64,000 nucleotides of DNA. Origin: Aurantiochytrium sp. KH105 (lineage: Eukaryota > Sar > Bigyra > Thraustochytrida > Thraustochytriidae). Of the stretch, positions 1 through 64,000 are shown piece by piece. The stretch is taken from assembly GCA_003116975.1 (NCBI GenBank), contig BGKB01000020.1:558001-622000 (forward strand), read 5' to 3'. Position 1 is the first letter of the stretch, and every line of letters begins with the position of its first letter. The notes beneath the pieces were generated by a model. The model searched no databases. It was not told where the DNA came from and saw only the letters and a program-made list of their open reading frames with translations. The position numbers were made by a program, and so were the translations under genes.

Positions 1-2813
1 CGACAGTGGAGGAGGTTCTGCTCCGGCAGGCGTTTGAGAGTGGCATCGCTTGGATTGCAAAGGCCCTGGCGCTCACGCCACACCGCACAGAATGGGAAGG
101 CGTGGCCGCCTTGCCAAAGTCGGAAGCAGAAGAGCTCTCGCTTGAGTCGATCAAACATTTGTTGGAGGAGGCGCCGTCGCTCTATGTAGACGTGAGCGAG
201 CTGACAAGCGATCTCGAGGGGACCTTGGACAAGATCAACGAATGGAAGCAGTCTGCTTCCAATCTCATGTCCGCGTACGAGGCGAAACTCGCCGAGGCGT
301 CGCTCTCGTGGACCGCAGCGCATGCAGATAGCAATGGAGACGATGAGACCATGGAGGACGCGGAATCGGCACAGGATGATACTTTGGGCAGAAGCGAGAT
401 GGCGGCGGTGAAGATGGCTCTTGGAATGGACTCGTTGCTCGGACGTGCGAAACGAGAGACGGTGAAAAAACGAGCCTCGAGTGCGGGTTCGGCCAAGCCC
501 GGGAGCGCTGCCGCCGTTGCTGCAGCACGGGCGCAAGAGCAACTGGAGCGCGACGCTGAGCTCGGACTGGTGCCACGTCAGGAAGAAGCCGTCAATTGGG
601 CCAATTTCGAGGCCGGTCTTGATGCCATGGTTGCGTCCAAGTTTCCCGAGCTCGGCTCGATGGATCCGATGACCTCGCAAGATGCAATGCAGCTCTTTGC
701 AGCCCCAACACGCGAAGAAGGCAAAACAACAAACGAGAACACAGACGACAGCAGCGATAGCAGCGATACCTCCTTGAAGATGCTTCCCGATGACTTTGCG
801 ACCATGGCGGCTGACGCTCGCAAGCTGTGCGATCGTCTCGAGAACGAGCCTGTAGCCCAGGTGGCAGAGCGTGAACCTGCTGTACAACAGGCGCGCTGGC
901 TCGCAGAGGCTGGTGACTTTCTCGAGAAAGCAGGCAAGGCCCTTCGGGGTACCACTGAGGCCGATATGGATACTGTGCGCGCCCTCGTCGCTGATGGTGT
1001 GCGACTCAAGGAGGTCCAAATTGATGCAGAGGCCCATCATCTCAAGCCGTATTCGTTCAGCGGCTGCATCGCGCGCGGTACGAAGCGGTTGCAGCGCGTG
1101 GGTCGAAACATTTGTGCGTGGAATCAGGTCACACAGAAACGACTGGGGCAGGCCAAGTCGGCCGCCGGCTTTTTGGCGCTGCGTGTGCTCGTCGCAGAGA
1201 AATTAGAACGTTCACTTTTCCCGACCTCGCCTGTGGAAGCAGAGGTACGCAGTGAACTGGGCAAGCTTGTCTTGTGGGCCAAGACGACGCACGAACGACT
1301 TTCACCTGAGCGAACCGGGCTCGGGAAAGCAGATGAGATCGAGCGGCTTGCAGCTGAAGGCGCAAAACTCAAGGTGAACTTTGCCGAGGTGAAGGAACTT
1401 CGATCCGCGCTGCGACGTGCCACAGCTTGGCTGAAGTCGCTCAAACAATCCGGCATTGAGTCCGGCACGGCGAGCGTGGACCACCTCGTGGAGCTTCTTG
1501 AGCAAAGCGAGGCGATTCCTGTTGACTTGAGCGAGCACACGCGCGTTCTCAAGGATGCCACGCGGCAATACTGTCTGTGTCGTCGCGGGTACACGAACGA
1601 GATGCTGGCGTGCTCCTACTGCGACGAATGGTTTCACATTGGCTGCGTCAATATTTCGCCAACGCATGCCAAACGCTGCGCGCGCTTTTGTTGTCCATTG
1701 TGCTCGGTAAACCGTACCTCACTCGCACAGCTTGGGCTTGCGCGCGCAGCCATTGCCCGCGTGCGCGTATCATGGAATGCGCGAATGGCCCGCATGGCAG
1801 ACGATGGCGGCTCCGGGGCCAAGGATGCCGGACCTGCGACGGAAACTTTGCGCGCGCTCGCCCTCTGGATGGAGCAGGCCGCGCCGCTGGTGGACCACGT
1901 CGTGTCGGCTGGCGAAGGCCCATACGATGCATCGATGAAAACTGCTCTTGCGGGACTTGAAGACGGGCCCGCTGGCGCCAAGCGGTGCGCGGACGTTGCG
2001 CACGTCAAGATGGCGCTCCAATTTCGCCTGTGGTCTGGGGATTCTGTAAGACGATTGCGTGGTCGTCGCGCAGAACTCGAAGACTATGACAAGATTCGTA
2101 GCGCGGCGGCGAGCGCAGTGGATGCTGGTCAGCACGAGTTTTTCAAGTTTGTGTCGGGCGTCTATCGTCGAGCGCAGCTCTGGTCGTCGCGTGCAAATGC
2201 AGCTCTTCATACTCCAGTGGGTCGAATGTCTCAGGAGGACCTTCTCAAGGAGCTTGAGAATATCGCTTCTGCAGCTCAGCATATACCTGTGGACTTGCCC
2301 GAAGAATTGGCGGTCTCCTCGGCGGTCATTGACGAGGCAAACCGCTACTGCTTTTGCCAGGGGCTCAATTTGGGTACGCTCATGGTGTTTTGCGACTCGT
2401 GTCAAAAGTGGTTGCATGCAAAGTGCTGCAAAGTTGACGTCTCAACACCCGAGGAAGCGTACGCTTATTTTCAGTGCCCTACTTGCTGCGAAGCGAAGGG
2501 GGTACCATACGAGGTGCCAAAGGTCAAGTATGAACGAGCGCAAGGAATAACGCCAGAGTCCACGCAGGCAACGAAGCAAGAGTTTGTATCAGCCGATGCA
2601 CCAATTCAAAAGGTAAACGATGCCACAACTGCAGGTGTCGGTCCCACACCGAGCACGGATGGCGCAAGCACGTCCGTACAAAGTCGCGCTCCAAGTGAAG
2701 CTGATGGCTCTGCGAGTAACATACCAACAAGTGCAGCCTCTAACGTGGCCAACAGCAACAACCAATCTGAGTCCGCAAACGTTGAATCAGCGTCTTCATC
2801 AATGGAAGCGTAA
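1..2813 (+). CDS. KDM5/PLU-1-like chromatin protein with two PHD fingers, 5' partial
   Basis: The frame is open through the left edge, so the N-terminus lies outside the window; numbering here is from base 6. Two PHD zinc fingers are visible. The first is near residues 520-566 (CLC, CSYCDEWFHIGC, CCPLC) and the second near 779-825 (CFC, CDSCQKWLHAKC, CPTC). Both show the Cys4-His-Cys3 ligand pattern. Between and before them are long helical, Trp-rich stretches resembling the PLU-1 region that separates PHD fingers in KDM5 lysine demethylases. The last 90 residues are Ser/Thr/Ala-rich and look disordered. Known role of the family: nuclear, reads or demethylates histone H3 lysine 4. No JmjC domain is visible, so demethylase activity would have to lie upstream. 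Another PLU-1/PHD protein without catalysis is possible. Confidence 0.75.
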   Translation, partial: TVEEVLLRQAFESGIAWIAKALALTPHRTEWEGVAALPKSEAEELSLESIKHLLEEAPSLYVDVSELTSDLEGTLDKINEWKQSASNLMSAYEAKLAEASLSWTAAHADSNGDDETMEDAESAQDDTLGRSEMAAVKMALGMDSLLGRAKRETVKKRASSAGSAKPGSAAAVAAARAQEQLERDAELGLVPRQEEAVNWANFEAGLDAMVASKFPELGSMDPMTSQDAMQLFAAPTREEGKTTNENTDDSSDSSDTSLKMLPDDFATMAADARKLCDRLENEPVAQVAEREPAVQQARWLAEAGDFLEKAGKALRGTTEADMDTVRALVADGVRLKEVQIDAEAHHLKPYSFSGCIARGTKRLQRVGRNICAWNQVTQKRLGQAKSAAGFLALRVLVAEKLERSLFPTSPVEAEVRSELGKLVLWAKTTHERLSPERTGLGKADEIERLAAEGAKLKVNFAEVKELRSALRRATAWLKSLKQSGIESGTASVDHLVELLEQSEAIPVDLSEHTRVLKDATRQYCLCRRGYTNEMLACSYCDEWFHIGCVNISPTHAKRCARFCCPLCSVNRTSLAQLGLARAAIARVRVSWNARMARMADDGGSGAKDAGPATETLRALALWMEQAAPLVDHVVSAGEGPYDASMKTALAGLEDGPAGAKRCADVAHVKMALQFRLWSGDSVRRLRGRRAELEDYDKIRSAAASAVDAGQHEFFKFVSGVYRRAQLWSSRANAALHTPVGRMSQEDLLKELENIASAAQHIPVDLPEELAVSSAVIDEANRYCFCQGLNLGTLMVFCDSCQKWLHAKCCKVDVSTPEEAYAYFQCPTCCEAKGVPYEVPKVKYERAQGITPESTQATKQEFVSADAPIQKVNDATTAGVGPTPSTDGASTSVQSRAPSEADGSASNIPTSAASNVANSNNQSESANVESASSSMEA

Positions 2814-3155
2814 ACAGCGTATCAAGGTCGCGTGCATGGGTTGTTATGAAACGAGACGAAACGAAAGAAAATGAAGACTTGCATTCTCAGGTCGAACGAA
2901 GTTGCTCTTGGCCAACGTTTATTTTATATAGCCTAGCGCCTAGCGTGAGCTATGTTATCAATTTTTTTCTCCTCTTTTACGTTTCGAGACAGGCCTAGGC
3001 CGTCAAGAGGTTAAGTGCGAGTAGTTCCTGCGGAAGAAGAGAATGAGTTGAAGGCCATACCAAATATCACTTGAAAAAGAATGAAGACAAGACAAAAAAG
3101 CAAAAGCATAAAATCTTGATGACAGAGAAGAATCGAGACGGGGACACAAAAAAAA
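2814..3155. other. Convergent intergenic region
   Basis: AT-richer spacer between the stop codons of the PHD protein and eIF2B delta. It must hold both 3' ends. I see no gene or repeat in it. Confidence 0.6.
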
Positions 3156-4574
3156 TCAGGGAACCACCACCTCTTCCTTCTCACGAACAATGACTGGCAC
3201 GGAGGTGACGGGGACGAGACCGAACTCTGTGATGAGGGCGGAAATGTGAGCCTGAGGCGTAAGGTCGTAGCGCAGATTTAAGAGCTCGAGGTTCGGGTCC
3301 TCATGCCAGCCGGCCAGGTTGCTCGGCCGACCCTCGACACCATCCCAATCGTCCGCGAGAACAAGAGCGTCGGGGTTCCCAAGCTCGTTGTGCGTAATGC
3401 TGTCGAGCTGGACACGCTCGGAAAACTTGTGCGACTCGCAGCAAACCAGCACCGGCTTGTGCATACTCTTTGCCATCATTGCCACGAGAGCAGTACCAGC
3501 AGGGCCAAGAAGGGTTCCATTGGAAAGCATGGCTGCCGCCCCCAAGATCACCTTGGTAACGGAACCCATCATGTACGAGAGCGATGAAAGTTCAATAAAG
3601 ACGCATGAGATTCCTGCACTGGCCAGGCGTTTGACAAGATCCTCTCCGTCATGTTCTGGACGGCAGCTCACAACAACAACCTCAAAGGGCGTGCCGCGCT
3701 CATGCGCAGCAAGAAGGAGCTTTTCAACGGCGCCAGTCTGCGAGAATGTGAGCACAACGTCGCCCTTGAAGATCTTTGTCAGGCCCACGCGAACGAGCTC
3801 CTCCTGAGCAAGTGTTACATTGGTATGCACGTATGAGTCAATGAGGCCAAGGAGCTGCTCCTTGGCCTCGCTTTCAGACAATTCTGGCGGCAGTGTGCTC
3901 ACGCCGTTCAAAAGGTGCTTGATGGCGTTGTTCATGCTGATGCTCGAGGGTCGGCACTTGTTGAGAAATTGGATCATGGGGTCGAGCCTGCCCGTCAGGT
4001 CGCGCGCCACACTTGCATTCTCGGGGCGCTCGTAATCGGCAATGGTCTCCTTGAAGGCCTGCATCATCGAGGCCATGCGCGTATTGGCGCCACGGAGCTC
4101 GCCATTGGCGAACTTGAGCCCCACCGCGATCACCGCGGGGTGCACATTGTTGTGCTCGCCAAGGTCGAGGCCCATCGTGGCCGAGTTCGTCTCCGCCCTG
4201 AAGGGGGCCAAGTGCGCAAAGGCGCTCGACAGCTTCTGGGGGTTGGCGCCCACGTCAGCTTTGCCTACGTCGCTGGCGTTGGGCCGTGGCGCAGGAGGCC
4301 GGCTCTGCGAGGAGACCGGTCCTGTATTCTTTCCTGCGCCACCGGCTTTGCCTTTTCCAGCTGTGGCGGCCTGCTGTTTGGCGGCCTTTTCGCGCTCCTG
4401 CTTCTCGCGGCGTTCCTTCTTGGACAGCTTGGGCTTGCTTGTGAGCTTATCTTTGTTCTTGGCCTCGAACTCGCGCCTTCGCCGTTCCTTCTCGGCCTTG
4501 CGGAGCTGCTCCTCTGTCAAGCCCTGCTCCTGCGCCGCGTCCGCAGCACCTGCGGCACCTGCCTCGGCGCTCAT
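3156..4574 (-). CDS. EIF2B4: Translation initiation factor eIF2B subunit delta
   Basis: A 472-residue protein. Residues about 10-110 are Lys/Ala/Glu-rich low complexity, usual for the delta subunit. From about residue 150 to the end it has the IF-2B Rossmann-like fold shared by eIF2B alpha, beta and delta. Recognisable stretches are FSQTGAVEKLLLAA, VVVSCRPEHDGEDL, SYMMGSVTKVILGA, LGPAGTALVAMMAK and VLVCCESHKFSERV, followed by the delta-type HNELGNP segment. Known role: regulatory subunit of the cytosolic decameric eIF2B complex, the guanine nucleotide exchange factor for eIF2 that senses eIF2-alpha phosphorylation. The SxxSYMMGxVTKVxLGA stretch and the long basic N-terminus favour delta over alpha or beta. 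No introns. Divergently transcribed from NSUN2. Confidence 0.93.
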   Translation of the reverse strand: MSAEAGAAGAADAAQEQGLTEEQLRKAEKERRRREFEAKNKDKLTSKPKLSKKERREKQEREKAAKQQAATAGKGKAGGAGKNTGPVSSQSRPPAPRPNASDVGKADVGANPQKLSSAFAHLAPFRAETNSATMGLDLGEHNNVHPAVIAVGLKFANGELRGANTRMASMMQAFKETIADYERPENASVARDLTGRLDPMIQFLNKCRPSSISMNNAIKHLLNGVSTLPPELSESEAKEQLLGLIDSYVHTNVTLAQEELVRVGLTKIFKGDVVLTFSQTGAVEKLLLAAHERGTPFEVVVVSCRPEHDGEDLVKRLASAGISCVFIELSSLSYMMGSVTKVILGAAAMLSNGTLLGPAGTALVAMMAKSMHKPVLVCCESHKFSERVQLDSITHNELGNPDALVLADDWDGVEGRPSNLAGWHEDPNLELLNLRYDLTPQAHISALITEFGLVPVTSVPVIVREKEEVVVP

Positions 4575-5452
4575 GGTCGCTCTTGCTGGCGTCGAAGTCG
4601 TCGTCGTCGTCGTCGTCGCGGGTCGCGATGCCCCGAAATACTCTCTCCCGGGCCACGCGCGGCTTGGGAGACCTTGTGCGGACCGCGATCAAAGACGCGG
4701 CAGATCGCGCTGGGGATCCTACAGCTTCTGCGCGTCGCGGGTGGCGCGCGGATCGCTCAGGCCAGGAGACTGTGCGGCGGCCAAGCTTTCTTGGCGCTCT
4801 GCGGCCTTGGGTTTGTTGCACTTGCGCGCGTCGCCGAAAGTCACGTATCGTCGATACAAGTGAGTTTTTGCGTCTATAACTCACTTTCTTTGGACCAACA
4901 CTGTAAACAAACAAACCAGCGTTAGCTTATCTCGATGGTGGAAATTGGCAAATGTGTCGCCAGCTTTTTATCCCAGGTGTGCTAGTAAACTGTACCATGC
5001 AGAACTGTGCATGTCTCGCATTCCATCTTGGCCTCAGACATCATCAACCTTGTATAAGCCTACATTGTTTTGCTGTGTGATTTCCATACGTCTGTCCATT
5101 CGCCCATTCCCTAGATATTTCGTTCAATAAGCTCCACTTCCCTCAGGATACACGACATGGCCTTCTGCATTCGATCCCTTTTCTCCAAAGTAAGGACAAG
5201 CGAATCTGGCGTCACATTCTTCACGCTCGTGCTCTGCAGTCCTCGTGGTCTCCGATGGTCTGCATTCTCCAAAGTGAAGAATAGCGCGAATTCCGCATTT
5301 GCAAGTCGCGCCCACAAGCGGAGAATGCGCGACCCAAGTGCGGCGAAACCAAGGGCCACGGCGGGAGCGGCCATACCGAGATCGAAGAGCTCGCTGCGCG
5401 ACGGTCTTGCGCGCGCGTGGAGGGCACGAGGACGGCGGAGGGCGGCGAGAAG
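4575..5452. promoter_or_regulatory. Divergent promoter region between eIF2B delta and NSUN2
   Basis: About 880 bp between two start codons facing away from each other, so it should hold both promoters. The eIF2B side has a short GTC/GTCGTC run near 4595-4618. No conserved gene is visible; the open frames here are GC-driven overlaps. Confidence 0.55.
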
Positions 5453-8020
5453 ATGGGCAGACACCTCAAGGGCAAGCGCCGCGCCCGGCGCTCTGGCGGC
5501 GGAGCTGGCGGAAACCGCGGCGGCGAGGACGAGGGCGGCGACACCCGCGACAGGAGGCCCAAGGTGTGGCAGGTGAAGGTGACGACGAACCGCGTGCACA
5601 AGGCGTACTATGAGGCGCAAGGCGTCTTCAAAGACGAGGAGGACGAAAAGGCGTTTTATGCCAAGATGAACGAGGTGCTGCCGATCACGATCCGGCTCGA
5701 CGGCTCGAGCCCGTACGTGAAGCAGCTGCGCGAGAAGATCCGCACGGAGCTCTCTGAGGGTCTGCCCATGGAGGTGAGCGAGGAGGAGCAGAAAATGGCT
5801 AATGTGGAGCGCGTGCTCCCGCCCCTGGCGCTTCCGTGGTACCCGAACCAGAACGCGTGGCGCTTTGGCGTGGATCGCCGGACGATGCGCAAGATCAAGT
5901 CGCTGGCAAAACTCAAGGAGTTTCTCATTGCCGAGGAGGACACCGGAAATATCATGCGTCAGGAAGAGGCGTCGATGATCCCGCCCGAATTCCTGGACGT
6001 GAAGCCAGAGCACAATGTGCTTGACATGTGCGCTGCGCCGGGTTCCAAGACGGCACAGCTCCTCGAAGCGCTGCACAAGGAGGATCGTAGCCGTAACTTT
6101 GCGCCGCCGTCAGGCGTGGTCATTGCCAATGACGCAGCGGCCAATCGCACGCACATGCTCATGAACCGTATGCGTGCCATGAACAGTCCGAACCTGATTG
6201 TCACGTGCCACAACGCGCAGACCTTTCCCTCGGTGGAGGGCATCGTCTGCAACCACGATCGCGCGCAGATCAAGGCGTACCGCGCCGAGAACGGTGAAGG
6301 ATTCTTCGACCGTGTCCTGGCGGATGTTCCCTGCACCGGGGACGGCACAATGCGCAAGTCGCCGGACATCTGGCGGACGTGGTCGCCGGCCAGCGGGCTT
6401 GTCCTGCACCCGTTGCAGCTCATGATTGCGCGACGTGGCCTCAAGGTGCTTCGGGTTGGGGGCCTTATGGTTTACTCTACCTGCAGCATTAATCCGATGG
6501 AGGATGAGGCCGTGGTCGCCGAGATCTTGCGCGGTGCGAACGGCGCAGTCGAACTTGTCGACACCACGGGCCAACTTCCGGATCTCGTCCGGCGCGCGGG
6601 CAAGTCGACCTGGAAGGTTGCGATTCCTGAGATTGACCCCACAAAGACTGCAAAACGTAACATCCCTGGACCCGATGAGATCAAGCCTGGTGATGACGTC
6701 GAGGGCGCACCAGAGAATCTCGGCATTCGCCAGTTTGCAACCTTTGAGGAATACGAAGCGTATGCAAAGGACCACCCGCCCTCGAAGGACGTTCCTGCGG
6801 CGGTGAAGTCATGCTGGCCTCCAACGGAGGAGGAAGCGGCCGCATTTCATCTGGACCGCTGCATGCGCATCATGCCGAACGACCAGGATACGGGCGGCTT
6901 CTTTGTTGCGGTCCTCCGCAAGGTCAAGCCCATGCACGAGAGCCAGACGAATGGAGCAGCTGCTGCCGCGCCTGAAGGTCCGAGCGCCGAGGTCGAGGCC
7001 CCGGTCAAAGAGGACGCCGATGCTGCAGCCAAAGAGGACGCCGATGCCGCGGCCAAAGAGGACGATGCTGATGCGCCCAAGGAAGCGACCAAGGAGGCCG
7101 TTGCAGCGGCTCTTGGCGGGACTGATGCTGAGCCGACGCAGCGTGAGGCGCAAAACATGCGTGACGACGATATGATTCGCGTCCCGGACGCTCTCTGGGA
7201 CCCGGTCGTGAACTACTTTGATATTAACTCGGCCTTTGGCGACGCCTCACAGCTCTTTTACCGCGCGGGATCTGGTGAGGCTGGTCTCGGGTCGAAGATG
7301 AACAAGCGGCGGCGTCTGGCCAAGGCGCAGGCTGTGGAGCGTAACGAGAGCAAGCCCAAGAACATTACATTTCTGTCCAAGTCTGCGGCCCAGATTGTCC
7401 ACCGCAACACGCGTCAAAAGCTGCACATTGTCAATGGTGGCATGCTTCTCTTGAAACGAACGGAGAAGCGCAAGTCTGCCGAGGACGCGTATCGCTTCAC
7501 GCAAGGCGCTCTGGAGCTCGTGCTTCCTTACGTCAAGTCGCGCAAGGTAGAAATTACGCTCGAGGACTTTGCTCAGCTCATTCACTTCTCCACGTTCAAG
7601 GTTGAGGCGCCGGAAGCGAAATTGGTCCGTAGCCGGTTCTTTGGTGTTCCCATCAAGGCTCTCTCGCCCCGCCTTCAGGCGCACTTTGCCGAACCTGATA
7701 ACCGCGGCGCTGTGATTGCCGGGCTCACGCCCGAGGATAATGAGCGCTTCCTGGATACTTTTGGCAAGCGCTTTGCTCTGTCGCTTTGGGCAGGGCTCAC
7801 CTTGCATGCGCTTGTGAACAAGGAGGAGCTCCTTGGCATCTACCAGTATTGCATTGGCGCCAAGCTCATGGAGCCCTGCACGCAGGACGTGGAAGCCGTT
7901 CTCGTCGAGCACCTTGCGGAGGAGGCCCGAAACCGGATGGACAAGCCCAACTCGAGGAATGAAAAGGTGGCGGCGGCATCCGAAGAAGCCAAGAGCGCTG
8001 ATGATGTCGAGGCCGAGTAA
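5417..8020 (+). CDS. NSUN2: tRNA/mRNA (cytosine-5) methyltransferase, NSUN2 type
   Basis: NOL1/NOP2/Sun-family RNA m5C methyltransferase. The open frame has a first ATG at 5417, but the ATG at 5453 (MGRHLKGKRR) matches the MGRRARGRR start of animal NSUN2 and is preferred. Visible motifs are the SAM-binding LDMCAAPGSKTAQLLEAL, motif IV ADVPCTGDGTMRKSPDIW (Cys294 from the 5453 start) and motif VI YSTCSINPMEDEAV (Cys344). These two cysteines are the family's release and catalytic pair. The DGTMRKSPDIW signature and the extra C-terminal domain are NSUN2-specific. An acidic Ala/Lys/Glu/Asp repeat (AAKEDAD units) separates the catalytic and C-terminal parts. Family role: methylates tRNA and some mRNAs, mainly in the nucleus. 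Intronless. Confidence 0.94.
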   Translation: MEGTRTAEGGEKMGRHLKGKRRARRSGGGAGGNRGGEDEGGDTRDRRPKVWQVKVTTNRVHKAYYEAQGVFKDEEDEKAFYAKMNEVLPITIRLDGSSPYVKQLREKIRTELSEGLPMEVSEEEQKMANVERVLPPLALPWYPNQNAWRFGVDRRTMRKIKSLAKLKEFLIAEEDTGNIMRQEEASMIPPEFLDVKPEHNVLDMCAAPGSKTAQLLEALHKEDRSRNFAPPSGVVIANDAAANRTHMLMNRMRAMNSPNLIVTCHNAQTFPSVEGIVCNHDRAQIKAYRAENGEGFFDRVLADVPCTGDGTMRKSPDIWRTWSPASGLVLHPLQLMIARRGLKVLRVGGLMVYSTCSINPMEDEAVVAEILRGANGAVELVDTTGQLPDLVRRAGKSTWKVAIPEIDPTKTAKRNIPGPDEIKPGDDVEGAPENLGIRQFATFEEYEAYAKDHPPSKDVPAAVKSCWPPTEEEAAAFHLDRCMRIMPNDQDTGGFFVAVLRKVKPMHESQTNGAAAAAPEGPSAEVEAPVKEDADAAAKEDADAAAKEDDADAPKEATKEAVAAALGGTDAEPTQREAQNMRDDDMIRVPDALWDPVVNYFDINSAFGDASQLFYRAGSGEAGLGSKMNKRRRLAKAQAVERNESKPKNITFLSKSAAQIVHRNTRQKLHIVNGGMLLLKRTEKRKSAEDAYRFTQGALELVLPYVKSRKVEITLEDFAQLIHFSTFKVEAPEAKLVRSRFFGVPIKALSPRLQAHFAEPDNRGAVIAGLTPEDNERFLDTFGKRFALSLWAGLTLHALVNKEELLGIYQYCIGAKLMEPCTQDVEAVLVEHLAEEARNRMDKPNSRNEKVAAASEEAKSADDVEAE

Positions 8021-8053
8021 ATTCATCATTCTAACATCTACAATCTTCAAATC

Positions 8054-8059
8054 AATAAA
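8054..8059 (+). promoter_or_regulatory. Candidate poly(A) signal of NSUN2
   Basis: AATAAA 34 bases past the NSUN2 stop codon, in an AT-rich stretch. Confidence 0.45.
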
Positions 8060-8238
8060 GCCATGCGTTTTCCTCTTGCTGTCTGTTCTTTCTGGATCCT
8101 GTCCTTTGAGCCTTATCAAGAGAAGATTCTACTCACCGAAGAACTGGACATGCAATCAGAAGCTCTTTTGGTAATTATCCATCAACACTAATTTTTGTCC
8201 GTGTTTAATCTTGGGCCGAGGAAAGAAAGTTTTGAAGC

Positions 8239-8785
8239 TTGACAAATACTTTTACCGAGCCTCGAGTCTGTGCTGATGTATGCAAAGTCGGGATCGTGCG
8301 TGCAACAAACGCCACGATTAGGCAATTAAAACCTGCTTGTATACCCCCCTCCAAAATATCACGCGGCTTAGGTAACTTGTCCGCCTTACCACCATCTTTG
8401 TTTACTAGATGGAACGTGGTCAGGTATGAATACTATTATCATGAGACTCGTAGCATTTTAGATGTGACTTTAGTATGGGTACAAAGTTCCAATCTACTCC
8501 CCTTCAGATCGAGTCGTGAAAAAAAATGTGCTCGCGTGTTTCGCACGCCCGCGAGCCTCTGCTTAGCGTCCAATTGATTTTTTAGTCCGCGAGCCTCTGC
8601 TTAGCCTCTAATAGTTTTTTTTGATAGAGGCGCAATAGGGGGACAAGAGGCAGTGAATAAATGCTTGCTTGTTTTTGTGGAAAGAGGAGGATTCGGGGTG
8701 AGCATGGGAGCAAGTCACTGTCAGTCTCGTCTCACTCTAGCTCACCACAACTCGCCTCGTCTCGTCGCTTGCTTCTTGCGCATTC
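8239..8785. repeat. Direct repeat copy A
   Basis: Shares an ordered series of matching blocks with 9416-9972, offset by about 1,177 bases. Anchors present in both are the 12-mer GAGTCTGTGCTG (8264 and 9441), ATGGAACGTGGTCAG, CTTTAGTATGGG, a GAGCCTCTGCTTAGCGTCC block that is itself doubled, and GCGCAATAGGGGGA. Gaps and substitutions are frequent, so the duplication is not recent. No protein family is recognised. Confidence 0.7.
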
Positions 8786-9019
8786 AAGATCGGAGCCAAG
8801 GCGACAGCGACTGTCGCTGTGAGTGATGACGAAGTCGAGCCGGCAAACTTGATTCTGCAGAGCTCTTTTTCAATATGAGATAATAACAACTACCGGAGCA
8901 AACGCTTCTTCGACCAGGTCATAACCATCAGCATAGCGCAGACTTTCCAATGACTCGGCCTGTAGAATTTGCAAATCAATGTGTGAAAACTTTGTCTTTT
9001 CGCATTTGTAATGGTCTAA

Positions 9020-10190
9020 AATACGTAGCGCCGCGACCGCAAATTGCTAGGACCCTTAACATACTACTACTGTAAACTCGCGCGTAATGGTCTAAATGAC
9101 GCCCGACGCGCCGGCCGCCTTACTAAGAACACGCACGGCGCGCCGCAGCACGGTCTGAAGCCGGTCAGTCTATGTGGACCTCCAAAGATCTGGCACTTCG
9201 TTCGTAGACTCACGCTCACTCAGGGTCGGGTATGAATTCCAAGTTTTGAGATCTGTCTGACGGCCAATTTACGATGTGGTGTCCTCAAATTTACAAAGAA
9301 AGAGCATGGGCCGAGGCCTACAAGCCTCTTTTGATTGAAAAGTATTCCTGAACGGCGCAATTCTTGTCCGGGTTAAAGCTTGAGATTGAAAACAGAAACT
9401 TCAATATAAAATTTCAAAAACGAAAAAGGCCAAGGACTGCGAGTCTGTGCTGCTATACAAAGCCGGAGTTGTGCAACGAAAGCCAGAGTTGCACAAGTGG
9501 TTGTGTCTGAAAAATCTGTCTTGTATACCCCCTCTGTTTCGTCGTGAGGCCTGTACCTACCTTTGCTGTTTGCCACTTTTAAGCTTTATAAATGGAACGT
9601 GGTCAGATATGTATACTTTTGTTAAGAGACTCAGAGCATTTCGTAAATAACTTTAGTATGGGGACGAAGTTGCAACCTACTCCCCTTTAGTTCGAGGCGT
9701 GAAAAAATTGCTCGCATGTTTTTTCGCACGCCCGGGAGCCTCTGCTTAGCGTCCAATTGATTTTTTACTCCGCGAGCCTCTGCTTAGCCTCTAATAGTTT
9801 TTTTTGATAGGGGCGCAATAGGGGGAGAAGAGGCAGTCAATCAATGCTTGCTTGTTTCTGTTGTGGAAAGAGGAGGATGGATTCAGGGCGAGTATGGGAG
9901 GGAAACGCTCACTTGGTCTCGTCTTATCCTGACCCACCACGACTCGACTCGCCGCTTATTTCTCGCGCATAGATTCGTCGTGAGGAAAAAAATTGGACAA
10001 AATGGACTAGCCAGTAGGCCTACTCCAGGGGCAGACAAACAAAAACAAAGAAAAAAAAAAAAAGAAAGAGGTCATGGGCATGGGGGTGGGCGTCTCACTC
10101 GTTTAGACCATTTCATTTGGACACTTGATGGGTTTAGTCTATCTAACGCCTAGAACTTCCTATCAAATTGCGGTCGCAGCGCCACGTGCA
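9020..10190. mobile_element. Candidate non-autonomous DNA element with imperfect terminal inverted repeats
   Basis: The left end at about 9024-9096 reads ACGTAGCGCCGCGACCGC, then AAATTGCTAGGA, and ends in TAATGGTCTAA. The right end at about 10105-10190 is the inverted counterpart (TAGACCATT, then CAAATTGCGGTCGCAGCGCC). About 26 of the outer 30 bases match by eye. The interior holds repeat copy B and an A-rich run near 10045. I see no transposase and no clear target-site duplication, so MITE-like is only a possibility. Copy A, at 8.2 kb, lacks the inverted ends. Confidence 0.4.
9416..9972. repeat. Direct repeat copy B
   Basis: Partner of 8239-8785, lying inside the inverted repeats at 9020-10190. 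The GAGCCTCTGCTTAGC block is doubled here too (near 9736 and 9774), so that inner duplication predates the split of the two copies. Confidence 0.7.
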
Positions 10191-10712
10191 AGAGATAGGC
10201 CGTGACATTGCGGTAATTTTTTGTGCAGTTAGCTTTGAAAATTTATCCGTTGAAGACCCGTTTATTCTTTGGTGTGAGCATTGAAGGTCATTGATGAGAC
10301 ATCTGCTTTTGCGATTGGTCTATTTGGGTTTGAAATAGCACATTGGAAGAAATGTTATCAAGGAAGAGTTCAGCAAGACCGATCTGGGCAGCTAAACGCT
10401 TCTGCGGGATCGCACTGCTGCCCGCCTCAGGTGTCAATGCCATGTCAAGCTCAGTTTCACCGTGCCCAGCTGCAAGCCCTGCCATCATCATCATCACGTA
10501 AATACCACAGTCAAACCCGTTTCTTTGAGACTTTGAGCGGTAACATGGCTCCGCCCAATTCTCAGTTTTTGAAGAGTCCCGAAGTAGTTGGCGACAACAA
10601 AGGCTTTGTCTTCTCTCCTCTTCGGATCCGACGCTTATGCTCTTTCAGGCTCTTTGACCTGCCTCAGACCCTGCCACACTCTCCACCTCACGATTTCTTT
10701 GGTTTGAGTTTA

Positions 10713-11456
10713 TCATGTCAACCGTTCGTGCATGCTCCTGCTCTTTGCAAGGTCCCGAGGGAGACGGAAGTGAGCTGAATCAATTTCAAGTCCCATAGCG
10801 CCGGCGAAGCTTCTCAGCTCTGTGGTAAATGCACTCGAGGACGAGAACCCTGCTGTTGAGCCGTAAAGGACCAAGCGGTCCTTTATCACGTCGAGATACA
10901 TTAACATCTAGTGAGCATTGTAGCAGGCGGGCATGAACACAAAGCGCAGATTGCTCGGAATGCAAGTCTCATGTCTCTTCAGCTCCTCCCAAGATCTACG
11001 GTTATGAGAAGCTTGTATGGTAACTGAGGATTCCCGATGCAATGCACGATCCAGTCTCCCAGAGTGTGTACATACAAACGCACAGCCGTCCTTGTGAGTC
11101 CCGTTATCTTCCCGAAGGATCTCCACGAAGACTTTCATCACAAAAGAGGCCAAGCAATCGTCAGCAGTTGACAGTTGGTGAAGCTCTTTGAAACTAGCTT
11201 GCAGTCGAACTCCAATTTTGCTGTGCCGCCGCCCGCATCGATGGCTTCTGTGAACGAATTTGAACTGAGCCCTAACGTTCCTCTCAAATGCTTTCTCGAG
11301 CAGGCTCTTGTAGGAGTTCATNGTTAAAAGTTGCTCAGAGGGGGGATTCATCAGTCGCTTAGATCTACCCGATCCTTTCCCCTTCTTTTCTCTTTTCTCT
11401 CCTTTCCGCGGCTGCACATAATTTGGCCCCATTCTGGGGCCTAGTCCGGCATTCAC
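10713..11456 (-). pseudogene. Unrecognised reading frame, probably a decayed gene
   Basis: A minus-strand frame runs from 11456 to 10908, hits one stop, then continues in the same frame from 10907 to 10713 with similar composition. The stretch from MNSYKSLLEKAFERNV to FVFMPACYNAH, and then LVLYGSTAGFSSSSAFTT, looks more protein-like than nearby frames: balanced residues and regular hydrophobic spacing. An ambiguous base (N) lies at 11322. No family recognised. A short intron around the stop is an alternative to decay, and chance is a third. Confidence 0.25.
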
Positions 11457-11475
11457 CTCATGGGGCCCATGTGTG

Positions 11476-11570
11476 TATAACCTGGCTCAGAGGTAGAGGG
11501 TGTCCGCGCATGTACCAATGTGCTAGCCGCTAAACTAGTCTTTTTCGCGGGGTCGAACCCGGGAGTGATT
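11476..11570 (+). other. tRNA-like A-box/B-box pair (pseudo-tRNA or tRNA-derived SINE head)
   Basis: TGGCTCAGAGG at 11483 matches the pol III A box TRGCNNAGNGG. GGGTCGAACCC at 11550 is one base off the B box GGTTCGANNCC. I cannot fold a proper acceptor stem or anticodon arm, so this is not a functional tRNA by eye. Confidence 0.25.
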
Positions 11571-12580
11571 GTGCATTGTGCATGAGGTCTTACTGTTGGT
11601 GCGAGAACCCCGCCTCATGATGCAAACCGTGGCTTCGGGGCCCGGTGATGGAGCGCTTGGTTGCGTAATGCTTATATAGATGACTGATGAGATTGCCTTC
11701 GTGTAAGGAATAGGGCAATCATGATGGAGACGGACCGCAAGAATCGCGAAAAAGAACAATCGATATGCCCAAGCTCGTGCACACATTCATGGGAAAGATG
11801 CGCGCACGAGCGAAAGGTACGGCGTCTAGGGCAATAAAGACGCGCTCAGGCTGGAATTATTGAGCACAGTATGTTTTGGGTTTAGTTGAGTGAGCTTTTG
11901 ACCCTGATTCAAAATACGAGATTGAGCTTGTAGCTTTGCTCCTTCCGATGTCGCCTACAATGTTCTTTATAATACGCAATGTTGCTGCACATCGAGAAGG
12001 CACTAAAGGAGTGAACTTGCAATGTCCTGCGCAGAACCGCTATAGTTGCCAAGTCGACGCCGCTGGCACCCCGGTTCCATACACATTTGAGAGGAACGAC
12101 GTCGGCGATGGGCTGACCGAACTCCATTATCGACACCAGCTTGGTGTGGCAGGCGCGCGACTGACGTTGGGTCGGTTTGATCATGCGCGCTTCGCACAGA
12201 GAAAACCGCTTACGCTCCATCCTGTGCTAGCGCAGGGTGGAGATAGAAGTCTATAAGATATCCGACATTTCTTCTGAGTCATCACCGAAGTTGTCGTTCA
12301 TTGTATTTCGAGTTTACCAGCAAGACTGCGGAGTGCAGATGAGCATGACGAGCTTGTCACAGTCTCGCCTACATTACATTATCACCTCGAATGTTTGGTG
12401 CCTCACGTGATCTGCAATGATTCCTTGCGATGTACCGAACAGAAGTAACACTGGAAAATGGGAAGGTTCTCTTCGGAATTTTCAACGGCAGCATGACCCC
12501 AAAACTTATCACCTAGGACTAGGACCTAGCATTCCGTAAAGTTGGCGATGTTCGCGCTGTGCTTGCTAGTTTCTCATCTC

Positions 12581-13322
12581 TTCTTCTGCACGATGCCAGA
12601 AAGAATCCGCGAAAATTCCGCAGTCAGCTACGGGACCAAAAAAGTGAAGGTCGCGAGTGTCCAAGTGCCGTCTGCGAGTGGGGCGAACTACGCTTGTACG
12701 GGAAGAAAGGTTCCTCCTTCTCGTAGCTGGTAGCGTAGTCCGTAGCTCCCCTATTGCCAACAAGTTTGGGTGTTTTGGGCATAACTTGCAGGCGGCGTGA
12801 CTCACGCTGCAGAGACCTGTTTCTCCAGCCTATAAAGACATTTCTTCTTCTGCACGATGCTGGAAAGCACCCGCGAAAATTCCGCAGTCAGCTACGGGAT
12901 CAAGAAAGTGAAGGTCGTGAGTGTCGAAGTGCCGTTTGCGAGTGTGGCGCACAACGCTCATACGGATGGAGAGCTCCCTCCTTCTCGCAGCTAGTAACGT
13001 AGTCCGTAGCTCCCCTGTTGCCAACAAGTTTGGGGGTTTTCGGCGTAGTTTGCAGATAGCGAGGCTCACGCGGCCTAAATCTCAAGCCCATGAAGGTATC
13101 TCTTTTTCAATGTAATGCAAACACGATCCACAGTGGTTTTGCCGTTGCTCGCACAGCAAGGAATAAGAGAGAGTGCGAGTGTTGGAGTGCCGTCTGCTAG
13201 CGAGGCGAGCCTTGATGTATTGTAGGCAGCAGGAGGAAAGCTTCCTTCTATCCATTTTGACCCTCTGAATTTAAGCTTGTGGGGCTTTTCTCGTAGATGA
13301 CGTGGCTCGTGCTGCATGGACT
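12581..13322. repeat. Tandem repeat, about 2.8 copies of a 264-bp unit
   Basis: TTCTTCTGCACGATGC at 12581 recurs at 12845, giving a 264-bp period. The two copies match over most of their length: CGCGAAAATTCCGCAGTCAG, GAAGTGCCG-type blocks, GTAGTCCGTAGCTCCCC, GCCAACAAGTTTGGG. A third, much more diverged copy follows to about 13322 (GAGTGCCGTCTGC, TTGTGGGG, GTAGATGACGTGGCTCGTGC). Open frames across it are short and inconsistent between copies, so it looks non-coding. Confidence 0.75.
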
Positions 13323-15004
13323 TGCCTCCGAAGCCGTATTTTCTTTGCTTGATGCTAAGACTGATCATTGGTGGCCACAAAGCCCGACGAGTTGCTGTTG
13401 CTTGATGAGCCTACGTCGCTACCAGTGTAAAAGTCTTCCGTCTTCAGACGATTTTAGGGCTCTCGAGGTTTACGACTCCGACAGCCAAACGATGCAGCTA
13501 CAGCTCACGCTTCTCTTTGGTTTTCACTGGCCACCCTAGGAGAGGTCAGGACTTCCCTTGCCACCGCTGTTTCTAGTTGGCACCATGTTTCGGCATCTGG
13601 AAAGAATGGTCCATGGACGATCCAAAGGTTTGCTAGGATACTACACCACTTTCGCTGTTGCCTTCCCACCTTGGCCACAAGCCGTGCTTCCACGACTCGT
13701 GCTCCTTGCTCGCGGTGACCACGCTAGCTCAGACGACCGAGCCTTTCTCCGCTGACAACGCGGACGGATGAATGGCGCCTGTTCCGCTGCGTGCGCGGGT
13801 GAAGCTATGATCGAGCTTTCGTTATTACTCATACAACAGCAAAAGCAAGTAAAGCAAATGCAAAGTAGATGCAAAGCAAAGAATAGCAAAGCAAAGCAAA
13901 GCGAGCTGCCATGCTCCTTCCACACCACTGCTGGTCGCCCGCGTCCACGCCTTCTGCGCCACTACCAAATCGCGGCTCTCCGGTTGCTGCTCTCGGCCGC
14001 CACGATGTGGCGTCACCCATTTGACTGCAACAAGACCTTCCTCTCAAGCCGCGCACACGCGGCGCTCCGCAAAGCTCCCATCCTTCCATCCGGTCTCCGC
14101 AGCACTGCCTCCAAAAAGCAGCAGTGCAGGAGGCAGGCAGGCCGCTAGCTAGCTCGCCACACGTAGTCGCTCGCACGCGTGGCTTCTGCTGCTGCTTTCT
14201 CGACGCCGAGCCGTCTTCGCTGGCGTCGCGAATCTCCCGCGCTCCGCGTTGCTCTCTTCTGCCGCGGCCCTAGATCTACGATTCCACAGCGCCGCTGCCT
14301 CGAGGCGAGAACGCGTCAAATCGCAAGGATGAAGAATAAAAAATCCAACCGGCCAGCCGTAATAAGAGGAAACAAAGAGCACGCGCCGTACCTCCTCCCT
14401 GCGCCGCCCGCGGCCGATCCCCGCCCGAGCCGCGGCATCGGCCGCTGGCTCGCCCCGCCTCGCCTTCGCGCTCGCGCCGCCGCCGCCGGCACGGCTCGCC
14501 GCGCGCTCGCCGGGACCGAGGGCGGGGCGTGGACGGGCGGATGGACGCATGGACGGATGGATAGATAGATGGCCTTGGGTGGCCGCGGAAGTGGACTGGG
14601 TTTGGGAAGGAGAAGAAAAAAAGTTGCACAAGGCAAACGGCCGGCGCGTGCATGCACGCAGAGTGCCCCCCGGGAAGACGGCGCAGAGCGCGCGCTAGGG
14701 GGGGTGCGGTGCGAGTCTGCGCGGCCGGGCCTGCTCACTTGTGACCGGAATTTTTTTCTCGTGGGTGGACGGGCTCGACAGCGACAGCGACAGCAACGAC
14801 GGCGGCGGCGAGCTCGAGCTCGAGTGGAGCGCGGCCGCGCGAGGTGGAGGTCGCGAAACGCGTTGTCCGGTTCCTCGCCATCGCGCGCGAGCGAGGGAGG
14901 CGAGCGTGTGAGCGAGTCAAGGTCGAGATGGACGCCGCACGTGCCGCTGCGCCCCTCTGCGCCATGGACGGCGGCCCCGGCGACAACCTCCACGAAGCCA
15001 AGCC

Positions 15005-15180
15005 AGCAAGGCAAGGCAAGGCAAAGCAACGCAACGCAAGCCAACGCCAAGCAACGCAAGGCTCGCGTGCGTGCGTGCGTACGTGCGTACGTACTCCACT
15101 CGCCGCGGCTTCCGCGCGGTCGAAGTGCAGCGCGCGTGTGCGACGAGCGCGGCTGGGCTAGGCAAGGCAAGGCAAGGCAA
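15005..15180. repeat. GCAAG/GCAAC pentamer tracts upstream of membrane-protein gene
   Basis: Two runs of imperfect five-base units, 15005-15062 and 15161-15180, in the GC-rich leader of the gene at 15614. Confidence 0.8.
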
Positions 15181-15613
15181 GGCTCGGCGCGTGCAGTGCG
15201 ACCTCTCGATTCGACAGCGTGCAGCGAGGCGAGGTCAGAACGTGAACGGCGGCCTCCTCGCCTGCAACTGCGACTGGGCGAGCGAGAGAGCTGCTACTTC
15301 CCCTCCCTTCCGCTCTCTGCGCGAGCCCGGACGGCAGGCAGCGTCGCGTCTGCGCCGAGCAGCGCTCAGCTGCAGCCGCGGCAGACCAGATCTTGACCGA
15401 GTCTCGCGGCCGCGACCAGGTCGAGGCGCGCGAGGACCCGGAGCAGCGCAGCAGCGGCGGGCTGTGTTTGTGCCTGTGCTTTGCGGCGGGCCTGGCGCCA
15501 GGACGAGCGGCCGCGCGGAGAAGCAAAGCCGGAAGTCGGGAGGCGGCGAGTGAGGAGCAGGCGCTCGGCGAGCGCGGGAGCGACCGGGGCCGAGACCGCG
15601 GGAGGCCGGCACG

Positions 15614-16834
15614 ATGGCGGGACTATGCGGCAACACGGCGCAGTACATGCCGGAGTTCTTCTACTCGTACTACGCGGAGCCCATTCTGAGCCCTCCGTGC
15701 GGCCACGGTGACTGCGTGGTCGGCGTGTGCGTCTGCGAGGACGGATGGACCGGGCTCAGCGACTTTATCACCACCGAGGGCATCGCGTGCGATATCAACA
15801 ACGTCGCGATCAAGGTGCTCTGGGCCATTAACCTGCTCATCCTCTTTGTCTGCGTTTTCCACGTCCGCGACGACATCAGGCAGAAACGGGCTCAGCACAT
15901 TGACCTTGTCAAACAAAAGGAGCTCAGCGGCAAGAAATACACCGTCTACGACAACAAGGGCTACGCCGCCATCTTGGCTTGGCTCGCCTTTTGCTTGCCG
16001 GGGTCCTTTGCCATGGGTGTTCTCAAGCTCGCCACGAACGACCAGCGCGTGGGTCAGACCTGGGCCATGACCGTCTTCTTTTTCGTGGCAAAGCTCGGGT
16101 TCTATCTGTCTGCCTTCCTCTACCAGCCACAGCTTCTCGCCACGATCCTAAAGGGTTCGCGATCGCAGGCTGCGCTTGTCCATAGTTCGCGCATCTGGGG
16201 ATTCTGCAACATGCTTCTCTCCATGACGCTGGGCCTCCTGCCCTTTGTCACTCTGCTGGCCTCGGAAACGTACCGCGATGAGACGGCCCAACTGATCTAC
16301 ATCTTGTACATGGCGGGCTCTGTGTTGTCCATGTTGGTCTTTGGTGTTCAAGCGCTCGTCATTCAAATCCAGTTCAACAAGATCATGGGGGGTGAGATGG
16401 CCTCCAAGAGCAAGCGCGCTGATGAGATCAAGCAAAAGCTTTCTTCTTTCCAGCGCGGCACCTACACGCAGGCCACTGTTCAAGGCCTCATTTATGGCAT
16501 CTTTCTCTTTGTTCCAGCACTTTGGAACAAGCACGACTACTTTTTGCCCATTTCCTGGATTTCCTTCCACCTCCTTTTCAGGAAAATGGCGACCTCCACC
16601 ATCACAACCAAGCGGGTGGGAATCTCTACCACGGATACCGGCTCGCTGTCCAAGGACAACGACGGCTCCTTTACCTCCAAGAACGAAGGCAACTCGGTCT
16701 CCTCGTTTGTGGTCACCAGGAGCCCGCCTACTGCGACGGCCTCGCCGTCCAACTTTCGCAGCTTTCAGGAAAAGGCATACAGTTTCCACGAGCCTGATCC
16801 AATCACCATGGACGACGACGATGACTACGTCTAA
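15614..16834 (+). CDS. Seven-helix membrane protein with Cys-rich EGF-like N-terminus (paralogue 1)
   Basis: A 406-residue protein I cannot assign to a named family. Residues 29-45 form a compact CGHGDC...GVCVCEDGWTG motif typical of an EGF-like or tenascin-type module. Seven hydrophobic segments follow at about 64-83, 117-137, 149-170, 194-216, 225-252, 287-304 and 309-324. A basic loop after helix 1 (RDDIRQKRAQH) suggests that end faces the cytosol, which would put the Cys-rich module outside, as in receptor-like proteins. The tail after residue 325 is Ser/Thr-rich and ends in an acidic DDDDDYV stretch. The start is supported by alignment with the paralogue at 18369 from the fourth or fifth residue on (LCGNTAQYMP against ICGVTSLYMP). 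A GPCR-like role is a guess from topology alone. Confidence 0.8.
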   Translation: MAGLCGNTAQYMPEFFYSYYAEPILSPPCGHGDCVVGVCVCEDGWTGLSDFITTEGIACDINNVAIKVLWAINLLILFVCVFHVRDDIRQKRAQHIDLVKQKELSGKKYTVYDNKGYAAILAWLAFCLPGSFAMGVLKLATNDQRVGQTWAMTVFFFVAKLGFYLSAFLYQPQLLATILKGSRSQAALVHSSRIWGFCNMLLSMTLGLLPFVTLLASETYRDETAQLIYILYMAGSVLSMLVFGVQALVIQIQFNKIMGGEMASKSKRADEIKQKLSSFQRGTYTQATVQGLIYGIFLFVPALWNKHDYFLPISWISFHLLFRKMATSTITTKRVGISTTDTGSLSKDNDGSFTSKNEGNSVSSFVVTRSPPTATASPSNFRSFQEKAYSFHEPDPITMDDDDDYV

Positions 16835-18368
16835 GCGCTTGCTTTCTTTCTTCTTCTTCTTCTTCTTCTTCTTCTTCCATCCCCTTCTTTTCTCTCCGTA
16901 TCTTCTGTTGCTGATGCTCCGTCTCGGCGACGGCCATTGATGTGAACAGCGAGCGGCAAAGAGAGAGAGAGAGAGAGAGAAAGTAGGGGAACTCTGTGTT
17001 TCTTTTCCTTGCTTTTTGATTTTCGAGATAAAGTAAAGCGGTTGTTATTGTGATTCTAACGTAGTTTTCTCCCTTCGAATTATACCCGTGCGGCGCGAGG
17101 CTTTGTAGCCCTGTCTGCGCCAACTTTATACGAGACCCCGGGAGACACGTCAGAGCGGACGATTCACTGTCAGCCCTGAGCGGCAGACCATGCATTTCCA
17201 CCCCTTCTCGGCCCCGCTGCGTCTTATCCTTGCGCGCAAGCTTGGCCTCAAGTTCGCTTCCTTCCTGGTACGCAACAGGCTCATGAGGGTCGTAGCGTCG
17301 ATTTCCCGCCCCGTTTCCCTCTCCTGGTCGGAATGTTTGCCAGCTACAGTGACTAGGCCCCTGCACCCCGTGCAAGTGCAAGTGCGGTGTCCCAAGATGA
17401 TCGCCACTGCTGCGCCGGCCACTCGTCCGATCGATCTGCAGCAGGTGCAGATCTCTCCTTCGTGGTACTACTACGATCATGATGGCTGTGCCAGTAAGTA
17501 AGGTCCGCAGCAGCAGTAGTAGCAGCAGAGAGGGTGATTCGAGGTCCCCTCTCCTGGCATGAGGGATAGCTAGACACACCCGGGGCTCGAGCAAGGCAGG
17601 TTCTTGGACGGCACTCTCAGCTTGGACGGCATTCTTGCTGCAAGGCATTCTTGCTGCGCCACTGCATGAATGGATATGCCTATCCCTAATCGCTAAAAGG
17701 CAGTACCCCGGGCCTACCGCCGCGGAGACGTAACCATTTTCAGCCGCGACGTCTTCTGCGAAAAGGCTTCCCTTCCCGCGCAACGTGCGGGCGGGCGCCG
17801 TCGTCTCGCGCGTCCGCCACGCGCTGGCCGGAAGCACGTCGCCGCTGCCGCCCAGCCTCCCTCCATAGCGCCGCGGCAATGATTCGACCCATCGTCCCAG
17901 CTCGTGTCATCTCTCATCTCCTCCTCGGCGCCCGGCCGTGCGACGCGAAGCGAGCGCGGGAGGCGCGCGGACGCGGCGGGCCGTCGCGAGCAGGGCCGCC
18001 GCGGACGACGACCGGGGAAGTCCGCTTGCTCCGCCTCCTCTGCGCTGCAGCAGAAGCGGCGAATGTTGCGGATAGTGCTACGGTACACACAGCGCTGCAC
18101 GTGCCAGCAAGCAAAACTTGGACGCCCCGCCACGCGCCCCTCGCGATTAGGGTCCAGCCAGGGCAGGCCAGCGCAGGGCCGCGGCACTGTACCGCTGCGC
18201 GCTCAGGCTGCGCGGCGTGGAGCGGAGCAGGAGGTCGCGGAGGGAGGCAAACTGGCAACGAGGCTGGCGCCGACGAAGACCGACCTCGAGAGGAGCGGCG
18301 CGAAGGACGCTGGGACGCTGGGACGCTGGGAAGCTCGCACGCTGTAGCGAGCAAGTTTACGAGCGAGG
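16835..18368. other. Spacer between the two membrane-protein paralogues
   Basis: It opens with a TTC run (about 16848-16877) and a GA run (about 16962-16980) just after the first stop, then a moderately GC-rich stretch without a recognisable gene. Its last 500 bases are very GC-rich, with a short GGGACGCTG repeat at 18309-18329, and should include the promoter of the second paralogue. Confidence 0.55.
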
Positions 18369-19748
18369 ATGGGCGACGATGCCATCTGCGGCGTGACCTC
18401 GCTGTACATGCCGCAGGCCTTCGCTGAGATTTACCCGGAGCCGTGGACGGAGAGCGTGTGCGGGAATGGGGTCTGCGGCCCGGCCGGCGTATGTGTCTGC
18501 GAGAGCGGCTGGACAGGCCGCAGCGACCTGCTCAACACCGAGGGGATCACGTGCGACATCAACAACAACGTCATCAAGGGTCTCTGGGCCGCCAACGTCC
18601 TCCTCGGGCTATACAAGATCATCAGCACGCGCCACCTTCTCTATGCCAAGCACGCGCAACACCTTCAGCTCGTTGAGCAAAGTAATGCACGGGGAAAGCG
18701 CTACACGCTCTACGACAACAAAGGTTTTTGCGCAATTGTCGTCGGCCTGCTCGTCTCGTTTCCAGGAACGCTCGGCGTAGCCATCATCCGTATGGTCTCC
18801 AACTATGAGCGCGTTGGACTCACCTGGCCCGTGACCATTTTCTTCGCTCTCAGCAAAACCGGATTCTACACGGCCGCCTACCTTTTCCAGCCTCAGCTTC
18901 TTGCTACCATTCTCCGCGGTTCCAAGTTGCATCGTGTGCAAGACCGCCTCGTTCGTCTTGCCAAGGCCTGGGGCATCAGCAACGCCATCGTCTCCATAAC
19001 CCTTTCGTACGTCCCATTCATTACTGTGGCCCTGTCCTCGGACGGCCGCGATCGTGTGGCGCAAATCGTTTATTTCGTCTACATGGCCGGCGCCTGGTTC
19101 ACAATGTTCATGCTTGGAGTTCAGGCCTTTGTCATCAACAGACGCTTTGAGGCCCTCATTAATGACGGTGGGGCTCGGAAGACGAGCAGTCGGTCAAAGG
19201 AGAGCGATACAAGCGGCCCCATACAGGGTCGTGCCAACCTGAACACTCAGAACAGTACGCGGTGGGCTGACATCAAATCGCGCGTCTATCGCATGCAGCG
19301 TGAAGCGTACATGCAGTCTTTGGTCCAGGGCTCCTTTTACGTTCTCTTTGTTGGAATGCCGTACCTCTTCAACAAGCACGATTACTTTACACCTATTAGT
19401 TGGATGGCGATGCACATTCTGTACGAACGCATGCTCAAGACATCCATCTCCTCGCGAGCCAACGGCGCCTCTACGAGCCAGCTTTCGGGCCTCAGCAAGG
19501 GCCGCACTTCACAGTCGGGCAGCGGTCGAGCGCTGGCATCCTTCAACCCGCCAAGCTCCAAGACCTCCTTTAATCCCGGCCCAAGTGCGAACGTTTCCAG
19601 CGAAACGCTTCAAATCAGCCCGCCGCCTGACACGCTTCAAATCACTCCGCCGCCAGAGACTCCTTTGACGTTGGGCGCCTTTCGCAAGGTGCAGAACGCG
19701 AGCAAAGATGATGACAGTGAACACGACGTTGATCCTGACAGTATTTGA
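18369..19748 (+). CDS. Seven-helix membrane protein with Cys-rich EGF-like N-terminus (paralogue 2)
   Basis: A 459-residue paralogue of the protein at 15614, same strand, roughly half identical by eye over the membrane region. Shared landmarks are CGNGVC...GVCVCESGWTG, the TEGITCDINN block before helix 1, the YTLYDNKG loop, AYLFQPQLLATIL in helix 3, VYMAG in helix 5 and FNKHDYFTPISWM before the last helix. It differs by a Ser/Arg-rich insert of about 25 residues before helix 6 and a longer Ser/Pro tail with two near-copies of TLQI(S/T)PPP(D/E)T. A local tandem duplication is the simplest origin. Function unknown. Confidence 0.8.
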   Translation: MGDDAICGVTSLYMPQAFAEIYPEPWTESVCGNGVCGPAGVCVCESGWTGRSDLLNTEGITCDINNNVIKGLWAANVLLGLYKIISTRHLLYAKHAQHLQLVEQSNARGKRYTLYDNKGFCAIVVGLLVSFPGTLGVAIIRMVSNYERVGLTWPVTIFFALSKTGFYTAAYLFQPQLLATILRGSKLHRVQDRLVRLAKAWGISNAIVSITLSYVPFITVALSSDGRDRVAQIVYFVYMAGAWFTMFMLGVQAFVINRRFEALINDGGARKTSSRSKESDTSGPIQGRANLNTQNSTRWADIKSRVYRMQREAYMQSLVQGSFYVLFVGMPYLFNKHDYFTPISWMAMHILYERMLKTSISSRANGASTSQLSGLSKGRTSQSGSGRALASFNPPSSKTSFNPGPSANVSSETLQISPPPDTLQITPPPETPLTLGAFRKVQNASKDDDSEHDVDPDSI

Positions 19749-20146
19749 TTTCGACAGCATATTGTAGCAGCCTGATCCTTTATCTTTGTTTATTTGCCTA
19801 CCTTTCCATACTTCGTTCATTCGTTCACTCATTTATTCTTCATGAACCCTGGTCGAGCCTTGTGGAGCACAGAAACGACTTTTAAGAAATGCACCACGTT
19901 CTACGATTGTGCAGGACTCGTCAATTATACATTTTCGCTTTTCCGAACTCGCCTCCCCACCGAAATCGTCGTATCAACCATACCTTGACACAATGCGTAA
20001 GAGCGGGTCTCTATGACGAAAAATAAAGCGCTACGAACTCTCAAGGCTTGCAAAAACCTGTGCGCTCTTTCGAGCCTTTTGGCCACGCGAGCCCTGCCAA
20101 ACAAAAAAAAAAAGAAACGAAAGGGAAAAGAGTGAAAAGTGACAAA
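19749..20146. other. Convergent intergenic region with candidate poly(A) signal
   Basis: AT-rich spacer between the stop of the membrane protein and the stop of the oxidoreductase. AATAAA at 20022-20027 (plus) could end the membrane-protein transcript. No gene seen. Confidence 0.5.
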
Positions 20147-21523
20147 TTAGTCGTTCGAGCTTGAGCTGCTGGTCGAAGCACCTGAAACACGGTCAACTGC
20201 AAAAAAATCTAGAATCTCAGTGTCCTCGGGCGAAATCGAGCTCTTCTTGGTCCCCTCTCTTGCCTGCAGAACGAGGGAACTGATTGCTCGCCCGCAGGTA
20301 AAGGTACGAACCATGCCATGTCCACCAAAACCGAGTGCCACAAATTGACCCGCGGATTCTTGCAGCGGGCCCACAAGTGGACGTCCGTCCTGAGTAAAAC
20401 ACATGAGTCCCGTCCACGCATGACAAACGCGAAAACGAGCATCTGGAAAAATTCGCTCCAAGCCTTTGACGAGGGCTTCCGTCACCTGCTCTTCGGGCTC
20501 GCCCTCGTGAGAAAATGGCTCGCCTTCGTCTGTCGCCACGTGACGGCATCCGCCGAAAATGATCATCTTGTCATCCCCAGCGCGCTGAATCAGATACTCT
20601 TCGTGACTCCCCGCGCAGCTTTCAAATGTAAGGGAGCGCGGCGCCACAACAGGGCCGCGCGCACCCTCGTCTGTTGCTACAGCTGCAATGCATTGACCGC
20701 GAACACCTCTGCAGAATCCACGAAGGCGTTCAGGAAGTAACTCGTGTCCATACGCATTCGACGCATGAACGATTTGCTCCGCCTCGATTGTGATGGGACC
20801 CTTCGGGCTCTCAAGTTCGACTATCCAGCCGGAGTTAGAGGCTTCATTTCGAGCAATGAATGTTACTTTACATTTCGTTTGCACGCGAACACCATGCGCT
20901 CTCGCTTTCGAGACGAGCGCAAGGACGAGGCGTCCGGGAACAAGCTGTCCAGCCCCCGGCACCACGATACCATTCACGTGAGCTTCCTTGCACAGCGGAC
21001 TGATAACTTCTTGTTCGCGCATGGCCTTTCCATCAAGAAACTCTTGCGCGCTTTTTTCTGCAAAGTCACGCAAGAATGGCGCTTCCTTCTCGTCCATGGA
21101 AAAGTGGACGCCTCCTGTACGATGCAGCTCCAGAGTGGAGCGTTCAGTTTCGTTCAATGTGTTGACAAAGGCTTCCACGGCAGCGATATCTGCGGCCTCG
21201 ATCCGTGCGTGCCTTGCGCCCACCTCATCTCCGCTTTCTGCGACCTCAGCCCATTGATGGCCTCCATTACGGCCCGTGGCGCCGTCGGCGAGATCCCGCG
21301 CGTCCACCACAAGCACCTCGGACCCAAGTTTCTGTGAAAGATGATACGCAGCTGACGCTCCTGTCAGCCCGCACCCAATCACGAGAACACCAACGCGACG
21401 ACAACTTTCATCGTCGGCAAGGTCATTCACCGCCACGGGCTTGCCGTCCGGCAGGAGCGTGTGCCAAAAGGGTCGTGGCGGCGTCGCCATCGTCCCCACC
21501 GTCGCCTCGCTTCCGTCCTGCAA
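20147..21523 (-). CDS. FAD-dependent oxidoreductase, DAO family (PuuB-like)
   Basis: A 458-residue flavoprotein of the D-amino-acid oxidase superfamily. VLVIGCGLTGASAAYHL holds the GxGxxG FAD-binding turn at residues 50-55, and Asp74 sits at the end of beta-2 to bind the ribose. ATGRNGGH at 82-89 is the signature of the gamma-glutamylputrescine oxidase (PuuB)/FAD-dependent amine oxidoreductase subgroup. The C-terminal GFGGHGMVRTFTCGR is the second FAD-binding stretch. Family role: oxidation of a secondary or primary amine to an imine or aldehyde with hydrogen peroxide release. The exact substrate cannot be read from sequence. An alternative start is Met12 (MATPPRPFW). No targeting signal is obvious. 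Confidence 0.85.
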   Translation of the reverse strand: MQDGSEATVGTMATPPRPFWHTLLPDGKPVAVNDLADDESCRRVGVLVIGCGLTGASAAYHLSQKLGSEVLVVDARDLADGATGRNGGHQWAEVAESGDEVGARHARIEAADIAAVEAFVNTLNETERSTLELHRTGGVHFSMDEKEAPFLRDFAEKSAQEFLDGKAMREQEVISPLCKEAHVNGIVVPGAGQLVPGRLVLALVSKARAHGVRVQTKCKVTFIARNEASNSGWIVELESPKGPITIEAEQIVHASNAYGHELLPERLRGFCRGVRGQCIAAVATDEGARGPVVAPRSLTFESCAGSHEEYLIQRAGDDKMIIFGGCRHVATDEGEPFSHEGEPEEQVTEALVKGLERIFPDARFRVCHAWTGLMCFTQDGRPLVGPLQESAGQFVALGFGGHGMVRTFTCGRAISSLVLQAREGTKKSSISPEDTEILDFFAVDRVSGASTSSSSSND

Positions 21524-22055
21524 ACACTTGGCTCGAAAGGGACTCTGCAGGTCAGGTATGCATCAACAAAGTTCACCTGCGCGGTCCCGTCCGGCTGGTG
21601 CGTGGCGCAGACCGCTCGTCTCGGCTGCGTCAAAGCAGTTCTGCTGTTGTTGCTGCTACGCGCTCTCGTAAAAAGAAAAGAAAAAATCGTCGCTTTGGAT
21701 AGTGCTTGCTCGCGCGCGAGCGAACCTAAAGGTGTGTGCAAGGCCGCGCACGGGAACACAGGAATGGACTTGGGGCCGTCGAGCCCGCGCGGCTTGGGCA
21801 AGAAGAGACGAGGACCTTGGCTTCTTTTGCTGGGCCTGCCGGCCTTGTGTCTGTTTGAGGCCGAGAGCAAAAGAGAACGGCAGCTTGACCGAGACAGGTA
21901 GGCTGGAGACGGACAAGGAAGCCTGAGAACAGGCGACCACCTGACAGCTGACCCTGAGTCTTGAAAGCTGATTAGAGCTTGGGAAAGAAAGCACAACGTT
22001 GAGGCGTCAAAGCCAGAGTTGGCTAGCTTGCTAGCTATACGCAAGCAAGCAGACT
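21524..22055. promoter_or_regulatory. Divergent promoter region
   Basis: About 530 bp between oppositely directed starts of the oxidoreductase and the LRR protein. It ends in TAGCTTGCTAGCTA and CAAGCAAGC motifs at 22023-22049, just before the LRR start. No gene seen. Confidence 0.5.
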
Positions 22056-25000
22056 ATGCACTCAACAAGACGAAAGCGACACAGTAGCCTCGGTGCCGAG
22101 AGTAGTACGCGACGTCGTAGCTCGGTGCAAACTTTCATCGGGCCCGCCAAACCTATGAAGCGAGGCCGAGATCAACTTGGAGACGGACAAGCAAATAGCA
22201 CGCTGCAGGGATGCGGGAGAAGCTCAATGCTTGGCATCTCTACGCCCTACGTGCAAGAAGTGCAGAAATGTACAAATCGCCGCGCAAGCAAACCCTACTT
22301 TGGGGGTGTCCGAGGGAGAGCGTACATGACGCCAGAGAACATATCAGAAAGCCCCCGCATTGACGAGCGAGAGTGTGTCCCTTCAGTAAAGACACGCCCA
22401 CCTCGAGCTCGAGAAGGTGACCTACCGATGCAGTACCATCTCACATGTGCTGATGTCGATAACTTTGTTCAAGCGGAGCCCGAGACGCATGCAAACGTGT
22501 CTTTCACAGACTGGGTGGACCGGCTCGGGTCCTACAAGGCTGCGTCGCGCCAGCTTCGCGCCAATGAGGAAGCTCGCGTCGAACATCGCGAGTGGCTGGC
22601 ACGTAAAACCGAGTATGACCTTTACATGGATCGCGAGGCCGCTCGAGAGCGCGAGCGCAGATGGACCCGAGGGCCGGCCCAGCTGCCCCGGACTGTCGCC
22701 GAGGCTGCCCGCATGCAGCGACTCAAAAAGCTCGAGCGCCTCGAATTACGCATGTCGGATCGCCACGACGTTGATATTCTCGTACGACAAGCACCATTCA
22801 CAGAACGACTCGACCTGCAAGGCAAGCTGCATGACAATAGCATTGAGCTCTTCGAGAGTTTGATTGAGGACGAACGCGTCCTCCGAGTCACCGAAGCGCG
22901 ATTTGCTCGCAATGGACTCCGCTCCATCCCGAATGGCCTGCACTTACACTTTAGGCAGTTGCGCGTCTTGGATCTCTCGCAGAATCGTCTCGAGAAACTC
23001 CCTTCTGATATTGCATTCCTAAGGAGCCTCCAAGAGCTCAACATTCAGTACAACAAGCTGGAGGAAATCCCGACGACAGTTTTTGAGCTACCGGCGCTCC
23101 AAGTACTCGTTGCTGGCGGCAACACTTTTCTTGGATTGCACCACCGCATTGCCCAAGCCTCCGAGCTTTGCAGCATTTCGCTCGATAACAACAACATTGT
23201 GACGCTTCCACTGGCGCTTTCAGAGCTCGCCAAATGCGAGCGCCTGAATCTCAATCACAATGGGCTTGAGACCCTCGCGCTCTTCCCGCCAGCTGCATAC
23301 TCGTGCATGACAGCCAAGGAGCTCCAAGAGGATATGAAACATTGGAAACGGGTCGAGCTGCCGGCCAAGGGCGAATCTGGGTATATTCATGAACTCACGG
23401 GTGAGGGCAGACGCACCCTCGTGCCCCTTCACGACCAGCTCTCTCTCGACACAGATCCCGATCTCGCGGACTTTGACGTCGATGCCGAACAACTTGTTGC
23501 GGACTTTATTGCTGGAGTGAATACAACTGCAAAAGAGAAGAACATCAAAGCAATGGCATCTGCTGCAGAAACAAATGTTACTCGCCTCGATCTGAGCAAA
23601 CTAAATGACAAGACGAGGGCCGGAAAGCTTCGCGTGAAGCAACGCGTTGCACTTGCACGTGCTGGCAAGCTCGAGTGGCGCTACTGGATCAATGATAAGA
23701 CGGGCGCCACTGAATTCGGCAACATTGTGACGCGAGAAGTTGTTCGACAGGGCATACCGCCGGCGCTGGATCGATGGAATACCCTTCACGGACTGCGCGA
23801 ACTCTTGGTGAACTGTAATCATCTCACTGAGCTTCCTGCAAGTCTAAGCAAACTACCTCGTCTCGAGCGTCTCGAGGCCTCGCAAAATCGCATCGTCTTT
23901 GTACCAGAGGAACTCTCAAACCTAGCATGCTTGCGCGTGCTAGCACTGCGAGAGAACCGCATCGAGAAGCTTCCAAACGAGCTGGGCAAGCTCAAGGCCT
24001 TGGAGCGTCTTGAGCTGTCGGGAAACCGCATTATTTGTCTTCCTGGATCAGTACGCTTTTGTCGCGCCTTGCGAGTGCTAGACCTATCTTCCAACTGCCT
24101 CGAAGAGGTTTGCGCCGATCTTGGGGCCTTGACCGAGCTTGAGGTCCTTGGACTCGCAGGAAACCCCACGCTGCAGCGTCCTAAACCTGAAACGGTGCGT
24201 CGAGGTCTCGCTGCAGTCCTCTGGGACTGCCGGAATCGAGAAAAGCTGCGTGCTCTCGGTCCACCTCCGCCACAAGCACGACGCGAAAATGTTGGCGTTG
24301 CAGGAGAGCATTTCGTTGTGGAAGGCATGTACCACAAAACGGTAGCACAAGCGATTGAGCGTGCGCGACAAACTGGCATTCTCAAAATGCACTTTTTCGG
24401 TCTTCGAGCCCTTCCCGACCAGGTCTTTAGTCTTCGTCGCCTTCGCGAGCTACGCATCGCGGGCCACAAGTCTATCACTGTCATTCCAAAGCACGTGATG
24501 CGCCTGCGCAGTCTTGAGGTGTTAAGTTTCACGGCCAATGCTTTGCGCGAGATCCCGCACTCTCTTGCATTCTGGAGCGAGCTCAAGGAACTCAAAGAAA
24601 TTGACCTCTGCGACAATGAAATCGGAAGTCTCCCCGCAGCGTTATCGGTACTCCCAAAGCTCAAGCTCTTATCGCTGAGTGGGAATCGCATTACTCAACT
24701 TGCTGGCAAGTGCTTCACAGGACCGATTGCAGATTCACTTGAACGCCTTCACGTGAACAGCAACCGTCTAGAGGAGCTTCCGCCCGAAATCAATTCGCTT
24801 TGGCGGCTACGTGTGCTGCAACTTACGTACAACGAATTGAAGGAGCTCCCTTTTGACCTGAGCGGTCTGAAAGGGCTCGAACGGCTGCACCTGAGCCGCA
24901 ATTGCCTGCACGAACTACCCGACTCGCTCGGTCAGCTTGCACGGCTGAGAGTCCTGCAGCTCGCGTGCAATAAAATCGAGCATTTGCAGCCTGCTCTTTT

Positions 25001-27059
25001 CGTGGGACCACTCTGTCACGTCCTCGAAACACTGCATGTGCAGAGCAATGCGTTGCGCGAACTTCCACCTGCACTGTGCGAGCTGCGAGCTCTGCGGGAA
25101 ATTGTCATGGATGGAAACCCGCTCGAGTCCCCTCCGGTCTCGTTTCGAGGAAACGCATGGACTGCACCGCAGGTTCTCGAGTACTGCGAGGAGCGACAAC
25201 GACGACGCACGCTGTTCACCGATTTGCTTCAAGCGGCTATGTCCAAAAACAACCACTTTGCACTCGACGAGGCCTTGCTCATGCCACGTTGCAAGGGTGC
25301 GATCGTAGACAAGCATTCATATCTTCACGCTGGTGACGATCTTGTCGTGAACGATCTGGTCGATCGCTTCATGAACGGCGCATTTTACGACCACGAAATC
25401 TCCGCTTTTGACACGATCGAACGACTTTCAGATCTCTTTGAGTTACGTCGGAATGCCAAACTTCGCATCGTTCTCGACGACCTGCTCAAGCTGGTTGAGA
25501 TTGGCAAAGAGTATGGGCTCATTTCTCCAGTAGACTTTACAAGCGAACTGAGGATTGGATTTGGTCGTGGGAACGAAGCTGTGAGAACATATGCGGTGCG
25601 TCTTTCTGCGCTCTATCGCGAGATTGCAGAGGACTATGAAGATAGTGAAGCCGAAAATCAGGCGGCTGACGACGATGACGAGGTGAACTCGCTGTCATCG
25701 CTCGAGTCTTATGGAAATGAGAACAAGTCTACGGATGACGAAGACTCAGACGATGATGATGACGACAACCTCTCCGAGGCAGAGCGTGCGCCAAATCTCA
25801 TTGAGGCAGTTGGACTTTTACGCAGAGAACATCAGTTCGTCTTTGAACATAGTCGTGAGCTGGTCGACCTGGCCCTCTCTACGTACCGCGGCCCGTATGG
25901 CCAGATCGCCTGGATGCGCGCACCTGTGTCGTTTGATAGCGATGGCGGCAGACTCGAGTTTCCGGAGTACATGGAAATTGTAGGCTCCGATGAAAAGACT
26001 TCCGCGTTGCGTGAAGATAAAAGGGCTGAACCGTTCAATAAGCCAGTCTCGCACGTGGGCGCTCATAAAAAGAGAGAACGGTCAAAATCGAGGCAACCGC
26101 GCGCGTTTTTCGAAATTGCACGAAACAAATTGGCCAGGCTTTGGCGGCCTAAATCGCCGAACGGTCCGATTGTGGTCGACCGAGAATTCACCTTTCCAGC
26201 TTCCACAAAGGAAGTGCATGCGGACGTGGTCGTGTTCTCCCAGCTGTTCTACACGCTCGAGGAGGCAGCACGCAGAGAGCGTGAGGAAGCGGAAATTGCA
26301 AAGGTGGTAAAATGCGCAACAAGGACGTTTGAGGCGTGGTGCGAGCTCCCAGAAGGACGGGAACGACTTTCGAGCGTGGCTGTGGATCGAATTGGGCGCG
26401 TTGCAGAGGTTCTGGAGAACCTGAAGAACGACTACGAAGATGCCCGCATGGCCTTGGACGTTGCTCGCGAGCACCTCCAAGAAATCAATCGGCGCGTCGA
26501 TATGTTTGAAAATGGCGAACCAGAATACCTGCACCACATAAAGAGCAGGCGGAAGGGCGATAAGCTCATTCGCGAGGCGGAGGCAGAGGTCGAGGAATGT
26601 ACGGGTCCACTTGAGCGTTTGGAAAAATTGCTCAATCGGGCAAAGGGTCGCAAAAAGCTTCGATTGAAGCAGGTCATTATCGCAACGCGTGAGGAAGTAA
26701 TGGTCATTGTGGACGAGAGAGCCAAGGTGTTGCAAACGCATTCGTATCGAATGCGTGCGCTCACGGAAGGCTTGCGCAGGCCGTGGGATGGAGACAACGG
26801 ACGGGATTTTGAAATCTGGAAGCTCGCCCGCAAGAGAGCCATGGCCGACCAGGGCATTGAGAATGCAGCGGACTTTTTGAGTGACGAAGATACCGAGGAG
26901 CTTCCGCCCAATGACCTCGTGCAAGTCATGGGTGACGGATTTGCCTATGACGCTTACATTGATATGCTTGACCAGCTCGGAGACGACTCCTTTCTGGCGG
27001 ACATGGAATCCGACGGAGCTGCATCTGATGCCAAGGATATCAATCAAGAAAATTCGTAA
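22056..27059 (+). CDS. Large leucine-rich repeat protein with acidic and coiled-coil C-terminus
   Basis: A 1,667-residue intronless protein. Three blocks of typical (Shoc2/SDS22-like, LxxLPxxLxxLxxLxxLxLxxN) LRRs lie at about residues 280-410, 575-705 and 780-1040. The first two blocks are separated by a segment carrying EWRYWINDKTGATEF. After the LRRs comes a helical region, an Asp/Glu-rich stretch (about 1190-1250, with DDEDSDDDDDD), a basic patch (about 1330-1370, HKKRERSKSR) and a helical coiled-coil region (about 1420-1600). LRR proteins of this kind usually act as protein-binding scaffolds; no catalytic domain is visible. The LRR class differs from that of the gene at 37.5 kb, so the two are not simple paralogues. 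Function unknown. Confidence 0.85.
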   Translation: MHSTRRKRHSSLGAESSTRRRSSVQTFIGPAKPMKRGRDQLGDGQANSTLQGCGRSSMLGISTPYVQEVQKCTNRRASKPYFGGVRGRAYMTPENISESPRIDERECVPSVKTRPPRAREGDLPMQYHLTCADVDNFVQAEPETHANVSFTDWVDRLGSYKAASRQLRANEEARVEHREWLARKTEYDLYMDREAARERERRWTRGPAQLPRTVAEAARMQRLKKLERLELRMSDRHDVDILVRQAPFTERLDLQGKLHDNSIELFESLIEDERVLRVTEARFARNGLRSIPNGLHLHFRQLRVLDLSQNRLEKLPSDIAFLRSLQELNIQYNKLEEIPTTVFELPALQVLVAGGNTFLGLHHRIAQASELCSISLDNNNIVTLPLALSELAKCERLNLNHNGLETLALFPPAAYSCMTAKELQEDMKHWKRVELPAKGESGYIHELTGEGRRTLVPLHDQLSLDTDPDLADFDVDAEQLVADFIAGVNTTAKEKNIKAMASAAETNVTRLDLSKLNDKTRAGKLRVKQRVALARAGKLEWRYWINDKTGATEFGNIVTREVVRQGIPPALDRWNTLHGLRELLVNCNHLTELPASLSKLPRLERLEASQNRIVFVPEELSNLACLRVLALRENRIEKLPNELGKLKALERLELSGNRIICLPGSVRFCRALRVLDLSSNCLEEVCADLGALTELEVLGLAGNPTLQRPKPETVRRGLAAVLWDCRNREKLRALGPPPPQARRENVGVAGEHFVVEGMYHKTVAQAIERARQTGILKMHFFGLRALPDQVFSLRRLRELRIAGHKSITVIPKHVMRLRSLEVLSFTANALREIPHSLAFWSELKELKEIDLCDNEIGSLPAALSVLPKLKLLSLSGNRITQLAGKCFTGPIADSLERLHVNSNRLEELPPEINSLWRLRVLQLTYNELKELPFDLSGLKGLERLHLSRNCLHELPDSLGQLARLRVLQLACNKIEHLQPALFVGPLCHVLETLHVQSNALRELPPALCELRALREIVMDGNPLESPPVSFRGNAWTAPQVLEYCEERQRRRTLFTDLLQAAMSKNNHFALDEALLMPRCKGAIVDKHSYLHAGDDLVVNDLVDRFMNGAFYDHEISAFDTIERLSDLFELRRNAKLRIVLDDLLKLVEIGKEYGLISPVDFTSELRIGFGRGNEAVRTYAVRLSALYREIAEDYEDSEAENQAADDDDEVNSLSSLESYGNENKSTDDEDSDDDDDDNLSEAERAPNLIEAVGLLRREHQFVFEHSRELVDLALSTYRGPYGQIAWMRAPVSFDSDGGRLEFPEYMEIVGSDEKTSALREDKRAEPFNKPVSHVGAHKKRERSKSRQPRAFFEIARNKLARLWRPKSPNGPIVVDREFTFPASTKEVHADVVVFSQLFYTLEEAARREREEAEIAKVVKCATRTFEAWCELPEGRERLSSVAVDRIGRVAEVLENLKNDYEDARMALDVAREHLQEINRRVDMFENGEPEYLHHIKSRRKGDKLIREAEAEVEECTGPLERLEKLLNRAKGRKKLRLKQVIIATREEVMVIVDERAKVLQTHSYRMRALTEGLRRPWDGDNGRDFEIWKLARKRAMADQGIENAADFLSDEDTEELPPNDLVQVMGDGFAYDAYIDMLDQLGDDSFLADMESDGAASDAKDINQENS

Positions 27060-27210
27060 CTAAAGAAAACAAGAACGTTTCGACACTTCTTTTGTCTTCA
27101 TTGTATATACAAAGCGCGTCTCTTTTAACCATTGTGAGCACCGCACGCAGCACTCGGAAAAAGAATCAAAATTGATTGGTTGCTGTTCAGCAGAGAGAGA
27201 GAGAAAGTTC

Positions 27211-28809
27211 CTATTGAACAACGCACGAAGTGACATCCTCCGTTGGATGAAAAATGGTGTCACCAGAAGATCCAGCCGGTGGCTTTGCTTGGCGACCGAC
27301 ACAGCCAAAAAACGTCGACGAAGATTTCTCGGATTCAAGCTTCAAGCCGCGCTTGATGTCAACCTTGTCCTTGACATGGATAGGTACCAAAGACGGTCGT
27401 CCAAATTGTTGCTCCCTCCTGCTCGGTGAACAAACTTCTGGACTTTCTTTCGTAGGAAGAAGAGGTAAGGACCCCGACGATTGTGGCGATAACAATGACT
27501 GCGATCGCTCGAGTGTTTTCTGTTCGCGCGTGGCAGCGAGCCAGTCTCGCCGAATCGTAACTTCGTGAGCAAGGCGAATTATACGCGAAGGGTTATGATC
27601 GCTCGCCGCGTTTCGAAGAATGAGTTGAATGAAACTAATGCCCGTGGTTCGATCGAGCGTTTCGTAAAGTCTCATCAGATTTTCTTCCTGGACAGGTTCC
27701 TTGCCTTGGTCATGGTTGGAGAGTGCAGCAAGAGCCTGTGCTGCAGCTCGATGGCGAGAGAGAAGCGGTCCAGCATGTACCTCGAGCAAAGCAAATGCGA
27801 TGCGATGCATGTTCAAAATGAGACTGTCTGAATGATGGCGAGTCTTGACGTCGAAGAGAAAATCCCAGATGGCAAGCGTGGACACAAGCGGGAGTACGTG
27901 AGCAAAGAGCGGCATCATCCACTGAACCAAGAGATAGCTCATCGCCCGCTGTACATCGCCAGGACAGGCGTCACCTGCTTCGAGATGCTCGCGAATGAGA
28001 GGAGCATGAAAAGATACAATGTCTTCGAAAAGCTCGACCTCGTCGAGCGTGGCCCTTTGCAAAAATCCGTCAGGAAGGCTGTCGACAAGGTCGACCAAAA
28101 ACCAAAAGGCGTCTTCTGTGTTCATGTGCGCGAGTAAAATGACTGTGAAAAAGTTCATGCCTTGCGTGTAGCCCACGTCGGGCTTGTATCGACAAAACAC
28201 GAAAAGGACCTCGGCGAGGTCTGCTCTCATACGTGCCGTATTGAAACAAGCCAGATTGGCACCAAAGGACCGTGGCACGTCGCGAGCGATCACGTCGACG
28301 ATTTCGTCCGGTATTGACCCTTGTATCACCTCCATAGGTAGGCACGCGCGACAGGCTCCGCAGTTTTCGCACCACAGAGAATCTGCGTTTGCCGTCCCTT
28401 GCCATCGTCGGCGTTCGTGCTTGTGTGTTTCTCGCGTCTTCTCTTCCTCCTCGTCGCTTTCGCAGCATTGCTGGCGCTGGCGCAGACGCCTTGTTGCTTG
28501 CGCTGTGTCAGGGTCGCAAGTCACGGCCTCTTTCTCGTGCTGGCCCTGGTCCTGTTCCTTGTTGTCATCAACCTCTTGCTCGTTGGCGCGCTCCTGCTCA
28601 GGCTCCGCGGTGTTGTCGTCCTGGAGGCGGCAGTCGTCGTGGACCTGATGGACGTCAGCAGCACGCTCCTGCGGCCGCAGGCATGAGGCGCGCACCGCCG
28701 CGTACGAGTCCAAGGGCCGCGCGCCACGCGCCGCGGCAGCTCCCGCCGCCCACCGCGCCCCGCGCGCGCGTCGCGAGGTTGCAGAGTCCACGCCGATGGT
28801 CACGGACAT
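27211..28809 (-). CDS. TBC-domain Rab GTPase-activating protein
   Basis: A 532-residue protein with a TBC domain at about residues 140-380. The two catalytic fingers are intact: IARDVPR (Asp177, Arg180, the arginine finger) and YTQG (Tyr214, Gln216, the glutamine finger). WMMPLFAHVLPL and AIWDFLFD near 310-340 match the later TBC motifs. Family role: accelerates GTP hydrolysis by Rab proteins in membrane traffic. The first ~150 residues are Ala/Arg-rich, then Glu/Lys-rich, and weakly conserved, so the true start could be one of the later methionines, for example Met159. The C-terminal ~150 residues are Ser-rich. Its stop lies only 151 bp from the stop of the LRR protein, convergent with it. 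Confidence 0.88.
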   Translation of the reverse strand: MSVTIGVDSATSRRARGARWAAGAAAARGARPLDSYAAVRASCLRPQERAADVHQVHDDCRLQDDNTAEPEQERANEQEVDDNKEQDQGQHEKEAVTCDPDTAQATRRLRQRQQCCESDEEEEKTRETHKHERRRWQGTANADSLWCENCGACRACLPMEVIQGSIPDEIVDVIARDVPRSFGANLACFNTARMRADLAEVLFVFCRYKPDVGYTQGMNFFTVILLAHMNTEDAFWFLVDLVDSLPDGFLQRATLDEVELFEDIVSFHAPLIREHLEAGDACPGDVQRAMSYLLVQWMMPLFAHVLPLVSTLAIWDFLFDVKTRHHSDSLILNMHRIAFALLEVHAGPLLSRHRAAAQALAALSNHDQGKEPVQEENLMRLYETLDRTTGISFIQLILRNAASDHNPSRIIRLAHEVTIRRDWLAATREQKTLERSQSLLSPQSSGSLPLLPTKESPEVCSPSRREQQFGRPSLVPIHVKDKVDIKRGLKLESEKSSSTFFGCVGRQAKPPAGSSGDTIFHPTEDVTSCVVQ

Positions 28810-29080
28810 CGCGTTTGGTCATTGCTCGAGAGGAAAGAAGAGAAGGGAAGAGATGCTCGTGTCCTCGAGGACTCCTAGTGTTCGTGTGTTAGGCCCCTAA
28901 GTGCGTGTGTGCCTCTTTATCACTTTTTGTAGCTCTTGTAGTAGTAGGACAGTGAAATACTTTATAGCCTCGAAACGACGCTGTCGCAAAATTCAGCCTA
29001 ATCTGGCTCACGATCAGTCAATCCAAAAGACATGACGGACTTTACGAAGACAAGAGAAAGGCAAAAGAAAATCGATAGCT

Positions 29081-29956
29081 TTATGGACTTGCAAAGTTCC
29101 ATGCGTCGGGGTTGCGAATCTTATAGCAGGATCCACGAAACTCGGGATTCGGGTTCATGGAACACGACCACACGTAGCCCCCAGCGATTTGTGAATACTC
29201 GTAGACGCCATCATTGTAGTACTCCTTGTACTTGCGGGATTTGCTTCTGCGAGGAGGTTCGGACGTCGCATCTTCTGCGGCATTATTGGCATTGGGCGAG
29301 GGGGCAGGAGGTTCCTGCCACGTCCCGTTGCGTTTGGCCTCTCGCTCTTCGCGCAAACGTTCCATACGCATGCTCTCACGTTCCACGGGACCAACATAGC
29401 CCTCTCGGACAATGACGGCGTTCTTGCGACGACTGTTGCGTACGCATCGCGCGTCATTCGCGCGTGAAGCCTTGTTGAGCGCTCGGCGATCGATTTCCGT
29501 AGAGGGCTGCCAACTGGCCTTGCTCTCCAGACTCGCGTGCACGGGAATCTCAGCACAGCGCGCAGCGGGGGGGATTTGCGAGTCCTCAGGCTTGTAGCCT
29601 GGGTGCAGACGTGTGTGGTCAAAATTGTGCAGGCCAGGCGTTGCGACGAAGCGCATGTTTGGTCGTGGCAAGGTCTCTGCGCGATAATTGTATTGAAATA
29701 ATGTTGGATCGTGCTTTGGAACCTGGCAACTGGTGCGCTCCGTGCAGGAAGGGGTGACGTGCACGCTCTGGTTCCAATCCGTCTTGCGCGTACCAAGGAT
29801 GTCTGCCTTGGAGGCGCGTTTCACCTCTCGCTTTAATTTTCGTTTTTCCTCGTACTCGGGTGTGTTGGGCAGCGCTTTTTCGGAGGCAGAAAAGTTCATA
29901 CGCATTGACTTGGCCCCGATCTGCGACTTGGCGCGCAGCATTGCAGCTTTGACCAT
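29081..29956 (-). CDS. Conserved-looking basic protein of unknown function
   Basis: A 291-residue protein I do not recognise. It is basic, with a Lys/Arg-rich helix near residues 35-55 (YEEKRKLKREVKRASKAD), an aromatic and proline-rich middle (YNYRAETLPRPNMRF, then HNFDHTRLHPGYKPEDS), a second charged helix (ERESMRMERLREEREAKR) and a Tyr/Trp-rich end (YKEYYNDGVYEYS, GGYVWSCSMNPN). No membrane segment or signal peptide. Normal length, balanced composition and lack of a competing frame suggest it is real. Cysteines are few, so a zinc fold is unlikely. Confidence 0.6.
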   Translation of the reverse strand: MVKAAMLRAKSQIGAKSMRMNFSASEKALPNTPEYEEKRKLKREVKRASKADILGTRKTDWNQSVHVTPSCTERTSCQVPKHDPTLFQYNYRAETLPRPNMRFVATPGLHNFDHTRLHPGYKPEDSQIPPAARCAEIPVHASLESKASWQPSTEIDRRALNKASRANDARCVRNSRRKNAVIVREGYVGPVERESMRMERLREEREAKRNGTWQEPPAPSPNANNAAEDATSEPPRRSKSRKYKEYYNDGVYEYSQIAGGYVWSCSMNPNPEFRGSCYKIRNPDAWNFASP

Positions 29957-30413
29957 CCTGGTTGCTTGGCTTCCTTACGGCCTGGTTGCCAGGGTTCCGC
30001 TTCGAAGCGGATCAGTGTTGACGCTGCAAGCCTTCGTCTCTGCCGAAAATGAATCTCGTGTTTGCTCGCGTTCGCCACACGAGTTCTACGTTCTCTGTCT
30101 CGGCCTTCTCGCTTGCTGCTTTGCTTTTCTTTTCTTTGCTCTGCTTTGCCCTGCTTTGATTTCCTTTCCTCTGCTTTGCTCGCAAGTTCGCACGTGCCTT
30201 CTTGTTACGCGAAACACCGACTTCGAATGAATAGGATCGACTTTTATTGCGATCGTCGTCAAGACCATAGGATCAGCATAACACAGCTGACCAGCGAGCC
30301 ACCCAGCCCGCTCGCCCGCGCGCCCTTCCGCTCGCCCTGCAGGTCAAGGTGCGGCGTCAATGTCATCCAGAGTTCTCAGGCTCGCGTTCCTATTAACGGA
30401 TCTTTTCATTGGG
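29957..30413. other. Intergenic region with TTTGCT-rich tract
   Basis: Spacer between two minus-strand genes. 30116-30182 is a pyrimidine tract built of TTTGCT/CTTTGCT variants upstream of the unknown basic protein, probably in its promoter or 5' UTR. Confidence 0.5.
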
Positions 30414-31151
30414 TCATGAATATGGCGCTTGTAAAGACAGAGAGAACCGCTTGTCTCCACTCAATACAACGACCGTGCGCGCGTGCACCACAGTCGGCGG
30501 ACCCGAGAGAGGCACATCGCGATCCCGAGGCGTATTGGCGAGGGCCGCTGGCTCGGCGGCAGAGGCGAGCGAAATGTGAGGCTCTGGATTCTCATAATAT
30601 GATGGTCCCTTGAAAGCAGTCGTGACGCTGCTAATTGCATCAATCAGGGCTAGCACGCGGTCTGTGCCGCGCAGGGTGAGCAACGAAGCGAAGATGCGCG
30701 AGCGATTTTCACTCCGAAAAAAACGAATGTGCTGGCCCGTTACCTGAAAGCTGGTCGTTGGAGCAATAGCGTCACGTATTGCATCCACAAATGGTTGAAT
30801 CTGGTGCTCTCTCAGAGGAAAGGTTTTCGAAAGGCTCAAGTGCGGTTCCTGAATCGTAGAAACCTCGGCCTCTGGGCGTGCATCTTCAAGGGCCTCGACG
30901 GCTTCCGTGACGAGATCCTCCGAGATATGGACTGGGATAGAGACAGATGTGGCCCAGTTCCCTTCCACGTGAGGAAACAATCGTTCTACGCGCGGACGAT
31001 CACCCGCTTCAATTTCTTCGTTATCGTTTTCATTGTCTTTAGCAATGTGGTTGTCAGCAGCAACATCAGATTTCCTCGCTGACTTGGCGCTGCGAAGATT
31101 GTCGCCATCGGACGCGTTCAGATCTTTGAGTTTTCTCTTTTCGGTTGACAT
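30414..31151 (-). CDS. USB1: U6 snRNA phosphodiesterase USB1
   Basis: A 245-residue 2H phosphoesterase. The two HxS catalytic motifs are EPHLSLSKTF (His104, Ser106) and PEPHISLAS (His192, Ser194). The segment RLFPHVEGNWATSVSIPV just before the fold is the USB1 family lead-in. Known role: nuclear 3'-5' exonuclease that trims the U6 snRNA oligo(U) tail and leaves a terminal phosphate, stabilising U6 for splicing. The first ~55 residues are charged and disordered, with a likely basic nuclear-localisation patch (KRKLKD, KSARKSD). Intronless. It opens divergently from the phosphorylase-deaminase gene. Confidence 0.92.
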   Translation of the reverse strand: MSTEKRKLKDLNASDGDNLRSAKSARKSDVAADNHIAKDNENDNEEIEAGDRPRVERLFPHVEGNWATSVSIPVHISEDLVTEAVEALEDARPEAEVSTIQEPHLSLSKTFPLREHQIQPFVDAIRDAIAPTTSFQVTGQHIRFFRSENRSRIFASLLTLRGTDRVLALIDAISSVTTAFKGPSYYENPEPHISLASAAEPAALANTPRDRDVPLSGPPTVVHARTVVVLSGDKRFSLSLQAPYS

Positions 31152-31683
31152 CCTGCGGCCTTTTCGTCTGTCAGCGCTTCAGAACCTCCGGGAAGCCCCC
31201 CCCTGGCGTGGCAGCGTCTCTGCCCTCTCCGCCCAAAGGCGAGAAGCCTCGTCCCCGGCCCGTTTCGGGCCCCTGGCCCCGTCCACCTGGTCCCGGCCCA
31301 AGAATGTTGTTCTATCTAATCCCTCTCCACCCATTCATCCCCGTCGCACGTCTGCGTTCCGCCTCGCTTTCCCCGCGCGCTCCGCGCGAGGCGGCGCAGG
31401 GCGGCACGACGCGCGTCGCGCGGCCTCGGAGCGCTCGCCCGGCGCGGCGGCGCGGCGTTCTTGGTCGCCGCGCCGCGCCTCCTCCAGAGAGAGAGGCCAG
31501 GAGCCTTTGTGATGGCGATGACGAGCGATGATAAGGGGGTGAATGAAGTAGAGCAGAGCGGCAACAGCAACGAGCGGCTGCGGCAGCGAGGCGACCTGGA
31601 GCGAGGCTCGCGAGGCCAAGGCGTCGAGGACCCGCGGAGCGGAGGCGGAGAGCAGACGCGACGCGGGAAGGGCGGAGAGCGAG
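31152..31683. promoter_or_regulatory. Divergent promoter region
   Basis: About 530 bp of GC-rich sequence between the starts of USB1 and the phosphorylase-deaminase fusion. No gene supported; long frames here are antisense continuations. Confidence 0.5.
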
Positions 31684-33936
31684 ATGGCGAGCGCGGGCGA
31701 AAATGGCGAGGATGAGGCCCGCAAGGTGGTGCTTGGGGTGATTGGCGGGAGCGGGCTGCTGAAAAGCGCCATGTTCGCGCCGGAGACCATGAAGGAGGAG
31801 GTGGTGGAGACCGAGGCCGGCTTTGGCAAGATCAAGCTGATGCGCAAGGAGCTCAACGAGGAGCTCGACATTGTCTTTGCGCAGAGACACGCTTGCGACG
31901 TCGAAAAGGATTACTCCCCCCCGCACTTGGTCAACTTTCGAGGCCTCCTTTCGGCCATGAAGCAAGTCGGTGTCAACGCCATTCTGGCCGTCTGCTCCGT
32001 AGGATCGATGCGCCATCACATTGGCATGGGTGCGCTCGTGCTTCCGGACGACTTTTTCTGTCCCCAGCATGTCCTCACCACCTTTGACGATGCGCGAGGC
32101 CACAACGTGCCTGGCTTCAACGATGCCCTGCGCACCGAGATCCTCACGGCTCTCTTTCGCAGCGGGGAGCGCCCGCTCGATGGCGGCGTCTATGTCAACT
32201 CGAATGGCCCGCGCTTCGAGACCAAGGCCGAGATCCGCTTCATGTCGCAGTGCGGTGAAATCATTGGCATGACCGGGGCCCACGAGGCGACGCTTGCAAA
32301 GGAACTTGGCATACCCTACGCTATGCTCGCCATTGTCGACAACATGGCCAACGGCATTGGGCCGCAGCTCACGCTCGAGGAGTTCTTCGCTGTCCAGCAC
32401 AAGAATCAGCCCAAAATCGAGAACGCCGTCCACGTTGTCCTCAATCACTTCAAGGCCTACCCCGAGGTGCTTCTCAGCCTCGACGGCGACGGCGCAGATT
32501 CTTCCGCAGACGACAAGGCTCCGTCGACCCCGGCGTCTCCCAAGGAGGTCTGCGATGAGGTAGTGCACGCCAAGAGCGTCGTCACCGTCGATGCCGAGGA
32601 GCGCGTTTTGGAGAACCACGCCGTGGCCATCAAGGACGGCAAGATTGTCGACATTTTGCCGTCTCACGATGCGGACGTCAAGTACGGCGCCTTTTCTTCG
32701 ACCACGACCAAGGTCGTGCGCCTTCCAGACAGCGTGCTCATGCCGGGTCTCATCAACGCGCACACACATACCCCGATGGTTTTCATGCGCGGCTTTTCCG
32801 ACGACTTGCCCCTTGACAAGTGGCTTACGGAGAAGATTTGGCCCACAGAGGTGCGCACCGTTTCCAAGGACTTTGTGCGCGACGGCTCACGCCTTGCGTG
32901 CGCAGAGTTTATTCGTGGTGGCGTGACCTGCTTTTCGGACATGTACTTTTTCCCAGAGTCCACCGCGGAAATCATTGAGGAGACGGGTATTCGTGGATTT
33001 CCTGGCAGCATCGTTATCGGCTTCCCGTCGAATTATGCTCAGGGACCGGCAGAGTACCTGGAGAAGGGCCGCAAGATGATTGAGGACTACAGCGGACGCA
33101 CGGACCGTCTCAAGTTCTGCGTTGCGCCGCACAGCACCTACGCGGTGTCCGAGGAGGACCTGATTAAGGCGCACAAGATGGCGCGCGAGTTTAACCTGCC
33201 CTTCCACACGCATCTGCACGAGACGGAGCGTGAGGTCGATGACAGCGAGCGTGGTGACCGGTCGTCTTCCTTTTGCCATCAGTGCGACAAGAAGTGCCGC
33301 CCTCTGCGCAACCTTTTGGACAATGGTATTGTCGATGAACACTTTGTGGCGGCCCACATGGTTCACATCAAGGACGACGAGATTGAGGAATACGCAGCTG
33401 CTGGGGCTCATGTCGTGCACTGCCCGACTTCAAACCTCAAGCTGGCGAGCGGCTTTTGCCCTGTGCAAAAGATTGTGGACGCCGGTATCAATGTTGCGAT
33501 TGGCACGGACGGCGCCTCGTCAAACAATTCGCTCGACATGTTTCAGGAGATGAAGCTGGCCGCTATCATGGCCAAGGGCGTCGCCAAGGAACCCTGCGCT
33601 ATTCCTGCCACCCAGGCGCTTCGCATGGCCACAATTAACGGCGCCAAGGCCCTCGGCATCGCCGACCAGGTGGGATCGCTCGAGGTCGGCAAGCAGGCCG
33701 ACATGATCGCTGTCGACCTTTCAGACTTGTCTTGCCTGCCTACCTATCACGTGGTGTCTCATTTGGTGTACGCGTGCAACCGTCACCAAGTCAGTGACGT
33801 CTGGGTTCAAGGCAAGTGTCTCATGCGCAGTCGTCAGCTGCTCACGATCGACGCTGGCAAGCTTCGCCGCGTTGCGGAAAAGTGGCAGGCCATTATCGCC
33901 GAGGTTGACAGCAATCACGACGGCACGTACCAGTAA
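31684..33936 (+). CDS. Fused methylthio-nucleoside phosphorylase and MTA/SAH deaminase
   Basis: A 750-residue two-enzyme protein. Residues ~14-265 are a PNP/MTAP-family phosphorylase: VIGGSGLLKS, AQRHACD (phosphate-site Arg-His), CSVGSM, SNGPRFETKAEI and MTGAHEATLAKELGIPYAMLAIVDN. Residues ~295-745 are an amidohydrolase of the MTA/SAH deaminase group, with metal ligands at HTHTP (His360, His362), FHTHLHETE and GTDGAS (Asp609), and the family's HTHxPMxxxRG opening. Family roles: the deaminase turns 5'-methylthioadenosine (or S-adenosylhomocysteine) into the inosine form; the phosphorylase releases the base and methylthioribose-1-phosphate for methionine salvage. Human MTAP uses Asp220 and Asp222 to bind adenine; by alignment this protein has Asn220 and Ala222, so a 6-oxopurine substrate is inferred. 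The fusion lies in one exon with no internal stop. Cytosolic; no targeting signal. Confidence 0.9.
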   Translation: MASAGENGEDEARKVVLGVIGGSGLLKSAMFAPETMKEEVVETEAGFGKIKLMRKELNEELDIVFAQRHACDVEKDYSPPHLVNFRGLLSAMKQVGVNAILAVCSVGSMRHHIGMGALVLPDDFFCPQHVLTTFDDARGHNVPGFNDALRTEILTALFRSGERPLDGGVYVNSNGPRFETKAEIRFMSQCGEIIGMTGAHEATLAKELGIPYAMLAIVDNMANGIGPQLTLEEFFAVQHKNQPKIENAVHVVLNHFKAYPEVLLSLDGDGADSSADDKAPSTPASPKEVCDEVVHAKSVVTVDAEERVLENHAVAIKDGKIVDILPSHDADVKYGAFSSTTTKVVRLPDSVLMPGLINAHTHTPMVFMRGFSDDLPLDKWLTEKIWPTEVRTVSKDFVRDGSRLACAEFIRGGVTCFSDMYFFPESTAEIIEETGIRGFPGSIVIGFPSNYAQGPAEYLEKGRKMIEDYSGRTDRLKFCVAPHSTYAVSEEDLIKAHKMAREFNLPFHTHLHETEREVDDSERGDRSSSFCHQCDKKCRPLRNLLDNGIVDEHFVAAHMVHIKDDEIEEYAAAGAHVVHCPTSNLKLASGFCPVQKIVDAGINVAIGTDGASSNNSLDMFQEMKLAAIMAKGVAKEPCAIPATQALRMATINGAKALGIADQVGSLEVGKQADMIAVDLSDLSCLPTYHVVSHLVYACNRHQVSDVWVQGKCLMRSRQLLTIDAGKLRRVAEKWQAIIAEVDSNHDGTYQ

Positions 33937-34500
33937 GAAGGAAGTTTGTCCTTTTCAAGTCACCTTTCCTTGCGTTGCCATTTACATTTTTCAGTATACA
34001 AGAAATCACATCAGCCTTTTTCTATCTTGCTTTCTTTCCTCATCTTTCCTTCTTCTCTCTCCCTCTCGAATCTTTGTAATAAAGAAATCACACCGTCTTC
34101 ACGGAATTTGTGACACAACACTGTTCTGCGACCTGTCAAGCCCTCCGAAAAGAAGACAAGCAAAATTGAGTAATAACCAATACGATAGCCGTTGGGTTCG
34201 CCGTCGACTCAAATTGGCACGCTCGGGCCAGAAATAGACGTTCTCGTAGTACATGCACGAGACCAAAAACGTTGGTCAAAAGGCCGGCAAGAGGTGACCC
34301 CGGGTGCCACGAGTACTTGGGCGAGGCTTGCTGCGCCTCGCCGTTCGCCTCGTGTTGTTTGGCACCGCGGTGGCTGCTTCGTCACAGGCCCCATCGTCTC
34401 GTCTCGTCTCGTCTCGTCTCGACTCGTCTGGTGACGCTGAAGGCCAAGGTTTTGTTTCCTGGCGGTGCGCCCAGCCTGTGACGGTGGGCCGAAAGGGGCA
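33937..34500. other. Intergenic region with poly(A) signal and CTCGT repeat
   Basis: AATAAA at 34078-34083 is a candidate poly(A) signal for the upstream fusion gene. 34394-34428 is a run of about seven TCTCG/CTCGT pentamers a little upstream of the kinesin start. Confidence 0.5.
34394..34428. repeat. TCTCG pentamer tract upstream of kinesin
   Basis: About seven copies of the five-base unit TCTCG (one altered to ACTCG) located about 70 bases before the kinesin start. Confidence 0.85.
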
Positions 34501-36819
34501 ATGACGACGGGCGAAGACGCGCTCGTCGTGCGTGCTGAAGGCAACGCAGCACCAAGCAATGGCGCATGTCATGAGAACATAAAGGTCTTTATTCGGATCC
34601 GACCATTGCTGGGCAGAGAGATTGCCGCGCCCGCAGTGACAGAGGTGAGCGAAGACGGGTCGACCGTTCGCGTGGAAACCGATCTTCACAATGTCAATGC
34701 GCGTTTTGACCACGTCTTTGACTTGGACAGCAGCCAGGAAGAAGTTTATGCCAAAGTCCGCTTCGCAGCAGAATCCGTTGTTCAGGGATTCAACAGCACC
34801 ATCTTTGCGTATGGACAGACTGGATCAGGCAAGTCATTCACCATGTTTGGACCTGAAGATGACCTCTCCATTTATGGTGCTGAAGAAACCTCACGCAGCA
34901 TGGGCGTGATTCCTCGCGCCGTGCGGGAAGTCCTTGCTATCGCAGACTCAGAACGTTCGCGCAGCGGGAGAAGCCAGAGCGAAGACCAGGAGGACGAGGA
35001 GGTTTCCATTTACTGTAGCTTTATGCAGATTTACAACGACCAACCTTTTGACCTGTTGCGCGACCCCGCTCGAGAGCGTCCGCTGCAGGTGCACGAGAAC
35101 ACAGAAACAAAGGAGATTTACGTTGTTGGGTTGAGCGAATACGCTGTAACCTCTTTACACGAGTGCATGGCTCTGCTCGAGCAGGGCGATGAGCAACGCG
35201 CATGTCGGCAAACGCAAATGAATGACGTTAGTAGTCGAAGTCATTCCATTTTCCAAATGTGCGTGGAGCGGCGCAAGAAACGAAGCGGTCGAGTCGTGCG
35301 TGCCAAGCTTAATCTCGTAGATTTGGCAGGTTCAGAAAAGTGGGGCACAATGGAGCAGCTCGACAAGGGCCATGTATCAGAGCTGACAAACATCAACACA
35401 AGCCTGCACACGCTGGGACGATGCATCGCGGCGCTCACAAACCCCAAGGCTACGCATGTGCCGTTCCGCGACTCAAAACTCACGCGTATTTTGCAGGACG
35501 CGCTTGGCGGCAATTCTCGAACGTGCATTATTGCGACTTTGTCCCCATCAGAAGCATATGTGGAGGAGTCAATCTCAACGCTAAAGTTTGCCGATCGCGC
35601 CAAACGCGTCATGCAACATGCCCACGTCGTGGAGACGCGCGAAGTATCGCTTGAACTTGTTCTCCGTCTTGAGGCTGAGATTGGACACCTGCGTCAGCTT
35701 CTGGATGCCAATGGAATCCCTTATGATAACAAAAGCGATCTCGCTGGTCAGGGGGCGCTCGTCGTTTCGCATCTTCAAGACCAGGATTGGCAGGTCTCCG
35801 CCCAGGCAGCGACGCCATTAGCTCTCATGGATGGCCCCGCAGTGCCCTCACCAGGAACAAACTCGCATGCATTAGCGCTGCCGAGCGCTGCTGAAAGGGG
35901 CAATGCTTCGACCTCGTTTGCGATCGCAAAGGATCTCTTTGACGCGAAAGAGAGCATCGCTCGTCTGGAGCAGGAAAATCGAAGGCTTCGGGATGAAATG
36001 GAGGCCGGAGCGACCCCTCGCAAGATGCAAGCCGCAATAGCAGCAGCCAAAAATGAGGCAGCAGCGGCCATTGCGGGTGTTAAATCGGAAAATAAAAGGT
36101 TACGCGCGACACTTGCAAGCTTGAAACACTGTGCTGACAAGTTTTTTGCCTTTGAGGTGGAGGAGGAAGAGTTTCAGTCCGAGTTCAAGCGACATCTCGC
36201 AAGTTGCTCGACTATTGGTGGCGGCAGCGGTGGTTCTGGAAACAACAATGGCGGTCCCGCATACAATGGCCCTATTTCTCTCTCGCCTCGAGCGCCTGCG
36301 ACGGGTGCCCCTGCGACGTATCGCTTGCGAGGCATGGGAGATCGAGTAGAGCACTCGGGGCCTCTCGGAAGCAAGACATCGAATGAATGTGCTTCTCCGA
36401 ATAAGTGTAACAGGAAAAAGACGAAGTCAAAGACCGCACAAGGGCGTAGCCTCGCACAAGAGGAGAGAAATGTCGGCAGCGGCGTTGGCCTTGGCCTTGG
36501 TGCTGGCGGCGGCGTGGATGGGTCCACGAATGGAACACGAAGTCTTGCGTCAAGTCTACGTGAGAAGCAAAAGGAGCTGGCGAAACACAAAAAGCTGCAA
36601 CAATGGATTGCGGCCAAGGCGCAACGCGAGCTCGAGCGTCTCGAGGAGGACCGAAAACGAGATGAGGAGGATGACAAAGACCAGGTCGCACGGGACGCCA
36701 AATTTCGAAAACACGCCTCCTTTGTCAAGCAAAAGCTGCGCAACATGAAAAATAGAGCACGCGTAGCGGATGCGCCTTCTGATGCGGATCAACCGAGCCC
36801 TACGCCCCAGGACTCATAA
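34465..36819 (+). CDS. Kinesin motor protein, N-terminal motor
   Basis: A 784-residue frame; the ATG at 34501 (MTTGEDALVV) is an equally good start. The motor domain spans about residues 40-395. P-loop GQTGSGKS is at 117-124 (Ser in place of the usual Thr), switch I NDVSSRSHS is near 253, and switch II DLAGSE is at 286, followed by Lys instead of the usual Arg. HVPFRDSKLTRILQDALGGNSRTCII and the FADRAKRV neck are canonical. The stalk has a short coiled coil (about 490-570), then a Gly/Asn-rich linker and a basic C-terminal coiled coil (about 690-775). Role: ATP-driven microtubule motor or regulator. The N-terminal motor implies plus-end movement, and the short broken coiled coil leaves the subfamily open. 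Confidence 0.9.
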   Translation: MRPACDGGPKGAMTTGEDALVVRAEGNAAPSNGACHENIKVFIRIRPLLGREIAAPAVTEVSEDGSTVRVETDLHNVNARFDHVFDLDSSQEEVYAKVRFAAESVVQGFNSTIFAYGQTGSGKSFTMFGPEDDLSIYGAEETSRSMGVIPRAVREVLAIADSERSRSGRSQSEDQEDEEVSIYCSFMQIYNDQPFDLLRDPARERPLQVHENTETKEIYVVGLSEYAVTSLHECMALLEQGDEQRACRQTQMNDVSSRSHSIFQMCVERRKKRSGRVVRAKLNLVDLAGSEKWGTMEQLDKGHVSELTNINTSLHTLGRCIAALTNPKATHVPFRDSKLTRILQDALGGNSRTCIIATLSPSEAYVEESISTLKFADRAKRVMQHAHVVETREVSLELVLRLEAEIGHLRQLLDANGIPYDNKSDLAGQGALVVSHLQDQDWQVSAQAATPLALMDGPAVPSPGTNSHALALPSAAERGNASTSFAIAKDLFDAKESIARLEQENRRLRDEMEAGATPRKMQAAIAAAKNEAAAAIAGVKSENKRLRATLASLKHCADKFFAFEVEEEEFQSEFKRHLASCSTIGGGSGGSGNNNGGPAYNGPISLSPRAPATGAPATYRLRGMGDRVEHSGPLGSKTSNECASPNKCNRKKTKSKTAQGRSLAQEERNVGSGVGLGLGAGGGVDGSTNGTRSLASSLREKQKELAKHKKLQQWIAAKAQRELERLEEDRKRDEEDDKDQVARDAKFRKHASFVKQKLRNMKNRARVADAPSDADQPSPTPQDS

Positions 36820-37547
36820 AAGAGAAAAAGTGATTTTCCCATGTTTAGATTTTGCTACGTTCTCCATCGGTTCCGCGGTGATTCCAAAAATACAGCCCCC
36901 CCCCCAAAAAAAAGCAGAGACATCGCGTCTCCTGCCAGATGGAGCTCTCTCAAGATCTTCATTCCTTGTGACGGCGTCAAGGCTCTCAAAACAATTTCCT
37001 CGGTCTTTGGATATTTCTCGCCAGACGTATACTACACAAACCGGGGCTGCTTTCTGTATAGGTGTTTGCGATCTTTCTTATGCTTTTTCCCGGAGAAATC
37101 GGCGAAATAGGCAAAATCAGACAAGCAGTCGCAATCAGGGATCAAATCGGACTCGCAAAGCTGCAGCGTTCGCGGCGGCGTTCATCAAGCAGCCTTCTTG
37201 CGCGTGCGAGATTGACGAGGGCTCACCGGAGCACCCGCCGGGTCGTCGTCCGACGCTCACACTCTTCCGCGTCCAGCTCGCGGCGTTTAAGCTTCGAACC
37301 CAGGGCCAGCACACACGTGATCGTCAACGAAGGAGCAACACCACGTGCACACGGAGGACAAGTACTAGTATACGTGCTCGATCTCACCTTGCCAAAAAGT
37401 CTGCAGACTTGCTCAAACTTGCAGAGCCCACAATTTGCAGGCCAGACGCTTCCTTGCCTTTCTTTCACTCACTTTTCGCTTGCTGCAAACAAACGAGATC
37501 GTCAAAAACATTCGCGTTGATCAAGGTGGGATGAAATTCAGGTCGAA
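36820..37547. promoter_or_regulatory. Region upstream of the LRR-Roc-COR-TIR gene
   Basis: About 730 bp after the kinesin stop. It has a C9A9-type homopolymer pair near 36898-36912. No independent gene is supported. An out-of-frame ATG at 37531 precedes the proposed start at 37548 and would give a short overlapping upstream frame, so the 5' end of the next gene is the least certain part of its model. Confidence 0.5.
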
Positions 37548-40500
37548 ATGTTTACCTCTAGCGAAAACGTGATTGCCGACACACTTCGAGCAATGTCAGA
37601 TGGGGAAATCTCGCTGGGGTAAGTCAAACGAGCAAATACGAATTCACAATAGGGCCAACTCTCACGCGCGCTGCAATGCATTGTGTTTCTTCTGACCCGA
37701 ATACTGTCATGTCCTTGCCATCTCGCTCTTCCGATCACATCGCCCATGAAATGCACAATCGCAGTCTTTTCGAGGAAAACGTCGACGATGTTGGCGCGAC
37801 AGCGCTGGCAAATGCGCTCAAGGAGAACACCTCGCTGCAGGAGCTTGAGTAAGTTGTGCGAGGGTGGTGATGAAGGTTTGGGAAGAAGGAAGACGACTGA
37901 CCAGCTCGCGATGGAACAAATCACCCAACCCGATACATGATGCTATGATCGTTCTTTTCTTCCTTCGATCATGCTGCCATGCATGGTTTCTGTTCCCCTC
38001 TCTATCCATGAAATGCACAATCGCAGTCTTAGGAACAACCAATTTGGCGACGATGGCGTGATAGCACTGGCGAATGCGCTCAAGGAGAACACGTCGCTAC
38101 AGAAGCTTGAGTAAGAAGCGTGATGGTGAGGCAAAGGAACCTTGCACGGAACAAAGACGACTGACTGGCTCGCAATGGTACAAATCATCCCAACCCGATA
38201 CATGATGATATGACTCTTCTTCTCTTCCTTCGATCATGCTGCCATGAATGGTTTCCGATTCCCCGATGTGTCCATGAAATGCACAATCGCAGCCTTGGGA
38301 ACAACCAAGTTGGCGGTGATGGCGCGGCAGCACTAGCGAATTCGCTCAAGGAAAACGCGTTGCTGCAGATGCTTTAGTAAGTACCGTGAGTGTGAGGCAA
38401 AGAATGCTTGCAAAGAACGAAGACGACTGACCAGCTCCGATGGCACGAATCATCCAACCCGATACATGATGCTATTATTATTCTTCTCTGCCTTCGATCA
38501 TGCTGCCATGCGTGGTTTCTCATTCCCTATCTGTCCATGAAATGCAAAATCGCAGTCTCCAATTGAATGAAATTGGTGATGATGGTGCCACAGCACTGGC
38601 GAATGCGCTCAAGGAGAACAAGTCGCTGCAGGAAATTGAGTAAGTTGCTCAAGGAGAAGTAAAGGAAGCTTGCAAAGAACGAAGACGACTGACCAGCTCG
38701 CAATGGTACAAACCATCCAATCCGATGCATGATGCTATGATTGTTCTTCTCTTCTTTCGATCATGATGCCGTGCATGGGTTCCAATTCCCCACTGTGTCC
38801 ATGAAATGCACAATCGCAGTCTTCGGCACAACCAAGTTGGCAGTGATGGCGCGACAGCGCTGGCGAATGCGCTCAAGGAAAACGCGTCGCTGCAGAGGCT
38901 CGAGTAGGTAACGCGAGGGTGGCAATAAAGTTTGCAAAGAACGAAGACGACTGACCAGCTCCCAATGGAACATATCATCCAACCCGACACATGATGCTAT
39001 GATCGTTCTTCTCTTCCTTCGATCATGCTGACATGCATGGTTTCCGATTTCCCACTGTGTCCATGAATTGCACAATCGCAGTCTTCGGTTGAACAAAATT
39101 CGTGATACTGGCGCGACAGCACTGGCGAATGCCCTCAAGGAGAACAAGTCGCTGCAGGAGCTTGAGTAAGTTGCTCAAGGGGAAGTGAAGGAAGCTTGCA
39201 AAGAACGAAGACGACTGACCAGCTTGCAATGGTACAAACCATCCAATCCGATACATGATGCTATAATTGTTCTTCTCTTTCTTCGATCATGCTGACATGT
39301 GTGGTGTCCGATTCCCCACTGTGTCCATTAAATGCACAATCGCAGTATTGAGTACAATCACGTTGGCGATAACGGCGCGACCGCGCTGGCAAATTCGCTC
39401 AAGGAAAACGCGTCGCTGCAGATGCTTTAGTGAGTACCGTGAGAGTGAGGCAAAGAATGCTTGCAAAGAACGAAGACGACTGACTAGCTCGTAATGGTTC
39501 AAATCATCCAACCCGATACATGATGCTATGTTTGTTCTCTCTTTCGTCGATCATGCTGCCATGCCCGGTTTAACGTTTTCACTTTTCACATAAAATGCAC
39601 AATCGCAGTCTCAAAGGGAACAGAGTTGGCGATGATGGCACGACAGCACTAGCGAATGCGCTCAAGGTGAACGCGTCGCTGCATTTGCTTCGGTAAGTTG
39701 CTCAAGGCGAAGCAAAGAAAGCTTGCAAAGAACAAAGACAACTGACCAGCTCGCAATGGTACAAATCACTCTAACCCGATACATGATGCTATGATTGTTC
39801 TTTTCTTCCTTCGATCATGCTCCCATGAATGTTTTCTGTTCCCCACTTTGCTCAAAAAATGCACAATCGCAGTCTTCAGTTCAACCGAGTTGGCGTTGAT
39901 GGCGCAACAGCGCTGGCGAATGCGCTCAAGGAAAACACGTCGCTGAAGGAGCTCAAGTAAGTAGCGTGAGGGTGAAGAATTCTCGCAAAGAAAGAAAACG
40001 ACTGACCAGCTCGCAATGATACAATTCAATTAACCTGATACATGATGCTGTGATTGTTCTTCACTTCCTTCGATCATGCTGCCATGCATATTATACGTTT
40101 CCACTTTGCCAATAAAATGCACAATCGCAGTCTGGGGGCCAACCAAGTTGGCGATGATGGCGCGACATTACTGGCGTTTGCGCTTTATGAGAACAAGTCG
40201 CTGCAGGAACTTACGTGAGCTGATCAAAGGAAAGCAAAGGAAGCTTGCAGAGAATGAAGACGACTGACCAGCTCGCAATGGAACTAATTACCCAATCCGA
40301 TGCATGATGCTATGATGATTATTCTCTTTCTTCGATCATGCTGCTATACATGTTTGCATTCTTGACTTTGCCAATAAAATGCACAATCACAGTCTTTGGA
40401 GCAACCAAATTGGTTATAACGGCGCCACAGCGCTTGCGTGTGCGCTCAAGGAGAACACCTCGCTGCAGGTGCTTATGTAAGTAGCGTGATGGTGCGGCAA

Positions 40501-43500
40501 AGAAAACTCTTGAAGAATGAAAATGGCTGACCAGCTGGCATTGTTACAAATCATCCGACCCGGTTCATGATGCCACGATTGATTTTCTCTATCTTCGATC
40601 ATGCTGCCACGCATATTATACGTTCTCACTTTGCCAATGAAATGTTCAATCGCAGTGTTCGGGACAACCAAGTTGGCGATAATGGCGCGGCAGCACTAGC
40701 GATTGCGCTCAAGGTGAACGCGTCGCTGCAGCTGCTTAAGTAAGTTGCTTCAGGGGAAGCAAAGAAAATTTGCAAAGAACGAAGACGACTGACCAGCTCG
40801 GAATGGTACATATCATCCAACCCGACACATGATTCTATGATTGTTCTTCTCTTCCTTCGATCATGCTGCCATGCATGCTTTTACGTTTCACTTTGCCGAT
40901 GAAATGCACAATCGCAGTGTTACGGCCAATATAATTGGCGATGATGGCGCGACAGCGCTGGCGAATGCGCTAAAGAAGAACAAGTCGCTGCAGTCGCTGA
41001 AGTAAGTTGCACGGGGGAAAAGCAAAGAAAGCTTGCAATAAACGAAGACGACTGACCAGCTCGCAATGGTACAAATCATCCAACACGATACATGATGCTA
41101 AAATTGTTCGTCTCTTTCTTCGAACATGCTGCCATGCATGCTTTTACGTTTTCAATTTGCCTATAAAATGCACAATCGCAGTCTTGGGGCCAACCTAATT
41201 GGCGATGATGGCGCGACAGAACTGGCGAATGCGCTAAAGAAGAACAAGTCGCTGCAGTCGCTGAAGTAAGTTGCACGGGGGAAAAGCAAAGAAAGCTTGC
41301 AATGAACGAACACGACTGACCAGCTCGCAATGGTACAAATCATCCAACACGATACATGATGCTATAATTGTCCGTCTCTTTCTTTGATCATGCTGCCATG
41401 CATGCTTTTACGTTTTCACGTTGCCTATAAAATGCACAATCGCAGTCTTGGGGCCAACCTAATTGGCGATGATGGCGCGACAGAACTAGCGAATGCGCTA
41501 AAGGAGAACAAGTCGCTGCAGTCGCTGCAGTAAGTTGCACGGGGGAAAAGCAAAGAAAGCTTGCAATGAACGAAGACGACTGACCAGCTCGCAATTGTAC
41601 AAATCATCCAACACGATACACGATGCTATGATTCTTCTTCTCTTTCTTCGATCATGGTGCAATGCACGCTTTTACGTTTTCGCTTTGCACATGAAAATCA
41701 ACGCAGTCTTACTTGGAACCAAATTGGCAACAATGGCGCGACAGCACTGGCGAATGCGCTAAAGGAGAACACGTCGCTGCAGAAGCTTACGTAAGTTGGG
41801 AGTGAGGGAAGAAAAACCGCATTTGGGTGGCGAGGAGAACTAAACAGAACGCAAACAATTCCTTACGGCAATCTCTCTGTTCGTCGCAACTCATGTGTGC
41901 GATGGCACTATTTTCAATCGAGAGCAGTCTTCATGGGAACAATGTCAGCAAAGACAGGTTGGGCGAAATAATTGAAGTGCTCAGGAAAAACAGGTATGTG
42001 TAGTTGCCAGATGAAAGAGAAGGTCAGAAAACTAATGATGAACTCTACTTAATGCTTCGTCAAGCCACGCTTCATCCTTTTCTCATTTCAGAGACGAAAG
42101 GCTTCGTAGAGAAGAGCACGCACAGATTGTTGAAGAGCGCAAAAGAATTGTTGAAGAGCACGCAAAGTTTGTTGAAGAGCGCGCAAAGAAGCAGCAAGCC
42201 GAAATTGAGGCTTTGAAAGAATTGGAGTACGTCGAGTTGAGATTGTCGCGTAAGTACGGTCGGAGTTAACTAACGTGTTGCAAACTTTACCAACGCACCA
42301 CCGTCGACATCGGTGCTTCGCTTTGGGTCTCATGTTTTTTCTTGGATGAATATAGTCGATCCGGTGATGGTATTGGCCCACAAGGCGCCAAGGAAATGAC
42401 GGAGAGCCTCGCGAAATACACACAGCTTCATTCTTTAAAGTAAGTTTTGGGAAACTATGGAGAAGAACGAAGACAGATTTGTTGTTAGTTTTTGAAAAAC
42501 ATATCAGACTTACGCAGCGAGACGTGGTTACTTTTCTCTCGAACGTGCGCTACTTTATAACCACCCTTACAGCCTTTCCAAGAATGGTATCGGCGATAGT
42601 GGTGCTGAGGCCGTGGCATGCGCGCTTGCCGAGCACAAGTCGCTGCAGAACTTGAAGTATGTGGTGAGAACGGTCAAAAGCGTTTTGCAAAAGACCAAGA
42701 AAGACTGACCTGGATTTCTGTGGTACTCCGTTCTTGCCGAGGAAATTGCAATTGATTCAATGAACGCAGTCTTGGGGCTGACGAGATAGGTCCCATTGGC
42801 GCCAAGGCTGTAGCGGATATGCTCGAGAAGAACGAGTCCCTGTTGACGCTGAAGTAGGTTATCATGAGAGGCGAAAAAGTGCGCGAATTTCTGATAACTG
42901 ACGATGAGGCAACTCATGGCACTGTACTTTGCAACTTGCTGCTCGTCGTCACACAAATACAGTCTTGGCTGGAACCGTATCAGTGACGGTGGCGCCGCGG
43001 CAATGGCGAAATCGCTCGCCGCGAACACAACGCTGTGTTCTCTCGAGTACGTAGAAACAGAGCGTTGTAATTGAGCAATGATCTAACCACCAGGCTTCCT
43101 CGCGGTGCTGTCGTATTTTGATCTTTCTTTACGAACCAACGCAGTCTTCAGAAGAACGGGATCAGCGCGGATGGCGCCAAGGAGATTGCGGAGGCTTTCG
43201 TGAAGTCTCAAATGCTGGAGTTGCTCAAGTAAGAACTACAGTATCGAAAATGAGGCGTGCATAATTCGAAGAAGGCTGACATGTATGGCAAAACGACTTC
43301 CAAATATGCGCACGCTGGTGGTGTTTTTTCAAATGGCAATCGCAGTCTGGGATGGAATGCTATTGGTGATGATGGCGCTGTGTATGTGGCCAAAGCGCTC
43401 GAGGAGAATAAGTCGCTGTTGTTCCTAGAGTAAGTGAACCCAAAACGATCGGGTGCACGTTGAAGGTGAGGAGACTCACACTTTCCACTTTTCCTGCAAA

Positions 43501-46500
43501 ATCTTGATGTGGTGCGCAGTATTGCAAGGAACAAGATTGGCAGCGTAGGCGCTGCTGCTGTGGCGGGCGCACTACTGAAGAACAAGTCGCTGCACACTCT
43601 GAAGTAAGTATTGGCGAGAGAACATTGCGCAAGAAAGGAGTCGCATGGACTAATAAAGACGCGATCACGACTCTTTGTGGCTTTTCCTCGCGCCTTCATG
43701 AATCCGTATCAAAATCACGCAGGTTTCGTAGCAACGACATCACGGAGGATGGCGCCGAACAGCTAGCAAATGCGCTTGCCAAGAGCGAATCACTACAGGC
43801 GCTAGAGTAAGTTCTGTTGTCCAAACATGGCGGTACTCAAGAAGCGAGTATTCCTAACGATAGCTCGATATTCGTCGTAATATGATCTGGTGTGGAATTT
43901 CGCGGGCTCTTTATGTCGATCAAAACACTCCTCATCTTCATAGTCTCGCAAAGAACAGAGTCGGTCTGGCTGGCGCAAGATCTCTCGCGGGCGCTCTCAC
44001 GGAGAACACGACGCTGCACTTTCTGGAGTAAGTTTTTATGATCATGGCAATAAAAGGAGCAAGATGAGCTTAGCTGACGAGCATGCTTATTAATTATTCC
44101 TTTCCAACCCGCGCTTGGCGTCGCGATTCACAGCATATCTGATAACAACATCGGAGATGATGGTGCTTCTGCGCTGGCAGGCGCACTCGCTCGGATCATG
44201 TCCCTCGTGACGCTACAGTACGTTGGCATTGCGGGGTTAGGGTGTGAGCGTTGTATACAATTGATCAGCACTTGCTCAGCTTTTTGACGATTTTACAAAC
44301 CCCATATCGCGTACAGTCTTCAAAACAATGCGATTGGTGACGTCGGCGCGAATGAGATTGCGAAAGCGCTCGCGGCGAACAATTCTCTGCAGTCTCTAAA
44401 GTACGTTGGATTCGGAAAGGCGCTTGCATCAGAGGCAAATCGTAACTTACGAAGACGCCGTCGAAAAACCGTTCAATTTTCTGTGATCTTGCCATCCTGA
44501 TTCTTTGCAAATGACTGCAGTCTCTCTGAGAACCTTATCGGTCCAAATGGCGCTGGAACCATGGCTGGTGCGCTCGTGAAGAACAGTACACTCGAGGAGC
44601 TTGAGTACGTTCTTGCCGGGATTCAAGAATGATCGAAGACACGATGAATTCCTGACGAACGCGAACCCTATCACGCCATGCTCGGCGTTGCCATATTTCA
44701 TCCTTTACAGCCTTGGAGACAACAATCTTGAGGATGAAGGCGCCAAAAAGCTGGCAAAGGCACTTGAGCAGAACAAGTCATCTCTTCAGTCCCTCGAGTA
44801 CGTTTGCCGCCAACACATCGGACCCAGAGTTTTTGGAACATGCAATTGCTGACTATTTTACGAGAAAACAGTCTCACTGGATCTCGGGTCGGAAACGGAG
44901 GCGTTGAAGCCCTTGCCGTGGCGCTCGAGAGCAACGACATCTTGCAAGAGCTAGCGTAAGTTCGTCGCACACATTTCGCCTAGAGGACGTCAATATCATG
45001 CAAGGACGACTCACGTGATTGATGAACAGTCTTGGCCATGTTCCCCATGCATCTCCCGATATTCTTAAACGTATTGGCTCTCGCCTTAAGCTTGTCAAGG
45101 ATGAGCTAAATGAGCTCAGCGAAACAGCTGCTCAGGCGCTTAAGACAGATCAAAAGGTACGCTGGGGGCGCGCCAAGCTCATGGTTGTGGGTAAGGCAGC
45201 CGCAGGCAAGACGTCGACGATCCGCACGCTCCTGGGCCAGCCATTTGTACCCGAACATATCTCTACGATTGGAATAGATCTGATGCTCATGCACACGCGA
45301 GACTGGAAAGAGCGAAAGGACACTGGCGATGCCGATCTTGGCGAACAATTCGCAAAGCACAAGTATCGGAACATAGCGAAGCATGACGAGCTGGATCAGT
45401 CTGAGGCTCAGTCATCGAAAGACGCAGCGCGTAGCCTTTCCAAAGCGCCACGCGCTGCTCCACCTGCCATTTCAGCCAGCAGTGCTTCCGCTGCGCGTCC
45501 ACCTCCGCCGCAGTCTCCATCAGTCCAGTTTGACGAGGAGGTAATTGCGAAAGCTGTGAGCACCCCGCTTCGCATTCGTGTCAAGGAGCAAGCCGGAAAG
45601 GAGAAAGAAGAGATCAGCTTTACGATATGGGACTACGGTGGTCAGGAGGTCTTTTACGCGCTACATCACCTGTTCCTGACCCAGTATGGCGTCTATGTTG
45701 TGGTTTTTGACATGCGCGAGATGCTGGGTAAGGAGCGCTTCAAAGAAAAGCTTGATGAGGAGGATCTTGCGAAGCTCGCCTCGCAAGACGACGCGATTCA
45801 GACGCTTCGTTTCTGGCTCGACTCTATTCGATTGCACGCGTCAGGTGTCGAGGTTGCGCTGGTTGGGACATTCCTGGACCAGGTTCCAGAGCTTGATCAG
45901 CATCATGAAATCCAGGAGATCCTTGAGAGAAAGATCTTTCGCGAACTGAAGGGCGACCCCAAGATTCAGAGGAGTATTTGGCAGGGGGAGTTCCTTCAAT
46001 TTTTCCCCATTAACAATCAAGATCGCGAGGACGTAGACGGACGCGTTGCGCATCTCAAGGATCAGCTGACACGATCCGTGGCCGACAAGGCGTTTGTGAA
46101 GAAGAAGGTTCCTCTTCGTTGGTCTTACTGCCTGGACCAATTGCTCCAACAAAGCGATCAATACATGCAGTTTGACGATGTTGAGGCGCTTGCTGTGACG
46201 AAATGTTTCGTTGCCAAGAAGGACGTCAGGAAGATGCTCGAGTATCTGCATGAGCTCGGCGTGGTGTTGTACTTTTCCAAGAATGAGGCTCTGTGCAAAG
46301 TCGTTGTAATTCAACCGCAGTGGCTATTGAAAAATCTGTCACGCGTCATTTGCGATCCAAGCGCAAAGCACATGAGAAGTCACATGAACAAGTTGCGATC
46401 GGGAGCCGGAGAACGCACGGCCCTTCCTGCCCATCTTGATTCTGCACTTTATCAGTGGAGGGATAACGCTGTTGCCAGTCGTGCTTTGCTGGAGTTTTTG

Positions 46501-47655
46501 TGGGAAGGCAACCCTGTTGACTTTCTCGTATCATTGATGGAGTCGACATTGCTGGCATGTCCGAGTCCTTGGGTTAGCGATGACGCTGGCAAGAAGGACA
46601 CAGTTTTGGTGCCGAGTCTTTTGCCCGCTGCATCGGAGCAAGACAAGAAGGATGGACGGAGATGGGTCGGTGACTCTGCACTTGCCTACGTCGACTTCGA
46701 GCTTTTGCCAAAGGGCTTCTTCCAGCGTCTCGTGGCTCTTCTTTTCCAGGAATTTCAGGGTGTGGCGACCGTGGGTGAGAAGGTTTTCGCGGACGTGGCG
46801 AGAGTTGACTTTCACGGCATGTCGTGCCTCATGGAGGTATCGCAACGACGGATCACGTTTCGCTTCGGCAATGCTCGACGAGGTCGCCCGCTCGCATCGC
46901 TTCTCGCATTGTTGAGCAAGGAACTGAATGAAATCGACGAAACGTTCATGATGGGCAAACTGGGACCAAAGTTATATGTCAGCTCCGACGGAACCGACAA
47001 CGACAAGTTTTGTGCTCTTGCGGAATCCCTCGCAAACCCTCTGGAGGGCAACACGATTCAAACGCGATCGTCATGTCAACCACTTGAAGATTTTGCATCG
47101 TTTGTGAATGGGACCTCTCAGGCTCAAATGCTCAGAGAGTCTCAAGCTCGAGGGAACTCAGAGTCAGTCGCAGGCGCTGAATACCAGTATGATGCTTTTC
47201 TTTCTCATGCGTGGGGTCCCGCAAATACATCACATGACAAGGTAAAGGTTGTTGAACGAAAGCTGGCGGGACTTGGCATTCGGTGTTGGATTGATGCAAA
47301 TGACATTGGAGCAGACATTTTTTGGTCCATAGCGGATGGAATGGAAAAGTCCCGGACCACCGTCATCTTTGTGACGCGCGAATACATGGAAAAGGTGAAC
47401 ACAAAGCTTTCGACAGATGAATTTTGCCGCATGGAGTTCTACTACGCGATGAACCGTCAAAAACCTGTACGCGTGATTCCATGCGTGCTTGACAAGGATA
47501 TGGCGGACTCGAGCGAATGGAAGGGGCCATTTCTTTTTCGTTGGAGTGGAAATCCACTTTTCGTCCCAATGTATAGCGAGGTCGAACCTACTGATGCGGA
47601 GATTGCCGAACTTGCACAGAGGATCAAAGTCACGATTTCTCAGAACCAACTGTAG
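37548..47655 (+). CDS. LRR-Roc-COR-TIR receptor-like protein, 34 exons
   Basis: Spliced gene, model built by eye: exon 1 is 37548-37618, exons 2-33 are listed under the three following entries, exon 34 is 45030-47655. All 33 introns are GT-AG and phase 2; the joined frame is open for 1,806 residues. Order of parts: 16 ribonuclease-inhibitor-type LRRs (28 residues each), a shorter LRR, a coiled coil, 14 more LRRs, then Roc GTPase (P-loop GKAAAGKT at 986-993, DYGGQ switch II at 1133-1137, TFLD in the G4 position), COR (about 1290-1630) and a C-terminal TIR (about 1650-1790, starting YQYDAFLSHAWG). Glu1734 in CRMEFYYAM aligns with the catalytic glutamate of NAD-cleaving TIR domains. A Pro/Ser/Ala-rich insert (about 1065-1115) lies between P-loop and switch II. 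No signal peptide or membrane segment, so cytosolic. By family analogy, an LRR sensor coupled through a Roco GTPase to a TIR output. The exact ligand is unknown. Confidence 0.88.
37765..41790 (+). repeat. Block 1: 16 homogenised exon-intron LRR modules, period about 262 bp
   Basis: Exons 2-17, each exactly 84 nt, start at 37765, 38027, 38293, 38556, 38820, 39082, 39346, 39609, 39873, 40131, 40393, 40656, 40918, 41182, 41446 and 41707. Each starts one base before a CTT-type Leu codon and ends two bases into the next codon. Introns between them are 174-182 nt and share sequence throughout: AAGACGACTGACCAGCTCGC, AATCATCC, CGATACATGATGCTATGATT, TTCGATCATGCTGCCATG and AAATGCACAATCGCAG at the acceptor. 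Two intron flavours occur before the acceptor, CCGATTCCCCA-like in the early modules and TTTTACGTTTTCACTTTGCC-like in the later ones, with 39540-39600 mixed. Exon-intron units at 40.92-41.53 kb are nearly identical to each other. Confidence 0.92.
41928..42226 (+). other. Exons 18 and 19: truncated LRR and coiled-coil exon
   Basis: Exon 18 is 41928-41993 (66 nt) and encodes a shortened LRR ending in VLRKN. Exon 19 is 42092-42226 (135 nt) and encodes a charged helix with the recurring IVEE(R/H)(K/A)-type unit (QIVEERKRIVEEHAKFVEER). It ends in KEL plus the usual GA half-codon before GTACGT. Both keep phase 2 at each end. They separate the two LRR blocks as a rigid spacer or dimerisation helix. 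A donor a little further on (42250) exists but would break the phase pattern. Confidence 0.8.
42356..44955 (+). repeat. Block 2: 14 diverged LRR exons with unrelated introns
   Basis: Exons 20-33 start at 42356, 42573, 42770, 42963, 43145, 43346, 43520, 43723, 43944, 44134, 44317, 44521, 44711 and 44872. All are 84 nt except the one at 44711, which is 87 nt with one extra Ser. Introns are 74-137 nt and do not resemble each other or block 1 beyond splice signals. The encoded repeats keep LxxNxIGxxGAxxLAxALxxNxSLxxL but differ along their whole length. Same phase and exon size as block 1 show a common origin; the divergence shows greater age. Confidence 0.9.
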
Positions 47656-47983
47656 GCCCAGCTAGAATGGATAAGAAGCATGCATGCAAGTTAGCGAGAA
47701 AGTGTAAAACATTGAGTGCGAGCGAGAGTGAACGATATCTGATAAGCTTCACGGTGAAAACTTTTCACTAGAACTGCAGGGTCCCCTAGAAGAGGGATGT
47801 TTCTGCAAAAATTTCGTTGATTATTTCTCGCATGCGAGATAGAATGGAAAGTGGGTCACAGCATAGTAAGACACAAAATGTCATAAGGCCCTATTCGCAG
47901 GGCAAATGTGCATCTGCGTCCATTGATGTCGCGAGATGTTCGACAGCCAGAAACTGGTTCCAAGCTCTCGACTTGCACGCGGC
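47656..47983. other. Convergent intergenic region
   Basis: AT-rich spacer between the TIR-gene stop and the stop of the small minus-strand protein. No gene or repeat seen. Confidence 0.5.
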
Positions 47984-48508
47984 TCAGGCGAGTTCCTTCG
48001 GGACGTCAAGACCGACACGCGAGGCGGTCGCCTTGACACGTTCCTTCTCGGTAAGCTTTGCGGTGTCGTTCCATTCGACGGTAAGACGCAGTTTTTCGCG
48101 AGTTGCCGCAAGCAAAAGCGCATAGTCATTGGCAATTTGGTCGGCGCCCTCAATGTCGGCCTTCTCGACAGCGCCCTTGAAGTCAGTGATGAGCTTCTTT
48201 TCGTTGTCGTTGCATTCGAGCGAGGCAAAGTAGTCATCAATTGATTCCGCAAAGGGCACGTCATCCGCGTCCTGTGCGCTCAGCGTGTTGTGTTGTCTGC
48301 GCAGCTGCTCCCTGTCCAGCAACTCGCGCTCCACAGCATGGTGTCTCCCGCCGCTTGCCGCGCTCAAGAGTCGTGCACCGCTCGGCGCAGCCGTTCGCCT
48401 CGCCGTGACGCCGGCGGCACGCACCCCAAGCGCAAGCATCCTTGTCACACGCAGCGCAGCGCAGCGCAGACCTCGTCTCTCGCGCACGACGCAAAGGACT
48501 CCAACCAA
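47984..48508 (-). CDS. Small protein with probable mitochondrial presequence, function unknown
   Basis: A 174-residue frame. From Met24 (MLALGVRAAGVTARRTAAPSGARLLSAAS) the N-terminus is Arg/Ala/Ser-rich without acidic residues for about 30 positions, a good mitochondrial targeting sequence, so the likely start is the ATG at 48439 (minus). The mature part is helical and charged: PFAESIDDYFASLECNDNEKKLITDFKGAVEKADIEGADQIANDYALLLAATREKLRLTVEWND. One Cys, no membrane segment. I do not recognise the family; a small soluble matrix or complex subunit is plausible. Base composition matches its neighbours. Confidence 0.6.
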   Translation of the reverse strand: MVGVLCVVRERRGLRCAALRVTRMLALGVRAAGVTARRTAAPSGARLLSAASGGRHHAVERELLDREQLRRQHNTLSAQDADDVPFAESIDDYFASLECNDNEKKLITDFKGAVEKADIEGADQIANDYALLLAATREKLRLTVEWNDTAKLTEKERVKATASRVGLDVPKELA

Positions 48509-49270
48509 GTTTGCTGCTTCGTCTTTTCGCGGGACCGAAAGGCACTAAAAAGGAAGAAGAAGAAGACTGCGGAATCACCCAAGCAGCTGATGATTTTGGC
48601 GATCACCTGTGTTGGACGCAACGTTCGGTGGCAAGTGTAACAGTAGGGTATACCCCGGCGCAGTTGGCGTATGCGTAGAGTGAGATAGTCGACTTTTTAA
48701 GGACGCATGGTTGGCAAAGCCCAATATTCGATCGTCGCCAGAAGCCTACATTAGCCTCCTAAAACAAGAGAAAGCAAGGCGAAGTAAACAACGAAACAGT
48801 TGCTAACGAAAGGTGTCAATTGATGAAGCGTCTGTTATTCTTTAAAATGCAACCGAGTATTTGCATACTTTGTGGACAGCACATCGAGACCAAAATCAAT
48901 GTCCGGCCTGTTCTCGGCGGGTCGTCACGACCAGCTCTGAAACCCGCATTAGCACCGGCATGTCCCAGACTAGGATGCCCAGACTCACGCGCAAGTCATT
49001 TACACTGTTAGCCCGTGCCAGGTCCAAGTCTCTGGTCCGCAAGTGTCACGTTCTTGCCCGCCGAAATTCCAAAATCTGGAGCCCTAGCTCGCTAAAATTC
49101 GTGTTCTGCGCAACCCCTTCTCCAGAATCGGGGGCCCCAGGGGGGAAGGCGATCATTGCCGCCGACAACGCGGAGACGGCGCGGCAGAGCGCAAACATCG
49201 GCAGAGAGAAAGCCGTGCAGGGCAGGGCGGGGCGGGGCGAGGAGGCAGGCAGGAAGGCGGGCGCGGCAGG
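48509..49270. promoter_or_regulatory. Divergent intergenic region
   Basis: About 760 bp between opposite starts. AT-rich in the middle, G-rich toward 49270 with GGCAGGGCGGGGCGGGGC before the coiled-coil protein. No gene seen. Confidence 0.5.
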
Positions 49271-50443
49271 ATGGAGGCGGCGGCGTTCGGGTGCGCGGCG
49301 TCGAGCGTGGTGCTGGTGGCGGCGGCGCGGCAGCGCGCGTTCTGGCGGCGGCGCGAGGCGGCCAAGCTGCGCGGCGCGGGCGCGGGCGAGGACGGCGCGA
49401 CGCGCGAGGCGCGGCAGGGCGGCCACGACGGGGAGACGGAGGCCGGCGTGTCCGTGGAGAGCACCAGCGTCGGCAGCGTCCGGAACGCGGAGACGCAGCT
49501 CGAGCTCGAGCGCGAAGAGCGTGTGCGCGTGAGCCGCGAGCTCGAGGCCGCGCAGGCGCGCCTGGAGGAAACGGAGCTTGCGCTGGTGGAGCGCGACGAG
49601 GCCCGCGCAGCTCTGGCGAGGGAATGCAGACTTCGCAAGATCATCGAGGACGAGGCTCGCGCAGCCGCCAACGATTCCACGCGGACCGCAGAGAACGAGT
49701 CGGCTCGTGCCGACCTTGAGGCACGGCTCGAGGCCGCGACGCAGGAGAGCGCTCGTCTGCAGGCGGAGCTCGACGCTGCGCAGGAGAGACTCGAGATCTT
49801 GGAGGACGCATACCACGAGAAGAGCCTCGCATGCGAGCAGCTCGAGCAATCGTCCGGTGCTCGCGTGCGCGTCTCTTTCGGTGCAGGGCCCGTCGCCGCT
49901 CCTGTTGCCACGGAGCCGCTCCTGGAGGCTGCGCTAGCGCGCGAGGAGGCAGCCCTCGATCGAGTCATCGCGCTTGAGCAGGCTCTCGAGGAGGCGCGGG
50001 CGACGACGGCCGCGCATGATGCTGAGGCGGCCGCATGTGTCGAGGCGTTGCAGGATAAGCTGTACCAGCACCGCACTGCAGAGTCATCGCTGCGAGAGGA
50101 GGTGGAGGCATTGCGCGCCAAGCTGAACGCCAATGGCCCGACTTTGAACCAGGATGCTTCGATTGAGGAGCTCCGCACGCGGTATCTCGTAGTGAGCCAA
50201 CTTGAGTTGGCGCTCCGGGAGGCGCAGGAAGCTGCGCTTAAAGATCGCGAGCAGCACGCCAGTGTCGTCGAAGATCTCGAGCGCGCCTTGGAACACAATC
50301 GCGAACTCACCGAGCGTTTGGAGGAGGCGGTGGGAAGCGCCGCAGCCAAGGCTGCGGCCGAGGAAGGCGGTTCTAGCATGCTGGACCCCGTACAGGGTGC
50401 GCAGGCCGTCGCCTGCCTCATGGCCGGAGTGATGCTCTGGTAA
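49271..50443 (+). CDS. Coiled-coil protein with short hydrophobic ends, function unknown
   Basis: A 390-residue protein. A short hydrophobic stretch (CAASSVVLVAAA, residues 8-19) followed by basic residues (RQRAFWRRR) looks like a weak signal anchor. Residues about 70-365 are almost continuous heptad-like coiled coil rich in Glu, Ala, Leu and Arg (TQLELEREERVRVSRELEAA and similar). The last 12 residues (AVACLMAGVMLW) are again hydrophobic, preceded by a Gly/Ser stretch. This could be a tail anchor, but it is short. A Golgin-like tether is conceivable; nothing specific proves it. A long antisense frame exists on the minus strand but is Ser/Ala/Arg-rich and typical of a shadow. Confidence 0.65.
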   Translation: MEAAAFGCAASSVVLVAAARQRAFWRRREAAKLRGAGAGEDGATREARQGGHDGETEAGVSVESTSVGSVRNAETQLELEREERVRVSRELEAAQARLEETELALVERDEARAALARECRLRKIIEDEARAAANDSTRTAENESARADLEARLEAATQESARLQAELDAAQERLEILEDAYHEKSLACEQLEQSSGARVRVSFGAGPVAAPVATEPLLEAALAREEAALDRVIALEQALEEARATTAAHDAEAAACVEALQDKLYQHRTAESSLREEVEALRAKLNANGPTLNQDASIEELRTRYLVVSQLELALREAQEAALKDREQHASVVEDLERALEHNRELTERLEEAVGSAAAKAAAEEGGSSMLDPVQGAQAVACLMAGVMLW

Positions 50444-50599
50444 AGCAAGCGTCCTTGGTTGTTTTGTATTGCACATTGTTTTGACCTTTTCTCACACAGT
50501 ATTCTACCCAACTGTTTCATCTCTTCTTTCTTTCTTTTTTTACCTCAAGCAACAACATTAATAATTTTCCATTTTTCTCATCGTTCTGCAGGTGTTACG

Positions 50600-53422
50600 T
50601 CAAAAGTCAAAGTCATAGTCATCGTCATTGTCGTGATCTGGGCTTTCAAGCACGCGCCTCTTCTTCCTTCCTCGAGGCGCGGAGACAACATCAGGATCAT
50701 CGCCCGTGGCTGCTTTGGAGGTCGACATGGCATCGTCGAGTTCATGTTCACTGTCGGACGTCAGGTCGCTCTCGATGCGGTTCGGAGAATTCTTGCTTTG
50801 GTCTCCCTCGTCGCTCTCCTCAGCGACCTTGTCCGCGTCGTCGAGAGCCAAACTTTTTTTGTGCGACTGAGCGTGGACCCAGGTGACCACATCATTACCG
50901 AGTTCTGTTGCCGCAGCGCGCATCGCTGGGTCGGGAATGTCGAGAGGTCCAATGTAGGGCTGCCACAGGTGCTTTGCCTCTTCCTCAGTGGCCTTTTTCG
51001 TCATGAGATCGTACGTGTCGCAGTCAGTGTTGGCATTGTACTCGAAAAGCTGCTTGAGTTCGGCGCGAGAGAACTTTGCCGACTTGCTCGCGGCGCCACT
51101 CTTGGCCGTGGTTGCACCCTGATGAAGGATGCCTTGAGCAGAGTTGAGTTTCACGTCTTGACGCTGAAAGATGCGCTCTTCGATCGTGCCCGTGGCGATG
51201 AAGCGGTAAATGAAGACTTGTGACTTTTGACCGTCGCGCCAAATGCGCGCGGCAGCTTGTTGGTCTGTTGCAGGATTCCAGTCGAGATCGAGGAGTACAA
51301 GTCGACTTGCACCCACAAGATTGAGCCCGCAGCCGCCCGCACGTGCCGACAACAGAAATGCAAACGGAAAGCCCCGCTGCATCGGATCCCCACGGTAAGG
51401 CGCGTTGAAACGATTGACGAGCCCCTGACGGTCCGCTGCAGTGGTCGAGCCGTCGAGGCGCAAAAAGCCATACGTGCGTCTGTCAAGCATTGTTTCGACA
51501 AGATTCAGCGTTTTGGTCGAATTGGACACCAAAACGATGCGGTCCAACGGTTGCGATTTGCGAATTTGGACCAGAAAGTTTTCAAGCAGTCCAAATTTGG
51601 CGCTCACCATCGGCGAAAAGCAAAGAGGTACTTTGGCATCGTTGACAACTGATGCTTTGGTGAGCGGCGACAGCGTAGACTCTGCCGCAGTAGCCCCAAA
51701 AGCAGAAGACGGGGACGAGGCCGACGAGGAGGACGTCGAACGGTCGGACGCTGCCTGCATTTCCGCAACAAGACGCGGGTGCGTGCAAAGCTGACGCAAG
51801 TAGTGAATGAGCTTGAGTGCATCGGTTCCGGACGCCGAAGAAGAAGATCCGTAAAGATGTGTGCGCACGTACTCTTGATAAGACGTTGCTTGGTCGGGAG
51901 AGAGGCGCACAAACACGTTGACGTCGGTCCGCGGCGGCAGAAAGCGCTCATTGACGGCAGCGGTGCGACGCAAGATGAGACCGGCGGTGAGAGCTTGAAG
52001 TTCTTTCGAGCGCGCCGCGGCAAGCTCGCGGTCATCCGCAGAGGCCCCGCGATCGGTCCCGCGCTCAATAGGCGTCTGAAAGATCCGCTGAAAGGAGCGC
52101 ACGTCCGTTCCAAGCGCGCCAGGTGCGACGAAATCGACCATTGCATAGAATTCTGCAAGATCGTTCTGCACGGGCGTGCCAGTGAGGAGGATGCGGCGGC
52201 GCGTCTTGCAGCCCTGGAGCGCAGAGATCGTCTGATTGCCGCTGGCCGACTTGAGTCTGTGTCCCTCGTCGCAAATAACCAGGTCGATGCCGCGGATCGC
52301 GTTAAGCGTGGTCGCATGCTTGCGGAAACTTTCATAGCTGACAATGAGAACGCGGCGCATCTTCGAACGCGAGAATTCCTCGATGATTGCTAGAGATTCC
52401 TTGGCCGTCCCCGAGACGGCAAAGGGCTGAATACGCTCGATGCCGAGCCACTTGCGAAATTCCGCATCCCAGTTCTTGACCAGAGAACTCGGGGTGACGA
52501 CGACGACCCGGTGACACCACGGATCGCCCGTTGCGCCCCGCGGGCCCTGGCGAAGTACGGTCCAGATGAGCGCAATGCATTGGAGTGTCTTGCCAAGTCC
52601 CATTTCATCGGCCAAAATCGCGCCCTTGGACTTGGCGATATTGTCAAAGAGGAACTGGACGCCCTCGCGTTGGTGAGGACGAAGAAGTTTGCCAAGTTTG
52701 GGGTCGACCACTGTCGAGGCAGTGCCCTTGGACTCATCGCCACGCAAGAGGACAAGGGCATTCGGCGAGGTATCCGGGTGAAGAGGTGAGGCGGCCGCCA
52801 CAGTCCGTGAAAGACTGGGACCTGGGCGACCAGGGCCAGCGCCAAGCCCAACTCTTTTGAATGGCTTGCGTGCGCCGCCCGTGGCAGCAGTAGCAGATGT
52901 CAAGGGGAGATTTGAGTTTGAAGTGGCCAGAGGCGTGGATTTGGCACCGATAAAGAGGCGGCCCGAATCAAAGTCTGCAACCGTGACACGCGTTCCGACT
53001 TCGACCTCACGACCTGCGACTGCGAGGGTGCAGCCTTCTGGCAAGGCGTCCTCATTTGCGTGCTTGTAAGAGGTGCGTCCCAGAACTTTGCCGTCCATCT
53101 CATAGAGGATGGCCTTGTTCTTTTCAAGCAAGAGAATGCCGTCGTCCCATACTTTGCGCTTTTTGTTGGACCTCTTTGTGTGCAGCGCCGTGTAGACTTG
53201 CTTTGTTCCATTCTCCGCTGTCGCTTGCTTCGATTCTAGCGGCTGCGGTCCTCGTACAGCCCGAGAAGCAGGAAGCGCTGTCGCTTTGGTCGTCGCGTTC
53301 CGCGCGATGGCTCCATTTCCCGCGCCAGGGGCACGAGGAGCACCGGCAGCACCGGGAGGGGCGGTGGGCGCGCCCACGCGGCGCGGCGCCTTGAAGCCTC
53401 GGCTGCGCCGCATCTCGTTCAA
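50600..53422 (-). CDS. RAD54B: RAD54B-type SNF2 DNA translocase
   Basis: Swi2/Snf2 ATPase, 940 residues in the full frame. The ATG at 53413 gives MRRSRGFKAPRR, matching the MRRS start of animal RAD54 and RAD54B, and is preferred over 53422. Residues ~78-165 (KRSNKKRKVWDDGILLLEKNKAILYEMDGKVLGRTSYK) are the N-terminal domain that RAD54B shares with ZGRF1. This sets it apart from RAD54L. Helicase motifs: LRPHQREGVQFL, ADEMGLGKTLQC (Lys278), DEGHRLKS (385-388), LTGTPVQNDLAEFY, and in the second lobe LVSNSTKTL, RLDGSTTAADRQ, LSARAGGCGLNLVGASRL and QAAARIWRDGQ. Family role: remodels Rad51-DNA complexes during homologous recombination. The acidic, basic-ended tail (about 850-940) probably contains a nuclear-localisation signal. 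Confidence 0.93.
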   Translation of the reverse strand: MNEMRRSRGFKAPRRVGAPTAPPGAAGAPRAPGAGNGAIARNATTKATALPASRAVRGPQPLESKQATAENGTKQVYTALHTKRSNKKRKVWDDGILLLEKNKAILYEMDGKVLGRTSYKHANEDALPEGCTLAVAGREVEVGTRVTVADFDSGRLFIGAKSTPLATSNSNLPLTSATAATGGARKPFKRVGLGAGPGRPGPSLSRTVAAASPLHPDTSPNALVLLRGDESKGTASTVVDPKLGKLLRPHQREGVQFLFDNIAKSKGAILADEMGLGKTLQCIALIWTVLRQGPRGATGDPWCHRVVVVTPSSLVKNWDAEFRKWLGIERIQPFAVSGTAKESLAIIEEFSRSKMRRVLIVSYESFRKHATTLNAIRGIDLVICDEGHRLKSASGNQTISALQGCKTRRRILLTGTPVQNDLAEFYAMVDFVAPGALGTDVRSFQRIFQTPIERGTDRGASADDRELAAARSKELQALTAGLILRRTAAVNERFLPPRTDVNVFVRLSPDQATSYQEYVRTHLYGSSSSASGTDALKLIHYLRQLCTHPRLVAEMQAASDRSTSSSSASSPSSAFGATAAESTLSPLTKASVVNDAKVPLCFSPMVSAKFGLLENFLVQIRKSQPLDRIVLVSNSTKTLNLVETMLDRRTYGFLRLDGSTTAADRQGLVNRFNAPYRGDPMQRGFPFAFLLSARAGGCGLNLVGASRLVLLDLDWNPATDQQAAARIWRDGQKSQVFIYRFIATGTIEERIFQRQDVKLNSAQGILHQGATTAKSGAASKSAKFSRAELKQLFEYNANTDCDTYDLMTKKATEEEAKHLWQPYIGPLDIPDPAMRAAATELGNDVVTWVHAQSHKKSLALDDADKVAEESDEGDQSKNSPNRIESDLTSDSEHELDDAMSTSKAATGDDPDVVSAPRGRKKRRVLESPDHDNDDDYDFDF

Positions 53423-55407
53423 GCGGGCGGCTGTGCCGTGCAGACGGAGTGGCGCTCGTCGACGCCGCGCTCTGCGATCCTTGCCGCGGATCCGCCGGAT
53501 CCGCGACGGTGGTTAGGTGGCTGCCTCGCCGCGGCGGCGCCTGCCGCGCCTGCCGCTCTCGCGCGGCCGGGCCTCGCCGCCGTTCGCGCAGCGCAGCGCC
53601 GCACCGACCCGCGCTCTGGCGCGCCTCGCCGCCGCCCGCGCCGCGCTCGCAAGCTGGGCCAAGGCGCCTCTTGAACGAACGGGTTCTGTTGCGCCGGGCT
53701 CGAAGGTCTGCCTGAGAGCGCGCCCGAACCGCCCATATTAGCCTCGGAATATCGACGTTTTTAGACAGTCACGTAACGGGATGACAACCGACTGAGAGCG
53801 GAGACGCTGAGAGATTGATGGAGTGAAGGATGGATGGACTGAAATATAATTGCGTGAATTTGGAGCAGATTGTTCGGGGGCGGGGTTGCTAGAGAAGAGC
53901 TCATTGAAGATTGATGTTTTTCTTTCGGAATCGCTTTTGCTCTCAGAAATTCGAGCCGAAGCGTACTTGTTCAGAGAGACCTCGTTTCGACGAAATGTAG
54001 TTTTATTTGAACTTGCAAACATCCCATCATCAGCCAACAGTCGTCGTCAAGTAAACATCATTCTTGACCAGATGCACGCACGTCGTCCTTCGCTTTGATG
54101 TCGAAAAATATATACGCAAGCGTGTCCAGTTCAGTTTCCCTCTTTAACTCGTTGCGCGTTTTCCGTGCAAGCTCCAAGTTAATCATACGCACAACTGCCG
54201 CTGCGCTTTCGCCTTTGACAACCAGGTTGCGCAGCGCAATATCGCCATGCGTGAAGCCAGCACTGTGGATCTTCATCAGCGCTTCCGCCGCCTTGTAGCA
54301 CAGCGCCTTTGCGCCGCCATATGCTTCAAACCGCGACCATCGCAAGTGAGCGAGCGTGCCTCCACGCTGACTGGTCGCAAGTGTTGTCAGCTCCAGATAC
54401 GGATCCTTGCCGAACGCACTGACCCCGGGGTTACATGATCCTGCAAGTTTCGCAGCTTCTCATACACGCACCCCTTGTGGTAGAGCGCATCGCCCGAGTC
54501 GCGCTGTGAAAAAGTGGTCTTGAGGAAGAAGACCCAATCTAGATGAGCTGACGGCTGCAAAGGCGAATTCTACGCTGCGGCCCGAGTAGCAGCGTCGAAA
54601 AGCGTTCTTTGCCCTGGTCAATAAACGTAGAAGCGCTGTTCCTTTGCCTTGTTGAGGTCTTGAACATTGTCATTGAGATAACTGACTGACCTCGGTCCAT
54701 TCAGTCATTGCTTGGCTCCTAAGGTGCTCACACATTTCTTGATCGCGCAGCAGCTTGCTGCACTTCTAGGCTCACCATTTTGAATGTCGTTATCGAGGGC
54801 AATCGGCCAGGGAGGCCATTTTTGTTTTGCATGGCTTTTACTCATAATTCGTAAATTCAGGTTTTGTGTTGAACCGTGAACACATCGGGATCACGAGTAC
54901 TACAACACAACTTTGGAGTGACCTGCAAAAGCTGATTCGTTTCGAACAAAATGGATATGAAAAGTACTTTTTCTAATTTTTAGGTAAAAACTATTGAAGT
55001 TTGAAGGCTGTCATGTGCGTCGCGAGCAGGTCATGCGCGGACAAAGCAAGTGAGGCAGGCATGTCATGTCAGAGCGTGGAATGTCAGAAAAGTGAGGTGA
55101 AAGCTAGTGGACGGGCCGCTCCGATATACTTGGGAATGCGACCGCCAGCGCGGTTGGGTCAGAGTCAGACAAAGCGTATGTCAAATGTGCATCAATCAAA
55201 ACGCGAGCAGGTCAGGTCAGGTCAAATCAGGTCGAACGTGAACCGCTCCAGTCCGTCGATCGAGATGCAGACGGATCTAGTAGCGGCAGTTTGTTTCTAC
55301 TTGCAAGAAAAGGACGGCGCGACACCGATCGCGAACCTTTTGGGCGCTCGCTCGCTTGCTCGCTCGCTTGCTCGCTCGCTCAGGGGAAAGCAAGGCTCTT
55401 GTTTCAC
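53423..55407. other. Intergenic region of 2 kb with repeats
   Basis: GC-rich promoter-like sequence up to about 53740, then AT-richer sequence holding the kinase-like remnant described separately. Short tandem tracts are CAGGT at 55204-55235 and GCTCGCTC/GCTTGCTC at 55344-55382, just past the end of the secreted protein gene. No other gene supported. Confidence 0.5.
54058..54600 (-). pseudogene. Protein-kinase-like gene fragment, degraded
   Basis: The minus strand encodes GGAKALCYKAAEALMKIHSAGFTHGDIALRNLVV, which fits a kinase catalytic loop (HGDxxxxN in place of HRDxxxxN), then VRMINLELA in the place of the Mg-binding IDF(D/G) motif. The motif has lost its aspartate. Upstream to about 54600, related pieces are readable in other frames (LKTTFSQRDSGDALYHKG, YEKLRNLQDHV, FGKDPYLELTTLA), resembling the N-lobe of such kinases. 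The frame is not continuous, so this is a remnant. Likely from a lineage-expanded kinase-like family. Confidence 0.5.
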
Positions 55408-56562
55408 TTAGAGGACCTTGGTGCAGCCAACGGGAAGGCTGTCCTTGAAGTCGTCGCCGTCCTCAAAGGTGCCGGTGCAGTTGAACATCTCAATGGAAGA
55501 TTTGTGCGCGTCATTGTACTGCTCCGCGAGCTGGTAGGCCGTGAGGTACTCTTCGTTGTCGGCAGCAGTGGGCGACTCGGGGACACGGTAGATGAGTGCA
55601 AGAACAGCGTCCGAAAGGCGGTTCGAGGCGGTGGTGAGCTCGTCCTCATCGATGGGCACATAAGTGGTGACCTCGGGGTAGGCGTAGGTGTAGTCGGTGA
55701 CATCGTAGTCGGAGAGGACGCTAAGGACGCTCGTGTAGGCGTCCTCGAGCTTGTTCCAGTTGCTGCTCCTCGAGGCCTCGAGCACGCACATGGTCGAGAC
55801 GATGCCGGCGTTGGTCTCGGACAAGGTGCTCGAGTTGGAGTCGAACCAGGGAGCGACGAAGGTGTCGACGATGTCGCCGCCGCTGAACTTGTTGTTGCCA
55901 AAGTACTCGCTGCAGGTGTACGACTCTTGGCAAATTTCACAATCGCCCGAGTCGAGGGTGTCCTGCGCGCAGGTCTCGTTGGCAAAGGCCTCGTTCTCGA
56001 AGAGAGCGTAGTCGACGCCGCCGCCGGCCGCGATCATTTGGCAGGTGGAGTCGCTGCCGCAGCCGGAAACGTCAAAGTCGGCCGGGGTGTTGTTGGCCGG
56101 GATCTCTTCGAGGGTCGGGACACTGGAGCTGGGCTCGGCGCAGAACTGGCGGCTCTCGGGTGAAAAGTAGTAGGGCGCCATGGCTTGCGCGTATTTCTTG
56201 ACAAAGGTGGCAGAGCGCTTGATGGCAAGACCGATGCCAGATCCGTCCTGGGGCAGAACGAGGGGCAGGCCCTTGACGCTGTAGGACCACGAGGCGCACA
56301 TGGGTCCGCAGGTGGTCACGGCCTCGAACTCGGACGTGTTGAGCATCTGCTCAATGGCGTCACTCTCGAGCATCTGCACGAGGATTCCGTTCTTCTTGTA
56401 CTGCTTGGCGGTCGCTCCTGCGAGCGCCGGTTCGCTCATGGTCGCCAGCACGGCCGTCGCCGCGACCAGCATCGAGGCCATCATCTTGGTCATGCTCCTC
56501 GCCTCGTCTCTCTCGCTTCTCGCTTCTCGCTTCTCGCTTCTCGCTTCTCGCTTCTCGCTCAA
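55408..56562 (-). CDS. Secreted cysteine-rich protein of unknown function
   Basis: A 384-residue frame; the likely start is Met24 at 56493 (MTKMMASMLVAATAVLATMSEPALAG), a textbook signal peptide with cleavage near ALA-GAT. The 23 residues before it (SEKREAR repeats) come from a 7-nt tandem repeat that is probably 5' UTR. The mature part is acidic, with about 12 cysteines, several in short-spaced pairs (CGPMC, CGSDSTC, CEICQESYTC), and NxS/T sites (NTS, NNT, NET, NSS, NCT) fitting an extracellular glycoprotein. No hydrophobic tail, so secreted rather than anchored. Family not recognised. Confidence 0.75.
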   Translation of the reverse strand: MSEKREARSEKREARSERDEARSMTKMMASMLVAATAVLATMSEPALAGATAKQYKKNGILVQMLESDAIEQMLNTSEFEAVTTCGPMCASWSYSVKGLPLVLPQDGSGIGLAIKRSATFVKKYAQAMAPYYFSPESRQFCAEPSSSVPTLEEIPANNTPADFDVSGCGSDSTCQMIAAGGGVDYALFENEAFANETCAQDTLDSGDCEICQESYTCSEYFGNNKFSGGDIVDTFVAPWFDSNSSTLSETNAGIVSTMCVLEASRSSNWNKLEDAYTSVLSVLSDYDVTDYTYAYPEVTTYVPIDEDELTTASNRLSDAVLALIYRVPESPTAADNEEYLTAYQLAEQYNDAHKSSIEMFNCTGTFEDGDDFKDSLPVGCTKVL

Positions 56563-56563
56563 G
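56510..56563. repeat. 7-nt tandem repeat (TCTCGCT)n
   Basis: About seven copies of TCTCGCT/CTTCTCG immediately upstream of the probable start of the secreted protein (minus strand). It keeps an open frame only because its complement lacks stops. Confidence 0.8.
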
Positions 56564-58816
56564 TTCTTGCTCGCTCGCTTCGTTTCAGGTTTGCTCGCTC
56601 GCCCGCCGCCAGGGCTCCGAGCCCGCGCCGAGCGAATGCAGCAGGCAAGGGCAGTAGTAAGTATCGCAAGACGACACGTGTGCGACGCCAGCTACCCACG
56701 CGTCAGCAGAGAGCGGGAAGCGAGCCCGGCCGCGGCTCGGAAGAGACCGGCGGCGCGGGAGTCAGGCCGGGCCGGAGCTGGCTAGTTGGCCGCCCGAGGA
56801 TCGCGGCCAGCAGCAGCAGCTGCAGCATAGCTTGGGCCGCAGCGGCGGAGAACGCCGAGCGAGGGAGCGCCCGCGGCGGATGGGAGAGACGATGAAGTGA
56901 GCGACGAGGCGGAGGCGCGGCCGCCGATGGAAAGATGGAGAGCGGGCGGGCGCGGCGGAGCGGAGAGAGGCCGTGCACATGGCCGCCGCGGCGTGCGCGC
57001 GGCGGGCGCGCAAGGGGAGGGAGGAGGGAGGGAGGGCGAGGCACGGCATGGCATGGCGAGGCATGGCGTGGCCCGGCGGGGACGATCGCGAGAACGAGAA
57101 CGAAGAGGAGGAGGGAAGCCAGAGGGAGGACGACGGGGAGAACGAGGCGGCGGAGAGAGGCCTGGAATCGAGGGGGGAAACCGAAGCGAGGGCGCGGCGC
57201 GGCGGCCAGCTGACGAGCGCGCCTCGCGGGGGAAACGGCGAGGAGAGGAAGCCTTTCCTCCTCACAGTCCTCGTCGCGGACGGGTGACCATAACGGTGTG
57301 GCGAGGGGGCTGGGCGAGGAGATGAAGGGGAGGAGACGATCGATGGCGGCGTCGAGAGCGGCGACACGACGCGCGACAGCGGCGCGCAGTGCCTTGGCGG
57401 ACCGGAGGGGCGGCTGCGGGCGGGCGTCGCAGTCGTGGGCGGTCCGTGCGAAAGAAGCGGCGGTCAGATGGAGGAGGGCGTGCGGCTAAGGCTCACGACG
57501 CCGAAACGGCATGGCCGCCCCGTGACCGCGTCCAGCCAGGTGCGGCAGCAGCAGCAGCTGCAGCTGCAGCTGCAGGCGGGGATGGAGAAGGGAAGGGGGT
57601 GGCAAGATGGATGCCATGGCGCTTGCAAGACCGTCCGCTGCCGAGCGTCTCGTGCGAGCGTGCGTTCGATGCGGGAGCGGGTTGATTTTTAAGAGCTTGG
57701 AGATGGAGTTGCGATCTCGCAGCAACGATGGGGCGCCATACCGCCACACACGTTGACCGGTCACAAGACTGACCAAAGCTGGCTCACTGAATGGCTGGCT
57801 GATTGCAACAGCAAGCTGCATCTGAAGCTGCAGCTGCCGCTGCAGAACTACTTCTCGTAGGCGCGAAAGGCGAGGCAACCAAGGCGGAAGGAAGGGCATG
57901 CATGCGTGAACGAATATTTGGCAGTGGCATGGATGGAGTCTCGTGACGCTAGAGGACCTTGTCCTCGTGATGCTGCTGCTGCAGCCGCAATCGCACCGCA
58001 AGCGAGAGGTCACTCGGACCAGTCTATGCGCTTGATGCTTGTCTTGCTTGGCGGAACGGAAATGGCAAGCCCGAAACGCTCGCAATGTCGCGGACCGGGA
58101 AGCTGGCTGGATGTGCGACGGTGAGCGCGAGCGTTCGTGAGGAGGGCGCGTGGCAGTGGAGAGCGTGAGAGCGGTCACAGTCGAGGCCGCCGCAGCTGTC
58201 TGCACTGCACGCGTAGGTAGACGTGGCCGCGGCGGTGAACCGTGCCGATGATCGCAGCGCTGAAGCCTGCGGCCTTTGCGAGACTGACGAGAGCTGCCGA
58301 ACGAGGCGCCGCCAATCACGGCGCGGGCACTCAAAGGGGCGAAAAGCAAGCAGCATCTAATCTATCTATCATTCTTTGTCCATGATGGAGCTCCATTCGC
58401 CTATACTCGTTGTCGCGCACGATAATTTCCCCGAACATCTTGCACGCGGTTTTACAAGATTTGCGTGTTTTCGTCGCTCGAGGACGGCTGCGGCTCACTT
58501 TTTACCAGAGATTATTATAGGAGTAGTAGTCATACCAGTAGCATTGCAAGGCACCCGCGCCGGCAGGACAAATGCAGCTCGCTGTCGCTGACAGTTGCGG
58601 ATCGGCGACGGCTCGCTCGGACAGCCACCACCAGCTCAAAGTTGGCTGCCACGACTGATTGTCATCAAGACCTCAGCAACCTGAACCCCAGCACGAGTGC
58701 CGTGACGCTGCAGCAGAGTAGACAGTTTCATTCTTCTTTTCTTAATTTCGTGCATTGCAAGCAATGATTGATTGCAAGCAAGCAATGATCGCAAGACAGG
58801 CAAATGTTTAGTATAC
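56564..58816. other. GC-rich intergenic region of 2.25 kb
   Basis: Very GC-rich from 56.6 to 57.7 kb, with GGCATGGC/GAGGCATGGC repeats near 57045-57075 and a CAG/CTGCAG run at 57547-57577, then more balanced to 58.8 kb with scattered TTGCAAGCAA motifs (58755-58785). Open frames exist on both strands and in all phases with low-complexity Arg/Pro/Ala/Ser products; I support none of them as a gene. Confidence 0.5.
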
Positions 58817-60082
58817 TTACGGCTCAAGTTTGCTGGGGTCACTAAAGAGCTCGCGCGAGACAATGAGGCGCTGGATCTGCGAGGTGCCCTCGTAGATGGT
58901 GTAGATCTTGGCATCGCGCATGAGCTTCTCGACGGGGTATTCGGTGTTGAAGCCGTTGCCGCCAAAGACCTGCACGGCATCAGAGGCAACCTTGTTGGCG
59001 ACCTCGCTGGCAAAGGCCTTGGCCATGGAGGCGAACATGGTGTTACGCTGCTTGCCCTCGTCCATGATCATGGCAGACTTGTAGGTGAGCAGACGGGCAG
59101 CCTCAATGTTCATGGCCATCTCGGCGATGCTAAAGGCAACAGACTGGTGCGTCGCGATCGGCTTGCCAAAGGTCTTGCGCTCCGTCGCATAGGCGATGGC
59201 TTCCTCCATGGCGCGGCGGGCAAGGCCAACGGCGCCAATGGCCACGGGGGGACGCGTGTGGTCAAAGGCCTGCATGGCAATGCGAAAGCCCTGGCCCTCG
59301 GAGCCGAGAACGTTGGCCGCCGGGACCTCGACGTCCTCAAAGGTGATGCCGCGGGTATCCGAGCAGCGCTGGCCCATGTTAATCTCCTTGCGGCCGCGGG
59401 TGATACCCGGCGAGTCACCGTCGACGATGAAGCCCGTCATGCCCTTGGGGCCGGCCTCCGGGTCGGTCTTGGCCAGCACGAAGAACCAGTTGGCGTGCCC
59501 GCCGTTGGTGATCCACATCTTCTGGCCATTGAGAATGTACTTGTCGCCCTTCTTGACAGCGGTCGTGCTGATCCCAGCCACATCACTGCCGGCACCCGGC
59601 TCGGTCACGCCGTACGAGGCCTGCAGGGGCTCATTCACGAGGCGGCCGAGGTACTCCTTCTTTTGCTCGTCGCTGCCGGCAACGATGAGCGGCATCGAGG
59701 CCAGCGAGTTGGCCTCGATGGCCGTCATGACGCCGGTGCAGCCCCAGGCGAGCTCCTCCTGGATGATGCAGTTGTCGAGGCATCCAAGGCCCATGCCACC
59801 GTAGTCGGTCGACACGTGCGTGTTGACGAGGCCGAGCTCGTGGGCCTGCTTGAAGAGCTCAAACGGGTACTCCATGGTGCGGTCCAGTTCCGCGGCCTTG
59901 GGCGCGATCTCCTCCTTGGCGAACTTGCGGGCCAGCTCCTGAAAGCTCTTCTGGTCCTCGGTCAGCGTCAGGGTCGGCCCTCCGGCCACGGCGTGCGAGA
60001 GGCTGCGCGCCTGCACGCCGGCGGCGGCCCGCGTCACCTTGGCCACCTTGCCCGCGGTCTGTCGTGTGAGCATCATCTTCAA
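58817..60082 (-). CDS. ACADM: Medium-chain acyl-CoA dehydrogenase, mitochondrial
   Basis: A 421-residue protein, close to human MCAD (421) in length and collinear with it. The first ~30 residues ([31 protein letters not shown]) are basic and lack acids: a mitochondrial presequence. Signatures: [47 protein letters not shown]-type block, [19 protein letters not shown] and [20 protein letters not shown]. The catalytic base is Glu398 in [10 protein letters not shown], the MCAD position; isovaleryl- and long-chain enzymes carry it elsewhere. Role: FAD-dependent first step of mitochondrial beta-oxidation of C6-C12 acyl-CoAs, passing electrons to ETF. Intronless. The ~500-codon antisense frame opposite it is a shadow. 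Confidence 0.94.
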
Positions 60083-61780
60083 CTGTATCCTATCCTCCTC
60101 GTTCGCGCCTCACTCGCCCGCTTCCTTGCGCCCTCGCTCTCTCGCTCGCCCGCTCGAACTCGTGGTCTTCTTCTGCCGCTGCGCTCGTGCGTCGCTCACA
60201 GTCGGTCCGGGCGCGACGGGGATCGGAGTTTGCCTGCGCGCAGAGCCGAAATGCATGCATGCAATCCAGGACGGGCGCGGTGTCTGTAATACAACGTAAT
60301 GTAATGCCCGCTTCTTGCGCCTCCCTCACCCACTCCCACAATGCAATGCGACGCGCGCATTGCATCGCGCCGCGCTGCCGCACTTGCCGCCCGCGTTTGC
60401 CGCACTGTGGCGCGCGCATAGCCCACTGTAGCGCGGGGGCGCAAGTGGACGGCCCTCGCGGTGCGCTGCATTACATGCCGCGGTGCGTTACGTCCCTCCG
60501 GTGCACCCGGCGCGGGGCTCCAGGGACCGCGACCTCAGAGTCGCCGCGCCCGCGCCCGAGAAGCCGCCCCGGCGCGACGCGACGCGCGCAGCGGCGGCGC
60601 GGGAGGCCGCGAAGCGCGACCGCGAGGAGGTCAGAAGGCCGGCTGTGCGCGAGCAAGGTGACGCGCGCGGGCCTGCGCTTGCTTGCTTTGCTTTGCTTGC
60701 TTTGCTTGCTATTCTTGGTGTTGTTGTTGTTGTGTACGAGAGTAATGTAAAGTGGAGGAAGCCGTGTCACGAGCACGCAAAACAACTTGGGTGACAGCGC
60801 GAGCGAGGCCGGTTCGCGCAGGACCTCGGTGGAAGATAGCTTTGTTGGACTTACTATTTATAAGTTATACTGTCGGCAGGGGCGCGGCAATGAAATGGGA
60901 GCGCGATGAAATAGTTGGAACGTAGAGGGCGAGGGAGCGCCAACTGGCGCCAACTCGTGGGCAAATGTAGAGGTTGTTGCTGTTTGGGTCGTGGGGAAGG
61001 TATTGATGAGGGATGGAGCGCTTGGGATGATGGACGATGGTCGCGGCGGAGCTCGCAAAAGCGGATCGCCGGCAGCTTCTTGCTAGCTGAGCTGGAGATG
61101 CCCGCGGTGCGGTGCGGCGGAGTGATGCGAGACCTCGCGAACGAAGGGCCAGAGTTGGAAGGAAGAAGAGAGAAGAGCGGCATGAGCACTATTTGGCACA
61201 TTTGTGGACCCAACACGCCGCCGGTGGAATCGGGGATTCTGGGACGAAGTGTGCAGCGCGCACGGAGGCGGTAGCATGGATATGTGCCTTAGATCCCGAG
61301 GAGGTGAAACACGAGGAGAGTGCGAAGATGCCCGCATCGGTGAGATGAAACCTCATATCGGTAGAATTAAGAGGGGAGCATGGGGTGAGTCTAGGGTCGT
61401 CCATCGTCCCGGCGCCCACGGGCAGAAAGACCGGCAAGTTGGTCGAAGACGAGACAGCGCGCGCCGCGCGGAGCGGCAGGAAGGCGGGCCGCGCAGGCGC
61501 CGCCGCTCGGCAGAGACTCCATCCCCCGGCGGTGTTGTTCACCCTTTCCGCTGTAGAAAGAAAGGCCACCGCGGCGGAACTTCCCGGTCGTGCGGAAACA
61601 TCCGCGAGAACTTGGCTCAAGGTGTCTGTCTGTCTGTCTGTCTAGACATCTGTCTACCTCGCTTGGTGGCTCGGACACGCTTCGACCAATTTTAAAGCTA
61701 ACGCGAGCGAACGCCACAACGCCGCCGCGTCAAGCGCGATCCTTTAGACTTGTCCAGGTCTGCAGAACCGCAAAGACATC
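60083..61780. other. Intergenic region of 1.7 kb
   Basis: Divergent spacer between MCAD and the 220-residue protein. It contains a CTTGCTTTG tract at 60676-60710 and a TCTG run at about 61624-61643. Overlapping GC-rich frames show no conserved features. It should hold both promoters; no gene supported. Confidence 0.5.
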
Positions 61781-62443
61781 ATGCAGGACGAGACAGATCT
61801 AGCAAGTGGCTGGGAAACGCTCGAACTTGGTACGGCTGTCGAAGACGCGAGCACGACGACCCCGCGCGCAGAGGCCGGCGCCAAAAATGACACCGTGGAA
61901 AGCGTCTATCGGCAATTCATCGTCGACGTTCCCCGCATGGACGTGGTCTATGGCGATCAACCGTGGAGCGGCCACCCAACGCTTCTTTTCATGGACCTCT
62001 GGCAACGTCTGCGCGAGCAGAACTCAAGCAAGCGTCGCGCAGCAAGAGTCATTCGGCTCTGCTCGCAGTCGGAGCTCGTGTCCTGGTTTATTATGGGGCA
62101 GAAACGCTGGATGGAGGGATCAGAACACGAAGCCCATTTTCTAGATGGCGGCCGCCAGCGCACAGAGATCCATCTCGGAAAGGACCCGCCGCATGCTGTT
62201 CAGAGCATCACGATTACTAAACCATTTCGAGTTGTCGATTTCCATGGCGCTGCTGCACCCAAAGAGCGATTCCGTGTCCGGCTTACACTTACGCACGATC
62301 TCAGTGCTGACACCACAACCTATGCGTGGACACGCAAGGAAGGCCAAGGGGCCGATTGGGTCTTTGTCGAGGCCTGCGCCGAGCAACCTCTGCTGTCCTC
62401 GCAGGAGCGTGGAGACAGGGACGAGAAGGAAAAAGTAAAGTGA
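61781..62443 (+). CDS. Unknown 220-residue protein
   Basis: Balanced composition and a clear ATG (MQDETDLASGWETLELG). Mixed alpha/beta pattern: an acidic N-terminus to about residue 40, helices around SVYRQFIVDVPRMDVVYG and LLFMDLWQRLREQNSSKRRAAR, then a beta-rich half (TEIHLG, ITITKPFRVVDFHG, RFRVRLTLTHDLSADTTTYAWT) and a charged tail. No signal peptide, membrane segment or motif I can name. Intronless, soluble, probably cytosolic. Confidence 0.6.
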   Translation: MQDETDLASGWETLELGTAVEDASTTTPRAEAGAKNDTVESVYRQFIVDVPRMDVVYGDQPWSGHPTLLFMDLWQRLREQNSSKRRAARVIRLCSQSELVSWFIMGQKRWMEGSEHEAHFLDGGRQRTEIHLGKDPPHAVQSITITKPFRVVDFHGAAAPKERFRVRLTLTHDLSADTTTYAWTRKEGQGADWVFVEACAEQPLLSSQERGDRDEKEKVK

Positions 62444-63943
62444 CTTGTCTCGCCTTCTTTTGCTCTCCCTGTATCTTCCCTTCCTCCTTTCTCCCCTCTC
62501 TCTTTCACTGTCTTACGGACAGCGCGATCATATTTTGTAATTTGTCTCGCACACTTCCTGTAAAAGTAGTCGTCTTATCTTTATTCTACGTTTGTTTCCA
62601 TTTCAGCTCGTGCCAAGGATTCAAGTCTCTTATCCACCCCCGCGCTTGTATTGAACTGCGCAGCAGCGGTTTACACCATTCGGTTCGCGATGCAAATTGC
62701 CAGAAAAAGGAATTCATACCAGACAATATCGTCTTGTTTACTTGTGGTTAATGATCGGGGTTGTTTGAGAAACGTCTTGATGAGCGCGGAAGAGTCTTGA
62801 GGTAGGCCTAGATAGAAGAAAATGCCAAAAATCCCTTTTCACCAATTTGTCTGCCACGTTACGTATACGTCCTCTCATGACCCTTCTGTGATGACTCAAG
62901 TCAAAAGTGCCTCATGAGACACGAGGAGGCTAATTGGCCGTCTTCTTGGCTCTTCCCGTGTCTAGATTCTGGGGCATCTAGATTCGGGGAGGGGGGGGGG
63001 GGGGCATTTTCCGTCCTCTACTGTAGTATACTCTCTTAGTTATCACCACAGACTCCGCGCCACCGCCTGCAAGCGATGCGGTGCAATGCTTGCCTGCTCT
63101 CATTGGTTTTCGTAGTTCCAGTTGGAGTCGCAATCCCAGTCGCAGCCCCGGTCGGTCCCATTGGCATCGCAAGATCGACCATGCATCTGCTGCTGCAGTG
63201 CACCTGCACTGCCCCAAAGCACAGATTCAGTTTACCCCGTTCCAAATCGTGGCCAACTCCCCGGCAAGGCATCGTTGAGCTGGCACCGGCACCAGCATCT
63301 ACGTGGCTGGTGGCACACGAAAAGCCCTCCGCGTTGCCGCACGCAGCCATCGAATCCAAACGGCACGGACCGCGACAGAATCTCAAGCCGCGCCGAGCCC
63401 CTCGGCCGAGCCACGCTTTTTCTCGCGCCTTTCGTTCATCTCGGACGGAGGCGTCGAGTCCTGCCGACGTGGAAACGTTCGCAGGCTCGTCTGCCTGCCT
63501 GCCTGCGTCGGTGCGAAGCGGAGCACGTCTGCCCGCGGCGCTCAGGGCGGCCGCCCGTCCTCGCGCGAGCTTTGTTTGCGGCGCTTGGCTCTGCGCCCTC
63601 GTCTCCAAAGTTGAAAGTCTGGTCGGCCGGCCGGTCGGTCGTTGCTCCACGAAATTCGATTTCAAAACGCGATCGCAAAGCCAGCCAAAACCCTCCTGGC
63701 GGCGCCGCGAGAGTCGGGGACGCGCAGCGCCGCGCCGCGCCGCGCAGCGCAGCGCCTTAGTAGAGCTCGAGGTCGCACCGTCTCGTTGCAGCCTTCTTCA
63801 CGCCGCGCGACGGCGCCGCGCCCGACCTGAGGGAGAGAGGAAAACACAGACACTTGGCTCCGGCCGAGGCGCAGCCGCCTCGTCTCGTCTTGTCTCGTCT
63901 CAGGTCCTGCTCGCAGTCCTCCAGTCGCCGCGGGCCAGCCAGC
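62444..63943. other. Intergenic region of 1.5 kb
   Basis: AT-richer to about 63 kb, with a 14-G homopolymer at 62991-63004, then GC-rich with GCCGCGCCGCGC/GCAGC runs near 63728-63756 and CTCGT pentamers at 63879-63901 leading to the gene start at 63944. No gene supported in between. Confidence 0.5.
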
Positions 63944-64000
63944 ATGAACTCGCACCCGAGCTCGCCCGAGCTGAGCACCCTGCTGGCGAATCTTGTGGGC
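63944..64000 (+). CDS. Start of a gene running off the right edge
   Basis: ATG followed by 18 sense codons (MNSHPSSPELSTLLANLVG) open to the end of the window. The preceding CTCGT pentamer run and GC-rich leader resemble the upstream region of the kinesin. Nothing can be said about function. Confidence 0.35.
   Translation, partial: MNSHPSSPELSTLLANLVG

What the first reader, a model, noticed from the sequence alone, without database searches (positions are those of the whole stretch)
37548..47655. One LRR per exon: a 34-exon LRR-Roc-COR-TIR gene with every intron in phase 2
Thirty LRR exons, 29 of exactly 84 nt and one of 87, plus two spacer exons, all begin and end in phase 2. The last large exon carries Roc, COR and TIR domains. 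Joined exons total 5,421 nt with no stop before the end, which is strong internal support for a model made by eye. LRR-Roc-COR proteins and TIR receptors are known; I know of no described protist gene in which LRR modules sit in single symmetric exons ahead of Roc-COR-TIR. Such exons can be gained, lost or skipped without breaking the frame.
Basis: partly seen in the sequence, partly recalled or inferred. Interest (0 to 1): 0.95.

Follow-up and report, generated by a model that had tools for sequence, protein, structure and literature searches.

The report
LRR-ROCO-TIR gene, one repeat per exon
A protist gene builds a probable immune-type receptor from thirty repeat exons of almost uniform length, much like genes already known in brown algae, Tetrahymena and vertebrates, and its newest repeats differ most where such a protein would be expected to touch its target.

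Summary
The gene structure is supported. A 34-exon model (37548-47655, +) has 30 LRR exons (29 of 84 nt, one of 87), 33 of 33 introns GT-AG and phase 2, and a 5,421-nt frame ending in Roc, COR and TIR. The claim that no such protist gene is described does not hold: brown algal ROCO genes have one LRR per 72-nt phase-2 exon ahead of ROC-COR, with exon shuffling, alternative splicing and positive selection (PMC11378527); Tetrahymena has tens of thousands of 90-bp phase-2 LRR exons (PMC6564038); most human NOD/NLRC genes have one 28-residue LRR per exon (PMC6642158). What differs here: 84-nt ribonuclease-inhibitor-type modules in a ROCO gene, a C-terminal TIR, and two LRR arrays of different age split by a cap and a coiled-coil-like exon. 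In the young array four beta-strand-face codons show pN 0.615, pS 0.379, against intron divergence 0.202; the other codons are conserved. Best reading: a cytosolic candidate immune receptor whose binding face grew by tandem exon duplication under diversifying selection. No transcript data; organism unidentified; exon 19/20 is the weakest junction.

The parts
37548..37618 (+). exon 1 (71 nt): start codon and N-terminal half repeat; in-frame stop 10 codons upstream
37765..41790 (+). array 1: LRR exons 2-17, 16 exons of 84 nt, introns 2-16 of 174-182 nt; young, a 264-bp tandem exon-intron unit
41928..41993 (+). exon 18 (66 nt): truncated LRR, read as C-terminal cap of array 1
   Evidence: cap role inferred by eye
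42092..42226 (+). exon 19 (135 nt): charged, heptad-like coiled-coil spacer; read on without splicing it stops at 42267
   Evidence: coiled coil inferred from sequence, no coil predictor run
42356..44955 (+). array 2: LRR exons 20-33, 13 of 84 nt and exon 32 of 87 nt; old, introns 20-33 hardly alignable
45030..47655 (+). exon 34 (2,626 nt): end of array 2, Roc, COR, TIR, stop codon
45166..45990 (+). Roc GTPase, approximate limits: P-loop GKAAAGKTS at 45190-45216, switch II WDYGGQE around 45628-45648; about 90 extra residues between them relative to the closest solved Roc
46111..46620 (+). COR-A domain (PF16095)
46621..47150 (+). expected COR-B region; only E = 0.21 to PF25497 (11.8 bits, cut-off 27)
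47197..47499 (+). TIR_2 domain; candidate catalytic glutamate E1734 at 47434-47436 in F-C-R-M-E-F
   Evidence: catalytic role inferred from motif spacing
45022..45024 (+). in-frame ATG three codons upstream of the exon 34 reading frame, possible start of a stand-alone Roc-COR-TIR protein

Best explanation
The gene encodes a cytosolic LRR-Roc-COR-TIR protein of 1,806 residues. Two ribonuclease-inhibitor-type LRR solenoids (16 and 14 exon-encoded repeats) would bind a ligand on their concave beta face; the Roc-COR module would act as the GTP-dependent, dimerising switch known for ROCO proteins; and the C-terminal TIR would give the output, by NAD+ cleavage or by TIR-TIR assembly. Because each repeat sits in its own phase-2 exon, unequal crossing over within introns can add or remove whole repeats without shifting the frame. 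Array 1 grew recently in this way, and selection then diversified its ligand-facing codons. Shown by computation: gene model, domains, tandem unit, excess of amino-acid change at the concave codons. Inferred: splicing, cytosolic immune role, GTP switch, TIR output, unequal crossing over. Not tested: exon skipping.
For: Model, phases and frame. Pfam LRR_6 2.7e-124, Roc 3.8e-16, COR-A 2.2e-14, TIR_2 2.3e-12 on the joined product. LRRs closest to ribonuclease inhibitors and NLRPs among solved structures; Roc closest to solved ROCO and LRRK2 chains. 264-bp tandem unit at 37742-41798; closest introns are often neighbours, e.g. 14/15 at 4.4% difference; intron distance rises with spacing (r 0.32, 33 of 5,000 permutations). 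In array 1 the concave codons 2, 3, 26 and 28, which I equate with the positively selected sites of brown algal ROCO LRRs, have pN 0.615 and pS 0.379; the other 24 codons pN 0.152 and pS 0.282; 1 of 20,475 four-codon sets reaches that pN; jackknife over 16 units gives pN/pS 1.50-2.02. Intron p-distance 0.202; 0 of 100,000 draws of ten intron columns reach the mean of the five most variable strand codons, and the best five of 28 pseudo-codons in 2,000 intron blocks reach at most 0.491 against 0.653.
Against: No RNA evidence. The five-codon set was picked; the four-codon set rests on my own mapping of the brown algal sites. The selection test compares repeats inside one gene, so gene conversion and the shared history of the units are not modelled. 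Array 2 shows no excess at the same sites (pN 0.592, pS 0.727, near saturation). Intron divergence (0.202) is below silent-site divergence (pS 0.293), so introns are not a clean neutral ruler. Adding strand position 25 lowers the contrast (pN 0.496, pS 0.304). No membership of an immune pathway, ligand or expression was tested. COR-B is weak. Single-sequence models of the TIR and of Roc-COR-TIR failed (mean pLDDT 35.0 and 35.8).
Confidence: 0.6

Rival explanations
1. Two genes or two alternative transcripts: exons 1-19 form an LRR-coiled-coil protein, and a later start (exon 20 onward, or exon 34 alone) makes the LRR-Roc-COR-TIR or a bare Roc-COR-TIR protein.
For: Exon 19 read on gives 14 more residues and a stop at 42267; the GTAAGT donor at 42250 breaks the frame; an in-frame ATG lies three codons before exon 34; exons 23, 25, 28 and 33 have in-frame ATGs upstream. 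Arrays 1 and 2 differ sharply in age.
Against: The GTACGT donor used for exon 19 is also the donor of other introns in array 2 and keeps phase 2; its end (ALKEL-GA) copies the end of an LRR exon; upstream of exon 20 there is no in-frame ATG in the 29 codons after the stop at 42267.
Confidence: 0.2
2. A housekeeping or cytoskeletal ROCO: the repeated array is a by-product of neutral tandem duplication, and the variable codons reflect relaxed constraint on a solvent face rather than diversifying selection.
For: Tandem repeats expand neutrally; array 2 shows no pN excess; ROCO roles in chemotaxis and cytoskeleton are reported for Dictyostelium (PMC11378527, section 15).
Against: Relaxed constraint should bring pN up to pS or the intron level, not above both: 0.615 against 0.379 and 0.202. 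Convex and helix surface codons of the same repeats stay conserved.
Confidence: 0.2
3. A decaying pseudogene or an assembly artefact of a tandem repeat.
For: 264-bp tandem repeats can be collapsed or expanded in assembly.
Against: No stop or frameshift in 1,806 codons, intact splice sites at 33 of 33 introns, strong constraint on the framework codons (pN 0.152, pS 0.282).
Confidence: 0.05

Closest known systems
Brown algal LRR-ROC-COR (ROCO) genes, groups 1 and 2 (Teng et al. 2024, PMC11378527; first described by Zambounis et al. 2012, known here only through Teng)
   Same: Each LRR in its own phase-2 exon ahead of ROC-COR; up to 49 repeats; variability on the concave face; proposed immune receptors.
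   Different: 72-nt exons, LxxLxxLxxLxLxxNxL repeats; only LRR-ROC-COR, no TIR reported; by my reading of the stated site numbers the exon border falls after the NxL, not inside the beta strand.
Human NOD and NLRC genes (PMC6642158)
   Same: Most have one 28-residue RI-type LRR per exon, i.e. 84 nt; exon border at a fixed position inside the beta sheet; frame-preserving.
   Different: NACHT ATPase instead of Roc-COR; no TIR; NACHT lies before the LRRs. Intron phase not given in what I read.
Tetrahymena 90-bp-exon LRR genes (PMC6564038)
   Same: A protist; exact-length LRR exons, more than 96% flanked by phase-2 introns, young arrays with similar introns and old ones without; unequal crossing over proposed.
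   Different: 90 bp; mostly LRR-only proteins, some fused to kinases; Ka/Ks of most such genes indicates purifying selection; no ROCO mentioned in the passages seen.
Chondrus crispus TPR-ROCO-TIR (named in PMC11378527, section 10)
   Same: ROCO with a C-terminal TIR in a non-animal eukaryote.
   Different: TPR instead of LRR; exon structure not given there.
Prokaryotic LRR-Roc-COR proteins such as the Chlorobium tepidum Roco (PMC6337361; solved chains, species recalled)
   Same: LRR-Roc-COR order, Roc and COR-A similarity.
   Different: No introns, no TIR in the passages seen.

Membership tests
ROCO (Roc-COR) GTPases | Roc domain with P-loop and switch II | tested here: met
   PF08477 6.1e-17; GKAAAGKTS and WDYGGQE; best solved relatives are ROCO proteins and LRRK2
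ROCO (Roc-COR) GTPases | COR-A directly after Roc | tested here: met
   PF16095 7.3e-15, 55.6 bits, cut-off 35.3
ROCO (Roc-COR) GTPases | COR-B dimerisation half | tested here: inconclusive
   PF25497 E = 0.21, 11.8 bits, cut-off 27, and only when the piece was scanned alone
ROCO (Roc-COR) GTPases | GTP-dependent monomer-dimer cycle | not testable with these tools
   needs protein
Brown algal exon-shuffling ROCO genes | one LRR per phase-2 exon ahead of ROC | tested here: met
   30 LRR exons, all phase 2
Brown algal exon-shuffling ROCO genes | 72-bp exons | tested here: not met
   29 of 30 are 84 nt, one is 87
Brown algal exon-shuffling ROCO genes | LRR-ROC-COR as the only domain order | tested here: not met
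   TIR_2 follows COR, 3.7e-12
Brown algal exon-shuffling ROCO genes | positive selection on concave LRR sites | tested here: met
   array 1 only, by pairwise pN/pS and introns, not by PAML site models; array 2 does not show it
Brown algal exon-shuffling ROCO genes | alternative splicing of LRR exons | not testable with these tools
   no RNA data
NLR receptors | NACHT or NB-ARC ATPase domain | tested here: not met
   no such Pfam hit on the full product up to E 0.001 or on exon 34 up to E 1
NLR receptors | RI-type LRRs, one 28-residue repeat per exon as in most human NOD/NLRC genes | tested here: met
   LRR_6 repeats, 84-nt exons with the border between x28 and L1 of the strand
TIR NAD+ hydrolases | TIR fold with catalytic glutamate | tested here: inconclusive
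   TIR_2 met; E1734 fits the W-xxx-E spacing of solved TIRs by eye, but the printed AbTIR alignment does not place it there; the structure model failed

The most novel reading that the evidence does not exclude
A protist has independently built the vertebrate-NLRC-like exon module (one 84-nt RI-type LRR, border inside the beta strand) on a GTPase-TIR receptor chassis, and uses it as an evolving recognition array: an old, fixed LRR array next to the GTPase and a young, amplifying, positively diversifying array at the N terminus, possibly also varied by exon skipping.
Probability: 0.3. Interest if true: 0.75.

Novelty: new variant of a known kind. Interest (0 to 1): 0.5.

Why it matters
If transcripts confirm it, this would be one more lineage, besides brown algae, Tetrahymena and vertebrates, in which LRRs are kept in single symmetric exons, and it combines the exon module of most vertebrate NOD/NLRC genes with a ROCO switch and a TIR output. 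The two arrays of different age in one gene, with alignable introns in one, give a direct test bench for how such arrays grow and how selection acts on the binding face.

Tried and rejected
Relatives in viral contigs (3 pattern matches, none a relative) and prokaryotic genome contigs (4 pattern matches, none a relative): with a single query these scans find close relatives only, so they say nothing about distant ones. The window's own genome is not held, so other copies of the module, the organism and its other ROCO genes could not be examined. No tRNA or Rfam match in the window. AlphaFold without an alignment failed for the TIR and for Roc-COR-TIR (mean pLDDT 35.0 and 35.8), so no fold search was run.

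Conserved RNA structure in array 1 introns: RNAalifold gives -8.91 kcal/mol with a covariation term of -0.05 and 2 of 22 pairs with two-sided changes; not supported. Invariant blocks (columns 51-60, 91-100, 121-130) remain unexplained. Adenine-directed hypermutation: the hypervariable columns carry several bases and not an adenine-only pattern; a reverse transcriptase was not specifically sought. Another exon array elsewhere in the window: no blastn or tblastn match to the array or the protein outside the gene; the 264-bp repeat at 12575-13071 shares only its period. PADLOC gave one hit in the TIR region, PDC-S66, 5.5e-09, taken as generic TIR similarity; NCBIfam gave only a sub-threshold small_GTP hit.

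Papers: PMC11378527 - outline, abstract, passages and sections 10, 11, 15. PMC6642158 - passages, section 5 part 1, section 6. PMC6564038 - passages, outline and abstract. PMC6337361 - passages. Zambounis et al. 2012 is not held and is cited through Teng. All other papers were seen only in search listings.
Full report
Observation. A mechanical scan for AG | 81-90 nt | GT intervals open in phase 2 with LRR-like ends gave 30 candidates between 37.5 and 45.1 kb; two overlapping ones at 42146 were dropped as not LRR. The rest of the window gave 3 on the + strand and 2 on the - strand, none LRR-like by eye. Two further LRR exons (20 and 22) were added by eye. In 200 Markov-1 shuffles LRR-like 84-nt exons appear 0.045 times on average, at most once. 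Every one of the 33 introns, if retained, meets an in-frame stop.

Weak points of the model. The first version used the GTAAGT donor of exon 19 at 42250 and lost the frame (45 stops); the GTACGT donor at 42227 restores it. Exon 19 read on stops at 42267; exon 20 has no in-frame ATG in the 29 codons after that stop; an in-frame ATG lies three codons before the frame of exon 34. A break between exons 19 and 20, or a stand-alone Roc-COR-TIR transcript, is therefore not excluded.

Domains. The joined product matches LRR_6 (2.7e-124), Roc (3.8e-16), COR-A (2.2e-14) and TIR_2 (2.3e-12). COR-B reaches only E 0.21 when scanned alone. The Roc is closest to solved ROCO and LRRK2 chains; between the P-loop stretch and switch II it has about 90 residues more than chain 3dpu_A. 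The TIR is closest, weakly, to AbTIR (E 0.0033) and Cat1 (E 0.15). F-C-R-M-E1734 has the spacing of the W-xxx-E motif of catalytic TIRs (motif recalled), but the printed AbTIR alignment does not align that residue, so NADase activity is a guess. A 173-residue piece of array 2 is closest to a ribonuclease inhibitor-like protein (2.6e-40), ribonuclease inhibitors and NLRPs (best 60 of 64 shown).

Two arrays of different age. Array 1 (16 exons) has exon identity 76.0% and intron identity 79.8% (introns 2-16) on a 264-bp unit; array 2 has exon identity 52.8% (13 of 14 exons, the 87-nt one left out) and intron identity 42.7% (introns 20-33) against 36.6% for one shuffled set. Array 1 introns are 137-182 nt, array 2 introns 74-137 nt. 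In array 1 framework-codon distances follow intron distances (r 0.50, 0 of 5,000 permutations reach it); concave-codon distances follow them weakly (r 0.24, 350 of 5,000).

Selection. In array 1 the most variable codons are 3, 2, 26, 28 and 5, the exposed positions of the strand motif LxxLxLxxNx. Codons 2, 3, 26 and 28 have pN 0.615 and pS 0.379; the other 24 have pN 0.152 and pS 0.282; 1 of 20,475 four-codon sets reaches the first value; jackknife pN/pS 1.50-2.02. Five-codon version: pN 0.586, pS 0.337, others 0.137 and 0.286; intron p-distance 0.202; 0 of 100,000 draws of ten intron columns reach the codon-position 1-2 mean of 0.653, and the best five of 28 pseudo-codons in 2,000 intron blocks reach at most 0.491. 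Against: array 2 shows no excess (pN 0.592, pS 0.727), introns are less diverged than silent sites (0.202 against 0.293), and the test treats repeats of one gene as if they were independent sequences.

Surroundings. Seventeen other ORFs of the window were scanned; 10 have Pfam matches, among them IF-2B, FAD oxidoreductase, amidohydrolase, kinesin and SNF2 ORFs that cover 95% or more of the named domain without interruption, and a 1,667-residue LRR_8 ORF at 22056-27059 with no intron within it. So this gene's intron density is unusual in its neighbourhood, and LRRs nearby are not all split by exon. The organism was not identified; eukaryotic chromosomal DNA is inferred from these genes and introns.

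Comparison. Teng et al. 2024 report brown algal ROCO genes in which each LRR is a 72-bp phase-2 exon, with shuffling, alternative splicing and four positively selected concave sites (14, 16, 18, 19), and state LRR-ROC-COR as the only arrangement there; they also name a TPR-ROCO-TIR in Chondrus and ROCO genes in Schizochytrium aggregatum. Mapping those site numbers on their stated consensus, my inference without seeing the figure, puts their exon border after NxL, whereas here it lies inside the strand, between x28 and L1. Human NLRs have the border at a fixed place within the beta sheet, and most NOD and NLRC genes have one 28-residue LRR per exon. Tetrahymena has nearly 50,000 (elsewhere in the paper about 72,000) 90-bp LRR exons, more than 96% with phase-2 introns. 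The module here is thus nearer in length and border to NLRC genes than to brown algal ROCOs; whether by descent or convergence cannot be told from one gene. I file it as a ROCO protein, not as an NLR (no NACHT or NB-ARC found) and not as a brown algal shuffling ROCO (72 nt and domain order not met).

Verdict. A sound observation with an overstated novelty claim. The structure is a new variant of a known kind; the diversified young array and the TIR output make an immune-receptor role the most likely reading (0.6), all steps beyond sequence being inferred.

Noticed in passing
22056-27059 (+): 1,667-residue LRR_8-type ORF without an intron, on the same strand about 10 kb upstream; NCBIfam hits to LRR effectors are all far below their cut-offs, so generic LRR similarity.
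   Followed up: partly
31684-33936 (+): One 750-residue ORF joins a PNP_UDP_1 phosphorylase domain to an amidohydrolase domain, a possible fused nucleoside enzyme.
   Followed up: no
37849-41706 (+), introns 2-16: Three internal intron blocks (alignment columns 51-60, 91-100, 121-130) are nearly invariant across 15 introns, and introns diverge less than silent sites; no covarying RNA structure found.
   Followed up: partly
12575-13071: A two-copy tandem repeat of period 264, the same period as array 1 but without detectable sequence similarity to it.
   Followed up: partly
8549-8621 and 9732-9804: The same 38-bp repeat pair occurs twice, about 1.2 kb apart, in a lower-GC stretch without long ORFs.
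   Followed up: no
about 45290-45560 (+): About 90 residues, partly proline- and serine-rich, inserted in Roc between P-loop and switch II relative to chain 3dpu_A.
   Followed up: no
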